Position numbers and translations under genes: made by a program. From contig JBFLXB010000002.1 in NCBI GenBank assembly GCA_040757335.1, forward strand, positions 100,381-164,380: a DNA stretch of 64,000 bases, written 5' to 3'. Positions within the stretch are counted from its first letter, which is position 1. Every line of letters begins with the position of its first letter. Source of the DNA: Nitrospirota bacterium (lineage in GTDB: Bacteria; Nitrospirota; Nitrospiria; 2-01-FULL-66-17). The notes under the pieces are model-generated. The model was given only the letters and a program-made list of their open reading frames with translations. It had not been told where the DNA came from and did no database searches. Of this stretch, positions 1 through 64,000 are shown one piece after another.

Positions 1-1
1 C

Positions 2-430
2 TGGCTGTATGTCGAGGACCATTGCGAGGCCATCTGGACGATCCTGAGCCAGGGAAAGCCCGGGGAGACTTACAATATCGGCGGCGAATGCGAGAAGACG
101 AATCTTGAAGTGGTCACGGCTATCTGCGACGCGCTGGAAGACATGTATCCGATCGCAAAGAACTCCCGGATCCGAGACGCGGCATCAGGTATCAAGCGCT
201 ATTGTGACCTCATCTCCTTTGTGCCCGACCGCCCTGGACACGACCGCCGCTATGCGATCAATTGCGACAAGATCAAGTCCGAACTCGGTTGGAAGCAACG
301 CCACAACTTTGAGGACGGGCTCCGTGAAACGATCGCGTGGTTCCTGCAAAACGCGGCCTGGGTCGACAGCGTCAGGAGCGGCGACTACCAGAAGTGGATT
401 GAAACGAACTACGCGGTTAGAAAGAGCTGA
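2..430 (+). CDS. rfbB: dTDP-glucose 4,6-dehydratase, C-terminal part (5' end outside window)
   Basis: The reading frame is open at the left edge and ends in TGA at 430, giving about 142 residues. It reads WLYVEDHCEAI, then YNIGGECEKTNLEVV, then VPDRPGHDRRYAI and KIKSELGW. These are the signature C-terminal blocks of RmlB/RfbB, an extended short-chain dehydrogenase that converts dTDP-glucose to dTDP-4-keto-6-deoxyglucose, the second step of dTDP-rhamnose synthesis. The Rossmann fold and the YxxxK catalytic part lie outside the window. The exosortase gene follows 84 bp downstream on the same strand, which suggests the end of a surface-polysaccharide cluster. Family assignment is firm; the actual nucleotide-sugar product is inferred. 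Confidence 0.93.
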   Translation, partial: WLYVEDHCEAIWTILSQGKPGETYNIGGECEKTNLEVVTAICDALEDMYPIAKNSRIRDAASGIKRYCDLISFVPDRPGHDRRYAINCDKIKSELGWKQRHNFEDGLRETIAWFLQNAAWVDSVRSGDYQKWIETNYAVRKS

Positions 431-514
431 GCGATCGAACCCGAGAGCCGCCTTTCGTTTACCGAAGTGACCGTTGACTAGAGTGACGAGAATGATCAGA
501 GTGCGGGGCGGCGC

Positions 515-1411
515 GTGACGCGGTTTGTTGACTCAAGGCACCTGGTCTTCTTGTGCTTTTTTATCGCGACCATCGTGGTCTTCTACGAAGACCTGGAGAC
601 GCTGTTCGTCCAATCACTCGATCACGAGACCAACGATTACATCCCGCTCGTTCCGCTGGTGAGTGCGTACTTCTTCTATTTGGGGAGGAAGGAGATCTTT
701 GCGGACACCGGCTATGCTGTGCCAATTGGGCTGGGAACGATCGTGGCGGGGGCGGCTCTGTATGCCATTGGGGTTGGCCAAGGCCACAGACTCAGCGGGA
801 ATGACTATCTTTCCCTAGTGACGTTGTCGGCCGTCATCATGTGGATCGGCGGCTTCACGTTCTGTTACGGATTGCGGGCCGTTAAACCAGCGCTCTTCCC
901 TCTGCTGTTTCTTCTCTTCATCGTTCCCATTCCCACCGTTGCCCTGGGGAAAATCGTCGCGGTGCTGCAGGAATCGTCCGCGGAGGCGACTTCAGCGCTG
1001 TTTGGGCTCGCTGGTGTGCCGGTCCTGCGTGAGGGTTTCGTCTTTCATCTGACCGGGATCAGCATCGAGGTCGCAGAAGCGTGTAGCGGAATCCATTCCG
1101 CAATTGCGCTGTTACTGACCAGTATCGTCGCCGGGAAGCTGTTCCTGACATCGGCGTGGACAAGGTTGGCATTGACGCTCGTCGTGTTTCCCATTGCGGT
1201 CCTGAAAAACGGACTCCGAATAGTCACGCTCACTTTGGTGGGCAATTACATAGACGCACGAATCCTCGCAGGCCCACTTCACACACAAGGCGGGATTCCG
1301 TTCTTCCTGGTCGCGCTAACGTTCCTGGCGGTTGTGATGTGGCTATTGAGAAGGGCCGAAGCAGGCGGTCAACGTATTGACCGGCTTGGAATAGCGCCAA
1401 GAGCGTCCTAA
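515..1411 (+). CDS. Exosortase (EpsH/Xrt family transpeptidase)
   Basis: A 298-residue polytopic membrane protein starting at GTG. It has about eight hydrophobic segments and the three exosortase catalytic motifs: Cys190 in EACSGI, Arg235 in KNGLRI and His256 in LHTQGG. Exosortases are membrane cysteine transpeptidases that remove a C-terminal PEP-CTERM-like sorting signal and are nearly always encoded with exopolysaccharide genes. The rfbB end just upstream and the two-component pair and TPR lipoprotein just downstream fit that setting. No protein with a recognisable PEP-CTERM tail was seen in this window, so its substrates are elsewhere. No in-frame ATG precedes the GTG, so the start rests on frame and length. 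Confidence 0.9.
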   Translation: MTRFVDSRHLVFLCFFIATIVVFYEDLETLFVQSLDHETNDYIPLVPLVSAYFFYLGRKEIFADTGYAVPIGLGTIVAGAALYAIGVGQGHRLSGNDYLSLVTLSAVIMWIGGFTFCYGLRAVKPALFPLLFLLFIVPIPTVALGKIVAVLQESSAEATSALFGLAGVPVLREGFVFHLTGISIEVAEACSGIHSAIALLLTSIVAGKLFLTSAWTRLALTLVVFPIAVLKNGLRIVTLTLVGNYIDARILAGPLHTQGGIPFFLVALTFLAVVMWLLRRAEAGGQRIDRLGIAPRAS

Positions 1412-1478
1412 GCGCTGGGTGAGCCGATCGTCCTCCACCACGTTCGGCCATGTTGCCCGCCGCGGGAGCTGGTGACGG

Positions 1479-2912
1479 TCAGTCGCTCGTGTGGTCGGGC
1501 GGGCGGTGTTTGAGCCACGAGGGGTGGGTGATGCCGTGGCTCTTGATCTTGTAGTTCAGCACGCGCGGGCTGATCCCCAGCAGCCGGGCCGCGTCTTTCT
1601 GCACCCAGTTGTTTTCGGCCAGCACGCGAAGGATGGTGTTCTTCTCGATCTCGTCCAGCCGTTTCGAATGTTGATCGGCCGGACCGCTGTGAACCGGCAC
1701 CTGATTGGAAACGCGGGGACGGGTTTCATCGCGGGGCGGAGCCATGGCGGATCCGCCGAATGAGGCCAAGCCCAGATCCGATGCACGCAGGGAGCTGCCC
1801 TCGGCCATCAGCACGGCGCGCTCGATCGTGTTCTCCAGTTCCCGGATGTTCCCGGGCCACGAGTGATTCTCCAACAGGTCGCACGCCACAGGGTCGATCT
1901 CTCCGACCGGCTTGCCCAGGTCCCGGGCGTAGCGGTCGAGGAAGTGCCTGGCCAGCAGCAAGATGTCTTCGCGGCGCTCCCGCAGCGGCGGCAAATCGAT
2001 CATGACCACGTTGAGTCGATAGAACAGGTCGTCGCGAAACCTGCGCTCGCGAACTTCGGCGTCGAGCTGCTTGTTCGTCGCGGCAATGAGCCGCACGTCG
2101 ACCGTCAGCGTCTTCTCTCCCCCCACGCGTTCGAAGGTCTGCTCCTGGAGCACCCGCAGCAGCTTGGCCTGCGTCTGCAGGCTCATGTCGCCGATCTCGT
2201 CCAGGAACAGTGTGCCGCCGTTGGCGAGCTCGAACCGTCCGACGCGCTGACGATCCGCGCCCGTGAACGCGCCGCGTTCGTGGCCGAATAGTTCGCTCTC
2301 CAGCAGCGGCTCGGGCAGGGCCGCGCAGTTGACCTTGACCAGGCTTCGGCCGGAGCGCGGGCTCGCGGCGTGGATGGCGTTGGCCACCAGTTCCTTGCCG
2401 GTGCCGGTTTCGCCCTGGATCAGCACGGTGGTGTGGCTGCGCGCGACCTTTTCGATGACGCCGATGAGCTGTTTGAGCGCCGGGCTGGTGCCGACCAGAT
2501 GGTTTGGCGACCCGATCCGGCCGCGCAGGTCGTCCAGCGTCTGCCGCACCACTTGATGCTCGAGCGACTTTGAGACCTTGAGCTCGAGTTCTTCGAGTTG
2601 AAACGGCTTCTGGAGATAGTCGTCAGCGCCGATCCGCATCGCTTCGACCGCATTTTCCACGGTGCCGTACGCGGTCATCACGATCACCGTGGTCAGGGGG
2701 TTCGTGGCCTTGGCGGCCCTGAGCACGTCCAGGCCGGTCTTGCCGGGCAACGACATGTCCGTGATCACCACCCCGAAGAACTCCTCGCCGATCATCCGGA
2801 TCGCGGTTTCAGCGTCGGGCGCTTCGCTCACGCGATGCCCCGAGCGCTGGAACGCCTCGACAACGCCCTTGCGGAGCGAATCATGGTCCTCGACCACGAG
2901 AATTTTCTTCAT
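1479..2912 (-). CDS. Sigma-54-dependent response regulator, NtrC family
   Basis: 477 residues with three domains. The receiver covers about 1-120, with phospho-acceptor Asp52 in ITDMSLPG, Thr80 and Lys102. The AAA+ sigma-54 interaction domain covers about 138-370, with Walker A GETGTGKE 167-174, the GAFTGA loop 214-219 that contacts sigma-54, and Walker B LFLDEIGD near 235-242. A Fis-type helix-turn-helix lies at about 417-461. It activates sigma-54 promoters once phosphorylated. Its ATG overlaps the stop of the kinase gene by 4 bp, so the two are translationally coupled. The neighbours (exosortase, TPR lipoprotein) resemble PEP-CTERM systems in which an NtrC-type regulator, PrsR, controls export genes. 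Assignment to PrsR itself is only inferred. Confidence 0.93.
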   Translation of the reverse strand: MKKILVVEDHDSLRKGVVEAFQRSGHRVSEAPDAETAIRMIGEEFFGVVITDMSLPGKTGLDVLRAAKATNPLTTVIVMTAYGTVENAVEAMRIGADDYLQKPFQLEELELKVSKSLEHQVVRQTLDDLRGRIGSPNHLVGTSPALKQLIGVIEKVARSHTTVLIQGETGTGKELVANAIHAASPRSGRSLVKVNCAALPEPLLESELFGHERGAFTGADRQRVGRFELANGGTLFLDEIGDMSLQTQAKLLRVLQEQTFERVGGEKTLTVDVRLIAATNKQLDAEVRERRFRDDLFYRLNVVMIDLPPLRERREDILLLARHFLDRYARDLGKPVGEIDPVACDLLENHSWPGNIRELENTIERAVLMAEGSSLRASDLGLASFGGSAMAPPRDETRPRVSNQVPVHSGPADQHSKRLDEIEKNTILRVLAENNWVQKDAARLLGISPRVLNYKIKSHGITHPSWLKHRPPDHTSD

Positions 2913-3997
2913 GCCGCCGCAGCCTCCTCGGTGAGGGTGGTGATCACTGGGAGGTGGACGGAAAATCGCGTGTGGTTGCCAGGCTCACTGGTCACCTCGA
3001 TCGTGCCCTGGAGGTGATCCACGATTTTTTTCGCGTTCGCCAAACCCAGGCCCGAGCCCTTGCCCTTGGTGGTGAAGAAGGGCAAAAACACCTTGGCCAA
3101 GCGGTCGGGCGGGATGCCCTCGCCGTTGTCCGCGATGGTGGTCACGAGTTGATCGCGCTCTTTGCCCGCGCCGCGTTGGACGCTGGTGGAGATGACGATC
3201 GTGCCGTGTCGCATGCGGACCGCGTCGATCGCGTTGTTGATGAGGTTGAAAAACACGATCTCGAGCTGTTGGGGATCGACCCACGTCTTGGGGAGATCGG
3301 GCGCCAACTTTCGGACCACTTCAAAGGGGTACGTGTGCTCGAGCAGGATGGTCTGATTGAGCACCTTCTCCAGCACGTCATTGAGTTGGACGTGTTTGGG
3401 ATCGAGTCGGATCGGCCGGGCGAACGCCAGGCAATCGGTCACGCTCTGGTTCAGGCGCTGCACGTCGCCCATGATGGATCGCAGCTTCTGATCGATCTCC
3501 CGGTCCTTGCCAAAGGCCTTTCTCAGCAGGCCCACCGTCACTTTGATGCTGGCGAGGGGGTTGCGCATCTCGTGGGCCAGACCGGCGGCCATTTGGCCGA
3601 GGGCCATCAGGCGCTCCTTGAGCTGCGCTTGCTCCTCGCTCCGCTCGGTCTGGGTGATGTCTTTGAACAAGGCCACCACGCCGAGTTGGAGTCCGCGTTC
3701 ATCCAGCAGCGGCGAGGCCGAGATCCCGATTGTTCGCGCCGAGCGGTCGCTGGCCAAAGAAAGCTCCACGCGATCCAAGGGCGTTCTCATCAGCAGGGAG
3801 TCGTGCAAGAATCCTACCAAGGTGGGATAGGCAGCCAGTGCCTCTGGAAACGGCTGGCCCTCAATCGGGTGGCCGTTGAGCCCCAGAATGGCTTTTGCGG
3901 CCGGATTGACGATCAGGACGTTGCGCTGCGTACCGACCGCGATGAGGCCGGCCCGAATGTTTCCGACGAGTTGTTCGACGAGCGCTGGCTGTTTCAT
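2909..3997 (-). CDS. PAS-containing sensor histidine kinase, NtrB-like
   Basis: 362 residues with no transmembrane segment, so probably cytoplasmic. A PAS domain lies at about 5-118 (NPAAKAILGLNG, ending VVALFKDIT). The dimerisation/phosphoacceptor H-box is GLAHEMRNPLASIK with His142. The HATPase domain has an N-box NLINNAIDAV (Asn255), G1 DNGEGIP (290-296) and G2 GKGSGLGL (312-319). It should autophosphorylate and pass phosphate to Asp52 of the regulator, whose gene overlaps its stop codon. The canonical PEP-CTERM kinase PrsK is larger and membrane-bound, so this soluble NtrB-like form is a difference from that system. The ligand sensed by the PAS domain cannot be told from sequence. Confidence 0.92.
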   Translation of the reverse strand: MKQPALVEQLVGNIRAGLIAVGTQRNVLIVNPAAKAILGLNGHPIEGQPFPEALAAYPTLVGFLHDSLLMRTPLDRVELSLASDRSARTIGISASPLLDERGLQLGVVALFKDITQTERSEEQAQLKERLMALGQMAAGLAHEMRNPLASIKVTVGLLRKAFGKDREIDQKLRSIMGDVQRLNQSVTDCLAFARPIRLDPKHVQLNDVLEKVLNQTILLEHTYPFEVVRKLAPDLPKTWVDPQQLEIVFFNLINNAIDAVRMRHGTIVISTSVQRGAGKERDQLVTTIADNGEGIPPDRLAKVFLPFFTTKGKGSGLGLANAKKIVDHLQGTIEVTSEPGNHTRFSVHLPVITTLTEEAAAA

Positions 3998-4060
3998 GGC
4001 TTGCGGGAACGATCCCCGGGTGCAGTGTAGCAGTCAGAGGCGTTTCGGCAAGCCCGCGGG

Positions 4061-4299
4061 GCAGGTTGCTGAAAAAGTCCATCCGCTGCGTTCGAGGAGC
4101 CTCGGCCGCCTCACCGTCTCGGCGGCGCTCGTGGCTCAGCGCCACTTCTTCGTGGCGCCACTCGCCTCACGTACGACCCAGTACGCTGCTTCGCCAAGCG
4201 AGCGGAACGTGGCATTGACAGCGCCGTTGGGCGGCGCGAAGCGCTTTCCGGTTTCCTCCTCGCTGCGGCCTTGCGGCTGGAGCTTTTTGAGCAACCTGC
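4061..4299. repeat. MITE-like element with about 20-bp terminal inverted repeats
   Basis: A 239-bp non-coding block lies between the kinase and TPR genes. Its left end (4061-4080) begins GCAGGTTGCT followed by GAAAAAG. The reverse complement of its right end (4280-4299) begins GCAGGTTGCT followed by CAAAAAG, so the termini are imperfect inverted repeats of about 20 bp. A second, partial copy in the opposite orientation lies at 37724-37844. There is no transposase inside, so any mobility would have to be supplied in trans. Reading frames run through it (APLASRTT in one frame) but I judge them not to be genes. Confidence 0.75.
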
Positions 4300-4397
4300 G
4301 ACCTAAAGTCGGGAGCTTTGTCCTGGGGCGGGGTATGCGGTGATTCGGTGCTGGAGTCGATGCCCGGCCGCGAAGCGGGGCGAATCCGGGGGGGGCG

Positions 4398-6695
4398 TTA
4401 CTTCTGGCGCAGCTCGGCGAGGGCCTGTTTCGCTTCGTCTCCGCCTGGGAACCCAGGGTCAAGCGCGAGCGCGCGTTCGAGTTCGCGTTTGGCTGCCTTG
4501 GCGTCGCCCTGCTTGTGGTAGGCCATTCCCAGGTGGTAGTGGGTGACGGCGTTGTCAGGGAGTTTTTCGGTGGCCTCGCGCAGGAGCGTGACGGCTTTGA
4601 GGTACGCTCCCTTCTTGTAGTAGATCCATCCCAGCGTGTCCGCCACGCCCGGGTCGTTGGGCAACTGCTCCATGGCGGTCTGGGCCAGGCTCAGCGCCAC
4701 GTCGATGTTCTTGCCGCGCTCGGCGTACAGCCACGCGAGGTTGTTGGCAGCGGGCCCGAAGCGGGGATCCAGCTTCAGGGCTTGTTCGTATTCCGCCATT
4801 GCGTCGTCGTAGCGCTGCTGGGTTTCATAGGCCATTCCGAGCAAGAAATAGGGTGGGGCGGCGGTCGGGGCGGCTTCGATCATGGCGCGGTAGTGCGCGA
4901 TCACTTTCTCGGGGTCGCGGCCGCGGCTGTAGAGACGGCCCAGGGCTTCGTAGGCCGGGAGAAAGCTCTTGTTCAGGTCGATGGCCCGCTGGAATTCGGC
5001 CTCGGCTTTTGTGGGCTCGTTCGCGGCCATGTAGACCGTACCCAGCAGGTGGTGTAGGGGTGCCGAAGAATCGGCTGCCTTGAGCTGGGTTTCCAGGAGA
5101 CTCACTGCTCCGGCGTGGTCGTTTCTCTGGAGCAGGATCGAGACCATTTGTCCGAGCACGTCGGGAGCGCCGGGTGCGCGATCCAGGGCGGCTCTGAACT
5201 GCTTTTCGGCCTCCGTGGGTTTTCCCATGGCGCGATCCACGAGGCCCTTGCGGTAATAGCCGATGTAACTCGACGGCGCCGCCGCGATCAGCGCGTCGTA
5301 CTGCGCGAGCGCTTCGCGGGTTTTCCCGCTCGCCAGCAATGCGTCTGCCGCGAGTTGCAGCGCCGGGGGATAGCGCGGGACCGCGGCCAGCACGGCGCGC
5401 GCTTCTTCCAACGCGAGATCCGGAGCTTTGGTACGGAGGTGCAGGTCGCCCAGCGCGAGCCGAGCGTCCCACAGCGCGGGTTGGGCCTTCACCGCGGCGG
5501 CCAACTCGGCCTTGGCCTGCTGAATGTCGCCGCGCATCGCGTACATGAGGCCCAGGGTTTGGTGAGCTTTGGCGTGATCGGGGTCGGCCTTGAGCGCCTC
5601 TTGCAGCGCGGTGACCGCGCTGTCGAACTCCCGGTCCGCGATGAACAACCGCGCCGACAGGTAGAGCACGTCGGGGTCTCCGCGCCGCTGGGCCGTCAAG
5701 TCCGCGACCAAGGGCCGCGCCTCTTCGGGCTTGCGTTGATCCATGAGCAGGCCGGCCAGTTGTTTTTGGGCCACGACGTCGCGGGGGTGCTCTTTCAGGA
5801 CCGCGCGGTACTGGTCCATGGCTCCGTCGAGCTTCCTGGTGGCGATCAGGAACTGCGCGTACGCGAGGCGCGCTCCCGTCTTCTCCGGGAATGTTTTGAT
5901 CGCGTCCTGGTATGCGGCGTCGGCTCGGGTCAATTCCCCGACGTTTACCAAGAACTGGGCGAGCGTTAAGCGAAGGCCCATGTTGTCGGGCTTCAGCGCG
6001 ATGGCTTGGCGATACTGGGCTTCGGCCTCCGCGTTCTTGCCTTGGACCCGATACAGGCTGCCGAGCGCGAGGGGCGGCTCCACGCTGGTGGGTGCGATCC
6101 GGGCCGCTTCTTTCAGGGCGCGTTCGGCAGGGCCGTACTCTTCAGCGGCCACGGCGATCGCCGCCTCCGCCAGCCACGGTTTGGGATCCGTGGGATGGGC
6201 GGCCTTGGCCTTCGCGACCGCGTCGCGGGCCGCGTCGCGGCGACCCTGACCCAACTCGCTTTTGGCGAGGAGCAGCAGCGCCTCGAGGTCCTGCGGGTTC
6301 TGGGCCAGGACCAGTTCGGCCTTGGCTTGGGCCGCGTCGAACTGACGATTCAGCGCCAGCAACTCGCCCAATTTGAGTTGGGCCTCCAGGAGCGAGGGGT
6401 CCAGCTCGACCGCCTTGCTCAACGCGGCGAACGCCGGTTGGGCATAGGTCAAAGGATGCTGGTTCAGATACGCCAGCCCCAGGCGGAGGTTCGCTTGAGC
6501 GTCGTTGGGGTCGATCTTGAGGACGTTGCGGTACTCGATGACCGCCTCGGGATACTTCGCGTCGGTCATGTACTGTTCGGCGCGATCGAAGTGCTCGCGC
6601 TTTTGCACGGCCGGATCTTTGGTGCATCCCGCCACGGTAACCAAGATCGTGATGACGCCGGCGGTCAACGCCAGCGAGCGAAACGCGCGAGTCAT
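4398..6695 (-). CDS. Multi-TPR lipoprotein, PrsT-like
   Basis: 765 residues from the ATG at 6695. This start is chosen over a longer frame because it places a lipoprotein signal (MTRAFRSLAL, hydrophobic stretch, lipobox VAGC with Cys24) at the N-terminus. The rest is a string of more than fifteen tetratricopeptide repeats, recognisable by repeated A.A...YR.AL...P motifs, ending in ALAELRQK. TPR arrays bind protein partners, and lipidation would tether it to a membrane on the periplasmic side. Giant TPR lipoproteins (PrsT) are a hallmark of PEP-CTERM/exopolysaccharide loci, and the exosortase 3 kb away supports that reading. It is separated from the two-component genes by the MITE and is divergent from htrA. 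Exact function is inferred. Confidence 0.85.
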   Translation of the reverse strand: MTRAFRSLALTAGVITILVTVAGCTKDPAVQKREHFDRAEQYMTDAKYPEAVIEYRNVLKIDPNDAQANLRLGLAYLNQHPLTYAQPAFAALSKAVELDPSLLEAQLKLGELLALNRQFDAAQAKAELVLAQNPQDLEALLLLAKSELGQGRRDAARDAVAKAKAAHPTDPKPWLAEAAIAVAAEEYGPAERALKEAARIAPTSVEPPLALGSLYRVQGKNAEAEAQYRQAIALKPDNMGLRLTLAQFLVNVGELTRADAAYQDAIKTFPEKTGARLAYAQFLIATRKLDGAMDQYRAVLKEHPRDVVAQKQLAGLLMDQRKPEEARPLVADLTAQRRGDPDVLYLSARLFIADREFDSAVTALQEALKADPDHAKAHQTLGLMYAMRGDIQQAKAELAAAVKAQPALWDARLALGDLHLRTKAPDLALEEARAVLAAVPRYPPALQLAADALLASGKTREALAQYDALIAAAPSSYIGYYRKGLVDRAMGKPTEAEKQFRAALDRAPGAPDVLGQMVSILLQRNDHAGAVSLLETQLKAADSSAPLHHLLGTVYMAANEPTKAEAEFQRAIDLNKSFLPAYEALGRLYSRGRDPEKVIAHYRAMIEAAPTAAPPYFLLGMAYETQQRYDDAMAEYEQALKLDPRFGPAANNLAWLYAERGKNIDVALSLAQTAMEQLPNDPGVADTLGWIYYKKGAYLKAVTLLREATEKLPDNAVTHYHLGMAYHKQGDAKAAKRELERALALDPGFPGGDEAKQALAELRQK

Positions 6696-6774
6696 ATCGG
6701 GAATCCAGCCTCGTCGACGCGGAACCTTAGCTGATGCCCCTGCAAAGGTCAAGGCGTTCGCCGCACCGCGCAAC

Positions 6775-6804
6775 TTTGCAATCGGAAAAATCGGGGCGTA
6801 TAAT
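6775..6804 (+). promoter_or_regulatory. Probable sigma-70 promoter of the HtrA gene
   Basis: TTTGCA (6775-6780), an 18-bp spacer and a perfect TATAAT (6799-6804) lie in the 197-bp divergent intergenic region, 88 bp upstream of the htrA ATG. The -10 box is canonical; the -35 box matches four of six positions. Confidence 0.55.
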
Positions 6805-6892
6805 CCGATCGCGGTTCGGGATACCTCGGGCCGGTCGCATGTCGCATTCGAAATGAATCACGAACGCGGAACGGATCACAGAGGCGGAGATA

Positions 6893-8392
6893 ATGGGGAT
6901 CGGCATGACTAGGAAAGTGACGCGCGGGATTTTGGTGGCTTCGATACTGGTCGGCATCGGCGTGGTGCTGGGCGTCACGCTCGCGTCCGACCTCGGGTGG
7001 CTGCGGTTGGGCGAGGCACAGAACCAGCCGAAGGCGACGGAGCGCGCCGCGATGCTGGGGACGGCGCCGAATTTCGTGGAGGTGTCGAAGGCGGTCACTC
7101 CCGCGGTCGTCAATATCTCCACCACCCGCGTGGTCAAGAGCGAGGAGGGGGGCGGGCCGGGGAATCCGTTTTTCGAGGATCCGTTCTTTCGGCGGTTCTT
7201 CGGCGACGAATTTTATCGGCAGTTTGAAACGCCGCGACAGCGCAAGGAACAGAGTCTGGGCTCCGGCGTGATCGTCGACGGCGGGTACATCGTCACCAAC
7301 AACCACGTGATCGCCAAAGCCGATGAAATCAAGGTGGTGCTGTCGGACAAGCGCGAGTTCAAGGGGACCTTGGTGGGCACCGATCCCAAGACCGACCTGG
7401 CGGTGGTCAAGATCGCCGCTTCCAATCTGCCGACGATCCCGTGGGGCGATTCCACCACGATTCAAGTCGGTGAATACGTCCTGGCGGTCGGCAACCCGTT
7501 CGGGTTGAACCAGACCATTACGATGGGAATCGTCAGCGCGGTGGGGCGGGCCAACGTGGGGATCGCGGACTACGAAGACTTCATCCAAACCGACGCGGCG
7601 ATCAATCCCGGGAACTCCGGTGGCGCATTGGTCAACGTCAAGGGTGAGCTGGTCGGCATCAACACCGCGATCTTCACCCGCAGCGGCGGCTACATGGGGA
7701 TCGGGTTCGCGGTTCCCAGCCAGATGGTCAAGGCCGTCATCGACAGCCTGGTCAGTAAAGGCAAGGTCGTGCGCGGCTGGCTGGGCGTGACCATCCAGGA
7801 AGTGAGTCCCGAGCTCGCCAAGCAGTTCGGGCTCAAGACCGCGAAGGGCGCGCTGGTCAGCGACATTCTGGAGGGGAGCCCGGCGGACAAGGCCGGCATC
7901 ACGCGCGGCGACGTGATCATTGAAATCGACCACAAGGCGGTGGAAAACGCGGTCCAGTTGCGCAACCAGGTGGCCGGACTTTCGGTCGGGGCCAAGGTGA
8001 ACATCAAGGTGATTCGGGACAAGAAGGAAAAGGCGTTCGAGGTGACCATCGGCGAGCAGCCCAAGGACCTGGGGCGAAGCGGCGTGCCGTCCGAAGAAGA
8101 GGGCAGCGGGGCGCTGGCCGGCCTCAGCGTCCAGGACCTCACCCCCGAGTTGGCGCAGCGCTTCGGGTTGTCGGACGACGAAGAAGGCGTGCTGGTGACG
8201 CGGGTCGAGCCCGGCAGTCTTGCCGACGACGCCGGCGTGCAACGGGGGGATCTCGTGATCGAGATCAACCGGCAGCTCGTGCGCAACACCCGGGACTTCA
8301 ATCGCGTCGCCGGCGAGATCGGGAAGGACGAGTCGATCCTGCTGTTGGTGAATCGCCAGGGCCAGACGCTGTATATTACGATTACGCCGTGA
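6893..8392 (+). CDS. degP: HtrA/DegP-family periplasmic serine protease
   Basis: 499 residues. An N-terminal hydrophobic segment (about 12-31) acts as signal or anchor and exports the enzyme to the periplasm. The trypsin-like domain holds the triad His138 (TNNHVI), Asp168 (KTDLAVV) and Ser242 (NPGNSGGAL). PDZ1 spans about 295-385 and PDZ2 about 408-498. This matches the length and order of DegP/DegQ-type proteases, which degrade or refold misfolded envelope proteins. The ATG at 6893 is preceded by GGAG at good spacing; a second ATG lies four codons in (6905). The PIN-TRAM gene starts 22 bp downstream, so the genes to cysE may share a transcript. Confidence 0.95.
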
Positions 8393-8414
8393 CGGAGGCA
8401 TTGAACGGTCCATC

Positions 8415-9461
8415 ATGTGGAGCGCGCGCATCATCCTGGTAGTCGCCGCGGTCGCGCTGGGGGTGGCGATGGCGGCGGGTGAGGAAGACCGAGGGGCGCA
8501 GGGCCTTGCCCTGGGCGCGCTGATCGGGTTGGCCTTCGCGGTGATCCCGCTGGCGCTCGATCTGTTGGCCGACCACTGGCCGTGGCAGCGGGTGGCGGCG
8601 GCCGTGCTCGGCACCGTGGCGGGTCTCGCGGCGGGCGGCGGCGTGCTCTGGGCCACGAGTTACGTGCCCGTGGGTCCCGTGACCGGGATGTACTGGGCCG
8701 CGGCCGTGCTGCTCGCGCTCGGCTATCTCGGCTGGCGATTCGGCGGGACGTGGGCGTTCGGGCTCGCTCCGCAGACGACGAGTCGTGCCGGCGGCCCGGC
8801 CGGGACCGGCCCGCTCTCGGGGCGCAAGCTGCTCGACACCAGCGTGATCATCGACGGTCGCATCGCCGACCTGTGTGAAACCGGATTTCTCGACGGCACC
8901 TTTCTGATTCCGCAGTTCATTCTCCACGAGCTGCAGCACATCGCGGACTCGTCGGACTCGCTCAAACGCGCGCGAGGGCGGCGAGGCCTGGACATCCTGC
9001 ACCGGATTCAGACCCTCCCCGAGGTGACGGTCACCATCATGGAGGACGATGTGCCGCAACTGAAAGAAGTGGACGCCAAACTGGTGGCGCTCGCCAAGAA
9101 GTTGGGCGCAAAGATCGTGACCAACGATCTCAACCTGAACAAGGTTGCGGCCCTGCAGGGCGTGAAGGTGCTCAACATCAACGAACTCAGCAACGCGCTG
9201 CGGCCGGTGGTGCTGCCCGGTGAAGCGATGCGGGTGTTCGTGCTGCGGGAAGGCAAGGAAGCGAATCAGGGCGTGGCGTATCTGGACGACGGCACCATGA
9301 TCGTGGTGGACGACGGCAAGCGCTACATCGGCCGCAACATCGACGTGGTGGTGACCAGCGTTCTCCAGACCACCGCGGGTCGCATGATCTTTACCCGCGT
9401 GCGGGACGAGTCCGACCGCGGCGAAGGCGCAGCCCGCCAAGAACGGCCCGCCTCCGCGTGA
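8415..9461 (+). CDS. Membrane-anchored PIN-TRAM domain protein (YacL-like)
   Basis: 348 residues. About four hydrophobic segments fill residues 5-108. A PIN nuclease-like domain follows at about 138-262, beginning [14 protein letters not shown], with acidic metal-site candidates Asp141, Glu172, Asp220 and Asp238. A TRAM RNA-binding domain lies at about 267-328. This order matches YacL-type proteins, often encoded just upstream of ispD. The conserved acidic residues suggest an RNase, but the substrate of this family is not well established. Its stop overlaps the ispD start by 4 bp (GTGA), showing tight coupling. Confidence 0.9.
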
Positions 9462-10198
9462 GCGTCTGGGCGATCATTCCCGCTGCGGGCCGTGGGTCCA
9501 GGCTCGGCGCGCCTGCTCCCAAACAGTTTCTGCCGCTTTCCGGCCGGCCGATCCTGGCGAGAACATTGGCGGTGTTCGACGCCGTTTCCGCGATCGATGA
9601 CGTGGTGGTCGTCGTCCCCCCGGGAGACGAAGCGCGGTGCCGCGCCACGGTGGTGGAGCCGTATGGATTCGCCAAGATCCGCGCCATCGTGCCGGGCGGG
9701 AGCGTGCGTCAAGAGTCGGTGACGCTGGGACTCGACGCGATCGCCCGCGACGCCTCGATCGTCCTGATCCACGACGCGGCCCGTCCGCTCGTGACCGGCG
9801 ATCTGGTGCAGCGGGTCATCGCGGCCGCCGCAGCGTCCGGGGCCGCGGTCGCGGCGCTGCCGGTGGTGGATACCCTGAAACGGCGGGCGCCCCGCAACGG
9901 CGCGGTGACCACGGTGGATCGCGAAGGACTGTGGACCGCGCAGACGCCGCAAGCCTTTCGCGCCGAGCTGTTTCGCGAGGCCGTGAGACGGGCGAAGGTC
10001 GACGGATTCGTGGGCACCGACGACGCCGCCTTGGTGGAGCGGCTCGGGCTCCCGGTCGCGTTGGTGGAGGGCGAGCCGTTCAACTTCAAGATCACCCGCG
10101 CCGAAGACCTCTCGCTCGCGGAAGAGCTGCTCGCGACGTTTCGAACTCCGGCCGAACGCGAGCCCCGGGTCTCTCCGATGCCGTCCCCTCTGGCATGA
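9458..10198 (+). CDS. ispD: 2-C-methyl-D-erythritol 4-phosphate cytidylyltransferase
   Basis: 246 residues from a GTG start in a GTGA overlap with the preceding stop. The CTP-binding signature [12 protein letters not shown] at about 6-17 followed by PKQFLPL, then [10 protein letters not shown] and [12 protein letters not shown], are diagnostic of IspD. The enzyme joins MEP and CTP to form CDP-methylerythritol in the cytoplasm, the third step of the non-mevalonate isoprenoid pathway. Length is slightly above the usual 225-235 because of a C-terminal tail. ispF follows with a 4-bp ATGA overlap. Confidence 0.95.
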
Positions 10199-10683
10199 CG
10201 CGCGTGGGCATCGGGTACGACGTTCACCGGCTGGTGCCGGGCCGGCCGTTGGTGCTGGGCGGCGTCGTGATTCCGTATGACCGGGGTCTCGACGGGCACT
10301 CCGACGCCGACGCGCTCCTGCACGCGGTGGCCGACGCCGTGCTCGGCGCCGCGGCGTTGCCCGACCTGGGGAGCCACTTTCCGAGTTCGGATCCCACGTA
10401 CCGGAACATGGCCAGCGTGCGCCTGCTGGAGGCGGTGGTCGACCGGGTGGACGGCCTGGGTCTTGTGGTCGGGAACGTGGACGCGGTCGTGATCGCGGAG
10501 GCCCCCATGCTCGCGCCCTTTGTTCCCGCGATGCGAGCCGTGATGGCCAAGGCGCTGCGCGTCCCGGAGGCTGCGGTCAGCGTGAAAGCCACCACCCACG
10601 AGCGACTGGGGAGTCTGGGCCGCGGCGAGGGCATTGCCGCGCAGGCGGTGTGCCTGCTCCGCGCCAAGGAGCGGCCGCGATGA
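10195..10683 (+). CDS. ispF: 2-C-methyl-D-erythritol 2,4-cyclodiphosphate synthase
   Basis: 162 residues from the ATG that overlaps the ispD stop (ATGA). The sequence opens [13 protein letters not shown], with metal ligands Asp9 and His11, and continues [13 protein letters not shown] with the third ligand His43. The ending with [14 protein letters not shown] is equally typical. IspF is a homotrimeric zinc enzyme that cyclises the diphosphate intermediate of the MEP pathway and releases CMP. The product of ispD needs one further step (IspE, not in this window) before IspF acts. A longer in-frame reading upstream is only the shadow of ispD. Confidence 0.96.
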
Positions 10684-11306
10684 TGTGGCGGACGTTGCGG
10701 CGCGACTTTTCCGCGGTGTTCGAGCGCGACCCGGCCGCGACCGGCTCGCTCGAGGTGTTGCTGACGTACGCGGGACTCCACGCCATCGTGCTGCACCGCG
10801 TGTCCCATTGGCTCTGGCGCGCCGGAATCCCGGTGCTCCCGCGCCTGCTGTCGCAGATCGGCCGCTTTCTGACCGGGATCGAAATTCACCCCGCCGCGAC
10901 GATCGGGCCGGGCTTCTTCATCGACCACGGAACCGGGGTCGTCATCGGCGAGACGACCGAGATCGGCGAAAGCGTCATCCTCTTTCAGGGCGTGACGCTC
11001 GGCGGCACCGGAAAAGAACGCGGCAAGCGCCACCCCACGCTCGGGAACCACGTGGTGGTGGGGGCGGGGGCAAAAGTGTTGGGGCCGATCGTGATCGGCG
11101 ATCACGTGAAGATCGGCGCGAACTCGGTGGTGCTCCGATCCGTTCCACCACACTCCACCGTGGTCGGAATTCCGGGCAAGATCATCAAGGGCGACGTTGA
11201 CGCGCCGGAGAACGCCCTCAACCACAGCCAACTACCTGATCCGGTGGCTGAGCGGTTGGAGCTGCTGGAGCAAGAAATCCGGGAATTGAAAAAACGCCTT
11301 CCTTAG
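10680..11306 (+). CDS. cysE: Serine O-acetyltransferase
   Basis: 208 residues starting at the first of two adjacent ATGs, overlapping the ispF stop by 4 bp. An N-terminal helical domain (about 1-60) precedes a left-handed beta-helix of hexapeptide repeats (about 65-175) containing [18 protein letters not shown] and the loop [15 protein letters not shown]. These are hallmarks of CysE, which acetylates L-serine with acetyl-CoA for cysteine synthesis. The C-terminal segment ([15 protein letters not shown]) looks like a short coiled coil and is longer than the minimal tail. The start from an overlap fits an ispD-ispF-cysE operon. Confidence 0.94.
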
Positions 11307-11342
11307 CATCCCATTGTTTTAATTGATAAAAAATGCGTTAGC

Positions 11343-11371
11343 TTGCGCGAACGGCTTGTGCCTGCTAAAAT
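11343..11371 (+). promoter_or_regulatory. Probable extended -10 promoter of the sigma factor gene
   Basis: TTGCGC (11343-11348), 17 bp, then TGC followed by TAAAAT (11366-11371), i.e. an extended -10. It lies in the 169-bp AT-richer gap between cysE and the sigma factor gene, on the coding strand. Confidence 0.5.
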
Positions 11372-11475
11372 TGTAGCCCTCTTGACAACTGATTGAATAA
11401 ACGAAACCGGCCGCCGTCGGATCAGGAGGTTCGACCGGTTGGAGTCGGTTGGCGCAAGCCATGACGCGAGGGGGA

Positions 11476-12804
11476 ATGGAGATGCAGGTGTCGACGATCA
11501 AGGAGCAAGCGACGGAACAGGGATCTGGTTCGTCGCCCAAAGACAATTTCGAGCAAGACGGTTTGGCGGAAGACGATCTGTCGCGGGATCTTGCCCGCGT
11601 GTCGGTAGAGGTCTCTGCCCCTGAGACCCCGGAACCGGAAGAACCCGAGACCGAAGAGGTCCAGGAAGCCACCGAGGACCTGATCTGGGTGTACTTCCGC
11701 ACCATGGGGAAGAAGGAGCTCCTGACCAAGGAAGCTGAGACGAAACTGTTCCAGCGATTGGAGTGGGGGCTTCGGATGTTGGCCGACGTGATTCGGTCGG
11801 TGCGCCAAAAGGATCGCACGGCCCTGGATCGCCTCCAGCGGTTTTTTACGCCCGATGATCAGCTTCGCCTGACCGCGGTCACGGGGCGGCTGTCCGCGGC
11901 AGTGCCCGAGGAGCAGCGTCCCCTGGTCGCCCTGGTCCGAACATTGGTCGAGCTGGCGACCGGGAAGGACGTGAAAGACGGGGCCGGCCGCGAGCGATGG
12001 GAGCGGCGATTGCGGGCCGACGGCCTTGATCTCAAGACCGTGATCCGCTGGAACGGCCAGCTCTCCGAAGCCGAGCGCATCATCACCGAAGCGACCAGGG
12101 AGTTGGTCGAAGCCAACCTGAAATTGGTCATCAGCATTGCCAAGCGTTACATGGGCCGCGGTCTGGCGCTGCTGGATTTGATTCAGGAAGGCAACATGGG
12201 GTTGATGCGGGCGATCACCCGCTTCGAGTACACCAAAGGGTTCAAGTTCAGCACCTACGCCACGTGGTGGATTCGCCAGGGGATCACGCGCGCGCTGGCC
12301 GACCAGTCACGAACGATTCGGATTCCGGTCCACCTGACCGAGGCGTTCCACAAGATTCTGACGGCACATCAGGCGTTGAAGCAGGAGTTGTCTCGGACGC
12401 CGACGTCGAAAGAGATCGCGCGGCGAACCGGAATTCCGGCCAAGAAGGTCGACGAGATCCTGCGCGTCGTGCAGGAACCGCTCGGCTTGCAGGATCCGGT
12501 CGGGGGCGAGGAACTTCAGCTGCAGGATTTGATCCGCGACGAGGTCTCGCCGTCGCCGTACGATCGCCTGCTGACCACCGAGGTCTCGCAGCGGGTGGCG
12601 GATATCCTCGACACGTTGACGCCGAAAGAATCCCTGGTGATCAAAATGCGGTTCGGCATCGGGGGCGCGAAGGAGTCGACGCTCGAGGAGATCGGCTCGA
12701 TCATGGGAATCACGCGGGAGCGGGTGCGCCAGATCGAAAGCCAGGCCCTCAGGAAGTTGCGGTACCCCGATCGTCTGAAAAAGCTCCAGACTCTCAGGGG
12801 ATAA
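11476..12804 (+). CDS. rpoD: RNA polymerase sigma-70 family factor (RpoD-like)
   Basis: About 442 residues. An acidic N-terminal leader is rich in PEEPETEE and is followed by region 1.2 ([17 protein letters not shown]). Region 2 carries the canonical [31 protein letters not shown] and [15 protein letters not shown]. Region 3 is present, and region 4 ends with [19 protein letters not shown]. There is no large non-conserved insert, so it is smaller than E. coli RpoD and could be the primary or an alternative group-2 factor. The ATGs at 11461, 11476 and 11482 are all possible starts; GAGGGGG at 11468-11474 best fits 11476 or 11482. A strong terminator follows. Group 1 versus group 2 status is not settled by sequence alone. 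Confidence 0.88.
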
Positions 12805-12819
12805 CGTCGTTCGGATCCC

Positions 12820-12855
12820 AAAGGGGGGCGCACATCGTGCGCCCCCCTTTTTTAT
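12820..12855. terminator. Bidirectional rho-independent terminator
   Basis: A stem of GGGGGGCGCAC pairing with GTGCGCCCCCC around a short loop, flanked by AA on the left and a T6 tract on the right. It sits between the converging sigma factor gene and hydroxyacid dehydrogenase gene and can serve both. Confidence 0.9.
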
Positions 12856-13811
12856 TCGTCGACCGCGTTGGGCGGACGGCGACCCTCCAACACCGCGAGA
12901 AGATTCTCGACCACCATCGACCCCATTCGCTCGCGCGTTTCCGTGGTCGCGGACCCCAGATGCGGGAGCAAGAGCACGCGCTCGCTCGACAGGAGGCGCG
13001 GGTGGACCTGCGGCTCCCGCTCATAGACGTCCAACGCGGCGCCCGCGATCCGGCCGGCTTCCAGGGCGTCGGCGAGCGCGACCTCATCGATCACTGATCC
13101 GCGGGACGTGTTCACCACGTACGCGGTCGGTTTCATCATCGCCAACTGGTCCGGCCCGAGCAGGTGGCGGGTCTGATCCGTGAGGGGCACGTGAAGGGAG
13201 ACGACGTCGGCGGTGGCCAGCAGGTCGGGCAACGAGGCGGCTCGCCAGTCCGGATCCACGTCGGGCATGGGGCGGCGCGCGGTGAACACGACGCGCATCC
13301 CAAACCCGTTGGCGCGCGACGCCACCGCTCGTCCGATGCGGCCCATGCCCACGACGCCCAGCATGGCTCCGCGAAGGTCCATGCCCAATAACTGCGTCGG
13401 CGCCCACCCGGTCCATCGGCCCGCGCGCACCAGGCGTTCGCCTTCACCCACGCGCCGGGTAATCCCCAGGATCAGGGCCCACGTCAGATCCGCGGTGGCG
13501 TCGGTCAGGACGCCCGGCGTGTTGGTCACGACGATGCCGCGAGCCCGCGCGGCCGCCAAGTCGATGTTGTTGTACCCGGCCGCGTAGTTGGCGACGACCC
13601 GCAACGTCGGCGCCGCGTCCAGCACCTCGGCGTCGATCCGGTCGGTCAACATGGCCACGAGACCGTGGTGCCCCGCGATCATGCGGCGCAACTCCTCCCG
13701 GGTCAACTCGCGGTCATGGGGATTGCAGGTCAAAGCCGTGCGGGACGAGAGCAACGCCATCGCGCGCGGCGGGAGTCGCCGAGTCAGCAGGACCGGGGGC
13801 GGCTCCGACAA
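12852..13811 (-). CDS. D-isomer-specific 2-hydroxyacid dehydrogenase (glyoxylate/hydroxypyruvate reductase type)
   Basis: 319 residues if translation begins at the TTG at 13811 (LSEPPPVLLTRRLPP), giving a normal family length. The first ATG (MALL) would lose the first beta strand. The N-terminal half has VVANYAAGYNNID. The NAD(P)-binding motif is GVVGMGRIGRAV. The catalytic Arg lies in NTSRGSVIDE, the Glu in YEREPQVHP and the His in LLPHLGSAT, the standard triad. The enzyme reduces glyoxylate, hydroxypyruvate or a related 2-oxoacid. The start lies 9 bp after the CcsA-like gene's stop, so the two are probably cotranscribed. The reading frame continues open upstream, but that extension is antisense shadow of the neighbour. 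Confidence 0.88.
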   Translation of the reverse strand: MSEPPPVLLTRRLPPRAMALLSSRTALTCNPHDRELTREELRRMIAGHHGLVAMLTDRIDAEVLDAAPTLRVVANYAAGYNNIDLAAARARGIVVTNTPGVLTDATADLTWALILGITRRVGEGERLVRAGRWTGWAPTQLLGMDLRGAMLGVVGMGRIGRAVASRANGFGMRVVFTARRPMPDVDPDWRAASLPDLLATADVVSLHVPLTDQTRHLLGPDQLAMMKPTAYVVNTSRGSVIDEVALADALEAGRIAGAALDVYEREPQVHPRLLSSERVLLLPHLGSATTETRERMGSMVVENLLAVLEGRRPPNAVDE

Positions 13812-13819
13812 CTCCGTGG

Positions 13820-14650
13820 TCAGATGGTCTGGCCTTGACCCGCGAGCCAGGACGCGACCTTGAGGCCCAGGTAGGCGAGCAGGTAAGCGACGAACCCGGC
13901 GATCGCGAAAAACGCGGCGCGACGTCCGTGCCAACCCCACGCGCGATGGCCGTACAGTAGCACGGCATAAATCGTCCAGGCGGCCAGCGACCAGAGCTCT
14001 TTCGAGCTCCACGCCCAAAACACGCCGTGCGCGATGCGCGAATAGATGGCGCCGCTCAGCATGCCGAGGGTCAGCAGCGGGAATCCCAACAGGATGGTGC
14101 GGTAGAGCATGGTATCGAGTTCGCCCACCGCGCCCAGCCGGAAGAACAAGGTGGTGAATCGCTTCTCCTTGAGATGTTTCTCCTGGATCAGGTACATCAC
14201 GCCCAAGGTCGCGGCCAACGCGAATGCGGCGTGGCCGAGAAACACCAGGATGATGTGCAGATTCAGCCAGATGTTCCACTGCTCGCGGACCACCTCGCGG
14301 CTTCCGGGGTGAAAAATGGACGCGGCCGCGGCCGAGAAGAAGATGACCGGCACCACGAAGGCGCCGAGGCTGCTCACGCCGTAGCCCCACTCCATCAGAA
14401 TAAACAGCAGCGCCAGCGCCCAGGCGAGCAGGGCGAAGCTTTCGCGCAAACCGATCGGCGGCATCCCGTCTTGGCGAAACCAGTCCAGCAGGAAGATCAG
14501 GCTGTTGAACGAAAACGCGACAATGGTCAGCGGCCTCGCCCACCGAATGGCGCGACCGTGGTGGTTGAGATCAAAAAGGTAGAGAAACGCGCTGGCAAAA
14601 TACAGAGCGAGAGTGCTGGCGTGAAAGGCGGCGGTTGCGGCAACCGGCAT
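13820..14650 (-). CDS. CcsA/CcmC/HemX-family cytochrome c assembly membrane protein
   Basis: 276 residues with about eight hydrophobic segments. The conserved WAWSSKELWSLAAWTIYA block near 220 resembles the tryptophan-rich heme-handling WWD-type region of cytochrome c assembly proteins (family consensus WGWDPKETW). Histidines in LHIILVFLGH and YGHRAWGWHG are candidate heme ligands. Family members carry or present heme at the inner membrane; a HemX-like role is an alternative since the protein is short. Neighbours (hydroxyacid dehydrogenase, divergent metK) give no direct clue, and no ResB/Ccs1 partner is encoded in the window. Confidence 0.82.
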   Translation of the reverse strand: MPVAATAAFHASTLALYFASAFLYLFDLNHHGRAIRWARPLTIVAFSFNSLIFLLDWFRQDGMPPIGLRESFALLAWALALLFILMEWGYGVSSLGAFVVPVIFFSAAAASIFHPGSREVVREQWNIWLNLHIILVFLGHAAFALAATLGVMYLIQEKHLKEKRFTTLFFRLGAVGELDTMLYRTILLGFPLLTLGMLSGAIYSRIAHGVFWAWSSKELWSLAAWTIYAVLLYGHRAWGWHGRRAAFFAIAGFVAYLLAYLGLKVASWLAGQGQTI

Positions 14651-14712
14651 CAGTCGGATGATGCCAGAAGCTCAAAAAGATTGTCAAACAAACCACATCG
14701 GACACTTTTTTG

Positions 14713-14742
14713 TTGCGGAACGTGGAGGATTTTGCATATGAT
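14713..14742 (+). promoter_or_regulatory. Possible metK promoter
   Basis: TTGCGG (14713-14718), 18 bp, TATGAT (14737-14742), 75 bp upstream of the metK ATG. The leader contains a small hairpin (CCTCG/CGAGG, around 14788-14801) just before the Shine-Dalgarno sequence GGGAGGAG. I found no match to a known SAM or SAH riboswitch. Confidence 0.4.
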
Positions 14743-14817
14743 TGGGCAATTTGCCGGACGGGCACCACGTGAGAAATTTCTAAGATCCCTCGCAAGCGAG
14801 GAAGGGAGGAGTGGGGT

Positions 14818-17272
<2,455 letters not shown>

Positions 17273-17311
17273 GCGCCCGTACACGTCAGATGAAAACGGA
17301 TGTGTTCTCCA

Positions 17312-17342
17312 AGGGGCGACGTGAGGGTCGCCCCGTTTTTTG
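17312..17342 (+). terminator. Rho-independent terminator after ahcY
   Basis: GGGGCGAC pairs with GTCGCCCC around a 5-base loop, then G and a T6 run. It lies 40 bp after the ahcY stop. Confidence 0.9.
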
Positions 17343-17411
17343 TGTCGTGAGCGCGATGCGGTCGAGCCGTCATCCGGAGGGTCCCATAACCGGGATAGGA
17401 GGTGATTCCTC

Positions 17412-17714
17412 GTGCCCGTGACGTTCCATCTCGCGAAGGCTCTGCACCGGTTCACGGAGGGGCAGAGCCGCGTGACCATTGATGCCTCCCCGAAGACGGT
17501 AGCCGACGCATTGTCGCTGCTGTGGACACACTACCCGGGCATGCGGGATCACGTGTTGACCAAGGCCGGCGAGGTGCTGCCGGACGTCAATATTCTCGTT
17601 TGGAATGAGAGTATCCGTTTCCGCGGCGGCATGACTACGCCGTTGCCTGAAGAGAGCGACGTGTTCATTGTCTCGCCCCAGGCCTCGGAAGCGGCTCGAC
17701 CACGCAGCGTCTAA
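17412..17714 (+). CDS. MoaD/ThiS-like ubiquitin-fold protein lacking the terminal diglycine
   Basis: 100 residues from a GTG placed 8 bases after the near-perfect Shine-Dalgarno AGGAGGTGAT. The pattern (VTFHLAKALHRFT, then VADALSLLWTHYPGMRDHVL, then VNILVWNESIRF and ESDVFIVSP) matches the beta-grasp fold of MoaD/ThiS sulfur carriers. Such carriers normally end in Gly-Gly, which is adenylated and thiocarboxylated. Here the chain continues past IVSP into QASEAARPRSV with no GG. It may be a non-carrier regulator, be processed, or have lost function. No ThiF/MoeB or MoaE partner is adjacent. Confidence 0.7.
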   Translation: MPVTFHLAKALHRFTEGQSRVTIDASPKTVADALSLLWTHYPGMRDHVLTKAGEVLPDVNILVWNESIRFRGGMTTPLPEESDVFIVSPQASEAARPRSV

Positions 17715-17932
17715 GGGCGATCGCTTCGCAGGGTATGATGGGTGCGGATTCGCCCGGCATCCTCCGCAAGGGCGGTCCTTTCTTGCTGGCATGTGATACC
17801 GATTCTGGACTTGGCCACCCCCCAGTCTTTGTGCTTTATGCTTGACCTCGCACTCGCGAACCACGCTAAGTTCTAGCTGAGTCTTGACAAGGCGCCTATG
17901 TGAGTCCGCATAGCCGTCTTGTTTGAATTGAT

Positions 17933-20353
17933 ATGGGGCGCGCATCGACTGGTCTTGCCAAGTTCACCCCTCCGGACGCCACCGGCCTTGTGGCGCGTCC
18001 GCGTCTCTTTCGCTTGGTGGATCGCGCCTCCCGGCGCGCTGCCGTGTGGGTGACGGGACCACCCGGGTCGGGTAAGACCAGCTTGGTCGCAAGCTACCTG
18101 CGTAGCCGACGGGTGCCGGCGATTTGGTACCGGATGGATGAGGGCGACTCGGATCCATCGTCGTTTGGTCGCGCCTTGGCCCTGGCTGCGCGTCGGCTCC
18201 ATCCCGGTCCCTGGACCCCGCTTCCGCCCCCGAGCCCCGCCTCGCGCGCGCGCGTGGGCGCCTCGCCACGCGGTTTCTTTCGCGAGCTGTATGCCCGCCT
18301 CAGACGACCCGCAGTGTTGGTCCTGGACGACTACCAGGCCGCGGGGGAGGGGGCCGACCTGAATCGGGTTATCTTAGCGGGGCTGTCGGAAATTCCGAAC
18401 AGGCTGACTGTGATCGTGATCAGCCGCCACGCTCCGCTGCCGATCTTCGCGCGATTACTGGCGTCGCGGCAGCTCGCCATCCTGGAGTGGGACGACCTAC
18501 GGCTGTCGCGGGCGGAGGCCACCGCGATCGCGCGCGCACACGGTGGATCGCGGCTCCCGCGGGCGGCCCTGTCGCAGCTGGTGGCGCGAGCGTCTGGCTG
18601 GGCGGCAGGCGTAACTCTCCTGCGCGACGATTGGTTGACCGCGGCCGCGGCAAACCCCTCCCCACAGGCCGATCCACGGGCCGTGCGCGACTATTTCGAC
18701 GCCGAGGTGTTTGCCCACATCGAGCAGCGCGCCCGGACGCTGCTGCTTACGACCGCGTACCTTGAGACCGTGACGCCTGAGGCGGCCGTGCGCCTCTCCG
18801 GAATGCGCGATGCAGGGGCGATCCTATCGGAGCTGGCCCAGCGCCGCCTGTTCGTCGAGGAACACACGGGCGCGCCCAATGCTGCATACCGGTATCACCC
18901 CATGTTTCGTGACCTCCTCATCGACCGCGCCGAGCAGGCGCTCCGCCCGCCGGCCTTACGCCGCGTTCAGCGAGCCGCGGCGCAGGAGCTACTCGCGGCA
19001 GGGGCGGTGGCTGACGCCGCGGCTCTGTTTGGGCAAACCGGGGATGCGCCCTCCCTCGCCGAGCTGATCCGCCAACAGGCTGGGCACCTGGTGCGTGAGG
19101 GGCACGAGCAGACCGTCCGCGCGTGGCTGTCGCGCCTGCCTCCGCGCCTTCTGCGTACAGACCCCTGGCTCGGGTACTGGTCAGGCGTGTGCCGTCTCTC
19201 AGTGGACCCCACCGACAGTCTGGCCCACTTTGAGCGAGCGGCCGAGGGCTTTGCGGCGGGAGGGGATCGGGACGGCCAGTGGGCCAGCGCGATCGGCGCA
19301 TTGCGCGCGATCCTGATCGAGTCGCACGCATTTCGCCGTATGGACCCCTGGATCAAGGTGGTGGATCGTCTGTCTCAAGAACTCGACGCCGTCCCTCCCA
19401 CCCAGTTCGCGGACCAGGCCATTCCTGCGATCCTCTTTGCCCTGACGCTCCGCCGGCCGGATCATCCCGACATCGAACAATGGGTCGCGCGCGCACACGG
19501 GGTGCTTGACGAGTCCACGCACCCCACGGCGCGGCTGGAGAGCGGCTACGCGCTCGTGACGTGGTACAACTGGCGGGGCGAGCCGGCGCAGGCCCGCACC
19601 GTGGTCGGTTCCCTGCGATGGCGATTCAGCGTGGTGAGGAACGGATCGCCGATGCATTTTCAGAAAAAATCGCCGCACAAGCCGCTCAGGATGCTCAAGG
19701 CGATCATCGCCCTCGGTGGGCGTCACATCGCGGAGGACCAGATCACCGACGCACTCTGGCCCGAGGCTGACGGCGATCGCGCGCACAAGGCTTTTTCCGT
19801 GACCCTAACCCGACTGCGCCGCCTCTTGGGCATTGACCACGCCATGGTCGTCTCCCACGGGCGCGTGAGCCTTGATCCCGCGCGCTGCTGGGTGGACACC
19901 TGGGCGTTTGAGCGGCTCGTCTCAGGCGCGGGCCAACCAGCCAAGACCGACTCGGCCGGACGCGGCAAAGACGCCTCCGACGCCGGGCGTGTCGCGCGGC
20001 TGGAGCGAGCGGCCACGCTGTATCAGGGACCGTTCCTTCCCGATGAGGGTGATGGACCCTGGCTCACCGCCACGCGAGCGCGGGAGAAGGCCGGGTATCT
20101 GCGCTGCCTTCGCGCCTTGGGGCAGCACTGGATCGAACGAGGCGAGTGGGCAACGGCTGCCGGGTGGTACGAGAAGGGGTTGGAGGCGGACGAGCTCGCC
20201 GAGGAATGGTATCAGCACCTGGTCGCCTGCTACGTTCACCTGGGCCGCCACGCCGAGGCCCGCTCGGTCTACCAGCGCTGCGAGCGGCTCCTGGCCGCCC
20301 ACCTCGGCATCCAACCCTCTGAAACGACCAAGGCCCTCATCCCCAAGGGCTAG
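17933..20353 (+). CDS. STAND-ATPase/SARP transcriptional regulator (short form)
   Basis: 806 residues. The N-terminal MalT-like NTPase has Walker A GPPGSGKTS at 42-50 and Walker B VLVLDDYQ near 130. Helical repeats follow. From about 563 comes an OmpR/SARP-type winged helix (KPLRMLKAIIALGG, ALWPEADGDRAH) and a bacterial transcriptional activation (BTAD) domain to the end. Such proteins sense a ligand through the repeat region, oligomerise with ATP and activate nearby genes. Compared with the two homologues at 54.5-60.5 kb, the winged helix starts about 260 residues earlier, so most of the TPR sensor is missing. A TTGACA at 17884 is a weak promoter candidate. A ZU5-type lipoprotein gene follows and may be its target. 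Confidence 0.82.
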   Translation: MGRASTGLAKFTPPDATGLVARPRLFRLVDRASRRAAVWVTGPPGSGKTSLVASYLRSRRVPAIWYRMDEGDSDPSSFGRALALAARRLHPGPWTPLPPPSPASRARVGASPRGFFRELYARLRRPAVLVLDDYQAAGEGADLNRVILAGLSEIPNRLTVIVISRHAPLPIFARLLASRQLAILEWDDLRLSRAEATAIARAHGGSRLPRAALSQLVARASGWAAGVTLLRDDWLTAAAANPSPQADPRAVRDYFDAEVFAHIEQRARTLLLTTAYLETVTPEAAVRLSGMRDAGAILSELAQRRLFVEEHTGAPNAAYRYHPMFRDLLIDRAEQALRPPALRRVQRAAAQELLAAGAVADAAALFGQTGDAPSLAELIRQQAGHLVREGHEQTVRAWLSRLPPRLLRTDPWLGYWSGVCRLSVDPTDSLAHFERAAEGFAAGGDRDGQWASAIGALRAILIESHAFRRMDPWIKVVDRLSQELDAVPPTQFADQAIPAILFALTLRRPDHPDIEQWVARAHGVLDESTHPTARLESGYALVTWYNWRGEPAQARTVVGSLRWRFSVVRNGSPMHFQKKSPHKPLRMLKAIIALGGRHIAEDQITDALWPEADGDRAHKAFSVTLTRLRRLLGIDHAMVVSHGRVSLDPARCWVDTWAFERLVSGAGQPAKTDSAGRGKDASDAGRVARLERAATLYQGPFLPDEGDGPWLTATRAREKAGYLRCLRALGQHWIERGEWATAAGWYEKGLEADELAEEWYQHLVACYVHLGRHAEARSVYQRCERLLAAHLGIQPSETTKALIPKG

Positions 20354-20486
20354 GCTGGTCCATACTGCGCCTGGATCCAGCGTGGGCCAATCTGTAGTCG
20401 ATCTGTGGCGGAGGCTGTGAGAAAATCTTGCACATAGGCTGGATGGACTGTTGGTATTCGCTCACGGCAAGTCTAAGGGGTCGGTC

Positions 20487-22619
20487 ATGAAGATGAGAGT
20501 CATGTCAGGGATCGCGGCTGCTGTCGGTTTACTCGTGATGGTCCTGGGCGCTTGCAGCAGCGACAGGGACAACGGAGCCCCGCTTCCGCCGGGATCTGCC
20601 GTCATCGGCGCGAGCGGCGGGACCGTAACCTCCGCGGACGGTAAGCTCACCCTGACCATCCCGGCCGGGGCGTTGGGGAATGCCGAGACGATCACAATCG
20701 AGTCAATCGATCCGAGCGGCTTGCCGACATCCCTCGACGGGGCCAAGCCGAGTTTCGCCTTTGAGATGAAACCTGACGGACTTCAGTTCAGTCAACCGGT
20801 GGACCTTGCGATGACGTTGGAGAACTTTTCCGGCCAGTTCGGTAAGAGCCTGGACGGGGGAGTGGTCGTGCTGCTCACTTCTTCAGGGAACACCATCGAG
20901 CCGGTGGACCAGCAAGGACTGGACATTGACCTGTCCACCGGGACCGCCACGGTGACGGGGAAGATCTCCCATTTTTCCACCCTTCAGGGGATCATCGCCC
21001 CCGGAGTCACGGCGAAGATCGAGATTGAAAAAAACATCATTCCAGTAGGCGAGAATTTCAATGTCACGGTGACGGTCGAGAAGTCGGCGGAATCAACGGT
21101 GATGTCAGATCGAGTGCGATATGGAGATTTTAGCAGTGGGCCCATTGGGACGTTCTGGGATAACCTGGAAGGTACGTTGGGGAGTCTTCGGCACGACGGA
21201 GCGTTCACTGTTCAGAGAGCCATCGATTATTGGTGTAATACGGCCGGATTAGCGAGGTACAAGGCCGATGTCATCCTGGAAAGCTTGGACATAGCCTTTC
21301 TACCCGTTGAGGACACCTTCACCGTTCAGTACCGTATCCACGGAGAGACCAACATTATCTGCCTGGCGAGCGGAGCAGAGGATGGGCTGACCGAAACCGG
21401 TCCTGGCCCTGTGGGGCTATTCTCCGTGGTCCCGGTTGAAAGCACCCATTTGGTGGGAGAGACCTTCGAGATCAAGCTAACCGAGGATCTGGTGGACTCG
21501 ATTTCGAGTCCGAGGTTTGAGATTCGCATCACGGACATCAACCGTAATATCCTATCTTCACCCACGCTCTCCGGTTCCACGGGAGCCGCCGATGTGAGTT
21601 TGGATCACATCGAAAACAAGTTTGGCCCGTATGGTCGCCTCGAAGTGATGGCGCCTTCCCTGGAGCAAGACAACACCCAGACCCTTCAATATACCTGTCA
21701 AAAAGCGGGGGATACCGCCCTGGAGGTGACCCTGTTGATGTATAGGCCGGATAATGAAGTTCTGGGTGTGCGGCACCTGGTGGCCCTTGTCCACTGCCGG
21801 ACTCCTTCAGACTCCGGGACCGGAGGGGGCGATACCGGTGGTGGGGGCGGCACGGGTGGTGGAGGTGATACCGGTGGCGGGGGTGACACGGGTGGTGGAG
21901 GCGGTACGGGTGGTGGAGGCGATACAGGCGGTGGAGGTGGTACGGGGGGTGGAGGCGGTACCGGGGGAAACACGGCGAACCTGTCGGATGCCACAGGAAG
22001 CATCACCAATGTTCAGGCCGCCCCTTCCCTATGCACGGTCACTCCAGACCCAGCGGGGACCGAGGTCACGGTGAACTGTCCTGATCAGGCACAAGGTGTT
22101 CATTTGGCGGCATACATCAACCTGCAATCACATGCCCCCAGGCTTCTTGTTTTTCAGGTCACTGTCGCTGCAATTGCATATGCTGCCCTCCTAGATTGCA
22201 CGGTCACTGCCTGTACCGGTATCGAAACGAACTTTGCTGGCGATGTGCTCAGGGCTATCTTGGTTCGTAACGTTCTGCTCCAATTTTTCAATACAACAAA
22301 CGGCCAGGCGGCCGGCTCGGCCACCCTGAACGCCGATCTTTCAGTCTTTGCTGCTGATCCCTCGATGGACCCGCCTCCAGGAGCCGTGGCCTGGAAGGTG
22401 GTGAACCCTGAGATCAGCCCCGTGCATGAAGACGGGCCTTTTCTACTGACTGAGCGCCATCCTGTTAATGACTTACCTGTGGGTGCGCACTGGGCGCCAC
22501 CTGATCTCTGCGCGTTTGATCACCTGCACGGCCCGTTCGAGGGTCATGAAGATCCCGCGCCTGGTCCCCCCACGACGGAATCGGCGTGCGGACATGGCGT
22601 GCTGGTGTGGCTGTTCTGA
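20487..22619 (+). CDS. ZU5-domain lipoprotein with glycine-rich linker
   Basis: 710 residues from the ATG that gives a lipoprotein signal (hydrophobic stretch then LGAC, Cys23). Residues about 32-145 read GGTVTSADGKLTLTIPAGAL, typical of ZU5-like domains in exported proteins. Two beta-rich segments follow. A linker of G4-5 T/D repeats lies at about 446-495, and a C-terminal domain containing paired cysteines (CTVTPD, CTVTACTG) follows it. It is probably surface- or periplasm-exposed, with the glycine-rich linker separating two folded parts. The STAND/SARP regulator lies 133 bp upstream on the same strand. I know no specific function; the enzyme domains one might expect are absent. Confidence 0.75.
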   Translation: MKMRVMSGIAAAVGLLVMVLGACSSDRDNGAPLPPGSAVIGASGGTVTSADGKLTLTIPAGALGNAETITIESIDPSGLPTSLDGAKPSFAFEMKPDGLQFSQPVDLAMTLENFSGQFGKSLDGGVVVLLTSSGNTIEPVDQQGLDIDLSTGTATVTGKISHFSTLQGIIAPGVTAKIEIEKNIIPVGENFNVTVTVEKSAESTVMSDRVRYGDFSSGPIGTFWDNLEGTLGSLRHDGAFTVQRAIDYWCNTAGLARYKADVILESLDIAFLPVEDTFTVQYRIHGETNIICLASGAEDGLTETGPGPVGLFSVVPVESTHLVGETFEIKLTEDLVDSISSPRFEIRITDINRNILSSPTLSGSTGAADVSLDHIENKFGPYGRLEVMAPSLEQDNTQTLQYTCQKAGDTALEVTLLMYRPDNEVLGVRHLVALVHCRTPSDSGTGGGDTGGGGGTGGGGDTGGGGDTGGGGGTGGGGDTGGGGGTGGGGGTGGNTANLSDATGSITNVQAAPSLCTVTPDPAGTEVTVNCPDQAQGVHLAAYINLQSHAPRLLVFQVTVAAIAYAALLDCTVTACTGIETNFAGDVLRAILVRNVLLQFFNTTNGQAAGSATLNADLSVFAADPSMDPPPGAVAWKVVNPEISPVHEDGPFLLTERHPVNDLPVGAHWAPPDLCAFDHLHGPFEGHEDPAPGPPTTESACGHGVLVWLF
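21826..21972 (+). repeat. In-frame tandem repeat coding for a glycine-rich linker
   Basis: About ten degenerate 15-base units of the type GGTGGAGGCGGTACG in tandem, each coding GGGGT or GGGGD. All units are multiples of three, so copy-number change would alter linker length without shifting frame. Confidence 0.85.
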
Positions 22620-22761
22620 TTCCTCACAATCCTCGCGTAGGATGGTCTCGCCACGGCCGCTGTGGTCGGATCGGTCGTGGTGGGGGCGAAGGCGTGGTGC
22701 TGTCCTGCAACGGCTCCAGCGCGTTGCCGTGATTCCCGGGAGCTTCTAACCGGGGAGCGGC

Positions 22762-24615
22762 TCAGGGCGCATCGGATTCCTTCGGCACCGGCAGCCCCTC
22801 TCGGGCCATGATCTTCAACGCGTTGGTGGTGGGGCAGGGGCCGGGGCGGAGGCGGTAGTCGAAGGAGAGGCCGCGCTCGTCCACGGTTTCGCGGAAGTGG
22901 TGGGTGGAGATGCGGTGACTTTCTCCCTCCAGCTTGACCAGCTCCAGATCGTGCGTACTCACCAGGCCGATGGCGTTGGCCGCGGCAAGTGCGCGCACGT
23001 AGTGGCGGCTGCCGATCAGGCGCTCGCGGTTGTTCGTGCCGCGAAAGATCTCATCGATCAAGAAGAACACGGGCGGGCCGTTCGTGTTGCGCGCCGCGTC
23101 GAGCAGGTACTTGAGGCGTTTGACCTCCGCGTAAAAATACGACAGACCGGCGTCGAGCGAGTCATCCACGCGAATACAGCAGACCAGGCGCATCCAAGGC
23201 GATGTCCAGCTCGCGGCGCACACCGGTGCGCCGGCTTCAGCCAGGCACAGGTTGACGCCAAGTGTTCGCAAGAACGTACTCTTTCCTGACATGTTGGAGC
23301 CGGTGACGATCGACAGCGCGCCCAGGCCCTTGAGCGTGAAGTCGTTCCTCACGCGGGTTTCGGGCGGCAGGAGGGGGTGGCCGACCGACGTGGCGACCAG
23401 GGCGACCTCGGCCGACGGGTCGGTGGGAAGTTTGAGATCCGGGTACGCGAAGTCCGGGTGGGTTGCGGCGTAGTGTCCGAGTGCGGACGCGGCTTCGATT
23501 CGGCCGAGCCGCTCGATCCAGATCGGCAGGTGGTCCGCAATCTCCGCGTGAAGCTTGCGATACCGTTCCGCGAAAAAGAGATCCCACGGAAGAATCAGGT
23601 TGACCGACAGGTGCGCGAGCGGATTGGCCCGCAGGTTCAGCGCACCGACGAGGCCGGCCAGTCGACGCGTGGCGGCTGACGGGCGATCGGTCGTGGATGT
23701 GAACGGTTCGAGAACCTGCCGGAGCGCGGGCTGCGTCCGGTACGAGCGACGTTCCAGCACCGCAAAGACTCGGGAGTACGGCGCAAGGTCGGCTTCCAGC
23801 TCCACGGCCTGCGAAAAGGCGGTCGCGATCTGGGGAGCGACGAACCAGAAGATCGCGCCATAGGCAATGAGCGACAGCACCCAGTACCCTGGCGCGCCTG
23901 CTGCGAGCGAGGCGGTCAACAGCGTAGCGGTGAGCGCGGCCAGCACGAGTGAGAGCGCCAAGATGAATCCGAGCTTCGGAGGCCGGCCTTGGCTCACGGC
24001 CGCGACGACCCGCCCGCCATCCAGAGGAGCGGGGGAGATTTGCTTGGCCTGGAGAATCAATCGGTCTCGAAACAGGGGCAGTCGCTCCATTTCCCTGACG
24101 AGCGCACGCCGTTCGTGGAAGTGTTCGGGATCAGGTTGCAGGATCCAACGACGAAGTTCTGCTCGGCCGGTGCTGGAAATGGTCGTGTCCAGCCAACGCA
24201 ACAGCGAGTGAGCGCCCGTGATGTCCAGATCCGTGGCGTAGGGATGGTCGTCGGGTGCAGGATGGTCTGCGGGAGGAACCGTGGACCAATCCAGCCGTAC
24301 GCGCGCCAGGTGAGCGCGCTTGAGCGCGATCCACGCGTCCAATCGGCGGATCTTGCTCTTGAGCCGCCCATGGGAACGGGCCACGAGCAGAAACACCGCC
24401 CCGAACACGATCAATGGGATCCACCCGCCTCGGGCGCGGTCGGCAAACGCGGAAATGGTGACGGCAACCGCGCCTGTGACGAAGATGGCGACCCGCCAGC
24501 GCGTAAACAACGCACTCGCGCGCGCGGCCCGGTGCCTTCTGGTCTCGAGTTGTGCGACCAACCGCTCAAACGTGCGCGCGACGAGGGCGTTACGAGAAAG
24601 CCCGATTCTGGTCAT
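22762..24615 (-). CDS. Membrane-anchored MutS-like ATPase
   Basis: 617 residues from the ATG at 24615, which overlaps the upstream gene's stop by 4 bp; the longer open frame is a shadow. Two pairs of hydrophobic segments lie in the first third (about 35-80 and 220-275). A MutS core domain follows, then a C-terminal ABC-type ATPase with Walker A TGSNMSGKST near 438, Walker B FFLIDEIFRGTNNRE and switch STHD. This is the MutS domain III+V architecture without the mismatch-recognition domain I. Classical MutS repair is therefore unlikely; membrane-attached MutS relatives of this type have no settled function. It is the last gene of the B12-riboswitch-led gene string. Confidence 0.82.
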   Translation of the reverse strand: MTRIGLSRNALVARTFERLVAQLETRRHRAARASALFTRWRVAIFVTGAVAVTISAFADRARGGWIPLIVFGAVFLLVARSHGRLKSKIRRLDAWIALKRAHLARVRLDWSTVPPADHPAPDDHPYATDLDITGAHSLLRWLDTTISSTGRAELRRWILQPDPEHFHERRALVREMERLPLFRDRLILQAKQISPAPLDGGRVVAAVSQGRPPKLGFILALSLVLAALTATLLTASLAAGAPGYWVLSLIAYGAIFWFVAPQIATAFSQAVELEADLAPYSRVFAVLERRSYRTQPALRQVLEPFTSTTDRPSAATRRLAGLVGALNLRANPLAHLSVNLILPWDLFFAERYRKLHAEIADHLPIWIERLGRIEAASALGHYAATHPDFAYPDLKLPTDPSAEVALVATSVGHPLLPPETRVRNDFTLKGLGALSIVTGSNMSGKSTFLRTLGVNLCLAEAGAPVCAASWTSPWMRLVCCIRVDDSLDAGLSYFYAEVKRLKYLLDAARNTNGPPVFFLIDEIFRGTNNRERLIGSRHYVRALAAANAIGLVSTHDLELVKLEGESHRISTHHFRETVDERGLSFDYRLRPGPCPTTNALKIMAREGLPVPKESDAP

Positions 24616-25457
24616 GCTCGTCCAACGGTTGTTCGAAGGTAGTCGGTAATGCTGGGGGAGGTCAGGGTCAGCCCCAAGCGGGTCTTGGCTTTGGTGTTGG
24701 AGATCACGCGGTCGTGCGCCACGTTCGGCGCCGGGCCGCGGTCCGGGATCGGCAGTCCGTACATCGTAGACACGAATTGGTAGAAATCGACCCGTCGGAT
24801 CTGGGAGTCGTCCACGAGATTGAAGACCTCGGCGGTCAGGTTGCGTCGGATTGCGAGATCGATGGCGTCGCACACGTCGTGGATGTGGATGAAGTGCACG
24901 AACTGGCGGGTGAGCATCGTGGACGTGATGAGGCCCTCAGCCAAGCGTGACCGGAACTTGTCGCGGCCTTCCCCGTACAGGCCTCCGCAGCGGAAGATCA
25001 CATAGGGCAGTCCGCTGTCGATCAGCGCGTGTTCGGTCTGCAGCAGGATCTCCTGGCGCTCGGATTCGATGACGGGGTGGTAACTTTCGTCAATCGGTTC
25101 ATCCACGGACTCGGGGTACACGCCCGTGGAACTGATGAGGATGATCGAGCGGGGCGTGATCCGACGCTCGGTCAGTTGCGACGTGACCGACACCATGTTG
25201 TCCAGATAGGTCGCGCGGTAGGCGGCGAGGTCCGACGACGGGGCCGCCGCGGGACAAAAGATCAAGTGGTCGGCCCAGGCCATGTGCTCGACCAGTCGCG
25301 GGTCGTCGAGCGACATCGCGTACACCCCGCAGGGGGGTGAATCGATGTGCGTGCGCCGGACGCCACGCATCTCGTAGTGGTTCCCGTGCCGGCGCGCCAG
25401 GGCCTCGCCGAGTCTGCCGAACCCGAGGATGAGGACCCGAATCAAGGGCGTGGTCAT
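24612..25457 (-). CDS. NAD(P)-binding epimerase/dehydratase-like protein (YeeZ-like)
   Basis: 281 residues from the ATG at 25457 (MTTPLIRVLILGFGRLGEAL), where GFGRLG is the dinucleotide-binding loop. It then has SIILISSTGVYPE, a Tyr-containing ESYHPVIESERQEILLQTE and VIFRCGGLYGEGRDK, as in atypical extended short-chain dehydrogenases of the YeeZ type. The classic YxxxK is not clear, so it may bind a nucleotide without typical epimerase chemistry. It begins 40 bp after btuB and overlaps the MutS-like gene, so it is probably part of the same transcript. No substrate can be assigned. Confidence 0.8.
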   Translation of the reverse strand: MTTPLIRVLILGFGRLGEALARRHGNHYEMRGVRRTHIDSPPCGVYAMSLDDPRLVEHMAWADHLIFCPAAAPSSDLAAYRATYLDNMVSVTSQLTERRITPRSIILISSTGVYPESVDEPIDESYHPVIESERQEILLQTEHALIDSGLPYVIFRCGGLYGEGRDKFRSRLAEGLITSTMLTRQFVHFIHIHDVCDAIDLAIRRNLTAEVFNLVDDSQIRRVDFYQFVSTMYGLPIPDRGPAPNVAHDRVISNTKAKTRLGLTLTSPSITDYLRTTVGRA

Positions 25458-25497
25458 GTGATGCAGCCTACCATAAGAGAGCGGGAGCTCAAAGCGT

Positions 25498-27351
25498 CTA
25501 GAATTTCGCGGTGAATCCGGCGTAGATCGACCGTCCCGCCGTGCCAAAACCCGTGACTTCTTCATAGTCGCGGTCGAACAGATTGTCCACTCGCACGAAA
25601 AGCGTCGGGCCGGACGCGTACTCGCGCGAGGCGGCCAGGCTCACGAGAGAGTATCCCGGAGTGGTCACCCCGCCGACATCGAGCCGGTCGCCCACGTAGC
25701 GGTAGTCCGCCCTGAGCTGGGTCCCGTGTTCGGGCTTGAAGATCAGCGCGAGATTGGCTTTGTTGCGCGGACGCCGGAGGAGCTGGTCGTTGGTCGAACT
25801 GTCGTGCGTGCTCGTGTAGGTGTAGTTGGCTTGGATCGCGGCCTTGGGGTCGGGGATCAGCTCGGTGGAGACCTCGACCCCCGTGACCTCCGCGCTGTCG
25901 ATGTTGGCCAGGACGAACGCCTGATTGAAGGCGATGAGATCCCGGTACTTGGTATGGAAGTAGGTTGTCTCGAGGTTGAGGGTCTTCGGGATCAGGTCGT
26001 GGAACAGGCCCACTTCGTAGCCGCGCGATGTTTCGGGTTCAAGATCCGGATTCGAGCTCGGCGGGAACGGAGGGAAGGGCGGAAAGAAGAGATCGTCGAG
26101 ACCTGGCGCCCGAAATCCGGTGGCAAAGTTCCCGAAGAGGCGTGAGCGCCACCCTGCGAGCGCCAAGCTGGAACCGACCTTGTAGGTGTTGTGCCGGCCG
26201 TAGCGATTGTTGCCGTCGGACCGCACCCCGGCGGTGAAGAACAACGGGTCCAGGGCCGCCAGTTGGTCCTGAACGTACACCGCGTTGGTCACGATGCGTT
26301 CGTCGTAGGATCCGAACCCGGCCGTGTATTTCCCACTGTCGCTCTGGTATTCGTATCCGACCGTCAGGAGATTATCCGGGCCCACGTCGAGCGTGTGTTG
26401 CCAGTCCACTTGGCGCGACTGGGCGTCGGTGTCGGAATCCCCGGCGTCGGTGTCTTGATTGGTGCGGTGGTTGCGCGCCCATCCGATCGTCAGACGATGA
26501 TCCCACCAGGGGGCGAACAACCCTGAATAGGTCAGACCGGTGACCGCGGCTTTGTCGCGCGATTTGGCGGCGCTGTCCGCCAGCGGAAACGCGTCGTCGT
26601 AATCCGTGGTGGCATCGTTCAACCTGAGGTTTACGTCGAGGCGTCCGCCGACTCCCACGCCGCGACCCAGCCGCGCCACGAAGGTGGTGTTCTTATAGCC
26701 GTCAGGTTCGGTGTTGCCCAAATCCTGGTCGGCTTTCGAGAACCCGCTGGAAGCCTCGTACGACAGCGACAACGTCCGATCCCAGACCGGGCCCTTGCCG
26801 GAGGTGTTGAGCGCGCCGCCCCACGTGCTGTAGGACCCACCTTCGACGGACAGCGAATTGTCACCACCCGTCCGGCCGGGCTTTGTCACGATGCTGATCA
26901 CGCCGGCCACGGCTTCGGAGCCGTAGAGAGGACTTTGCGACCCGCGGAGAACCTCGATGCGTTCGATGCCATCGACGGTCAGGTTCGCGGCATTGAACGC
27001 TCCCGTCGTGGGGTTGTTGACTTTCACGCCGTCGATCAGGACCAACACGTGGTTCGACTCGCCTCCGCGGAGGAACAGCGACGTAATCCCGCCGGGGCCG
27101 CCGGACTGCACCACGTCCAGCGCCTCGACGTGCCGGAGCACTTCGAGCACGGTGTGGACCCGCAGGCTCTTGATCTCGGCTTCGTTGATCACGGTCACCG
27201 CCCCGGTCATCTGTTCGAGGGGTGTCCCGGTCTTCGTGCCTTGAACCACGATATCCGGAGGGGGTGCCGGCTTCTCTTGGCCGGATGCGTGGCGTAACGG
27301 ACCGACTACCAGCAATGCGAACAGACAGACGGCGAACAAGAACGGATTCAT
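25498..27351 (-). CDS. btuB: TonB-dependent outer-membrane cobalamin receptor
   Basis: 617 residues. The signal peptide is about 1-24. A TonB-box-like stretch (PDIVVQGT) lies at about 32-39, then the plug domain (VLEVLRHVEALDVVQSGG, FLRGGESNHVLVLIDGVKVN, SPLYGSEAVAGVISIVTK), then a long beta-barrel ending in FTAKF with a C-terminal Phe, as expected for BAM-dependent insertion. Its position in a riboswitch-led cluster with btuFCD identifies it as the B12 receptor. ATGA overlap with tonB shows coupling. Size matches E. coli BtuB (about 614). Confidence 0.95.
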   Translation of the reverse strand: MNPFLFAVCLFALLVVGPLRHASGQEKPAPPPDIVVQGTKTGTPLEQMTGAVTVINEAEIKSLRVHTVLEVLRHVEALDVVQSGGPGGITSLFLRGGESNHVLVLIDGVKVNNPTTGAFNAANLTVDGIERIEVLRGSQSPLYGSEAVAGVISIVTKPGRTGGDNSLSVEGGSYSTWGGALNTSGKGPVWDRTLSLSYEASSGFSKADQDLGNTEPDGYKNTTFVARLGRGVGVGGRLDVNLRLNDATTDYDDAFPLADSAAKSRDKAAVTGLTYSGLFAPWWDHRLTIGWARNHRTNQDTDAGDSDTDAQSRQVDWQHTLDVGPDNLLTVGYEYQSDSGKYTAGFGSYDERIVTNAVYVQDQLAALDPLFFTAGVRSDGNNRYGRHNTYKVGSSLALAGWRSRLFGNFATGFRAPGLDDLFFPPFPPFPPSSNPDLEPETSRGYEVGLFHDLIPKTLNLETTYFHTKYRDLIAFNQAFVLANIDSAEVTGVEVSTELIPDPKAAIQANYTYTSTHDSSTNDQLLRRPRNKANLALIFKPEHGTQLRADYRYVGDRLDVGGVTTPGYSLVSLAASREYASGPTLFVRVDNLFDRDYEEVTGFGTAGRSIYAGFTAKF

Positions 27352-28097
27352 GGGTGGGCTCCTTCCGTGGATATCGGTGAAGCGATGGAATCAAGTTTGT
27401 ATTCGATGCGCACCGGGAACCGCAGCGGGGTCCGTTCCGGCGGCGCAGGCAGCGACCCGATCCGATGGACCATGTCCAGAGTCGCCTGGTCGAGTGCGTG
27501 ATACGACGATGAAACAAGGACTCGCGGATCCGAAACCTCTCCGTCCGCGCCGATGAGAAACCCGATTTCGACCGTGCCTTCCAGACCTCGTCGCTGTGCG
27601 GACAAGGGGTAGCGTTTCGCGCGCTCCAGGATGGCCAGCACCAGGGGGCGGTATTGCGCGCGAGCGACTGCCTGTGCCGCGGGCGCATCGGGATGAAACA
27701 CGGGCGGGGAGGGCGCATCGCTCGGCACCGTGCTCGTGCCAGCGTCCGGTGGCGGCTCGAGTGGCGTCTGAACCTGCGATGGGGGTTCCTCGGGGGACGC
27801 CGGTTGGTTCAGCTGCGCCGGATCCGGCTCGGGAATCGCCGCAGGGCGGGGGTCCGGTGGGACCGCATCAACGCGCGCCTCTTCCGGGGCGATCGGAGGT
27901 TGTGCGGGTGGGCTCACCGTCTGCACAGTGGAGTCACCGTTCCGCAGGTCGACCAAAGTAACCGACATGACCAAAGCGGGAGGCGCGGGTGATGTGGATT
28001 GCCACGTCGTCCGTAACGACATCCACACGCTGCCAATCAGGATGGCATGAACGGCGATCGACAGTCCCAGCCAACGCGGCCACGCCGTGGGACTCAC
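27348..28097 (-). CDS. tonB: TonB-family energy transducer dedicated to B12 uptake
   Basis: 249 residues from a GTG. One N-terminal transmembrane anchor (about 9-27) is followed by a proline-rich periplasmic linker (about 55-135, many PEP/PPD motifs) and a C-terminal TonB domain with YPLSAQRRGLEGTVEIGFLI. It transmits the proton-motive force, via ExbB/ExbD (not in this window), to the BtuB receptor. It overlaps both btuD and btuB by 4 bp, so it seems specific to this operon rather than a general TonB. Confidence 0.93.
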   Translation of the reverse strand: MSPTAWPRWLGLSIAVHAILIGSVWMSLRTTWQSTSPAPPALVMSVTLVDLRNGDSTVQTVSPPAQPPIAPEEARVDAVPPDPRPAAIPEPDPAQLNQPASPEEPPSQVQTPLEPPPDAGTSTVPSDAPSPPVFHPDAPAAQAVARAQYRPLVLAILERAKRYPLSAQRRGLEGTVEIGFLIGADGEVSDPRVLVSSSYHALDQATLDMVHRIGSLPAPPERTPLRFPVRIEYKLDSIASPISTEGAHP

Positions 28098-28894
28098 GAT
28101 GTGCTCCAGTCCACGGTCACTCGCGGTTGCCCGGTTCGCGGGTGTGAATCAACCAACGCGCCGCAGCCGAAGGTCTCGCGGATGATGGACTCGGTGAGCA
28201 CGCGGTTCGGAGGTCCCATCGCGCGGACGCGCCCATCCACCAGGGCGACGATGCGATCGGAGGCCGCCACCGCGCTGAGATCGTGCGAGACCGTGACCGT
28301 GGTCAACCCGGCGGGCCCGGTGAGCCGCGCCAGGAGCGCGTGGAGTGCGACCTGATACCGGAGATCGAGGTTCGCGCCCGGCTCGTCGAGCAGGAGGACC
28401 GAGGGTTTCTGCGCCAGGGCGCGTGCGATGACCGCTCGCTGACGTTCTCCGCCCGACACCTCCAGAATCGACCGCGAGGCCAACGGCGCGAGCTCCATGA
28501 GATCGATCGCCTCATTGATCGCGGCCTCGTCCTCCCCGGACTCGAACCCCCACGGCGACAAATACGGCGACCGGCCCATTCCCACGATGTCGCGCACCGA
28601 GAATTCGAACGGGATCGTGGTGTCCTGGGGCACGTACGCGATCTGTCGCGCGCGGGTGCGGGGAGTCATGCGCGAGAGCGGCGTCCCGTGGAGCGTCGCA
28701 GATCCCACCGTGGGTTCGACCAGGCCGGCCAAGACGCGCAAGAGGGTGCTTTTGCCCGAGCCGTTGGGCCCGACCACGGCCACGGTTTCTCCGCGATGGA
28801 TGGTGAGGCTGACGGCGTCCAGCACGGCGGCGGCGCCGTATCGCACCGTCGCGTGATCGATCACGAAGAGCGGCGCCGACCCTCCGGCCCTCAT
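28094..28894 (-). CDS. btuD: Cobalamin ABC transporter ATPase
   Basis: 266 residues from the ATG at 28894, overlapping the btuC stop by 4 bp. Walker [10 protein letters not shown] is at 42-50, the Q-loop reads YVPQDTT, the signature is EVSGGERQR, Walker B is [12 protein letters not shown] and the switch His is in VSHDLS. It energises import through BtuC. A longer reading upstream is only an antisense-frame shadow of btuC. Iron-siderophore ATPases look alike; the riboswitch and BtuB decide for cobalamin. Confidence 0.94.
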
Positions 28895-29925
28895 CCGGCC
28901 ACCACCTTGCGCCGTTGCGCGAGGAGCCAGAGGAAGAACGGTCCGCCGCAGATCGCGGTGATCACGCCGACCGGCAACTCGGTGGGCGCGAGCGCGACCC
29001 GCGCCACGGTGTCCGCGATGATCAGAAACATCGCTCCGCCCAGCACCGACGCGGGCAGCAGCAGGCGGTAATCCGTGCCGATGAGTCGGCGGAGGATATG
29101 GGGCGTGAGAATGCCGACAAAGCCGATCATGCCGCTGAGCGACACCACCAGCCCGATCATCATGGCCGCGACAATGAGGCTCGAGCGGATCACGCGTTCG
29201 GCGTGGACACCCAACGACTGCGCGGTCTCGGCCCCCAGCGTCATGATGGTCAGGGGCCGGCCCTGGAGGCAGAGCCAGGTCATGCCCGTGCCCAGCACGG
29301 GACCGATGAGCCACAGGACCCGAGACTCGACCGATCCCAGATTGCCCATGAGCCAGACCACGCGCCCGAAGATCCTGGCGGGATCCACGTAGCTGGTCAG
29401 GAACATGATCACCGCGGACAAGGTGCCGTTGAGGACCACGCCGGCCAACACCAGGGTCTCGGGTCGGATGCGACCGCTGACCATGGAGAGGCGATAAAGC
29501 GCCACCAAGGTGGTCATGCCGCCCGCAAACGCCAACAGCCACGTGGCGGTCGCGCCCGCGAGCGCGTGCTGGATCGGCCACAGCCCCGCCACGATCACGC
29601 CCAACGCGGCTCCGCTGGACACGCCGATCAGATGAGGCTCGGCCAAGGGGTTCCGCAGGATGGATTGGAGCACCGCGCCGGTGAGACCCAGGGTGGCACC
29701 CACCAGACCGGCCAGGACGATGCGCGGACCGCGAATCTGGAGCACGATGGTTTCGCTCATGTCGGTGGGTGAAACCGGCGCGTACCACCCGGCGACGATG
29801 GCCAGCAGGCGGCTGATCGGCACCGGCTCGCTCCCCAGCGAGAGCGCGGCAATGCCCGTCACGCCGAGCAGGGTCGTCAATACCGCGAGCGTGAGTGCGG
29901 CGCGTTGTCGGGTGAGCGTGGTCAC
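28891..29925 (-). CDS. btuC: Cobalamin ABC transporter permease (FecCD/BtuC family)
   Basis: 344 residues starting at GTG, about ten hydrophobic segments. It has the BtuC/FecD signatures RGPRIVLAGLVGATLGLTGAVLQ-type near 65-87 (read here in two blocks, RGPRIVLAGLVGA and LTGAVLQSILRNPLAEP), GVSSGAALG, and GMIGFVGILTPHILRRLIG with the cytoplasmic coupling helix. It forms the inner-membrane channel as a dimer with BtuD. GTGA overlap with btuF. Confidence 0.94.
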   Translation of the reverse strand: MTTLTRQRAALTLAVLTTLLGVTGIAALSLGSEPVPISRLLAIVAGWYAPVSPTDMSETIVLQIRGPRIVLAGLVGATLGLTGAVLQSILRNPLAEPHLIGVSSGAALGVIVAGLWPIQHALAGATATWLLAFAGGMTTLVALYRLSMVSGRIRPETLVLAGVVLNGTLSAVIMFLTSYVDPARIFGRVVWLMGNLGSVESRVLWLIGPVLGTGMTWLCLQGRPLTIMTLGAETAQSLGVHAERVIRSSLIVAAMMIGLVVSLSGMIGFVGILTPHILRRLIGTDYRLLLPASVLGGAMFLIIADTVARVALAPTELPVGVITAICGGPFFLWLLAQRRKVVAG

Positions 29926-30836
29926 GGGCCAGCCGCAGAATCTTCATGTACGACATTAAGTTTCGAAGCCAAGAACTCGATGGCATCGATGATTCGTGGC
30001 CCTGGTCGGTTGACCAAATCGCGAGGCACCGCGTAGAGGCGGCCGGTCTTCACCGCCGTGATCCGATCCCATCGCCGCCAGGCTGCGATCCGTTCCTCCG
30101 GCACGTGTTCGGACTCGCCGGCGAAAAAGATCACCTCGGGATCGAACCGCAAAATGGGTTCCAGCCCCACGCGCGGGTAAGATTCGGTGGGACCGGTCTC
30201 GAACGGTCGGCCCCCGGCTTTGATCAACACGTCGTACAGGAAGCTCTTCGGCCCGATGGTCAAGTAGGGGTTCTCGTCGATCAGATAGAGCACCCGTACC
30301 GGTGGGGAGGATGAACGCCGCGCCGCGACCGCGGCCAGACGCGCGCGGAGCCCGTCAACCGCCGCGGTTGCGGCTGCGCGGCGCCCGGTGATCTCGCCGA
30401 ACATGGTGATCCGGGTCAAGACCGCTTCGACCGAGTCCGCCTCCACACCCAGGAACGGGATGCCGAGATGCTCCATTCGGCGTGCGGTGTCGCGCATGCC
30501 GAGTCCGCCGGTGCTTACCACCAGATCGGGCCTGAGCGCAGCAATGGCCTCGATATTGGGGTTGACGCCCCCGACCTTGGGTTTGGACAGGGCGGCCGCG
30601 GGGTAGTTGCAGAAATCCGAGACGCCCACGATGGCCTCGTCCAGCCCGAGCAGGAAGAGGATTTCGGTGACGGCGGGCGAGAGCGACACGATCCGCTGCG
30701 GAGGGGCGTCGAAGCGCAGCGTGCGGCCGAGATCGTCGCGGACGGAGAGAGGCTCCGCTGATGCAACGGACGCAAGCGCGAGTGGTGCGAGGAGAAAGAG
30801 GGGAGACCGCCTAGGTCGGGAAGAAACGCGAAGCAT
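29922..30836 (-). CDS. btuF: Periplasmic cobalamin-binding protein
   Basis: 304 residues from the ATG at 30836 (MLRVSSRPRRSPLFLL), which gives a good signal peptide cleaved near ASAEP. It has the class III solute-binding signatures APQRIVSLSPAVTEILFLLG, VGVSDFCNYPAAA and VGGVNPNIEAIAALRPDLV, as in BtuF. It captures B12 released by BtuB and delivers it to BtuCD. It is the first gene after the riboswitch, about 100 bp downstream of it. Confidence 0.93.
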   Translation of the reverse strand: MLRVSSRPRRSPLFLLAPLALASVASAEPLSVRDDLGRTLRFDAPPQRIVSLSPAVTEILFLLGLDEAIVGVSDFCNYPAAALSKPKVGGVNPNIEAIAALRPDLVVSTGGLGMRDTARRMEHLGIPFLGVEADSVEAVLTRITMFGEITGRRAAATAAVDGLRARLAAVAARRSSSPPVRVLYLIDENPYLTIGPKSFLYDVLIKAGGRPFETGPTESYPRVGLEPILRFDPEVIFFAGESEHVPEERIAAWRRWDRITAVKTGRLYAVPRDLVNRPGPRIIDAIEFLASKLNVVHEDSAAGP

Positions 30837-30933
30837 GCGCAATCCTCGGCACCATGCCTTCGAGGATTGCACCCAGCTTCTTCATCCCGAAGTGCGGCTC
30901 AGGCCTTCGTGCGAGGCGCGACCGCGATCAGCT

Positions 30934-31092
30934 CCAGGCAGGTCTTCTGACTCCCGGATCATCCTACCCCCACCCTTCCCGGCTGATTCACTCGGCCAGT
31001 GGGCACTGCTTGGGGGATCGTCCCCGGTTACAGCGGCGGGACCGCCCCGGATTTTCACCGGGTTCCCTTTTCAAGCCCGATACGGGCTACCT
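30934..31092 (-). promoter_or_regulatory. Cobalamin riboswitch
   Basis: On the minus strand the leader shows the conserved cobalamin aptamer blocks in order: GGGAACCCGGTGAAAATCC, GCGGTCCCGCCGCTGTAACC, the B12-box region with GCAGTGCCCACTGGCC, GGGAAGG, and finally GTCAGAAGACCTGCCT. It lies between a sigma-70 promoter and btuF. Binding of adenosyl- or other cobalamins is expected to reduce expression of the btu operon. The expression platform is not clear; no obvious T-tract terminator was seen, which suggests control of translation initiation. Confidence 0.95.
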
Positions 31093-31104
31093 GGAACGAG
31101 GGGC

Positions 31105-31134
31105 ACTGTAGAGGAAAACAGAGGGGCCTGTCAA
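31105..31134 (-). promoter_or_regulatory. Sigma-70 promoter of the btu operon
   Basis: On the minus strand TTGACA (31134-31129), an 18-bp spacer and TACAGT (31110-31105) place the start of transcription just upstream of the riboswitch. Confidence 0.8.
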
Positions 31135-31159
31135 GCGCTTTCGAAACAGCGCTTTCGAA
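31134..31159. repeat. Two direct 12-bp repeats next to the btu promoter
   Basis: AGCGCTTTCGAA occurs twice (31134-31145 and 31148-31159) separated by two bases. The first copy touches the -35 box. Each copy contains the palindromes AGCGCT and TTCGAA. The arrangement looks like a tandem operator, but no regulator is known. Confidence 0.6.
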
Positions 31160-31390
31160 TCAGCCGGGTGGTGCGGGTGTTTCCAGCCCGAGGGATCCCA
31201 CAAAAGTGTCGGAGCTGTAAGGCTCCAGGTTGCACGCAGGTGAGACCCGAGTCCTACGGATGGGTCAGGGACATCCGGATATAGGGGGTCGATGGCGCGG
31301 TTTATGCAAATATTTGACATGACGAGCCGAAATCGGTAAACGCTGGACCAACGCGCCGTGCGGGAGGCACGGTGCAGGGAGGGTCATCCA

Positions 31391-31615
31391 ATGGCATCGA
31401 GGGATCATCAAGGCAAGGTGAACCCGGGCGCTGGTCGACCATCCATCCCGGGGATCGTGTTTGGTGAGAAAAAATTCGGCACTGCGGGGGGACCCGCGTG
31501 CCCGAAATGCGGCGGTCAGATGGTCTTGCGCACGTCGTGGGGCGCAAGGATCGGCACGTCGTTCTGGGGGTGCTCCCGCTACCCGAGGTGCTGCTCGACC
31601 ATCACCACGTCCTGA
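31391..31615 (+). CDS. Small zinc-finger protein, topoisomerase C4-type
   Basis: 74 residues from the ATG at 31391 after GGAGGG. The C-terminal half reads CPKCGGQMVLRTSWG, then FWGCSRYPRCCSTI, i.e. the four-cysteine zinc finger found repeated at the C-terminus of bacterial topoisomerase I. Here it stands alone, so it may bind single-stranded nucleic acid or be a piece of a larger lost gene. It stands on the opposite strand from both neighbouring gene groups. Confidence 0.6.
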   Translation: MASRDHQGKVNPGAGRPSIPGIVFGEKKFGTAGGPACPKCGGQMVLRTSWGARIGTSFWGCSRYPRCCSTITTS

Positions 31616-31689
31616 GCCGCAATCCGGCCACGCCGCAGTGGCGAAATTCGGTTCGCAGGGAGCAGTCGCCGCGCCGACCTACGGCGATC

Positions 31690-32160
31690 TCAGATGATCT
31701 CTTTTCGATAGTCCGGCCCGCGAGCCCGTTCAGGCGCCCGCTCCCATGTCCGGACCGGCCCGTCGACCACCCGGAACAGTCCGTGGGCGCCGGGTTGCGG
31801 AATCGCCTCCCACAGTCGCGCCAAGTCCGGGGACCGGTCCTTGAGCGTTCGGAGCAGGTCGTCCCATTCGGTCAGCAACTGCCCGCGCGTCTCGGGGATA
31901 GGAGGGTGCGTGCGGCGGCCGCGGATCTTCCGTCGGTCGAAGTCGTACCCGCGGAGGCGCGCTTCGTCGGCGACTCCCGCCAAGTAGGCGTTGATCGCCG
32001 CCAATGGGTCGCTGGCGGTGCGAAACCGCGCGAGCTGCGGATGGCGTCGGTATCCGCGCGTGCATCCGGTCAGCACGGCGCGGGCCAGTAAGGCCTCTCG
32101 CCAGAGAGCGACCAGCCCCTTGGCGTCCAAGTACCTCGGATGTAGCGTCCACAGCCTCAC
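31690..32160 (-). CDS. Pyrimidine dimer DNA glycosylase/endonuclease V-like (Pyr_excise family)
   Basis: 156 residues. The N-terminus reads MRLWTLHPRYLDAKGLVALWREALLA, here in two overlapping blocks (MRLWTLHPRYLD and LVALWREALLARAVL), followed by GYRRHPQLARF. This is the pattern of Pyr_excise proteins related to phage T4 endonuclease V, which cleave at UV-induced pyrimidine dimers. The second-residue Arg and the conserved HP and HPQL motifs are present. Activity on dimers is inferred by family only. Confidence 0.82.
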   Translation of the reverse strand: MRLWTLHPRYLDAKGLVALWREALLARAVLTGCTRGYRRHPQLARFRTASDPLAAINAYLAGVADEARLRGYDFDRRKIRGRRTHPPIPETRGQLLTEWDDLLRTLKDRSPDLARLWEAIPQPGAHGLFRVVDGPVRTWERAPERARGPDYRKEII

Positions 32161-32292
32161 GGTGTCAGCGTCGACTCACCCCGTCGCCACGAAGATATAC
32201 GCCGGTCGCTTCGACCGCGTCAAGACGTTGCGTGGGTATGGGGTTCTAGGGTATACCTGCGCACGGACCGCGAGACGATCCACCGACCAGGC

Positions 32293-35097
32293 ATGGACCT
32301 CCCACAGACCGCACAGGCGCTGTTGCAGACGTTGGAGGCGTTGGCCACCGAGTTGCATCGGTCTCCGCCGGCAAAGTCTTTGACGCTCGACAGCTCGCTC
32401 GAACGAGACTTCGGGTTCGACAGTCTGGGCCGCGTCGAGTTGGTGCTGCGATTGGAGCAGCGGTTCGGGGTGCGGCTGTCCGAGCAGGTGATGGCGACGG
32501 CTGAGACGCCGAGGGAGTTACTGCGGGCGGTGCTGGCCGGCGAGACCGGCGCCGCGCCCGCCGGCACCGTTGAAACCGTGCACGCCCGCGTGGGGGCGGT
32601 GGAAGGTGAGCCCGCGGACGCGGGCACCTTGGTGGAGGTGCTCCGCTGGCACGTGGAGCGACACCCGGAGCGGCCGCACGTCTACCTGCTGGACGATCAG
32701 GGGTGCCGCGAGCGGATCGCGTACGGGGAACTCTGGCGGGGTGCCGCCGCGGTCGCGTCCGGTCTGCGGGCGCGTGGGATCGGATCCGGCGACACGGTGG
32801 CGATCATGTTGCCCACCTCCCGGGAGTATTTCTTCGGGTTCGCCGGCATTCTCTTGGCCGGAGGCATCCCGGTGCCGCTCTATCCGCCGCTTCGGTTGGC
32901 GCAGATCGAAGACCACCTACGCCGCCAGTCCACGATTCTCCGCAACGCGGGCACTGCGCTCATGATTACCGTGCCCGAGGCGCAGCGGGTCGCGCAGTTG
33001 CTCAAGGCCCAGGTGACGTCGTTGCGGCACGTGACCTCGGTCGAGGAACTGAGCGCGGGAGCGCGGGAAGAAGCGCAGCCAAGCGTCAACCCCCAGGACA
33101 TCGCGTTGCTGCAATACACCTCGGGCAGCACCGGGACGCCGAAGGGGGTGATCCTCACCCACGCCAACCTTCTGGCCAACATCCGCGCGATGGGCGAGGC
33201 GGTGCGCGCGAGTTCCGAAGACGTGCTGGTGAGCTGGCTGCCCCTGTATCACGATATGGGATTGATCGGCGCGTGGCTCGGAAGCTCCTACTACGCCGCG
33301 CCGTTCGTGGTCATGTCGCCGCTGACGTTCCTGGCGAGACCCGAGCGATGGTTGCGCGCGATCACCGACTACAAGGGGACGATTTCGGCCGGCCCCAACT
33401 TCGGGTTCGAGCTGTGCGTGCGCAAGATCGACGACACCGCGCTCGCCGGGCTGGATCTCAGTTCGTGGCGCCTGGCGGTGAACGGCGCCGAACCCATCAG
33501 TCCCGACACCATGACGCGGTTCATGGCTCGGTTTGCGGCCGCGGGATTCCGGCCCGAAACCATGGCGCCGGTGTACGGGTTGGCGGAATCGTCGGTGGGG
33601 TTGGCGTTTCCTCCTCTGGGGCGGGTGCCGCCGATCGACCGTATCAAGCGCGACGTCCTCACCGCGCAGGGCCGGGCCGAGCCCGCGGACCCCGACGATC
33701 CCACCGCGCTGCGCTTCGTGGCCTGCGGCCGGCCGCTGCCGGGTCACCAGATCCGCGTGGTGGACCAAACCGGGCGCGAAGTGGGTGATCGCGAAGTCGG
33801 CCGCATCCAGTTCACCGGGCCGTCCACCACCAGCGGGTATTACCGCAACCCGGAGGCCACCCGGGCGTTGTTCGACGGAGAATGGCTGGAGTCGGGCGAC
33901 GACGGGTACCTTGCTGAAGGAGACATTTACATCACCGGCCGTGCGAAGGAGGTCATTATCCGGGCGGGTCGGAACTTGTACCCCTACGAGTTGGAGGAGG
34001 CGGTGGGCGCGGTGCCGGGCATCCGCAAGGGCTGCGTGGCAGTGTTCGGGACCGCTGATGCCGACACGAGTACCGAGCGGCTGGTGGTCGTGGCCGAGAC
34101 CCGCGAGGCGGATCCGGTCGCGCGCGAGGAACTCCGTGACCGCATCCGCGCGTTGGCGATGGACCTGTTGCACACCGCGCCCGACGACATCGTGCTCGCG
34201 CCGCCGCACGCCGTGCTCAAGACGTCCAGCGGCAAGATCCGGCGGGCGGCCTGCCGCGAACTGTACGAACGCGGCAGCCTCGGGAAACCCGGCCGCGCCG
34301 TCTGGCTGCAAGTGGCTCGCGTGGCGCTGGGCGGGGTCCTGATCAGCTCGCGCGGCGGGCTGCGCACCGCAGGCCGCATGGCCTACGCGGCGTACGCGTG
34401 GGCGGTGTTCGGAGCCGGGATCACGCTGGCGTTGGTCGGAGCCACCGTGATGCCCTCGGAACGGGTCCGGTGGCGCATCACGCGCGGGGTCGCGCGCCTC
34501 GGGCTGCGACTGGCGGGCATCCCGCTCGTGATCCGCGGGACCGCGCCGCGCACGCCCGTGCTCTTTGCGACCAACCACGCGAGTTATCTCGACGCGGTGG
34601 TGCTGGCGGCGTCGTTGCCCTACGGCGGCAGCTTCGTGGCCAAGCGCGAGTTGGCGAGCGGATTGGTCGCCCGGTTTTTCCTCCGGAGACTGGGGACGGA
34701 ATTCGTCGAGCGGTTCGACGCCAAACGCAGCGTGGAGGACACCGCGAAACTCGTCGACGCGGCGCGGCGCGGTCGTTCGCTGGTGGTGTTTCCCGAGGGC
34801 ACGTTCGGCCGCGCCACCGGCGTGCGACCGTTTCGGATGGGCGCGTTCGTGGTGGCGGCCCAGGCCGGGACCCCGGTGGTGCCCGTGGCGTTGCGCGGGA
34901 CGCGGTCGATCCTCCGCGACGGGTCGTGGTTCCCGCGGCGCGGCGCGGTCAGCGTGGTGATCGGCGAGCCGCTGGTCCCGCAGGGCAAAGACTGGGCCGC
35001 GGCCCTGGGGTTGCGGGAAGCCACCCGCAAGCACATCCTGCAATGGAGCGGGGAGCCCGATCTGCTCCTGGCCAGATCGGTCGGAGCCAACCCATGA
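32293..35097 (+). CDS. Trifunctional ACP / fatty acyl-AMP ligase / PlsC-type acyltransferase fusion
   Basis: 934 residues. An acyl carrier domain comes first (about 5-82), with the phosphopantetheine Ser44 in GFDSLGRVEL. An adenylate-forming ligase follows (about 110-660), with P-loop YTSGSTGTPKG 275-285, YGLAESSVG at 428-436, SGDDGYL at 534-540 and a C-terminal SSGKIRR Lys. Two hydrophobic segments near 675-720 precede a glycerolipid acyltransferase domain with NHASYLD (761-767) and FPEGT (833-837). The natural reading is that the protein activates a fatty acid, loads it on its own ACP and transfers it to a lysolipid or other alcohol at the membrane. Related Aas proteins are organised differently. 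Acceptor lipid unknown. Confidence 0.9.
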   Translation: MDLPQTAQALLQTLEALATELHRSPPAKSLTLDSSLERDFGFDSLGRVELVLRLEQRFGVRLSEQVMATAETPRELLRAVLAGETGAAPAGTVETVHARVGAVEGEPADAGTLVEVLRWHVERHPERPHVYLLDDQGCRERIAYGELWRGAAAVASGLRARGIGSGDTVAIMLPTSREYFFGFAGILLAGGIPVPLYPPLRLAQIEDHLRRQSTILRNAGTALMITVPEAQRVAQLLKAQVTSLRHVTSVEELSAGAREEAQPSVNPQDIALLQYTSGSTGTPKGVILTHANLLANIRAMGEAVRASSEDVLVSWLPLYHDMGLIGAWLGSSYYAAPFVVMSPLTFLARPERWLRAITDYKGTISAGPNFGFELCVRKIDDTALAGLDLSSWRLAVNGAEPISPDTMTRFMARFAAAGFRPETMAPVYGLAESSVGLAFPPLGRVPPIDRIKRDVLTAQGRAEPADPDDPTALRFVACGRPLPGHQIRVVDQTGREVGDREVGRIQFTGPSTTSGYYRNPEATRALFDGEWLESGDDGYLAEGDIYITGRAKEVIIRAGRNLYPYELEEAVGAVPGIRKGCVAVFGTADADTSTERLVVVAETREADPVAREELRDRIRALAMDLLHTAPDDIVLAPPHAVLKTSSGKIRRAACRELYERGSLGKPGRAVWLQVARVALGGVLISSRGGLRTAGRMAYAAYAWAVFGAGITLALVGATVMPSERVRWRITRGVARLGLRLAGIPLVIRGTAPRTPVLFATNHASYLDAVVLAASLPYGGSFVAKRELASGLVARFFLRRLGTEFVERFDAKRSVEDTAKLVDAARRGRSLVVFPEGTFGRATGVRPFRMGAFVVAAQAGTPVVPVALRGTRSILRDGSWFPRRGAVSVVIGEPLVPQGKDWAAALGLREATRKHILQWSGEPDLLLARSVGANP

Positions 35098-35146
35098 CAT
35101 CTGCGGGCTTGCGGCGTCCGGCGAGGCTGCGGTATATCGGTTCCCG

Positions 35147-35608
35147 ATGACGGCCTTTACGTATACGCCCATCGGCGTGTTTCACACGCCGTATCGCACG
35201 CCCGGCGAGATTCCCAAGGCGTTGGGCCAGGCCCCGACCGCCGAAGCGGTGATCGAGGTGGACCCGGCGTACGCGGACGGCTTGCTCGACATCGATCGGT
35301 TTTCTCACCTGTTCGTGATCTTCGCGTTCCATCTCAGCACCGCCAAACCCTTGAGGGTGTTTCCCCCTGGGCAGACCCAGGAACGCGGCGTGTTCGCCAC
35401 CCGCTCTCCCCACCGGCCCAATGGGATCGGTATTCTCACGGTGGAGTTGCTCAAACGCGAGGGAAACCGCCTGTTCGTGAAAGGGGTGGATGTGGTGGAG
35501 GGCACGCCGGTGCTGGACATCAAACCCTATCTGGGACATTTTGACTGTCGTCCCGAGGCCACGCTCGGGTGGATGGACGCCGTGGAAGAAAACCCGCTAA
35601 GACCGTGA
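35147..35608 (+). CDS. trmO: tRNA (N6-threonylcarbamoyladenosine(37)-N6)-methyltransferase
   Basis: 153 residues of the TsaA/TrmO beta-barrel family: YTPIGVFHTPYRTPGEIP, then IDRFSHLFVIFAFH, then GVFATRSPHRPNGIGI and VVEGTPVLDIKPYL. TrmO methylates t6A37 in tRNA-Thr using SAM. It lacks the C-terminal extension of E. coli TrmO, as many bacterial homologues do. It lies between the acyltransferase fusion and a TPR protein, each about 20-50 bp away on the same strand. Confidence 0.9.
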   Translation: MTAFTYTPIGVFHTPYRTPGEIPKALGQAPTAEAVIEVDPAYADGLLDIDRFSHLFVIFAFHLSTAKPLRVFPPGQTQERGVFATRSPHRPNGIGILTVELLKREGNRLFVKGVDVVEGTPVLDIKPYLGHFDCRPEATLGWMDAVEENPLRP

Positions 35609-35624
35609 AACGGGGAGGAGCCAA

Positions 35625-37268
35625 ATGAGGCAGGCGCGTGCGTACAGAGGGGTGATGATCATGTTGGCCGGGGCATTGGCTCTGGGATGGGGCCAGGCTG
35701 CGGCCGCGGAAAAGGCCGACTCGGCAGTCCCGCTCATGAAAGACCTGGGTAGTCTGCACCATCCGATCACCACGTCGTCCAAACCCGCACAGCGATATTT
35801 CGACCAGGGGCTTCGGCTGGCATATGCCTTTAATCACGCCGAAGCGCACCAATCGTTTCAGGAAGCCGCGCGCCTCGATCCGCAATGCGCGATGTGTTAC
35901 TGGGGAATGGCGCTGGTGTTGGGTCCCAACATCAACATGCCGATGGACCCGGCCGCGGAAGCACCGGCGCACGAGGCCGCGCAGAAAGCGGTTGCGCTGG
36001 CCGCCAAGGCGACCGTGGCGGAGCAGGTGTATATCCGTTCGTTGGCGGTCCGCTACGCAGGACCGGGGGGAAACCGCGCCGCGCTGGACAAGGCCTATGC
36101 CGACGCCATGCGCGAGGTGGCGCGGCAGTTTCGGGACGACGTGGACGCCCAAGCCCTGTTCGCCGAAGCCATGATGGACCTGCGGCCGTGGGACTACTGG
36201 ACCAAAGCGGGCGACCCACACCCCGGGACCCAGGAGATCGCGGCCACGCTGGAGGCCGCGATCAAGAAAAATCCCAACCACCCGGGCGCGTGCCATCTGT
36301 ATATCCACGCGGTCGAGGCCGTGCAGCCGCAACTCGCCGTGCCCTGCGCGGAGCGCCTCGCCAAACTCATGCCGGGCGCCGGGCACCTGGTGCACATGCC
36401 GGCGCACATCTACATGCGCGTGGGCCGGTACGACGACGCGGTCAAGAGCAACACCGAGGCAGTGGCGATCGACCATCACTATATCGAAGGCCGCAAGCCC
36501 GAAGGCGTGTATCCGCTGATGTATTACCCCCACAACGTGCACTTCTTGTGGTCCGCGGCCTCCATGGGCGGGCGGAGCGCCGAAGCGATCAAGGCCGCGC
36601 GCGACTTGTCCGCGATCGTCCCGGACGACGCGATCAAACAAATTCCGCCGTTGGAGGTGTTCAAGCCCACAAGCCTGTACGCGATGGTGCGGTTCGGCAA
36701 GTGGGACGACATTCTCAACGAACCCGAGCCGGCCAAGGAGTTCGCGTACACCAGGGGGATCTGGCACTACGCGCGCGGGCTCGCGTTCATGGCGAAAGGC
36801 CGGCTCGAGGGGGCGGATCAGGCGCTGGGTGAGGTGCGGATGTTGTCGGTCGAGGTGCCCGACACTCAGATGGTGGGTCTGAACTCCGCGTCCACGTTGT
36901 TGCAGATCGCAGGGTACGTGTTGGGCGGCGAACTCGCGGCGCATCGCGGCCGGACCGAGGACGCGGTGGCGCAGCTCCGGAAAGCGGTTGAACTGGAAGA
37001 CGGGCTGACGTACGAGGAACCGCCCGGGTGGCACGCGCCCGTCCGCCACTCGCTGGGCGCGGTGTTGCTGGCCGCGGGCCTGCCCAAGGACGCCGAGGCC
37101 GTGTACCGCGAAGACTTGCAACGCCACCCCGACAACGGTTGGAGTTTATTCGGGTTGTCCCAAGCGTTGGAAGCGCAGGGTTTGGACAAGGACAGGGTGG
37201 CGGTGGAGAAGCAGTTCAAAAAAGCGTGGAAGCAGGCGGACGTGACCCTGACCGCCTCTCGGTTCTGA
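35625..37268 (+). CDS. Exported TPR-repeat protein of unknown function
   Basis: 547 residues with a signal peptide (MRQARAYRGV start, hydrophobic core, AAAAEK cleavage region near 28). TPR-like helices follow: FDQGLRLAYAFNHAEAHQSF, CAMCYWGMALVLGPNINMP, then later repeats including AVYREDLQRHPDNGW and GLSQALEAQG. The H.. MPAHIYMRVGRYDDAV block near 265 is conserved in related exported TPR proteins. CAMC is not followed by His, so it is not a haem c site. No enzyme signature is visible. GGGGAGGAG precedes the ATG. It may scaffold an envelope complex. Confidence 0.75.
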   Translation: MRQARAYRGVMIMLAGALALGWGQAAAAEKADSAVPLMKDLGSLHHPITTSSKPAQRYFDQGLRLAYAFNHAEAHQSFQEAARLDPQCAMCYWGMALVLGPNINMPMDPAAEAPAHEAAQKAVALAAKATVAEQVYIRSLAVRYAGPGGNRAALDKAYADAMREVARQFRDDVDAQALFAEAMMDLRPWDYWTKAGDPHPGTQEIAATLEAAIKKNPNHPGACHLYIHAVEAVQPQLAVPCAERLAKLMPGAGHLVHMPAHIYMRVGRYDDAVKSNTEAVAIDHHYIEGRKPEGVYPLMYYPHNVHFLWSAASMGGRSAEAIKAARDLSAIVPDDAIKQIPPLEVFKPTSLYAMVRFGKWDDILNEPEPAKEFAYTRGIWHYARGLAFMAKGRLEGADQALGEVRMLSVEVPDTQMVGLNSASTLLQIAGYVLGGELAAHRGRTEDAVAQLRKAVELEDGLTYEEPPGWHAPVRHSLGAVLLAAGLPKDAEAVYREDLQRHPDNGWSLFGLSQALEAQGLDKDRVAVEKQFKKAWKQADVTLTASRF

Positions 37269-37339
37269 GCGCCTGTTCATGGAGGGGAATACCTTTGGGA
37301 CTCGCTGGGGCACTGGAAAGGTCACGCCTGTACACCTAG

Positions 37340-37720
37340 GCGGCGCGCGGGAGTGCCCGTTCTTGGCAGTCGTCGCCGCGGCCACTCCACCTCGTGGTTT
37401 GCAGCAGCGCCGTCATCTCATCCGCTGGAATCGGACGGCTTGCGAGGTAGCCCTGAATGGTCGAGATCGGAAAGGGCGCGATGCCCGCCGCTTGCCACGA
37501 CCGGGTCTGCGCACAGGCTTGGCGAAGCACCGCGTCGCCGATCGCGACGACCAAGCCGGTTTCTTCAGCCAGGGGGATGAACTGGGCCGGCGACAGCAAA
37601 CCCAGCTCGGGGTGTTGCCACCGCACGAGAGCCTCCATCCCCGTGATCCGCTTGGTCGTGAGATCCACTTGCGGCTGGTAATAGACGATAAATTCGCCCC
37701 GTTCCACCGCGTGACGAACC
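37340..37720 (-). pseudogene. Truncated EAL-domain (cyclic-di-GMP phosphodiesterase) remnant
   Basis: On the minus strand the frame reads [40 protein letters not shown] and [20 protein letters not shown], the start of an EAL domain including the EAL-motif Glu. It then jumps from [14 protein letters not shown] directly to [19 protein letters not shown], which belongs at the C-terminal end of such domains. About 120 residues with most metal-binding residues are missing. The N-terminal side runs into the MITE fragment, whose sequence supplies [15 protein letters not shown]. The product cannot be a working phosphodiesterase. Confidence 0.85.
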
Positions 37721-37723
37721 GGG

Positions 37724-37844
37724 GTTGTACGTGAGGCGAGTGGCGCCAAGGAGAAGCGGCTCCGAGCCACGAGCGCCGCCGAGACGGTGAGGCGGCCGAG
37801 GCTCCTCAGAACTCACGCTGCAGACGGACCTTTTCAGCAGCCTG
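37724..37844. repeat. Partial second copy of the MITE-like element
   Basis: In reverse orientation this matches about 4069-4185 of the first element: GTACGTGAGGCGAGTGGCGC, then GAGCCACGAGCGCCGCCGAG, then ACGGTGAGGCGGCCGAGGCT. It ends at the terminal repeat GGACCTTTTCAGCAGCCTG. The other half is missing. It separates the EAL remnant from the MerR-type operator, with only 10 bp to the -35 box. Confidence 0.8.
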
Positions 37845-37854
37845 TTTCAGGGGC

Positions 37855-37886
37855 TTGACCCTGGACCTAGGTCCAGGGTGTACAGT
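37855..37886 (+). promoter_or_regulatory. MerR-type promoter/operator with perfect palindrome
   Basis: TTGACC (37855-37860) and TACAGT (37881-37886) are separated by a 20-bp spacer, longer than the normal 17 as in MerR-family promoters. A perfect 20-bp palindrome (37859-37878, half-site CCCTGGACCT) fills the spacer. The start codon of the truncated merR begins only 8 bp after the -10 box, so the transcript would be leaderless or nearly so. Confidence 0.8.
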
Positions 37887-37893
37887 GCGCTCG

Positions 37894-38082
37894 ATGAAGC
37901 CCTCGACCATTGGATGGCTTGCCAGAGAAGCGGGTGTCCGGGTGGATACGATCCGCTGCTACGAGCGCCGGGGATTGATCCCGCCGCCCTCTCGGCGCGA
38001 TTCGGGCTATCGGGAATATACGGACTCGGCCCTCGCGCGGGTGCGGTTCATCCGGCGGACAGGGCCGCGACAGGAGCGGTGA
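37894..38082 (+). pseudogene. merR: Truncated MerR-family regulator
   Basis: 62 residues: MKPSTIGWLAREAGVRVDTI, then RCYERRGLIPPPSRRDSGYR and EYTDSALARVRFIRR, then PRQER and stop. The helix-turn-helix and the wing of a MerR regulator are complete. The long dimerisation helix and the metal-binding C-terminus (normally to about 130-145 residues) are gone. A deletion between merR and merA, possibly also removing merT/merP, would explain this. Without the dimer helix it probably cannot twist the operator, so control of merA may be lost or taken over by another MerR. Confidence 0.8.
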
Positions 38083-38088
38083 TCGGCC

Positions 38089-39507
38089 GTGCCACACCTG
38101 ACCGCCGATGATCGATATGATCTGGTGATCCTGGGGTCCGGGTCGGCGGCGTTTGCCGCAGCGATCAAGGCCTCCGAGCTGGGGGCGCGGGTGGCCATGA
38201 CTGAGCGTCGCGTCATCGGCGGCACCTGTGTGAACGTGGGGTGCATTCCCAGCAAGAACCTGATCCGGGCGGCCGAGCTCTACTATGCGCCGGCGCATAC
38301 CACCTATCAGGGCCTGGGAATAAGACGTGGAACGTTGGACTTCGCGGCCCTGATCCGACAGAAGGATCGACTGGTGCAGACACTGCGCCGGCAAAAATAC
38401 ATCGATATTGCTGAGGCGGATGAGAAAATCGCTATCCTAAAAGGTCATGCCCGCTTTCTCTCCAAGCACCAGGTTCAGGTCGGCGATCGGGTGGTGGAGG
38501 CTCCCCGCTTTCTGATTGCGACCGGTTCACGGGCGTGCATTCCTGAGTTTCCGGGAATCGACAAGGTCACGTATCTCACCAGCACCGAGGCCTTTCAACT
38601 CAAGAAGCCGCCGAAGTCGATGGTCATCATCGGTGGGGGCGTGATCGCGCTAGAGTTGGGTCAGATGTTTCACCGATTCGGCACCAAGATCACGATCCTG
38701 GAGCGGGGCGGTCACGTGCTTTTGGGGTTGGACGAGGAGGTGGCTCAAGCGATTCAGCGGATCTTGATCGAAGAAGGCGTGAGGATCGAGACCCATGCGG
38801 CGGTGAGTGAGATCGCTCAAGCGTCCAGGGGGACTGCAGTCACGGCGCAGGTTCAGGGCCGGGCGAGGCGGTTTGTAGCCGAACGGCTGCTGGTCGCCTG
38901 CGGCCGGGTCCCCAACAGCGATGGGATCGGGCTGGAAACCGTGGGAGTCAGAGTGGATCAACACGGCTTTGTGGAAGTCGATCACACGATGCAGACCACG
39001 GCCGACCACATCTGGGCGGCGGGCGATGTGACGGGCCCACCGCTGGCCACGCCGGTGGGAGCTCGTGAAGGGGTGGTGGCGGCCCAGAACATGCTCAGTG
39101 GAAATCACGTCACGATGGATTACACGGTCATCCCCCGGGCGGTCTTCACCGATCCGGAAGTCGCGGCCGTGGGACTGAGCGCAGCCGAGGCCAGAGCACA
39201 GGGAATGCAAGTGGAGGCTGACTGTCTGGACCTCGCCCACTTACCCAAGGCCGCGGCCATCCATCAGACGAAGGGCCTGGTGAAGATGGTGATCGAGCAA
39301 GACACCAAGCGGGTCGTGGGTGTCCAACTGGTCGCGAATCGAGGAGCGGATCTCATCCACGAAGCCGCGCTGGCGGTGAAGTGCCGGCTCACGATCGACG
39401 ATCTGATCGGAACCATCCATGTCTATCCCACCATGTCGGAGGCCATCCGGATGGCGGCCCAGATGTTCACAAAAGATGTGTCAAAGCTATCCTGTTGCGC
39501 GGAGTAA
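38089..39507 (+). CDS. merA: Mercuric reductase lacking the N-terminal heavy-metal domain
   Basis: 472 residues from a GTG after AGGAGCGG. The FAD-binding N-terminus is DLVILGSGSAAFAAAIKA. The redox-active disulfide is Cys47/Cys52 in GGTCVNVGCIPSK. The NAD(P)H-binding block is MVIIGGGVIALELGQMFHR. The chain ends KLSCCAE, the C-terminal vicinal cysteine pair (469-470) that delivers Hg(II) to the active site in true MerA. It reduces Hg(II) to Hg(0) with NADPH in the cytoplasm. The N-terminal HMA domain is absent, as in several chromosomal MerA proteins. No merT/merP transporter is adjacent. Confidence 0.93.
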   Translation: MPHLTADDRYDLVILGSGSAAFAAAIKASELGARVAMTERRVIGGTCVNVGCIPSKNLIRAAELYYAPAHTTYQGLGIRRGTLDFAALIRQKDRLVQTLRRQKYIDIAEADEKIAILKGHARFLSKHQVQVGDRVVEAPRFLIATGSRACIPEFPGIDKVTYLTSTEAFQLKKPPKSMVIIGGGVIALELGQMFHRFGTKITILERGGHVLLGLDEEVAQAIQRILIEEGVRIETHAAVSEIAQASRGTAVTAQVQGRARRFVAERLLVACGRVPNSDGIGLETVGVRVDQHGFVEVDHTMQTTADHIWAAGDVTGPPLATPVGAREGVVAAQNMLSGNHVTMDYTVIPRAVFTDPEVAAVGLSAAEARAQGMQVEADCLDLAHLPKAAAIHQTKGLVKMVIEQDTKRVVGVQLVANRGADLIHEAALAVKCRLTIDDLIGTIHVYPTMSEAIRMAAQMFTKDVSKLSCCAE

Positions 39508-39528
39508 TGCGGAGAAAAGGAGGTCTCA

Positions 39529-40056
39529 ATGAACCCCAAAACCGTCATGGCGGGAGTGCTTATCACCGTGAGTCTGATGCTGATCAGTAGTGTGCGAGCG
39601 GCGGCGGAACCCCAGACGATGTTGATCCATCTGAAAACGAGCCTCAAGCACGACGACGCGCAGATCTGCGTGGCCTACAACGCCATCTGGGCCGCGCTCG
39701 AAGAAGGGTTGAAGGTCAACGTGCTCATCGACGCCGACGCGGTCAATACCTACAAGATCGGCTGGCGGGGCAAGGACGATATCGAGGCGTATAAGCTGCC
39801 GGAGCGGATGCGGGAGGTGCTGGCCCGGCAGTTCGGCGTGCCCCTGGAACGCGTGCCCAGGGTGTACGGCGAGTACCTGGAGATGCTGAATGAGAAGGGG
39901 GCGAAGTTCTATATCGACGAAGAGATGCTGATCACTGCGGGTATCGCCAAGCAGCCGGGCGATCTCGATCGGGTCTCCGGCAAGTTCTTTAAACCGGTGA
40001 CGCTGCCCGAGATGATCCGGCTGCGGACGAGCGCGGATTCTTACCTCGTCTACTGA
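39529..40056 (+). CDS. Exported DsrE-like protein
   Basis: 175 residues; AAAGGAGG precedes the ATG. The signal peptide (MNPKTVMAGVLITVSLMLIS) ends near AAAEP. The mature part (TMLIHLKTSLKHDDAQICVA, then ALEEGLKVNVLIDADAVNTY, then LNEKGAKFYIDEEMLITAGI) has the alternating pattern of the DsrE/DsrF-like fold. One Cys (ICVAYN) remains in the mature protein. It begins 22 bp after merA and is probably cotranscribed. DsrE-type proteins often handle sulfur or sit near thiol/metal chemistry, so a periplasmic thiol or metal role is possible but unproven. Confidence 0.65.
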   Translation: MNPKTVMAGVLITVSLMLISSVRAAAEPQTMLIHLKTSLKHDDAQICVAYNAIWAALEEGLKVNVLIDADAVNTYKIGWRGKDDIEAYKLPERMREVLARQFGVPLERVPRVYGEYLEMLNEKGAKFYIDEEMLITAGIAKQPGDLDRVSGKFFKPVTLPEMIRLRTSADSYLVY

Positions 40057-40183
40057 AGGAAGCGAATCGCCGATACCGCCGCTCACGGCAGTAACGCAGA
40101 GGGAGGAGGTTGCCCAATCTTGATCCCTCAACAGGTGAACGGTATGATGGACCCCTCTCGCGGAGGACGACATTTCAGCCGAT

Positions 40184-40771
40184 ATGGAACGGACCGATCA
40201 CGAGATCGCCCAGGCGAACGACCCCGCGTCGTGGGTGGATCGACACGGAGACGCGCTGTTTCGATTCGCCATGCTGCGCGTTGCGGATCGCGACCTGGCC
40301 GAGGAGCTGGTCCAGGAGACGTACCTGGCGGCGTGGCAATCGAAAGATCGTTACGCGGGACATTCTTCCGAACGCACCTGGCTGGTCGGCATTCTCAAAC
40401 ACAAGATCGCGGACAGCCGTCGCCGCGATCGCGCCCGGCCCGCCGCCGACTCCCTTGAGTCCGACGAGGACGCCGACGAGTATTTCGACGAGCGCGGCCG
40501 CTGGAAGCATCCCCCTGGCGACTGGGGTAATTCGCCCGCCGCGTTCGCCGAAAACCAGGAGTTCTGGAGCGTGTTTTCCCGGTGCTTCGAGCAGCTTCCC
40601 GGCCGGTTGCGGCTGGCCTTTGCGCTCAAAGAGGACGAGGGCCTGGATGGCGAGGCGATCCGTAAGGTTGTCGGTGTTGCGACGACTAATCATGTGTGGG
40701 TCATCTTGTACCGGGCGCGCCAAGCCCTGCGGCGTTGCCTGGAAGTGCACTGGTTTGCTGAGGACCGATGA
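40184..40771 (+). CDS. ECF-type RNA polymerase sigma factor
   Basis: 195 residues. Region 2 lies at about 20-85: DALFRFAMLRVADRDLAEEL, VQETYLAAWQ, ERTWLVGILKHKIADSRRR. After an acidic linker (ESDEDADEYFDE), region 4 lies at about 125-185: LPGRLRLAFALKEDEGLDGE, then VWVILYRARQALRRCLE. This belongs to ECF factors paired with small zinc-binding anti-sigma factors, and the next gene overlaps by 4 bp (ATGA) and encodes one. It likely controls part of the adjacent metal/metalloid locus; its promoter sequence could not be identified. Confidence 0.88.
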   Translation: MERTDHEIAQANDPASWVDRHGDALFRFAMLRVADRDLAEELVQETYLAAWQSKDRYAGHSSERTWLVGILKHKIADSRRRDRARPAADSLESDEDADEYFDERGRWKHPPGDWGNSPAAFAENQEFWSVFSRCFEQLPGRLRLAFALKEDEGLDGEAIRKVVGVATTNHVWVILYRARQALRRCLEVHWFAEDR

Positions 40772-41025
40772 GACTATTCAATTGTTCGGAAATGGCGCCG
40801 CTCGCATCCAGAGCCCTGGACGAACCACTGGCTCTTGGGGAGCGGTGGATGCTGGCCGTCCACCTGGTCATGTGCCGCTTCTGCCAACGGTACAGCCGCC
40901 AGCTTCGCTTTCTCCGGAAGGTGGTCAGTCTTACGAATGGCGAGCGACTGGCCGACGCCACTCCGCACACCCTGTCTACCGACGCCCGTCGGCGGATCAT
41001 CCAGCGACTCATCGATCTGGGGTAG
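40768..41025 (+). CDS. Zinc-finger anti-sigma factor (zf-HC2/ZAS type)
   Basis: 85 residues with no membrane segment. The core motif HLVMCRFC (His32, Cys36, Cys39) is the HxxxCxxC of zinc-containing anti-sigma factors, with an additional Cys6 as possible fourth ligand. Overlap with the ECF gene shows it is its partner. Release of zinc by oxidation or by displacement with a thiophilic metal would free the sigma factor, which is attractive next to merA and an ArsM-like gene. That link is inference. Confidence 0.82.
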   Translation: MRLFNCSEMAPLASRALDEPLALGERWMLAVHLVMCRFCQRYSRQLRFLRKVVSLTNGERLADATPHTLSTDARRRIIQRLIDLG

Positions 41026-41164
41026 TCCCCGCGCCCTGGCTCCCCGGGGCCTGTAAGTTTTCGACCGCGCATACGACTAACCGGTTGCAATCGTCATGTC
41101 GCCTCGATCGGGTGAGGCGGCGCCAGGTGACGTCCCAGCAAGGTCGGAAAGGAGGCCCTACTTG

Positions 41165-43624
41165 ATGTTGACCCATGAGACGGTTTTGCACGTGCCGATC
41201 CGGGAGACCATGACGCTCGACGGCGTGACCGTCCTGCTCGACCCCGCGGGGCCGAACTGGATCGGGACCGACGAGCGCGGCCGGCGGATCCTGGATCTGT
41301 TCGACGGCACGCGGACGTTCGGCCAGGTGGTCCGCGCCTACGCCGCTGAAGCCAAACTGGACTTCGCGGCGGCCTGGCAGCACGTGGACACGCTCGCGCG
41401 CGACGCGATCCGCCGCGGCATGCTGGCCCACCAGCCCATCGCTCGGGAGCCGTATCGCGGGCGCGCGTCGCACCTGGGGCCGCGGCGCCTGACCGAACTC
41501 TGGCTGCACACCAACAATTCGTGCAACCTCGCGTGCAGCCACTGCCTGGTCTCCTCCGGCCCGGACGGCGACAAGGGGCTGCCCACCGACGCGCTCCTGC
41601 GCGTGACCGCGGATGCCCGGGCGCTCGGCGTGCGCCGGTTCTTCTTCACCGGCGGCGAACCGTTTCTCAGAAAAGACATCCTGACGCTCATCGACGCCGC
41701 GCTGGAAGACCCCCAAGCCGAACTGGCGATCCTGACCAACGGTATCCTGTTCACCCCGAGCCGGATCGAGGAGCTTCGTCGGCGCGACCCCGCGCGACTG
41801 AAAATCCAGATCAGTCTCGACGGCTCCATGCCCGAGACCAACGACCCGATCCGCGGGAGGGGGAGTTTTCAGCGGATCGTCAACGGCATCCGTGCCGCAA
41901 TCTCCGCGGGACTGTCGGTCACGGTCAGCACCGTCATCACCGAGGCGAATGCCGATGATGTCCCCGAGGTCACCCGACTGGTCTCGCGCCTTGGCGGGAC
42001 CACGCACCACCTCCTCTGGCTGCACAAGCGCGGGCGCGCGGATGACGGGGGCGTCGATCGCACGCCCCCGGTGGAACGCGTGATCGAGGTGGTGCGTCGC
42101 TGCCGCGAGGTGGGGCGATCCATGGGCGTCATGGTGGACAACCACGAGGCCGTGAAAACCCGGCTCCGATACCCGGCCGGTACCAAGCGCGACTTGGCGA
42201 GCGCCGGGGTCTCCAGCCTCTGCGTCTATTCCGATGGCCAGGTCTACCCCTCGGCCGCGATGGCCAATGTGCCGGCGCTGGCGTGCGGGTCGATCCTCGA
42301 CCGACCCCTGTCCGACATCTGGACGTCGAGCACGGTGGCGCGCGCATTCGCGTCAGCCACGGTCGAAGACAAGGCGATCTGCCGGACCTGTCCGCTCAAG
42401 TTCCTGTGCGGGGGCGGCGACATCGAGCACGCCCACTTTTACGGCGGCTCGATCAACGCGCACGACCCTTACTGCGAGCTGCACCAGGCCATGATCGCCG
42501 ACGCCCTACAGGAGCTGACCGAGCAGCGCAAGGCGCTGGTGACCAACCGCAAGTCCGGGTATTCCGCGCCGATCGTGTACACGGGCATGGGCGAAGCCGC
42601 GGTGACGTGCGCGACCGATGAGACGCCCGGCGAGGTGCTCACCAGCCGGTCCGAGTGCGTCTTGACGTTCGACTTGGACGCCCCGCGCAAGGTCGTCCGC
42701 GAGTTTTACGGCAATGCCGCGGAGACGCCGCAGGAGGAACTCTGTTGCCCCGTGCAACCCAACCCCGACGACCTCGCTCACATCCCCAAGGAAGTCGTCG
42801 AGCGTTTCTACGGGTGCGGCTCGCCGGTGGGCACGGCGGGGATCAGACCCGGCGAGACCACGCTCGATCTGGGCAGCGGCGCGGGTATCGACGTGTTCAT
42901 CGCCGCGAAGAAGGTGGGCCCCACGGGCCGGGCCATCGGCGTGGACATGACGCCCCAGATGCTGGCCGTCGCGCGCGAGGCGCAGAAGCCGGTCGCGGCC
43001 GCCCTCGGATACGACGTGACGGAATTTCGCGAGGGGTATCTGGAGCAGATTCCCGTCGAATCGAAGACGGTCGATCTCGTGACCTCCAACTGCGTCATCA
43101 ACCTGTCGCCCGACAAGCCGCGGGTGTTCGCCGAGATGTGGCGCGTGCTGAAGGACCACGGCCGGATCGTGATTGCCGACATCGTCGCAGACCAGGAAGT
43201 CCCGCCGCACCAGCGCCAAGATCCCAGGTTGTGGGGCGAGTGCATCAGCGGCTCGCTGACCGAGGAAGAGTTCCTGGCGGCGCTGGAACGCGCGGGGTTC
43301 TACGGGCTGCAGGTCCTCAAGAAGACGTTCTGGAAAGAGGTCGAGGGCTTCAGGTTCTTCTCGGTCACCGTACGTGGCTTCAAGTTCGAAAAGACCGCGG
43401 GCTGCGTGTACGCGGGCCAGACCGCGACGTACCTCGGCCCGTTCAAGGGCGTCAGCGACGAGGAGGGCCACTGGTTCCCGCGGAACGTGGCGGTCGAGGT
43501 CTGCACCGACACCGCGGCCAAGCTCTCGCACGCGTCGTACGCCGGGCTGTTCGCGGTCACGGGCGTGACCGGTGAGATCGCTCCCACGGTTGGCGGCTGC
43601 GATCCCGCCTCGGGGTGCTGCTGA
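41165..43624 (+). CDS. PqqD-like / radical-SAM-SPASM / ArsM-like methyltransferase fusion
   Basis: 819 residues from the ATG preceded by AAAGGAGG. Residues about 18-95 form a PqqD-like winged-helix (RRE-like) domain. Residues 110-445 are a radical-SAM core with CNSCNLACSHC-type cluster (Cys120, Cys124, Cys127) and SPASM cysteines (353, 374, 406, 409, 415, 437). Residues about 495-760 match arsenite S-adenosylmethyltransferase: VREFYG, ELCCPVQ (Cys527/528), RFYGCGSPVG, LDLGSGAGIDVF, TSNCVINLSPDK (Cys643) and LWGECISGSL (Cys692). The chain ends GGCDPASGCC. It could methylate and further alkylate arsenic or another metalloid, or modify a peptide through its RRE. No such fusion is known to me; specificity is open. 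Confidence 0.88.
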   Translation: MLTHETVLHVPIRETMTLDGVTVLLDPAGPNWIGTDERGRRILDLFDGTRTFGQVVRAYAAEAKLDFAAAWQHVDTLARDAIRRGMLAHQPIAREPYRGRASHLGPRRLTELWLHTNNSCNLACSHCLVSSGPDGDKGLPTDALLRVTADARALGVRRFFFTGGEPFLRKDILTLIDAALEDPQAELAILTNGILFTPSRIEELRRRDPARLKIQISLDGSMPETNDPIRGRGSFQRIVNGIRAAISAGLSVTVSTVITEANADDVPEVTRLVSRLGGTTHHLLWLHKRGRADDGGVDRTPPVERVIEVVRRCREVGRSMGVMVDNHEAVKTRLRYPAGTKRDLASAGVSSLCVYSDGQVYPSAAMANVPALACGSILDRPLSDIWTSSTVARAFASATVEDKAICRTCPLKFLCGGGDIEHAHFYGGSINAHDPYCELHQAMIADALQELTEQRKALVTNRKSGYSAPIVYTGMGEAAVTCATDETPGEVLTSRSECVLTFDLDAPRKVVREFYGNAAETPQEELCCPVQPNPDDLAHIPKEVVERFYGCGSPVGTAGIRPGETTLDLGSGAGIDVFIAAKKVGPTGRAIGVDMTPQMLAVAREAQKPVAAALGYDVTEFREGYLEQIPVESKTVDLVTSNCVINLSPDKPRVFAEMWRVLKDHGRIVIADIVADQEVPPHQRQDPRLWGECISGSLTEEEFLAALERAGFYGLQVLKKTFWKEVEGFRFFSVTVRGFKFEKTAGCVYAGQTATYLGPFKGVSDEEGHWFPRNVAVEVCTDTAAKLSHASYAGLFAVTGVTGEIAPTVGGCDPASGCC

Positions 43625-44754
43625 TGACCACCGTCCTCCTGATCGGCGCGATCGTGCTCTGGCTGGCTTATGCCAACGGGGCCAACGACAATTTCAAGGG
43701 CGTGGCCACGTTGTTCGGCTCGGGCGCGAGCGAATACCCGGGCGCGTTGCGCTGGGCCACGATCACGACGTTCGCGGGCTCGCTGGCGTCGATCGTGGTG
43801 GCCGCGGGGCTGGTCGCCAAGTTCTCCGGCAAGGGCCTGGTGCCCGATGCCGTGCTGGCCGACTCGGGATTCGCGTCCGCCGTGGCGTTGGCCGCCGCGA
43901 CCACCGTGTTTCTGGCCACCCGCTTCGGGTTCCCGATCTCCACCACCCACGCGCTGGTGGGCGGCTTGGTCGGCGCGGGGCTGGCGGCGCGCGGTCTTGG
44001 GGGGGTGAACCTCGCGTCGCTGGGCACGGCCTTCGTGGCGCCGCTCGTGATCGCGCCGTTGGCCGCCATCGCGCTCACGGCTGCCGCCTATCCGCTCCTT
44101 CACGGGGCCCGCAAGGGTTTGGGGTTTGCGCGAGAGACCTGCGTGTGCGTGGGGGAGGAAGTCCGCGTCATTGCGGTTGAACCGCGCGGGGCACCCCTCG
44201 CGGCGTCGGTCGCCGGCACATTCCCCTCGATCGCCATCGCCGACCCCCAGGAGTGCTTTCAGCGATATGCCGGGCACATGTGGGGGGTGAGCCTCCAAAC
44301 CATTCTGGATCGGCTGCACTACCTGAGTGCGGGGGCGGTCTGCTTCGCGCGCGGACTCAACGACACGCCCAAAGTCGTGGCACTGCTGGTCACGGCGCAG
44401 GCGCTGCACCTGCCGCTCGCGGCCACGATCGTGACCATCGCGATGGCCATGGGCGGCCTGCTCAGCGCCCGACGGGTGGCGGAGACCATGAGCCACCGGA
44501 TCACGGCGATGAACCACGGGCAGGGGTTCACCGCCAACCTGGCCACGGCCTTTCTCGTGATCTGGGCCTCGCGCTGGGGGCTGCCGGTCTCCACCACGCA
44601 CGTCTCCTGCGGCGCGCTGTTTGGGATCGGCGCGGTCACGGGGCAGGCTCGTTGGAAGGCGATCGGCTCGATCGCCCTGGCGTGGATCACGACGTTGCCG
44701 GTCGCGGCGGTGTTGGCCGCGGCCGCCTATTACACCATGGGCGGTCAGGGTTGA
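43624..44754 (+). CDS. PiT-family inorganic phosphate transporter
   Basis: 376 residues; its ATG shares one base with the previous stop (TGATG). The duplicated PiT signatures are present: ANGANDNFKGVAT near the N-terminus and ARGLNDTPKVVALL in the second half, each followed by a PISTTHAL or PVSTTHVS block. About ten membrane segments surround a cytoplasmic loop with ETCVCVGEEVRV. PiT carriers take up phosphate as metal phosphate with protons or sodium and admit arsenate less selectively than Pst systems. Placement directly after an ArsM-like enzyme invites a link to arsenate entry or phosphate competition, unproven. Confidence 0.92.
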   Translation: MTTVLLIGAIVLWLAYANGANDNFKGVATLFGSGASEYPGALRWATITTFAGSLASIVVAAGLVAKFSGKGLVPDAVLADSGFASAVALAAATTVFLATRFGFPISTTHALVGGLVGAGLAARGLGGVNLASLGTAFVAPLVIAPLAAIALTAAAYPLLHGARKGLGFARETCVCVGEEVRVIAVEPRGAPLAASVAGTFPSIAIADPQECFQRYAGHMWGVSLQTILDRLHYLSAGAVCFARGLNDTPKVVALLVTAQALHLPLAATIVTIAMAMGGLLSARRVAETMSHRITAMNHGQGFTANLATAFLVIWASRWGLPVSTTHVSCGALFGIGAVTGQARWKAIGSIALAWITTLPVAAVLAAAAYYTMGGQG

Positions 44755-44785
44755 GACGAGCACTCTCAGCGCGGAGCTCTGCATA

Positions 44786-45550
44786 GTGAGACCGTCGAAC
44801 GTAGTGACGAGCGATCGGAGAAACGGAGGGGCGAGGCCGGGCCCGCATCGCGCGGTGCGGGGCGGGCCGTTGCTCGGCAAGCTGGCGATCCTGGCCCTCT
44901 TCGTGGTGGGCGTGACCGCGTTCTTCTACTTCGACCTGGGGCAATACCTCTCCCTGGCCGCGCTCAAGGCGAACAAGGATGCGCTGCGAGCCTACACCGA
45001 GGCGCACTATGCCGCGACGGTCGGGTCGTATATCGTGATCTACTGCGCACAGACGGCGCTCTCGCTTCCCGGTGCCGCGATTCTGACGCTCACCGGCGGA
45101 TTCCTCTTTGGCACGCTGTGGGGCACCGTGTACGTGAATCTCGCCGCGACCTCGGGTGCCGCGCTCGCGTTTCTCGCGGCCCGGTACCTGCTCCGGGACG
45201 CGGTCGAGCGCAAATTCGGCCCGCGGCTGGCGTCGATCCAGCGCGGGTTTGCTCAGAATGCGTTCAACTACCTGTTGACGCTGCGCCTGATCCCGCTCTT
45301 TCCGTTCTTTCTCGTCAATCTGGCGTCGGGATTGACGCGGGTCCGGCTCTCCACGTACGTGGCGGCGACCGCGGTGGGGATTCTGCCCGGCAGCGCCGTG
45401 TACGCCAATGCGGGCAGCCAACTGGGGGCGATCGAGTCGCTCAAGGACGTGGTATCGCCCGGTGTGCTGGGCGCCTTTGCGCTCCTCGGGGGCCTCGCGC
45501 TCGTCCCGGTGATCTATCAGAAACTGCGACGGCCATCGCCGGTCCGGTAG
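44786..45550 (+). CDS. TVP38/TMEM64 (DedA-superfamily) membrane protein
   Basis: About 254 residues if the GTG at 44786 (GGAG nine bases upstream) is used; GTGs at 44804 and 44855 are alternatives. The conserved core is ALSLPGAAILTLTGGFLFGT, then SGAALAFLAARYLLRD, then FNYLLTLRLIPLFPFFLVNL, typical of SNARE-associated/TVP38 proteins with re-entrant loops. Genes of this family often lie beside FAD-dependent mercuric-reductase-like genes, as here two genes downstream. Their substrate is unknown; lipid or small-molecule movement is suggested for the superfamily. Confidence 0.88.
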   Translation: MRPSNVVTSDRRNGGARPGPHRAVRGGPLLGKLAILALFVVGVTAFFYFDLGQYLSLAALKANKDALRAYTEAHYAATVGSYIVIYCAQTALSLPGAAILTLTGGFLFGTLWGTVYVNLAATSGAALAFLAARYLLRDAVERKFGPRLASIQRGFAQNAFNYLLTLRLIPLFPFFLVNLASGLTRVRLSTYVAATAVGILPGSAVYANAGSQLGAIESLKDVVSPGVLGAFALLGGLALVPVIYQKLRRPSPVR

Positions 45551-45592
45551 AGACGCCGATGGCCCTCACGTTCAGAGCCAAGGAGAGCGGTC

Positions 45593-46372
45593 ATGGATCG
45601 ACCATCGGCAATCGGCTGGACGAGTCACGCCGGTGCCTGGACGCTGTTCGCAATCGTGGCGCTGGTCGTGGCGGGGGCAGCGCCTTTCGCGGGTCCTGCC
45701 GCGGCGGATGACGCGCTGATCGTGGGCGCGTTCTCCTCCGCGCCCGAAGGTCCCGATCCTCCGCCGGGGTGGAAGCCGCTCACGTTCAAGAAAGTGCCCA
45801 CCCATACCGCGTACGCCGTCGTGCGCGACGGAGACCGCACGGTGGTGCGCGCGGACAGCCGCGCGGGCGCGTCGGGGCTCACGCGCGAGGTGGCGATCGA
45901 CCTCAAGGAGTATCCCATCGTTGCGTGGCGGTGGAGGATCGCCAACGTCATCGCCAAGGGCGACGTGACGAAGAAAGCCGGCGACGACTACGCGGCGCGG
46001 CTCTACATCACGTTTGCGTACGACCCCGACAAGGTCAGGTTCTCCAAGAAGGCCAAGTACAAGGCTGGCCGGCTTCTGTTCGGCGACATCCCCATCGGCG
46101 CGATCAACTACATCTGGGACCGCCGGACGCCGCAGGGGACGATCGTCCCCAACGCGTTCACCGACTTCGTCAAGATGATCGTGGTCGAATCCGGTGACGC
46201 CGATGTCGGCCGCTGGATGGAAGAAGAGCGCAACCTCTACGAGGACTACCGGCAAGCGTTCGATGAGGAGCCGTTGCTGGTCAACGGCGTCGCGATCATG
46301 ACCGACACCGACAACACGGGCGAAGCCGCCACGGCGTACTATGGCGACATCGTGTTCAAACGAGTCCGGTGA
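45593..46372 (+). CDS. Exported DUF3047 protein
   Basis: 259 residues with a signal peptide (hydrophobic 16-36, AAADD cleavage region). The DUF3047 pattern is clear: GWKPLTFKKVPTHTAYAVV, then LKEYPIVAWRWRIANVIAKG, then GDDYAARLYITFAYDP, then INYIWDRRTPQGTIVPNAFT and a terminal GEAATAYYGDIVF. The fold is probably a carbohydrate-binding-like beta sandwich in the periplasm. Function is unknown. It lies in the same run between the TVP38 gene and the FAD reductase. Confidence 0.85.
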   Translation: MDRPSAIGWTSHAGAWTLFAIVALVVAGAAPFAGPAAADDALIVGAFSSAPEGPDPPPGWKPLTFKKVPTHTAYAVVRDGDRTVVRADSRAGASGLTREVAIDLKEYPIVAWRWRIANVIAKGDVTKKAGDDYAARLYITFAYDPDKVRFSKKAKYKAGRLLFGDIPIGAINYIWDRRTPQGTIVPNAFTDFVKMIVVESGDADVGRWMEEERNLYEDYRQAFDEEPLLVNGVAIMTDTDNTGEAATAYYGDIVFKRVR

Positions 46373-46443
46373 GGCGAAAGGGCCCGCCAGCGAGCGGCAC
46401 GCTTGATGAGCCGAGGCGAGACGGAACGGGGGGCACGGTGACG

Positions 46444-48000
46444 ATGGTCAATCACGACGGCGCAATGCTCCTTCCGGACGATGAGCACAACCGCCTGCTC
46501 GTCAGCAACGTGCACCCGCCGGACTGGGTCAACCCGGAGCCCGCGGGCCGCTACAACCTCGTCGTGATCGGCGCGGGCACGGCCGGCCTGGTCACGGCCG
46601 CGATCGCCTCGGCGTTGGGCGCCAAGGTCGCGTTGATCGAAAAGCATCTCATGGGCGGGGACTGCCTCAACGTCGGGTGCGTGCCGTCCAAGGGCGTGAT
46701 CTCGGCCTCGCGCGCGTGGGCCGCGGTCCGGGACGGCGCGGAGTTCGGGATTTCGGGGACCGAGGGGGTCCGGTACGACTTCGGCGCGGCGATGGAGCGG
46801 ATGCGCAAACTCCGGGCCCGGATCAGCCCGGTCGATTCCGCGCACCGTTACCAGAGCCTGGGCGTGGACGTCTTCATGGGCGAGGGACGGTTCACCGGGC
46901 CTGACACCGTCGAGGTCACGGGCGAGGCCGGCAACCGGACCCTGCGCTTCAAGAAGGCCGCGATCTGCACGGGCGCCCGCGCGACTGCGCCGCCGACTCC
47001 GGGCTTGAAGGAAGCGGGCTACTTGACCAACGAGACCGTGTTCACGCTCACCAGCCTGCCCCCTCGTCTGGCGGTCATCGGGGCTGGGCCGATCGGCTGC
47101 GAGCTCGCGCAGGCCTTTGCCCGGTTCGGCAGCCAAGTCTACCTGGTCGAGGCTCTGCACGGCATCCTGCCCAAGGAAGACCGCGAGGCGGCGGACATCG
47201 TCCGCGAATCCATGCAGCGCGACGGGGTCCGCCTGCTGTGCTGCGGCAAGGACCTGAGGATCGACAAGACCGGCGGCGGCAAGCGACTGACCGTGGACTC
47301 GCACGGGCAACACTACGACCTCACGGTGGATGAAGTCTTGGTCGGGGTCGGTCGCGCGCCCAACGTGCAGGGCCTCGGGCTGGACACGGTCGGCGTGGGG
47401 TACGACACCACGAGCGGCGTGAGGGTCAACGAACGCCTGCAGACAACCAACCCCAAGATTTTTGCCGCCGGTGACGTCTGTTCTTCCTTCCAGTTCACCC
47501 ACGCGGCCGATGCCATGGCGCAGATCGTGATTCAGAACGCGCTGTTTCCGCATCCGCTCGGATTGGGCTATGCGAGCACCGCCTCGCTGATCATTCCGTG
47601 GGCTACCTACACCGATCCGGAGATCGCCCATGTCGGCCTGTACGAGGCGGAAGCGAAGAGCCGGGGCATCGAGGTGGACACGTTCACGCACCGCCTCGAC
47701 GAGGTGGATCGCGCGATTCTGGACGGGGAGGAGCAGGGCTTTGCACGCGTCCACGTGAAAAAGGGCACGGACAAGATCCTGGGCGCCACGATCGTGGCCG
47801 CGCACGCGGGCGACCTGATCAGCGAACTGACGGTCGCGATGAAGGCCGGGCTGGGCCTAGGCGCAATCGGCGCCACGATCCACCCGTATCCCACCCAGGC
47901 CGAGGTCGTCAAGAAGGTGGCGAACGCCTGGCGCAAGACCACATTGACCGAGGGCAAGAAAAAGGCCCTTCGCCGGTGGTTTGCTTGGAGCCGTTACTAA
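46444..48000 (+). CDS. Mercuric-reductase-like FAD disulfide oxidoreductase
   Basis: About 518 residues from the ATG at 46444; a GTG at 46438 or one overlapping the previous stop at 46369 is possible. FAD motif VVIGAGTAGLVTAAIA, redox disulfide GGDCLNVGCVPSKGV, NAD-binding LAVIGAGPIGCELAQAF, and the dimerisation end HPYPTQAEVVKKVANAWRKT. The C-terminus KKALRRWFAWSRY has no vicinal cysteines, so this is not a true MerA. It belongs to the family commonly associated with TVP38 proteins. The electron acceptor is unknown; a thiol-bound metal(loid) or quinone is possible. Confidence 0.88.
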   Translation: MVNHDGAMLLPDDEHNRLLVSNVHPPDWVNPEPAGRYNLVVIGAGTAGLVTAAIASALGAKVALIEKHLMGGDCLNVGCVPSKGVISASRAWAAVRDGAEFGISGTEGVRYDFGAAMERMRKLRARISPVDSAHRYQSLGVDVFMGEGRFTGPDTVEVTGEAGNRTLRFKKAAICTGARATAPPTPGLKEAGYLTNETVFTLTSLPPRLAVIGAGPIGCELAQAFARFGSQVYLVEALHGILPKEDREAADIVRESMQRDGVRLLCCGKDLRIDKTGGGKRLTVDSHGQHYDLTVDEVLVGVGRAPNVQGLGLDTVGVGYDTTSGVRVNERLQTTNPKIFAAGDVCSSFQFTHAADAMAQIVIQNALFPHPLGLGYASTASLIIPWATYTDPEIAHVGLYEAEAKSRGIEVDTFTHRLDEVDRAILDGEEQGFARVHVKKGTDKILGATIVAAHAGDLISELTVAMKAGLGLGAIGATIHPYPTQAEVVKKVANAWRKTTLTEGKKKALRRWFAWSRY

Positions 48001-48009
48001 CGGGTCCAG

Positions 48010-48200
48010 AATGAACACCACACTCGTTCTGGAGCGCAAGGCCCCCGCCTTGCCCCCCTTTGCCAAAGGGGGATGGGGGGATTCAGGCTGGCGCAAGGGC
48101 TGCGTTGCTTCGCCACCTGAGTGGAAGGAGGCAGCGTATTCGGCGCCTGCCGGCGCTGTGCAGGTTCGGTTATGCAAGCGAGGAAAGGAGGCAGCATGAG
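48010..48200. repeat. Intergenic palindromic repeats upstream of the bufferin genes
   Basis: The 280-bp gap between the FAD reductase and the DUF2282 gene holds a TCCAGAA/TTCTGGA inverted repeat (about 48005-48033) and a CCCCCTTT/AAAGGGGG hairpin (about 48053-48072). It also has two copies of a GGAGGCAGC-containing motif (about 48123-48134 and 48185-48196). The CCCCCTTT hairpin resembles a widespread intergenic repeat that gives spurious PPFAKGG reading frames. No gene was seen. Confidence 0.6.
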
Positions 48201-48280
48201 TTGGTCCTCACTCGGGATGACGTGAACAGTATGAGTAAGGGTGTCGGTCAGAACACACATCAACCGGAAAGGAGATTCAG

Positions 48281-48613
48281 ATGAACGCCAAGACGAGAAA
48301 AAACGCTGTCGGGTCGTCCGCGCTGTTGGTCGCATTGAGCCTGGCAGGAGCCCAGACCGCGGCCGCCGCACCGCCGATGCCGGAGATGCCCGCCGGTTGG
48401 GAGGCCTGCGGGGGCGTGGCCCGGGCCGGGATGAACGACTGCGCGGTCAAGACCAGCCTCCATTCCTGCGTGGGCTTGGCGAAGAAAGACGGCGAATCCG
48501 ACTCCTACGTCTTTCTGCCGAAAGGCATGTGCGCCAAGCTCGCGAACGGCACCGTGCTGCCCATTACCAAAGAGGACTTGGCCAAAATGAAAGAGATGAT
48601 GAAGAAGATGTAG
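48281..48613 (+). CDS. bufA: Bufferin-type RiPP precursor (DUF2282, BufA1-like)
   Basis: 110 residues; AAAGGAGA precedes the ATG. The signal peptide is about 1-30 (ALLVALSLAGAQTAAAA). The core holds four cysteines in the BufA1 arrangement: WEACGGVARAGMNDC (Cys43, Cys54), SLHSCVG (Cys63) and PKGMCAKL (Cys84). In known bufferins these cysteines are oxidised by an MNIO enzyme to thiooxazole-type groups, and the exported peptide buffers copper. The C-terminal tail EDLAKMKEMMKKM is rich in Met and Lys; I do not recall such a tail as typical of the family. The following three genes complete a bufferin operon. Confidence 0.9.
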   Translation: MNAKTRKNAVGSSALLVALSLAGAQTAAAAPPMPEMPAGWEACGGVARAGMNDCAVKTSLHSCVGLAKKDGESDSYVFLPKGMCAKLANGTVLPITKEDLAKMKEMMKKM

Positions 48614-48624
48614 GGCGGCGCCCG

Positions 48625-49470
48625 ATGTCTTCTCACCTTCCCGCCCCGATCCCGGCGCAGGCCGGGATCGGGCTGCGGTCTCATCATTTTCGCGAGATCC
48701 TGGAGGCGCCCCCTCCGGTCGCCTGGATGGAAACCCATCCGGAGAATTATTTCGGGGATGGGGGCGCGCCGCTTCGGATTCTCGAGCGCATCAGGAGCCG
48801 GTACCCGCTGAGCTTTCACGGGGTCGGTCTCTCGCTGGGTTCCACCGATGCGATCGACCGCAGCCATCTTCACAAACTCAAGGCCTTGATCGACCGCTTC
48901 GAGCCGGCATTCGTGTCAGAGCATCTCTCCTGGAGCTCCGTGGGCGGTCGTTTTCTCAACGAGCTTCTGCCGCTCCCGTACACCCCGGAAAGCCTGGATC
49001 ACGTCTGTGCACGGATCGACGAAGTTCAGAATGTCTTGAAGCGGCCGCTGCTCATCGAAAATATCACCCGGTATCTGACGTGGCGGGACTCCACCGTGCC
49101 GGAGGGAGCGTTCATGGCCGAGGCGGCCCGGAGAACCGGTTGCGGGATTCTGCTCGATCTCAACAACGTGTACGTCAACGCGATCAACTTCCACCTGGAT
49201 CCACTCGATGTCCTGCGAGAGATTCCGGCTGAGGCCGTCCGGGAAATCCATCTGGCGGGCTTCGATCGCTTCGGCAGACGGCTGATCGATACCCACGGCC
49301 AGGTCGTGCATCCGGACGTCTGGAACCTGTATCGGTGGGCGATCGACCGCATCGGCCCGCGGCCCACGCTGATCGAATGGGATACCAATCTCCCGCCGCT
49401 TGCGGTGCTGGCGGACCAGGCCAATCAGGCGGACACCATTCTCGGAGCATGCCATGTCACGGCTTCGTGA
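48625..49470 (+). CDS. bufB: MNIO-family (DUF692, MbnB/BufB-like) peptide-modifying enzyme
   Basis: 281 residues from the ATG 11 bp after bufA. It is a TIM-barrel of the multinuclear non-haem iron oxidase family. Candidate iron ligands and conserved blocks are HPENYFG, SFHGVGLSLGS (His65), SEHLSW (Glu99, His100), LIENITRYL (Glu145), LLDLNNVYVNA (Asp178), REIHLAGF (His209), DTHGQVVHPDVW (Asp222, His224) and LIEWD (Glu251). It should convert cysteines of the BufA precursor to oxidised heterocycles using O2. It overlaps bufC by 17 bp. Confidence 0.93.
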   Translation: MSSHLPAPIPAQAGIGLRSHHFREILEAPPPVAWMETHPENYFGDGGAPLRILERIRSRYPLSFHGVGLSLGSTDAIDRSHLHKLKALIDRFEPAFVSEHLSWSSVGGRFLNELLPLPYTPESLDHVCARIDEVQNVLKRPLLIENITRYLTWRDSTVPEGAFMAEAARRTGCGILLDLNNVYVNAINFHLDPLDVLREIPAEAVREIHLAGFDRFGRRLIDTHGQVVHPDVWNLYRWAIDRIGPRPTLIEWDTNLPPLAVLADQANQADTILGACHVTAS

Positions 49471-50230
49471 GATCCAGCGGACGTTTTCCGAGGGAGTCAT
49501 GGAGGGAAAACCCCACGCCGTGGCAGCGGCGATCGCGCCCGACGGGTCGGCCCTGCGGAGCGTGGCTCTCTACCGCCGTCTGATCCGTCTCAACTACACG
49601 CAGGTGCTGAAGGTCACCTATCCGGTCCTGTTTCGCTTCATCGGCGAACACTATTTCGGAATATTGGCGCGAGGGTACCTCAAAGCTCATCCCTCCACCA
49701 GCGGGGACCTGTTTCCCTACGGGCGCCATCTGCCCGCGTTTCTCAGAGCCCTGCGGGTCTCCCCGCTGCTGCCGGAACTGGCGAGGCTGGAATGGGCCTG
49801 CCATGAGGTCCATCAGGCCGCAGATTCCCCGCCACTGTCAAGCGAAGAACTTCAGGCTATCGCGTCGGTCGATCCGTCGCACGTGACGGTCCGCTTTCAT
49901 GCGGCCTCGCGACTCCTGTCTTTTCCTCTCCCGGTCCAGCGAGTCTGGCTGGCGCTGCAAGCGGAGGCGCCGGCGGATGAAGTCGTGGACCTGCCGCTTC
50001 CCGAGGAAGAGACCGGCGTGATCGTGACGCGGGCGGACGGGAAGGTGCGGGTCACGCCGCTGGCCAGCCTGGACTACCGGCTGCTTGAGGCCATGTCACG
50101 GGGAGTCGATCTGGCTTCGGTCGAACGAATGGCGATCGAGTCCGAGCCCGAGTTCGATTTCTCCCGGTTGTTTGCCACCGTTCTGGATCTGCACATCATC
50201 AGCGGGTTTTCCGTCAGGGAGAAGCCATGA
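49454..50230 (+). CDS. bufC: DUF2063 partner protein of the MNIO enzyme (BufC-like)
   Basis: 258 residues from the ATG at 49454 (MSRLREIQRTFSEGVM), inside the end of bufB. The N-terminal DUF2063 domain has ALYRRLIRLNYTQVLKVTYP, FRFIGEHYFGILARGYLKAH and GRHLPAFLRA. The C-terminal part (GVIVTRADGKVRVTPLASLD) forms a wing-like domain that in MbnC/BufC proteins recognises the precursor peptide. It forms a complex with the DUF692 enzyme. Its stop overlaps the DoxX gene by 4 bp. Confidence 0.92.
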   Translation: MSRLREIQRTFSEGVMEGKPHAVAAAIAPDGSALRSVALYRRLIRLNYTQVLKVTYPVLFRFIGEHYFGILARGYLKAHPSTSGDLFPYGRHLPAFLRALRVSPLLPELARLEWACHEVHQAADSPPLSSEELQAIASVDPSHVTVRFHAASRLLSFPLPVQRVWLALQAEAPADEVVDLPLPEEETGVIVTRADGKVRVTPLASLDYRLLEAMSRGVDLASVERMAIESEPEFDFSRLFATVLDLHIISGFSVREKP

Positions 50231-50730
50231 CACAGGATGCCGGTGTTCTGAAGCGCGCGGCGCATTTCACCGTCTCCGCCCACGGCGGCCTGGTTCGACT
50301 GCTGGAGGCGCTGATTCCGGTCTTCGACCTCTCTGTCCGCCTGTACCTGGCTCAGATCTTCTGGAAGGGGGGCATGGTCAAAATCTCCAGTTGGATGTCG
50401 ACCGTGATGCTCTTCACCCTGGTCTACGACGTGCCCTACCTGCCGCCGGAAATCGCCGCGTATCTGGCGACCGCGGTGGAGCTCGGAGGATCGTTCCTGC
50501 TGGCGATCGGCCTGGCCGGACGATGGGCGGCCCTCTCGCTCTTCGGGCTCAATATCGTCGCTTCGATCTCGTACGGTCAGTTGTCCGAGGCCGCCCTGAA
50601 AGAGGCGTTCTATTGGGGCGTTCTCTTCCTGTACTTGGTCCTGCACGGACCAGGACTGCTCTCGGCCGACGCCCTGTTGCGCTATTGGTTCGGACGAAGG
50701 CAAGTGGCGGGTGACAAGGGTGTATCCTGA
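50227..50730 (+). CDS. bufD: DoxX-family membrane protein (BufD-like)
   Basis: 167 residues in ATGA overlap with bufC. About four membrane helices: VRLYLAQIFWKGGMVKI, LFTLVYDVPYLPPEIAAYLA, LGGSFLLAIGLAGRWAALSL, FYWGVLFLYLVLHGPGLLSA. This is the DoxX fold that forms the fourth gene of bufferin operons. It may supply electrons or assist export; its exact job is not established. Confidence 0.88.
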   Translation: MTQDAGVLKRAAHFTVSAHGGLVRLLEALIPVFDLSVRLYLAQIFWKGGMVKISSWMSTVMLFTLVYDVPYLPPEIAAYLATAVELGGSFLLAIGLAGRWAALSLFGLNIVASISYGQLSEAALKEAFYWGVLFLYLVLHGPGLLSADALLRYWFGRRQVAGDKGVS

Positions 50731-50862
50731 CGCGCCGCTCGTTGCCGGTGTCGGCACGCAGCCCTTGGCCTCGCCGTTCTGAGCACGGAGTGACGCTGAC
50801 CATGACGCCGGAAGAACGAAGGCTGGAAGAGTCAAGGACCCGGATCGCGCATTGGCGGCGCT

Positions 50863-50967
50863 GGGGACCGCAGTCCCCGCAGCATGCTGCGGTGCAAGCG
50901 AGCAACATGAAGACCGTGCTCCTTCACCACCTTGCACTCCGAAAATTCCCCGCAGCCCGCTGCGGGG
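50863..50967. repeat. Cluster of three hairpins downstream of the bufferin operon
   Basis: Three inverted repeats lie in the 284-bp gap before the debranching-enzyme gene: GGGGAC/GTCCCC (50863-50878), a 16-bp perfect palindrome CCGCAGCATGCTGCGG (50877-50892), and a 9-bp stem CCCCGCAGC/GCTGCGGGG (50948-50967). The last resembles a common intergenic repeat in metal-rich soil and sediment bacteria. They may end or stabilise the buf transcript; no T-tract follows. No gene is seen in the gap. Confidence 0.6.
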
Positions 50968-51014
50968 AGCTTCAATAGTCAACAGGAATCGAAATCCGTG
51001 AGCCGCGAAGCGTC

Positions 51015-53057
51015 ATGAGCCTCGGATTCGGTCGGGAGATTTGCGGCAACCTCAGGTCAGCCGAGACACGGGAGTGGCTGGTGACCAACGGCCTTGGCGG
51101 GTACGCGTCCGGAACGGTCTCGGGCGTGCTCACGCGCCGCTATCACGGCACGCTGGTGGCTGCGCTGAAGCCGCCGCTGGGACGGACCCTGCTGGTCGCC
51201 AAGCTCGATGAGGCGGCCCGCTACCATGATCGCGACTACCCGCTCTCCACCAACCGTTGGGCGGACGGGACCGTCGCTCCCCACGGGTATCGGCACATCG
51301 AGCACTTCTCCCTGGAAGGCGCGACCCCTGTCTGGAGATTCGCCTGCGCGGATGCGTGGCTGGAGAAGCGCGTCTGGATGCAACAGGGAGAGAACACAAC
51401 CTACGTGCGCTACGATCTTCGTCGGGCCACGGAGCCGCTCACCCTGGAGGTCAAGGCCTTGGTGAATTATCGGGACTACCACGCCACCACACGGGGTGGA
51501 ACGTGGCGAATGGCTCTTGATCCGATCAAGGACGGCATCTCGGTCACCGCGTTTCCTGGAGCCCGGCCGTTTTATTTGCTGGCGGAGGGGGCCGAAGCGC
51601 TGCCGGCCCACGCGTGGCATCTCGGATTTGATCTGCCTGTTGAACGCGATCGAGGGCTCGATCACCGAGAGGATCACCTCCACGCGGTGACGTTTCGCGC
51701 GGAGCTTGAACCAGGGACATCGCTGACGATCGTGGCGAGTACGGAGAGCAATCCAACCTTGGACGGAAGAGCCGCACTCGCAACCCGTCAGCAGCACGAA
51801 CGGGATGTGATGAAGCACTGGAAGGCGGCTCGACCCAAAACGAAAGGTGTTGTTCCTGAATGGATCGATCACCTCGCGCTTGCCGCCGACCAGTTCATCG
51901 TCAACCGTCCCTCCAGGGATAAACCCGACGGCAGGACGATCATCGCCGGCTACCACTGGTTCGGCGACTGGGGGCGCGATACGATGATCAGCCTGCCAGG
52001 GCTGACGCTTTCAACGGGCCGTCCGGAGGTTGCCCGGTCCATTCTACGGACCTTTGCCCGGTATGTGGACCACGGCATGTTGCCCAATCGGTTTCCTGAT
52101 GAGGGCGAGACCCCCGAATACAACACCGTGGATGCGACCCTGTGGTACGTCGAAGCGATCCGCGTCTATCATGCCGCAACCGGAGACGACGATCTTCTCC
52201 GCGAGCTGTTTCCGGCATTGCGCGACGTCATTGATTGGCACGTCAAGGGAACGCGCTACCGGATTCACGTAAATCCCGAGGATGGGCTGCTGTCTGCCGG
52301 CGAGCCCGGGGTGCAATTGACCTGGATGGACGCCAAGGTCGGCGACCGGGTCATCACCCCCCGCATCGGCAAACCAGTGGAGGTCAATGCCCTCTGGTAC
52401 AACGCCCTCCGGGCCATGGCGGAGTTCGCCAGATACCTTGGAACACCGGACAAGGAGTATGAGGTGATGGCTGGGCGCTCCCGCAAAGGATTCAAAAGAT
52501 TTTGGAACGAGACGGCCGGTTATTGCTACGATGTGCTGGACGGACCGGATGGACACGATCCGTCGTTACGACCGAATCAGATCCTTGCGGTCTCCTTGCC
52601 CGAAAGCCCGCTCGACGTGGCTCAGCAGCGTGGAGTGGTGGAGGCGTGCGCAACCCATCTGCTGACCTCATATGGCTTGCGCAGCCTTGCGCCCGGTGAT
52701 CCGCGGTATCAGGGCCATTATGGCGGAGATCAACGAAGTCGTGACGGGGCGTACCATCAGGGAACCGTGTGGGGATGGCTGATGGGACCGTTCGTCCTGG
52801 CTCACGCGAGGGTGTACAAGGATCCGCAGAGGGCTCTTGCGCTGCTGGATCCGCTGGCCGATCATCTGTTGGCCCACGGCGTGGGAAGCCTCAGTGAGAT
52901 CTTTGATGGCGATGCCCCCATGACACCGCGGGGATGCATCGCCCAAGCGTGGACCGTCGCCGAGGTGCTTCGCGCATGGACGGCGATTCAGAATTATCCT
53001 GCAATGCGCCTGGCGGAAATAAGAACACGGCGGGCCGGATCGAAACGGACGCGGTGA
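51015..53057 (+). CDS. Amylo-alpha-1,6-glucosidase / glycogen debranching enzyme type
   Basis: 680 residues. The N-terminal beta domain reads EWLVTNGLGGYASGTVSGVL and TRRYHGTLVAALKPPLGRTL. The (alpha/alpha)6 barrel of the GDE_C family reads AGYHWFGDWGRDTMISLPGL with a candidate catalytic Asp, FPDEGETPEYNTVDATLWYV, and SLAPGDPRYQGHYGGDQRSR followed by DGAYHQGTVWGWLMGPF. These enzymes hydrolyse alpha-1,6 branches of glycogen or related glucans. It stands alone here with decayed genes behind it, and no glycogen synthase or branching enzyme is nearby. Confidence 0.92.
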   Translation: MSLGFGREICGNLRSAETREWLVTNGLGGYASGTVSGVLTRRYHGTLVAALKPPLGRTLLVAKLDEAARYHDRDYPLSTNRWADGTVAPHGYRHIEHFSLEGATPVWRFACADAWLEKRVWMQQGENTTYVRYDLRRATEPLTLEVKALVNYRDYHATTRGGTWRMALDPIKDGISVTAFPGARPFYLLAEGAEALPAHAWHLGFDLPVERDRGLDHREDHLHAVTFRAELEPGTSLTIVASTESNPTLDGRAALATRQQHERDVMKHWKAARPKTKGVVPEWIDHLALAADQFIVNRPSRDKPDGRTIIAGYHWFGDWGRDTMISLPGLTLSTGRPEVARSILRTFARYVDHGMLPNRFPDEGETPEYNTVDATLWYVEAIRVYHAATGDDDLLRELFPALRDVIDWHVKGTRYRIHVNPEDGLLSAGEPGVQLTWMDAKVGDRVITPRIGKPVEVNALWYNALRAMAEFARYLGTPDKEYEVMAGRSRKGFKRFWNETAGYCYDVLDGPDGHDPSLRPNQILAVSLPESPLDVAQQRGVVEACATHLLTSYGLRSLAPGDPRYQGHYGGDQRSRDGAYHQGTVWGWLMGPFVLAHARVYKDPQRALALLDPLADHLLAHGVGSLSEIFDGDAPMTPRGCIAQAWTVAEVLRAWTAIQNYPAMRLAEIRTRRAGSKRTR

Positions 53058-53061
53058 AAAA

Positions 53062-53142
53062 ATGACCCTCTACGACGTCAATCTCCCGATCTCGGAGGAC
53101 CTGCCGATCTGGCCGGGTGACCCGGGAATTCCCATGAGTTGG
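53062..53142 (+). pseudogene. Cyclase-family (kynurenine-formamidase-like) N-terminal remnant
   Basis: Starts at an ATG four bases after the debranching-enzyme stop and reads MTLYDVNLPISEDLPIWPGD, the typical beginning of cyclase-family metal hydrolases. Similarity ends after about 27 residues, where the frame passes into antisense-like sequence and the next remnant starts in another frame. Confidence 0.7.
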
Positions 53143-53147
53143 GTGAC

Positions 53148-53480
53148 GCGTGGCGCCGGAGCGAGGTCGTTGTTCCGGCGGGCCCTGGCGGAAACGGCGG
53201 GGGTGGGATGTGCGCCGCCAGGCACCTGGCGAATCGCGGAGTCCGGGTGACGCTCTGCCTCTCCAGGCCGGAGAGGCTGGGCGAAATACCTGCATTCCAG
53301 CGAGACCTGTTTCATTGGACGCCGGGCCGGGAGGTTGAGCCCCAAGACCTGGGCCTATCCGGCCGGCGCTGATTCTGACGCGTTGATTGGCTACAGCTTA
53401 CAAGGGACTCCGCGCGGTCCCGAGTCGGAGCTGATGCGATGGGCCAATGGAACGGGAAGTCTCATCCTGTCCCTCGCGAT
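53148..53480 (+). pseudogene. Broken NAD(P)H-hydrate epimerase (YjeF N-terminal) remnant
   Basis: One frame reads VVVPAGPGGNGGGGMCAARH followed by LANRGVRVTLCLSRPERLGE. This is the substrate-binding start of NnrE (normally GPGNNGGDGLVAARHL), with Asp of the GGDG motif replaced by Gly. A frameshift near 53340 moves the match to DALIGYSLQGTPRGPESELM and RWANG, the next conserved block. It then decays. N- and C-terminal parts are absent. Confidence 0.7.
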
Positions 53481-53529
53481 GTGGAGCGGGACGGGACGCT
53501 GTTCCACCGCTCTGTCCGCTCAATGTCTC

Positions 53530-53662
53530 TCCCGCCGACTTCGTTCGCGCGGCCGAGCTGATTCACCGCTCGTACGAGTCCACCGTTCGATGGCTGACAT
53601 CGGGCCGAACCCTTCATCTGTCCGACCAGGCCGAGCTGGTGCGTCCCCACGCCCACGCCTGA
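53530..53662 (+). pseudogene. Possible patatin-like C-terminal remnant
   Basis: One frame reads SPADFVRAAELIHRSYESTV followed by RWLTSGRTL and stops soon after. The PxDFxRxxELIxxxYxxTxxWL pattern resembles the end of some patatin-like phospholipases. Nothing upstream extends the match, and the sequence is too short for firm assignment. Confidence 0.35.
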
Positions 53663-53724
53663 TCGTTGGACTGAAGCCGATAGGATGAACACATCGAGAA
53701 TCCATTGAAAATCTGAGAGAAAAG

Positions 53725-53771
53725 TGGTGCCGAGGGGGAGAATCGAACTCCGGACACAAGGCTTTTCAGTT
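53725..53771 (-). pseudogene. 3' half of a tRNA-Phe gene (possible attachment-site fragment)
   Basis: On the minus strand the sequence runs CTGAAAAGCC (anticodon loop with GAA), then TTGTGTCCGG, then AGTTCGATTCTCCC (T-arm) and CCTCGGC A CCA (acceptor 3' strand, discriminator, CCA). The matching 5' half beginning GCCGAGG is not present upstream, so this is not a complete tRNA. Duplicated tRNA 3' ends are typical of sites where integrative elements recombine. The outermost T-stem pair is C-C, so the fragment is already drifting. Confidence 0.75.
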
Positions 53772-54551
53772 CCCGGGAGGATGAATCCTAGAGCAGAGAG
53801 CACGATTTATCAAGCGGTTGCATGGGGGATTCCCGGGAGTAAATCGGCCCAAATCAGCTTGGATCACGAAAGTCGGTAGCAGGGCGGTAGCAAATACCAT
53901 TTAGGAATAGTCTGTCCGTGGTGCAGGGGGGGCGTGTAAGAGCAGCGGTTTCCTAAGCGGAATAGAGCGCAAAGTGGCCTCACCGCCTTAGTAGAGGTGT
54001 AGCCGTAATTGATTCGTAACATCATCGCGTTACAGATATTTGATCAATCACTGCTTTAAGGTACTGGATGGCGCCGAGAAGCACCGAAATACACCCTCAC
54101 AGTTAACGATGGTTAACCGCGCCAGAGAATAGAAATCCGGGAGGAGACACCACTTTTAGTCCCGCACACCCCCCTGACCAGAATCGTTTCCAGCGACGCT
54201 CCTCAATATTGTAGCCACCATCGGCTGGTTGCCGCTCCACGATTCGCGGAACGGGCTTTCGCGTCCTCATGAGGTCTGCAATGGAAACAACCCGTTGAAT
54301 TCGTTATCCGCCTAGCGTATAGTTGGGCCTCAATCGAGCTCCGAGAAGGCCTGGGACATACAATCCGGGGCTTGGACATCCGGTGCCAAGCCCGTCCAGA
54401 GGCCGCTGTACTCTGTTCCCAAGTCAGGTTCACCGCGCGAAGGCCCCTAGGCGGCCATCGGCGGAGTTCTATCTGCTGTTTGTGACAGTCACGGGACCGC
54501 ACCGCGTGAGTTGGAGGCGGCTCGGGCGGTGCAGCGAGGAGTGGGGCGGAC
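53772..54551. other. Region without recognisable gene
   Basis: About 780 bases with lower GC in parts and no reading frame that I can support. The 10-mer TTCCCGGGAG occurs at 53770-53779 (overlapping the tRNA remnant edge) and 53830-53839. The last part leads into the Shine-Dalgarno GAGGAGTGGGG of the next gene and could hold its promoter. It may be the outer part of a decayed integrated element. Confidence 0.6.
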
Positions 54552-57539
54552 ATGGCTCCTTCACCAGACCGGCACGGCGTACTCTTTGCCGCCAAAACCA
54601 CCCGCCCCAAGCTCCCGCGGATTCTCGCCCGGAGACACTGCCTTGACGCGCTGAACAGCGCACACGGTTGCAAGATTCTCTTCATTTCCGCTCCCGCGGG
54701 CCAGGGCAAGACCACCTTGGCTCTCTCCTGGTTGAAAGAGAGCCGCACCAAGGCCGTGTGGCTAAGCCTTGACGAGACGGATAATGACCCGGCGGGGTTT
54801 TTCCCGCTGCTGGCCGAGGGCTTTGCCGTCGCATTTCCGAGCATCCAGTTCGACCTTCCACCGCTGCCGACTACCGCCCCGTTCGACCCGGCGGCGTTTG
54901 CGCGGACCTACTGCCAGCGATTGTTTGCCCAGGCCACCGGTCGGTACGCCCTCGTGTTCGACGATTTTCACACCCTCCGGGAGGACGGCCCGATCCCGTC
55001 GATTCTCAGTGCCTTGCTGGACGCCCTGTCCCCGTCGGTGCAGATCGTCCTCCTATCGCGGAGCCTGCCGCCGGACTTTCTGGCCGGCTGGATCGCCAAA
55101 CGCCAACTGTTTCTTGTTGATCAGGCGCTCCTGCGATTTTCCGTTGGCGAGACCCACGGGCTGTTCGAACAGGTGCTGGGTGTGCCGACTACCCGCGAGC
55201 AGGCTGAGGCGATTCATGACGTGACCGAAGGATGGGTGACCGGAATGATTCTCTTACGGGAGGGAGGCCGTGCCACCGGCTCGTTCCTTGAGGGGCCGAT
55301 TCAACCGTCCGCTGCGGGCGATCATTTGGCGGATTATTTGTATCACGAGGTCTACCGACGGCTGGAGCCGGCGGTGCAAGATTTCATGGTGCGGACCTCG
55401 TTCTTTGAGGATTTCTCCCTCAAATCGCCTGGCACTCTCGGCACGTCCGGCAACGCGGAGTCCATGATTCGCATCTTACTGAGGCACCATCTCGTAGTGG
55501 AGATCGCCACGGGTGAAGGACGACGCTTTCGCTACCACGCATTGTTGCGCGAGTTCCTACAGACGCGAGTTATGGCCCTTGGGGAGGGTGAACGCGGCGC
55601 ACTGGTCCAGGAGGCTGCGGCCGTCCTCTTGGCCGAGGAGCGGGCGGAACAAGCCGTGGACCTGTATCTGAGTTACCGGCTGTACGAGCCCGCCATGGCG
55701 CTCATCGAGCAGATCAGCTTGGGCGCGGTGTTTCAAGGCAAGCGTATGACGCTGCGCCAGTGGATCGGCTCCATTCCGCCCGCTCGTATTGAAGGGCGTC
55801 CCTGGCTGGCGTACCTGCTCGGCGCGGGGCAAGAGTTTGTCGCGCCCCAGGAGGCGGAGGTCTGCTACCAGCGGGCGCTGCAAGGATTTGAAGCAGCGGG
55901 GGATCCGGAAGGCCAACTCCGGGCGCTCGGGTCATTGATCGTCCTGGGGTTTTGGCGCGGGCACGACTTCCGGCCGCTCAAGGAGTATACCCGGCGTGGA
56001 AGGACCCTCCTCAAGAGGTATGGGCGTACCTGTTCACCGATTGCTCGCACCCTCTTTCTCCTTGCCAGTGGTTTTAGTGCGACGTATGGTCACAATGATG
56101 CACAGCTCGGGATTCGGGCCCTTCTGGCCGCAGCGGCCCTGGCCCGGCAACACGGGCTCCTCCCCTTGTTCGTCTCCGCGATGTCCAATGTCGGGACTGC
56201 GGCCATGTACGCCGGGCAGTTTCAACTCGCCAAACGCTGTTTTACGGAAGCCGAGCAAGCCGTTCCTTTGGAGCGGTTGGATCCGATCTTCTCGAGCCAA
56301 TTGCTCGGGTGTCGAGGAGTCGTCGAGTCATTTCTGGGTGAGACGGAAGCGAGCTTGGCGTCTCTGATCGAGGCGGAACGCATCTGCCTGGCCAACGGAC
56401 TGGTCACCGTACTCCCGTTTGTGCAAACCAACCTGGCCCGCCATCGCATGGTGATGGGGGAGACGGAGGCGGCGGCCATCTTCGCACCCATCCGCCACCA
56501 AGTCCTCCAAGGGGGCAACCGGTATTTCGGCGCCTTCACGTTCTATTGCGAGGCGCTCGGCTTTCTCTCGACCGGACAGTTGTCTCAGGCCCTGAGCCAC
56601 GTCCAAGAGGCGGATCGTCTCCTGGCGGCGTGCGGCAGCCCGTTGTTTCACAGTCTCAACAGGTATCTGGTCGGCGTGGTCTTGGGCGAGATGGGCGAGA
56701 CACGAGAGGCCGAGCGGAATCTGCTGGCCGCGCTGCGCGGCCTGGAACAGAGCAACAGCCAGTTCTTTGTCTTCTGGGTCCTGCTCCAGTTGGCCAAGGT
56801 GGCCTTGGATCAGCACAACGAGAAGAAGGCCAAAGCCTATCTGGCCCGGGCGCTGAAGTTTGGAAAGACCGAAGAGTACAAAGAGGCCGATGGACTCCTT
56901 CCACGGACCAAGTCGATCCTGGTGAACCGAGCCCTGGAGTGGGGCTTGGAGCCGCCCTATGTCCGGCGGCTGATGGCGCACTGGAAGGTGACCCCCACGA
57001 TCGCCCTGAAGATCCACACCCTGGGCCGGTTTGAGGTGCGGCTGCACGACCAGCCGGTGCCGCCGGAGGCCTGGAAAGGGCGAAAGACCCTGCAGCTCTT
57101 GCTGGCCCTGCTGACCTTGGGCGGCAAGCAGGTGCCCAAGAGCCGGATCAGCGACCTGCTCTGGCCCGAGGCTGAGGGGGATCGGGGCGCGACGAATTTT
57201 CATACCACGCTGTACCGGCTCCAGGCCGTGCTGGGCGGCTCGCGAAATAACGGGACCGGGATCATCACGCTCACCAGCGGCTCTGTGTCCGTGAATCCCA
57301 CGCAGTGTTGGTCGGACTGCTGCGCGTTTGACGATGCGGTGCAGCAGGCCAAGCAGGCCGAGCGCCGCGGCCGGTGGAGCGAGGGGAAGCAGCATCTTGA
57401 ATCGGCGCGGGCGTTGTATCAGGGCGAGTACCTGCCGGGGTTCGAGGAGGCGTGGATCGTCTCCCGACGCGAGGCGTTGCAGCGGCAGTGGCTCTGGGTC
57501 GAACAGCAACTCACAACGCCCGCAACGCCGGGGAGATAG
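54552..57539 (+). CDS. STAND-ATPase/SARP transcriptional regulator, tandem copy A
   Basis: 995 residues. The N-terminal MalT-like NTPase has Walker A APAGQGKTT at 47-55, Walker B ALVFDDFHTL and sensor block VTEGWVTGMILL. A long TPR sensor region covers about 380-815. An OmpR/SARP-type winged helix follows from about 823 (TLGRFEVRLHDQP, KGRKTLQLLLALLTLGGKQV, LLWPEAEGDRG), then a BTAD domain to the end (ARALYQGEYLPGFEEAWI). ATP- and ligand-driven oligomerisation probably activates nearby promoters. GAGGAGTGGGG precedes the ATG. It is followed after 6 bp by a second copy with near-identical 3' end. Confidence 0.88.
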   Translation: MAPSPDRHGVLFAAKTTRPKLPRILARRHCLDALNSAHGCKILFISAPAGQGKTTLALSWLKESRTKAVWLSLDETDNDPAGFFPLLAEGFAVAFPSIQFDLPPLPTTAPFDPAAFARTYCQRLFAQATGRYALVFDDFHTLREDGPIPSILSALLDALSPSVQIVLLSRSLPPDFLAGWIAKRQLFLVDQALLRFSVGETHGLFEQVLGVPTTREQAEAIHDVTEGWVTGMILLREGGRATGSFLEGPIQPSAAGDHLADYLYHEVYRRLEPAVQDFMVRTSFFEDFSLKSPGTLGTSGNAESMIRILLRHHLVVEIATGEGRRFRYHALLREFLQTRVMALGEGERGALVQEAAAVLLAEERAEQAVDLYLSYRLYEPAMALIEQISLGAVFQGKRMTLRQWIGSIPPARIEGRPWLAYLLGAGQEFVAPQEAEVCYQRALQGFEAAGDPEGQLRALGSLIVLGFWRGHDFRPLKEYTRRGRTLLKRYGRTCSPIARTLFLLASGFSATYGHNDAQLGIRALLAAAALARQHGLLPLFVSAMSNVGTAAMYAGQFQLAKRCFTEAEQAVPLERLDPIFSSQLLGCRGVVESFLGETEASLASLIEAERICLANGLVTVLPFVQTNLARHRMVMGETEAAAIFAPIRHQVLQGGNRYFGAFTFYCEALGFLSTGQLSQALSHVQEADRLLAACGSPLFHSLNRYLVGVVLGEMGETREAERNLLAALRGLEQSNSQFFVFWVLLQLAKVALDQHNEKKAKAYLARALKFGKTEEYKEADGLLPRTKSILVNRALEWGLEPPYVRRLMAHWKVTPTIALKIHTLGRFEVRLHDQPVPPEAWKGRKTLQLLLALLTLGGKQVPKSRISDLLWPEAEGDRGATNFHTTLYRLQAVLGGSRNNGTGIITLTSGSVSVNPTQCWSDCCAFDDAVQQAKQAERRGRWSEGKQHLESARALYQGEYLPGFEEAWIVSRREALQRQWLWVEQQLTTPATPGR
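56771..57507 (+). repeat. Long direct repeat, copy 1 (3' end of regulator A)
   Basis: This 737-bp stretch is collinear, without any gap that I can find, with 59768-60504 (constant offset 2997). It has only scattered substitutions, many of them silent. Similarity of the two genes falls sharply upstream of it. Confidence 0.85.
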
Positions 57540-57545
57540 GGCTGC

Positions 57546-60512
57546 TTGTCGACCCGTTCCCCAGACCTCGGTTCCGCCAAGGCCAGCCGCCCGGCGCTTC
57601 CCCGGATTCTCCTTCGGGAAGCGTGTCTGAGCCGGCTCAAGGCCGCTCGGGCTTACAAGATCATCTACATTTCAGGGCTGGCGGGTCTGGGCAAGACCAC
57701 GCTGGCGCTTTCGTGGCTCAAACAGACCCGTACCAAAGCCGTCTGGCTCACGCTGGATGAGCAGGACAATGACCCAGCGGGATTCCTCCGCCTGCTGGCT
57801 GAGGCCTTTGCCGTCGCCTTTCCCCAGACGCAATTGACGCTTCCGTCTCTGCCCACCGCCGGTCCGTTCGATCCAGTCATGTTTGCCCGGAGCTACTGTC
57901 AAAAGCTGTTCTCCCAAGTATCAGGCCGGTACGCCCTGGTCTTGGACGATTGCCATTCGATTCCAGAAGACAACGCCCTTCTGTTTTCGATCATCGAGGT
58001 CGTGATCTCGCACGCGCCACCCAGCGTGCAGGTCGTCCTGCTGTCCAGAAACGCGCCCCCGACCTTTCTGGCCGGCTGGATCGGCAAGCGGGCATTGTTC
58101 CATCTGGACCAGGAGGCGCTGCGATTCTCGACCGAGGAGGTGCAGTCCCTGTTCAACGAGGTCTTGGAGGTTCCCATCACCCCGGATCAGGCCGTAGACC
58201 TCCATCGGACGACGGAGGGGTGGGTGACCGGCCTGATCCTGCTGAAAGATCGGGTGCGGCGAGCCGGGAGAGCGATCGTGGTCGAGGGGATGCCGGCATC
58301 ACTCGCGGACGATCGGTTGGCCGACTATTTTTATCACGGGGTGTATGGCCGGCTGGATCCGACCACAAAGGATCTCATGGTGCGATGTTCGGTCTTCGAA
58401 TCCTTTGGGATGAAGGACGCGGGTCTCATGAGCCCATCCAGCGACATCGCGTCTCGCATGCGCTTCCTGGTACGGCAGCATCTGCTCTCGGAAATCCCGA
58501 GCAAGGAGGCCACCCAGTTTCGGTATCATCCGCTGTTGCGGAAGTTCCTTCAGGATCGGGTGAGGGAACTCCCGAGCGAGGAACAACAGCACCTGGTTGA
58601 GCAGGTCGCAGCCGTGCTCCTGGCCAAGGGACAAGCGGACAAGGCCGTGGACCTGTATCTGGCCGCCGGCCAGTACGCCTCAGCCATGGGGCTCATCGAG
58701 CAGATCGGCTTGGGCGCGGTGTTTCAAGGCAAGCGGATGAAATTGCGCCAGTGGATCCGTTCCATTCCGCCCACCCAGGTGGAAGGCCGTCCCTGGCTGG
58801 TCTACCTGCTCGGCGCTGGGCGAGAATTTGAAGCGCCCCAAGAGGCGGAGGCCTGCTATCAGCGGGCGCTGCAAGGTTTTGAAACGACAGGGAATGTTGA
58901 AGGCCAGCTTTGGACGCTCGGGTCATTGATCTTCGTGGGGTTCTACCGCGCCCACGATTATCGACCGATGAAGAAATATGCCCAGCAAGGGAGACGCCTC
59001 CTAAAGAAATTTCCGGACTCCTGTTCACCGATGGCCCGTGCCTCGTTCCTGTTTGCCAATGGATTGAGTGCGATCTATGCCGAAGCGAAGCCACACCTGG
59101 GGCTTCGGTCGAGTCTTGCGGCCGCAGACTTGGCCCATCAAAATGGGCTATTCCCCCTATATATCATGGCCATGAGCTATGCCGCGAATGCGGCGCTACA
59201 CAGCGGCAGACTGCAGGTTGCGAAACTCAGCTTAGCCAAGGTGGAGGACCCTGGTCTTCAGGAGCACCTTGACCCGGTCATTGCCGCTCAACCGATTTGT
59301 TTTCGAGGCTTGCTCGAATCCTTTCAAGGTGAGGCGGAACAAGCCCTGGCGTCGATGACCGCGTTGGAGAGCTTTTGCCGAGAGCACGGGCTCCTGACCA
59401 TGCTCCCCGCTGTCCAAAGCAACTTGGTCCATCATCGCATCAAGATGGGACTGGGCCACACGGAAGCGGTCTCCTCGATCGAGGCCATACAGCAACAGGC
59501 CATTCGAGCGGGGAATAGACTGTTCGGTGGGTTCACGTTCTTTACTCAGGCCGTCCACCTCCTCTCCGTCGGGAAGATATCCCAGGCCCTCATCCACGCC
59601 GAGGAATCGGTGCGTCTTCTGAAAGCGTGCGGGGCACCGCTGTTTCTCAATCTATGTGTCTATATCCAGGGGGTGATTCTGGGCGAGATGGGCGAGACAG
59701 GAAAGGCCGAGCGGAACCTACTGACGGCCCTGCGCGGCCTTGAGAAGGCCAAGAGCAACTTCTACACCTTCTGGGTCCTGCTCCAGTTGGCCAAGGTGGC
59801 CTTGGATCAGCACAACGAGAAGAAGGCCAAAACGTATCTGGCCCGGGCGCTGAAGTTGGGAAAGACCGAGGAGTACAAGGAGGCCGATGGGCTCCTCCCG
59901 CGAACCAAGTCGATCCTGGTGACCCGAGCCCTGGAGTGGAACCTGGAGCCGCCCTATGTCCAGCGGCTCATGGCGCACTGGAAGGTCACCCCCACGATCG
60001 CCCTGAAGATCCACACCCTGGGCCGATTCGAGGTGCGGCTGCACGACCAGCCGGTGCCTCCAGAGGCGTGGAAAGGACGAAAGACCCTGCAGCTCCTGCT
60101 GGCCCTACTGGCCTTGGGCGGCAAGCAGGTGCCCAAGAGCCGGATCAGCGATCTGCTCTGGCCGGAAGCTGAGGGGGATCGCGGCGTGACGAATTTTCAT
60201 ACCACGCTGCACCGACTCCAGGCCGTGCTGGACGGTTCGCGAAATAACGGGACCGGGATCATCACGCTCACCGGAGGTTCTGTGTCCGTGAATCCCGCGC
60301 AGTGTTGGTCGGACTGCTGCGCGTTTGACGATGCGGTGCAGCAGGCCAGGCAGGCCGAGCGCCGCGGCCGGTGGAGCGAGGGGAAGCAGCATCTTGAATC
60401 GGCGCGGGCGTTGTATCAGGGCGAGTACCTGCCGGGGTTTGAGGAGGCGTGGATCGTGTCGCGGCGCGAGGCGTTGCAGCGGCAATGGCTCTGGGTCGAA
60501 CAGCGGCTATAG
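57546..60512 (+). CDS. STAND-ATPase/SARP transcriptional regulator, tandem copy B
   Basis: 988 residues from a TTG after GGGGAGATAGGG, only 6 bp after copy A. Walker A GLAGLGKTT is at 44-52 and Walker B ALVLDDCHS is present. The TPR sensor region (about 375-815) diverges clearly from copy A, e.g. in YAEAKPHLGLRSSLAAADLA. The winged helix and BTAD domains (about 825-988) are nearly the same as in copy A. Different sensors driving the same DNA-binding domain would let two signals meet at one set of promoters. The FadL-type porin gene 90 bp downstream is a natural candidate target. Confidence 0.88.
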   Translation: MSTRSPDLGSAKASRPALPRILLREACLSRLKAARAYKIIYISGLAGLGKTTLALSWLKQTRTKAVWLTLDEQDNDPAGFLRLLAEAFAVAFPQTQLTLPSLPTAGPFDPVMFARSYCQKLFSQVSGRYALVLDDCHSIPEDNALLFSIIEVVISHAPPSVQVVLLSRNAPPTFLAGWIGKRALFHLDQEALRFSTEEVQSLFNEVLEVPITPDQAVDLHRTTEGWVTGLILLKDRVRRAGRAIVVEGMPASLADDRLADYFYHGVYGRLDPTTKDLMVRCSVFESFGMKDAGLMSPSSDIASRMRFLVRQHLLSEIPSKEATQFRYHPLLRKFLQDRVRELPSEEQQHLVEQVAAVLLAKGQADKAVDLYLAAGQYASAMGLIEQIGLGAVFQGKRMKLRQWIRSIPPTQVEGRPWLVYLLGAGREFEAPQEAEACYQRALQGFETTGNVEGQLWTLGSLIFVGFYRAHDYRPMKKYAQQGRRLLKKFPDSCSPMARASFLFANGLSAIYAEAKPHLGLRSSLAAADLAHQNGLFPLYIMAMSYAANAALHSGRLQVAKLSLAKVEDPGLQEHLDPVIAAQPICFRGLLESFQGEAEQALASMTALESFCREHGLLTMLPAVQSNLVHHRIKMGLGHTEAVSSIEAIQQQAIRAGNRLFGGFTFFTQAVHLLSVGKISQALIHAEESVRLLKACGAPLFLNLCVYIQGVILGEMGETGKAERNLLTALRGLEKAKSNFYTFWVLLQLAKVALDQHNEKKAKTYLARALKLGKTEEYKEADGLLPRTKSILVTRALEWNLEPPYVQRLMAHWKVTPTIALKIHTLGRFEVRLHDQPVPPEAWKGRKTLQLLLALLALGGKQVPKSRISDLLWPEAEGDRGVTNFHTTLHRLQAVLDGSRNNGTGIITLTGGSVSVNPAQCWSDCCAFDDAVQQARQAERRGRWSEGKQHLESARALYQGEYLPGFEEAWIVSRREALQRQWLWVEQRL
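59768..60504 (+). repeat. Long direct repeat, copy 2 (3' end of regulator B)
   Basis: Second copy of the repeat at 56771-57507; both code for the last TPRs, winged helix and BTAD domain. Confidence 0.85.
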
Positions 60513-60602
60513 GCTGCGCCGTAGGACGCGATTGTTCGAGGATAGCCCGGCAGAGGACTACGCCCACAGCGGTTTGGAGCGTCGTCGGAGCACGGAAGGA
60601 TT

Positions 60603-61886
60603 ATGAGATTCATCACCCTGTTATGTGCCGTGGTGGTCGTCTTGCTCACGCTGGCGAGTCCGGCAGCGGCCTCGAACGGGCTCAACCTGATCGGCTTTGG
60701 GGCCGAGTCCTACATCATGGGCGGGGCGGATCTCGCAGTTGCCCGCGACACCACCGCAACGAATACCAATCCGGCCGGGCTCGGGCAGATCGACAACCGG
60801 CGGTTGGATCTGTACGTGTCCCTCGGATTCCAATTGAATGATTTTCGTCATCAAGACACGTTCGGGAATGATGCGCTGGTCTCAAGTCCACCGGCGAAAC
60901 TCGCCAATTTCGGGTACGGCCATCGCCTGGGCCGTCGCACCACGATCGGGGTCGGCCTCTTTGCGCAAGGCGGGTCGGGCATCGAGCACGACGCGCTGGA
61001 GACCGCCTTCGGCACCCGTGACGAATTGTCCATCGCCTTCTTGGTGGCGCGATTGACGCCGGCGGTGGCGGTGCAGGTCACCGACGCGCTCTCCGTGGGC
61101 GGGTCGCTGCTGGTCACCTACGCGAGTTTCGAGCAAAAGTTCTTTCCCAACACGTCCTATGCGGATCCCGACCCGACGCGGTCCTTCTTCGGCAGCGAGC
61201 TCAAAGACCTGGAGACCGTCAACGTGGGCGCCAAGCTCGGCCTGCTCTACCGCGTGAACGACCGCATCCGTGTGGGCATGGCGTATACCAGTCCGGTGCC
61301 CCTGAAGTTCGACGAGGGGCAAATGATCGCGAATATGTCGGCGGTGGGGCTGGGAAATGTGACGTACCGGTCCGTCATGGCCGAAGGCATCGATCAGCCC
61401 CAGGAACTGGGGATCGGGGTTGCAATCGAGCCGACGGATCGGTGGTTACTGTCCGGGGAGGTGAATTGGATCGACTGGTCGGGCGCCGTGAAGCGCACCA
61501 CGCTGGAGGCAAGCGATCCCGACAACGCGGCCGCGCCCGCGACCGTTCGGGTCACCCAGGACCAGAATTGGCGGGATCAGTACGTGCTCGCCCTGGGCCT
61601 GGCCTACGCGCCGACCGAGCGGGCCATGATCCGGGCGGGTTACAACTACGGCCGAAACCCGGTCCCGGCCGAGACCATGAACCCCCTGCTGGCTCCCATC
61701 GGCGAGCACCACGTCACGTTCGGCGGCGGCTATCAGATGGGCGCCAAGTGGCGGATCGACGGGGGAGTCGAATACGCGTTCAAGAACGAGGTGACCTATA
61801 CCAACCCCAACCTGCCCTTTGGCCCGGATGCCAAGGAATCCTACGAATTCACGTCCGTCCATATGGCGCTGAGCCGGGCGTGGTAG
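60603..61886 (+). CDS. FadL/OmpP1/TodX-family outer-membrane transporter
   Basis: 427 residues; GGAAGG precedes the ATG. The signal peptide is about 1-24 (CAVVVVLLTLASPAAAS). The mature start NGLNLIGFGAESYIMGGADL, then ARDTTATNTNPAGLGQID, is the FadL hatch region with its NPA motif. Then come alternating beta strands and a C-terminal MALSRAW with terminal aromatic residue. FadL-type channels pass hydrophobic compounds such as fatty acids or aromatics across the outer membrane. It is preceded by two tandem STAND/SARP regulators and may be under their control. Confidence 0.92.
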   Translation: MRFITLLCAVVVVLLTLASPAAASNGLNLIGFGAESYIMGGADLAVARDTTATNTNPAGLGQIDNRRLDLYVSLGFQLNDFRHQDTFGNDALVSSPPAKLANFGYGHRLGRRTTIGVGLFAQGGSGIEHDALETAFGTRDELSIAFLVARLTPAVAVQVTDALSVGGSLLVTYASFEQKFFPNTSYADPDPTRSFFGSELKDLETVNVGAKLGLLYRVNDRIRVGMAYTSPVPLKFDEGQMIANMSAVGLGNVTYRSVMAEGIDQPQELGIGVAIEPTDRWLLSGEVNWIDWSGAVKRTTLEASDPDNAAAPATVRVTQDQNWRDQYVLALGLAYAPTERAMIRAGYNYGRNPVPAETMNPLLAPIGEHHVTFGGGYQMGAKWRIDGGVEYAFKNEVTYTNPNLPFGPDAKESYEFTSVHMALSRAW

Positions 61887-61892
61887 CGCGGT

Positions 61893-62294
61893 TCAGGCGA
61901 ACAACAGCTCAAAATCTCGGGGAGTCAGGATACGGGTGCCGCGAAACGTTTCCATGACCAATAGGTCGTGGTCTCCGGTCACGAGATACTCCGCCTCGGC
62001 TTCCCGGGCGCAGGCCAGAATGTGATCATCGTCGGGGTCGCGGCAGGTTCGTTCTACTCGTACGTTCGGTTCGACGACCCGGTGGGCCGCCTCGCGGATG
62101 AGGCGGATCGCGCTGACGTTCTCCGCTCGTGAGGCCCTAAACTTCCTGGCAAGGACGCGCTGCACCTCGGATAGAATGAAGGGAGACGTCACGAGGAAGA
62201 AATCCCTTCGGCGCGCCCGGAACAACAGTTTGGAACAGGCCCCTTCCGTGACCAGCGCGGCAATAAGCACATTGGTGTCGAGGACGGCGATCAC
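61893..62294 (-). CDS. PIN-domain toxin (COG1569 type)
   Basis: 133 residues: MIAVLDTNVLIAALVTEGAC, Glu in PFILSEVQRVLARKF, CRDPDDDHILACA, and YLVTGDHDLLVM, giving the PIN acidic quartet. It is probably an RNase toxin. Its gene overlaps the preceding antitoxin by 4 bp. A homologous gene runs off the right edge. Confidence 0.88.
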   Translation of the reverse strand: MIAVLDTNVLIAALVTEGACSKLLFRARRRDFFLVTSPFILSEVQRVLARKFRASRAENVSAIRLIREAAHRVVEPNVRVERTCRDPDDDHILACAREAEAEYLVTGDHDLLVMETFRGTRILTPRDFELLFA

Positions 62295-62509
62295 GAGACC
62301 GCTTTGAAGACATCATCCTCAGTCACCACCCCGGCTTTCTTTGCTTTCTGTTCAAGTTTCCTTTTGAGTGTCTTGAACTTCGCTTCCCAGAGAAACAGGC
62401 TTAGGGATTCTTTCACGATGTCGCTCTTGTTTCGCCCGGTCGTTTTCGCAAATTTGTCGAGTTCCGCCGACATGTGTTCCGGAAGACTGACCGACAGTAC
62501 CGTTCTCAT
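62291..62509 (-). CDS. Ribbon-helix-helix antitoxin
   Basis: 72 residues: MRTVLSVSLPEHMSAELDKF, then AKTTGRNKSDIVKESLSLFL, a CopG-like ribbon-helix-helix, and a lysine-rich tail ending VVTEDDVFKAVS that should wrap the toxin. GGAGG lies just before the ATG. It represses its own promoter in typical systems; direct sites were not resolved. Confidence 0.85.
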   Translation of the reverse strand: MRTVLSVSLPEHMSAELDKFAKTTGRNKSDIVKESLSLFLWEAKFKTLKRKLEQKAKKAGVVTEDDVFKAVS

Positions 62510-62651
62510 AGGACACCTCCCTGTATGACACTACACTACGAATCGTAGAACTGGCAAGGGATCTGTTTGTGAAAACGGAGGTCTGCAGACCGACATCTCC
62601 GTACTGAATTTTCTCGTTCCAGCAGCACTCGGGAGCGTTGAGCCCATCATT

Positions 62652-62996
62652 TCAGAGGTAGAGGATGTCATACGGGCCTAAGCCCGTCGGGTACTGCTTC
62701 GCCGTACGGGAGAGCCGATCCGTCAGGGTGCGGACCTCCGCGCCGGTGAAACGAGGCGATATCAGCAGAATGCCGGCGTGAGGGGTCTGGCGATGAATTG
62801 CGTCTCGGGCCAACATCACGAAGTGCCGGGCGTTGCGTGTCACAAGGCATCGACCCTCCCGGCCGGCGTAGGCGAGCTGCTCCGGATCTGCAAGCTGAAG
62901 GTTGCCAATCTCGTGGGCGCTCACGGCGTCAATACCTTTACGCCGCAGCATCTGGGCGAGGGTCGGTGACAGATCCTCATCCAGATAGAGCTTCAC
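62652..62996 (-). CDS. DUF5615 PIN-like toxin
   Basis: 114 residues from a GTG in GTGA overlap with the antitoxin gene. MKLYLDEDLSPTLAQMLRRK, then GIDAVSAHEIGNLQLADPEQ and CLVTRNARHFVMLA, is the DUF5615/Mut7-C-like pattern with acidic residues near the N-terminus. Family members are toxin components paired with DUF433 antitoxins, as here. Confidence 0.85.
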   Translation of the reverse strand: MKLYLDEDLSPTLAQMLRRKGIDAVSAHEIGNLQLADPEQLAYAGREGRCLVTRNARHFVMLARDAIHRQTPHAGILLISPRFTGAEVRTLTDRLSRTAKQYPTGLGPYDILYL

Positions 62997-63409
62997 GTTC
63001 TGCGGATTCGGCTGGAGAGCTCGCTTGGGGAAACGTCCGGGGACGGCGTTTCGTTTTCGGTAACGAGGGCGTTGATCTCATCGGGATAGCGGCGGTAGTA
63101 CAAGAAGGCCGCCTTGATCTGGGCCTCCGTCAGCCAGGGAAAACGCGCCCGCAGCGTCCGTTCGTTGTGTGAGACCGCCTTAAAGACCGCGATGACTTCC
63201 CAGACGCCCAGGCCCGTGCCAGCGATTTTTGCCTCCCGGCCGGCCGGTTCATCCGCGAAATAAATCCCGGGACAGTGCCGCATCCGCAGAGCCTCTTCGA
63301 GCAAGTCCTGTGTAATCTCCGAGAAGGAGCGGCGAGCCCGTTTGGCGATCCGGTCGATCTCGGAGCGCAGGGACTGGCGGAGCCTCAGGGTTTTGGTTGC
63401 GGTGGTCAT
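62993..63409 (-). CDS. DUF433-type antitoxin with N-terminal ribbon-helix-helix
   Basis: 138 residues from the ATG at 63409 after GGAGG. Residues 1-45 (TKTLRLRQSLRSEIDRIAKR, SFSEITQDLLEEAL) form a ribbon-helix-helix. Residues about 50-115 (GREAKIAGTGLGVWEVIAVF, ARFPWLTEAQIKAAFLYYRR) form a DUF433 winged helix. The acidic/serine-rich tail may neutralise the toxin. It forms a coupled module with the DUF5615 gene. Confidence 0.85.
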   Translation of the reverse strand: MTTATKTLRLRQSLRSEIDRIAKRARRSFSEITQDLLEEALRMRHCPGIYFADEPAGREAKIAGTGLGVWEVIAVFKAVSHNERTLRARFPWLTEAQIKAAFLYYRRYPDEINALVTENETPSPDVSPSELSSRIRRT

Positions 63410-63452
63410 AGTGGTCCTCCCGGCAAAGCGTAATACACTGTAACACGTTGTG

Positions 63453-63640
63453 TCTATCCCCTGCAACGATGTGATGATCGGAGGCCTCATCGTGGGTGGG
63501 GATGTGCCCAAGACCGTCCTGATCCGGGCGCGGGGCTGGTCATTGGGCGGGCGCCGTTCAACAACCCGGGCGTGTTGGCCGACCCCACGATGCGCCTGTA
63601 CTCGGGCCGGTCCGTCATTGCGCAGAACAAAGACTTGACA
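63453..63640 (+). pseudogene. Fragment of a secreted repeat-domain protein
   Basis: One frame reads VMIGGLIVGGDVPKTVLIRA followed by RGWSL. After a +1 shift the next frame reads APFNNPGVLADPTMRLYSGR followed by SVIAQNKDL. Together they match the GGF...PKTVLIRARGPSL...GVLADPTLxLYSG..VIAQND domain found in tandem in many exported proteins. Only about one domain remains, frameshifted and without start. Confidence 0.7.
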
Positions 63641-63645
63641 GCGAC

Positions 63646-63735
63646 TCACTCGTTGAGCAATCGCTCAAGGTCTTCGTCGGTCAGAATGCCCCGTTCCTTC
63701 GCGAGGTGGATGCAGTAGCCCTGGATTCCCTCCAT
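63646..63735 (-). pseudogene. Possible antitoxin C-terminal remnant
   Basis: A 29-codon frame on the minus strand, ending LAKERGILTDEDLERLLNE, lies just upstream (34 bp) of the stop of the next PIN gene's strand-mate position. The tail resembles those of short antitoxins. Because the PIN gene would have to be upstream on this strand, the order would be toxin then antitoxin, so it may simply be a decayed leftover. Confidence 0.3.
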
Positions 63736-63768
63736 CGACGTGCCGCAGCGTCTCGACCGATATGGAGA

Positions 63769-64000
63769 TTATCGCTCCAGATGCAGTCGCTCGAGGTAGT
63801 GACGTGCCGTCAGGATACGAATTCCCCTGTACTCCTTGAGCACCAGGAGATCGTGATCTCCCGTGATCAGATACCGACCGTGCCCCTCGACCGCGCACAC
63901 CAAGATCGCATCGTCATCGGGGTCTCGGCAGACCGGCTCCTGAACATTGCCGACAACTTGCAGGCTGTCGATGCGGAGCAGAGTCAGAAATCGTTCGATC
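63769..64000 (-). CDS. PIN-domain protein, C-terminal part (runs off right edge)
   Basis: The minus-strand frame is open at the right edge and reads PVCRDPDDDAILVCAVEGHG, then RYLITGDHDLLVLKEYRGIR, then ILTARHYLERL and TAA. It matches the second half of the PIN toxin at 61893-62294 (CRDPDDDHILACA, YLVTGDHDLLVM). It has the last two acidic active-site positions of the PIN fold. The N-terminal half lies outside the window. Confidence 0.85.
   Translation of the reverse strand, partial: IERFLTLLRIDSLQVVGNVQEPVCRDPDDDAILVCAVEGHGRYLITGDHDLLVLKEYRGIRILTARHYLERLHLER

Follow-up and report, generated by a model that had tools for sequence, protein, structure and literature searches.

One gene in the 64,000-nucleotide window (the whole stretch of Nitrospirota DNA that was analysed) encodes a PqqD-like domain, a radical-SAM core, a SPASM domain and an ArsM-like methyltransferase in a single polypeptide, and this fusion, judged from a comparison of genomes, appears to occupy the place of ArsS: ArsS is absent, its partner glycosyltransferases are present, and the surrounding genes belong to the same cluster. 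We think it probable that the protein is a bifunctional arsenosugar-entry enzyme, which would convert As(III) to dimethylarsenite, then add a SAM-derived group (probably 5'-deoxyadenosyl), and so replace the pair of ArsM and ArsS. The literature we found names only two radical-SAM enzymes that form C-As bonds: ArsS (TIGR04167), which adenosylates arsenic in oxo-arsenosugar synthesis, and ArsL, which transfers a 3-amino-3-carboxypropyl group in arsinothricin synthesis (PMC12159101; PMC8552651). The fusion points to another family. A preliminary description of this DNA knew of no example with such an order of domains, and the literature on radical SAM/SPASM proteins with ArsM or arsenite methyltransferase likewise gave no published account of one.

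The gene is open for 819 codons and encodes one protein with a C-terminal GCC, as the preliminary description had read it, and a ribosome-binding sequence precedes the frame (Table 1). The cluster cysteines it had placed at 120, 124 and 127 form a CX3CX2C motif within a Radical_SAM match of 92.9 bits (Pfam cut-off 29.5), and the SPASM cysteines it had noticed lie at 353, 406, 409, 415 and 437, the auxiliary ones thus included, in a protein whose SPASM match scores 27.0 bits against 21.5. Its ArsM-type motifs with their thiols, RFYGCGSP, TSNCVINLSPDK and LWGECISGS, do align with ArsM crystal structures; the PDB entries match residues 494-800 with an E of 7.6e-45, and Pfam places a methyltransferase domain at residues 561-711. 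The PqqD-like assignment held in part: the PqqD score (PF05402) of 22.7 bits is under the 23.4 cut-off, whereas a distant homologue of the type B described below clears it at 34.1 bits, and the AlphaFold model has three strands and three helices there in a winged-helix pattern. The model was made from 34 sequences (mean pLDDT 83.9, pTM 0.76), and Foldseek returns CmArsM first for it (E 3e-22) and then, for the radical-SAM part, SkfB, CteB and SuiB.

Table 1. Positions in the window of the fusion gene, its parts and its neighbours
Feature	Position	Strand	Basis
ECF sigma factor, just upstream of the fusion; homologues near 9/29 fusion loci	40184..40771	+	
Zinc-finger anti-sigma factor, 85 aa	40768..41025	+	
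Shine-Dalgarno-like AAGGAGG; the ATG at 41165 follows after 9 nt	41149..41155	+	direct sequence reading
Fusion gene, PqqD-like - radical SAM - SPASM - ArsM, 819 aa, ends GCC	41165..43624	+	ORF, domain searches, model
PqqD/RRE-like winged-helix domain, residues 22-87; below cut-off in the window protein, backed by fold and homologue	41228..41425	+	Pfam, model
Radical-SAM core, residues 118-272; CX3CX2C = C120, C124, C127 at 41522-41545	41516..41980	+	Pfam, alignment
SPASM domain, residues 350-410	42212..42394	+	Pfam, alignment
Cys498, candidate substrate thiol of the radical-SAM half	42656..42658	+	invariant in 35/35 fused and unfused homologues
ArsM-like methyltransferase, residues 527-800; C551, C643, C693 invariant; CC at 527-528	42743..43564	+	NCBIfam, PDB, alignment, Foldseek
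PiT/PHO4-family anion transporter, overlaps the fusion end; also beside the other two source-genome copies and at most Elusimicrobiota loci	43615..44754	+	
C-terminal Cys-Cys tail	43616..43621	+	present in 21/21 type A fusions
TVP38/VTT membrane protein, seen repeatedly in clusters of the fusion and of ArsS	44765..45550	+	
DUF3047 protein, seen repeatedly in clusters of the fusion and of ArsS	45593..46372	+	
FAD-dependent disulfide oxidoreductase (NF004991), seen repeatedly in clusters of the fusion and of ArsS	46369..48000	+	

Searches against the ArsM, ArsS and ArsL families, which the preliminary description had proposed as a check, confirmed an ArsM fold and sequence but left the cut-offs for ArsS, ArsL and curated ArsM unreached. 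The best NCBIfam match of the protein is the arsenite methyltransferase PRK11873 (NF008823; 231.6 bits, under 263), and the ArsM domain also misses NF038099 (154.5 against 400) and NF040538 (206.3 against 500). On the ArsS model TIGR04167 the window copy scores 47.2 bits and its homologues reach no more than 79.3, the cut-off being 300, with matches at model positions 2-151 only; ArsL (NF040542) is absent among the best 25 NCBIfam families for the window protein. True ArsS membership is ruled out by the TIGR04167 score and by the tree given below; the radical-SAM half would be a SPASM-type enzyme that stands in the place of ArsS.

An assembly error, which the preliminary description had named as a possible origin of the fusion, is ruled out because full-length relatives are found in many genomes and further copies in the source genome itself. 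Full-length homologues with 46-91% identity occur in 12 other MAGs, one of them (L003) with an in-frame stop, and full-length relatives are spread over Nitrospirota, Elusimicrobiota and Planctomycetota. The source genome (G000, 99% complete) has three diverged copies, the other two with 88-89% protein identity, and each copy, on contigs C2, C18 and C47, is followed by a PiT transporter. The plasmid collection gave partial ArsM or radical-SAM matches only and no full-length fusion, and the viral structure library gave nothing useful for the fusion protein. Among 296 Nitrospirota genomes, the radical-SAM family (E <= 1e-35) is present in 26: ten with fusions like the window protein (type A, which also includes L111), 11 with more distant fusions that show 33-37% over the radical-SAM half (type B, of which L126 is a piece), and five, all of family f13, with an unfused gene. 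No setting other than ArsM-fused or f13 was found for this family in the 296 genomes.

The distribution of ArsS and of the glycosyltransferases TIGR04282 and TIGR04283, whose "arsenosugar" label comes from NCBI family names and curation, bears on what the fusion does. ArsS over cut-off was seen in none of the 13 fusion genomes examined first, TIGR04283 in all 13 and TIGR04282 in 10; in the searches that named the control Synechococcus elongatus, it alone of 14 named control genomes was over the cut-offs of these families. Among the 296 Nitrospirota genomes, the 15 carriers of type A or of the f13 form (10 fused, 5 unfused) have ArsS in 0/15 and TIGR04283 in 15/15. TIGR04283 and ArsS are strongly linked overall in these genomes (p = 1e-40, kinship ignored), and among the TIGR04283-positive ones type A/f13 and ArsS are mutually exclusive (Fisher p = 3e-14, uncorrected for kinship). 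Swaps are seen within single families as well, with the fusion in G141 and ArsS in G283 of f4, and the fusion in G275 and ArsS in G173 and G243 of f7. In 150 Elusimicrobiota genomes, TIGR04283 is over cut-off in all four carriers (none with ArsS) versus 3 of the 146 others (p = 1.7e-6). Most of the genomes are MAGs, so the absence of ArsS could come from incompleteness; the pattern is consistent nonetheless. Fourteen TIGR04283-positive genomes have neither ArsS nor the type A or split form, and the glycosyltransferase is therefore not strictly dependent on them. Type B fusions coexist with ArsS in 5/11 genomes, so that the architecture alone is no sign of ArsS replacement; because of this coexistence, and since they mostly lack the cluster, type B proteins probably have a function different from that of type A.

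The gene neighbourhoods of fusion and ArsS loci have in common PiT, TIGR04283, TIGR04282, TVP38, the FAD oxidoreductase, DUF547 and DUF3047. At 16 Elusimicrobiota fusion loci, PiT and TVP38 were each found 13 times, TIGR04283 11, the FAD oxidoreductase 10, TIGR04282 8, and DUF547 and DUF3047 5 times each, and the ArsS genes in L202, L206, L207, L259 and L269 are flanked by subsets of the same genes. The unfused radical-SAM gene of f13 overlaps or abuts TIGR04282, and its ArsM adjoins TVP38 and TIGR04283. Ten of the 29 type A loci, several Nitrospiria ones included, are without any cluster gene within about 11 kb, and the 64 kb window contains no glycosyltransferase, the copies of the source genome being on other contigs.

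Each of the two halves was placed by a quick tree (SH-aLRT support only). In the methyltransferase tree, the type A, type B, f13 and f12 domains group with the Nitrospira ArsM that is adjacent to ArsS, and ordinary ArsM, including the two stand-alone copies of the source genome, is set apart with a support of 99. The preliminary description had looked to such a tree for the C-terminal domain; its kinship with ArsM is upheld for the ArsS-paired kind, not for the ordinary kind. In the tree of the radical-SAM half, a single group (96) takes in type A, type B and f13, with ArsS well removed from it (100). Two Elusimicrobiota genomes show that ArsS itself has also become joined to ArsM, with the domains ordered alike: G584 has a true ArsS-ArsM fusion with an open frame of 747 residues (L259:3436-5676, minus strand) in a cluster with the FAD oxidoreductase, TVP38 and DUF547, and G411 has part of another with 85% identity, truncated where the contig ends (L260:2-1489, plus strand), beside TIGR04282 and TIGR04283.

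Two other radical-SAM genes were noticed near ArsM in the course of these comparisons. In L183 (7755-11682), L180 and L187, the type B fusions start with MAKxCC, have a PqqD match above the cut-off and are followed by a conserved, BchE-like B12-binding radical-SAM gene of ~493 aa; it is possible that this pair represents a distinct organoarsenical pathway. In some Elusimicrobiota, a third, short radical-SAM gene (best match the Rv1681 family) overlaps ArsM, and a TIGR04283-like gene follows (L250:2411-3415 and L270-L273).

The cysteines of the fusion are conserved to very different degrees. The CX3CX2C motif is intact in 34/35 homologues, the remaining one being masked there, and all 35, unfused proteins included, keep Cys498, which lies where the radical-SAM half ends. 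The As(III)-site cysteines 551, 643 and 693 are retained without exception by the 21 type A and the 10 type B proteins, C528 is found in all 31, and every type A fusion ends with CC at 818-819. The SPASM auxiliary cysteines 406, 409, 415 and 437, on the other hand, are missing from the Elusimicrobiota group and, through a separate loss, from the Nitrospiria homologue L106, the GGG close by being kept. The loss of the auxiliary cluster would fit a chemistry that uses the SAM-cleaving cluster only, such as a radical addition to As(III).

For the fusion protein we infer the catalysis, the order of steps, the product and a transfer between thiols as follows. SAM-dependent methylation of As(III) by the C-terminal ArsM domain would come first and most probably lead to dimethylarsenite; a second SAM would then be cleaved by the N-terminal radical-SAM domain, and the fragment that it delivers to the trivalent arsenic would most likely be 5'-deoxyadenosyl. 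C498, C527/528 and the C-terminal CC, all invariant thiols, may hand the arsenical from one site to the other, and the fusion could keep this reactive trivalent species bound to thiols of the protein. What results would be an intermediate of the type produced by the separate enzymes ArsM and ArsS, and the TIGR04282 and TIGR04283 glycosyltransferases encoded elsewhere in the source genome would process it. The preliminary description had offered two functions, an organoarsenical made by the ArsM and radical-SAM parts in sequence, or a metallopeptide; the comparative evidence supports the former well and points to arsenosugar entry as the likely pathway, and for the latter no support was found.

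It may be helpful to set the fusion beside known systems. The arsenosugar entry by ArsM and ArsS in Synechocystis is alike in combining ArsM-type methylation with a radical-SAM partner, in the co-occurring glycosyltransferases and in cluster neighbours; the fusion, however, is one polypeptide, and its radical-SAM half, which is of the SPASM type and comes with a PqqD-like domain, stands in a separate clade and matches TIGR04167 in the core only. The ArsQML pathway of arsinothricin (ArsL NF040542; ArsM NF040538) also pairs ArsM with a C-As-forming radical-SAM enzyme, but the radical-SAM half does not have ArsL among its nearest matches, the ArsM domain reaches 206 of the 500 bits required, and no arsQ-type cluster was seen. 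With ordinary ArsM (PRK11873/NF008823; CmArsM 4fs8) the window domain has in common the fold, the As(III)-site cysteines and about 35% identity to CmArsM; it differs in being fused, in falling below the NCBI cut-off and in clustering with ArsS-paired ArsM. The RRE-bearing SPASM peptide maturases (PqqE, CteB, SkfB) and NirJ2/AhbD relatives are nearest by sequence and fold, with the layout winged helix - radical SAM - SPASM, yet the fusion is far below every SPASM family cut-off, is joined to ArsM and can dispense with the auxiliary cysteines. The ArsM-AhpD and ArsM-DUF2284 selenoproteins (NF041537, NF041536) likewise have an ArsM-like domain fused to another domain, but their partners are unrelated to radical SAM, and the window protein scores far below their cut-off.

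Among the other explanations, it is conceivable, though rather unlikely, that the product is a different organoarsenical, with the radical-SAM half transferring another SAM fragment (e.g., 3-amino-3-carboxypropyl) or acting before ArsM as in arsinothricin synthesis, where the radical-SAM step comes first and methylation second (PMC8552651). Neither model nor tree makes the radical-SAM half an ArsS, so that homology does not tell which fragment is transferred, and the type B relatives, which adjoin a B12-radical-SAM gene, may make something else. The co-occurrence with TIGR04283 and TIGR04282 and the cluster in common with ArsS nevertheless speak for arsenosugar entry, as does the similar cluster around the true ArsS-ArsM fusion; moreover, the radical-SAM half of the L011 homologue has no match to ArsL (NF040542) at E <= 1e-12 in NCBIfam.

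We consider it improbable that the protein serves methylation-detoxification only, of As or of Sb or Se, with a radical-SAM half that is vestigial, structural or acting on another metalloid. ArsM alone is sufficient to detoxify arsenic, SPASM cysteines are missing from many homologues, and the MerA-type neighbours suggest a metal-stress island; still, CX3CX2C is kept wherever it can be read, the radical-SAM family persists unfused next to TIGR04282, the source genome already carries ordinary-clade ArsM as separate genes, and nothing was found that points to Sb or Se. About as improbable is a PqqD/RRE-like domain that binds a peptide, giving an arsenic-bearing or cross-linked peptide, as the fold similarity to peptide maturases and the downstream bufferin-type precursor cluster (DUF2282-like, MNIO bufferin maturase, DUF2063-like and DoxX-like genes at 48281-50730) might suggest: the fusion has no precursor gene directly beside it (a gap of about 140 bp upstream, PiT overlap downstream) and no conserved precursor was found, MNIO is within 11 kb at 2/29 loci only, at least two losses have removed the auxiliary-cluster cysteines with CX3CX2C kept, and the unfused form beside the glycosyltransferase gene has the PqqD-like region too.

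If arsenosugar entry is the right reading, predictions of arsenosugar capacity from genomes would change, because a search for ArsS alone misses the carriers of the fusion. These carriers, groundwater and sediment Nitrospirota and Elusimicrobiota, belong to phyla not noted as arsenosugar makers in the literature we found. A single protein that methylates and then alkylates would also offer a compact system for studying the hand-over of a toxic trivalent arsenical between active sites. On a wider view, which we hold with evenly divided confidence, a non-orthologous, SPASM-derived family of C-As radical-SAM enzymes would have replaced ArsS repeatedly and would act, in one chain with an ArsM of its own, as an arsenosugar-entry synthase; counting type B and the short Elusimicrobiota partner, at least three radical-SAM families would have been recruited beside ArsM, some perhaps for new organoarsenicals.

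The window has several other genes of interest. The MNIO bufferin maturase mentioned above scores 367 bits over a cut-off of 310, and L011 and L271 also have an MNIO gene, close to the fusion in the former and to the third radical-SAM gene in the latter. A short frame at 50742-50978 resembles the start of a ~896-aa glycoside-hydrolase-like gene of L005 and L006 and looks like a remnant. Upstream, at 37855-39507, a short MerR-like frame precedes a mercury(II) reductase (TIGR02053, 547 bits against a cut-off of 454) that lacks the N-terminal metal-binding domain, and at 54552-60509 there are two large, related genes in tandem, of 995 and 988 aa, which resemble ATP-binding regulators of the LuxR/MalT type.
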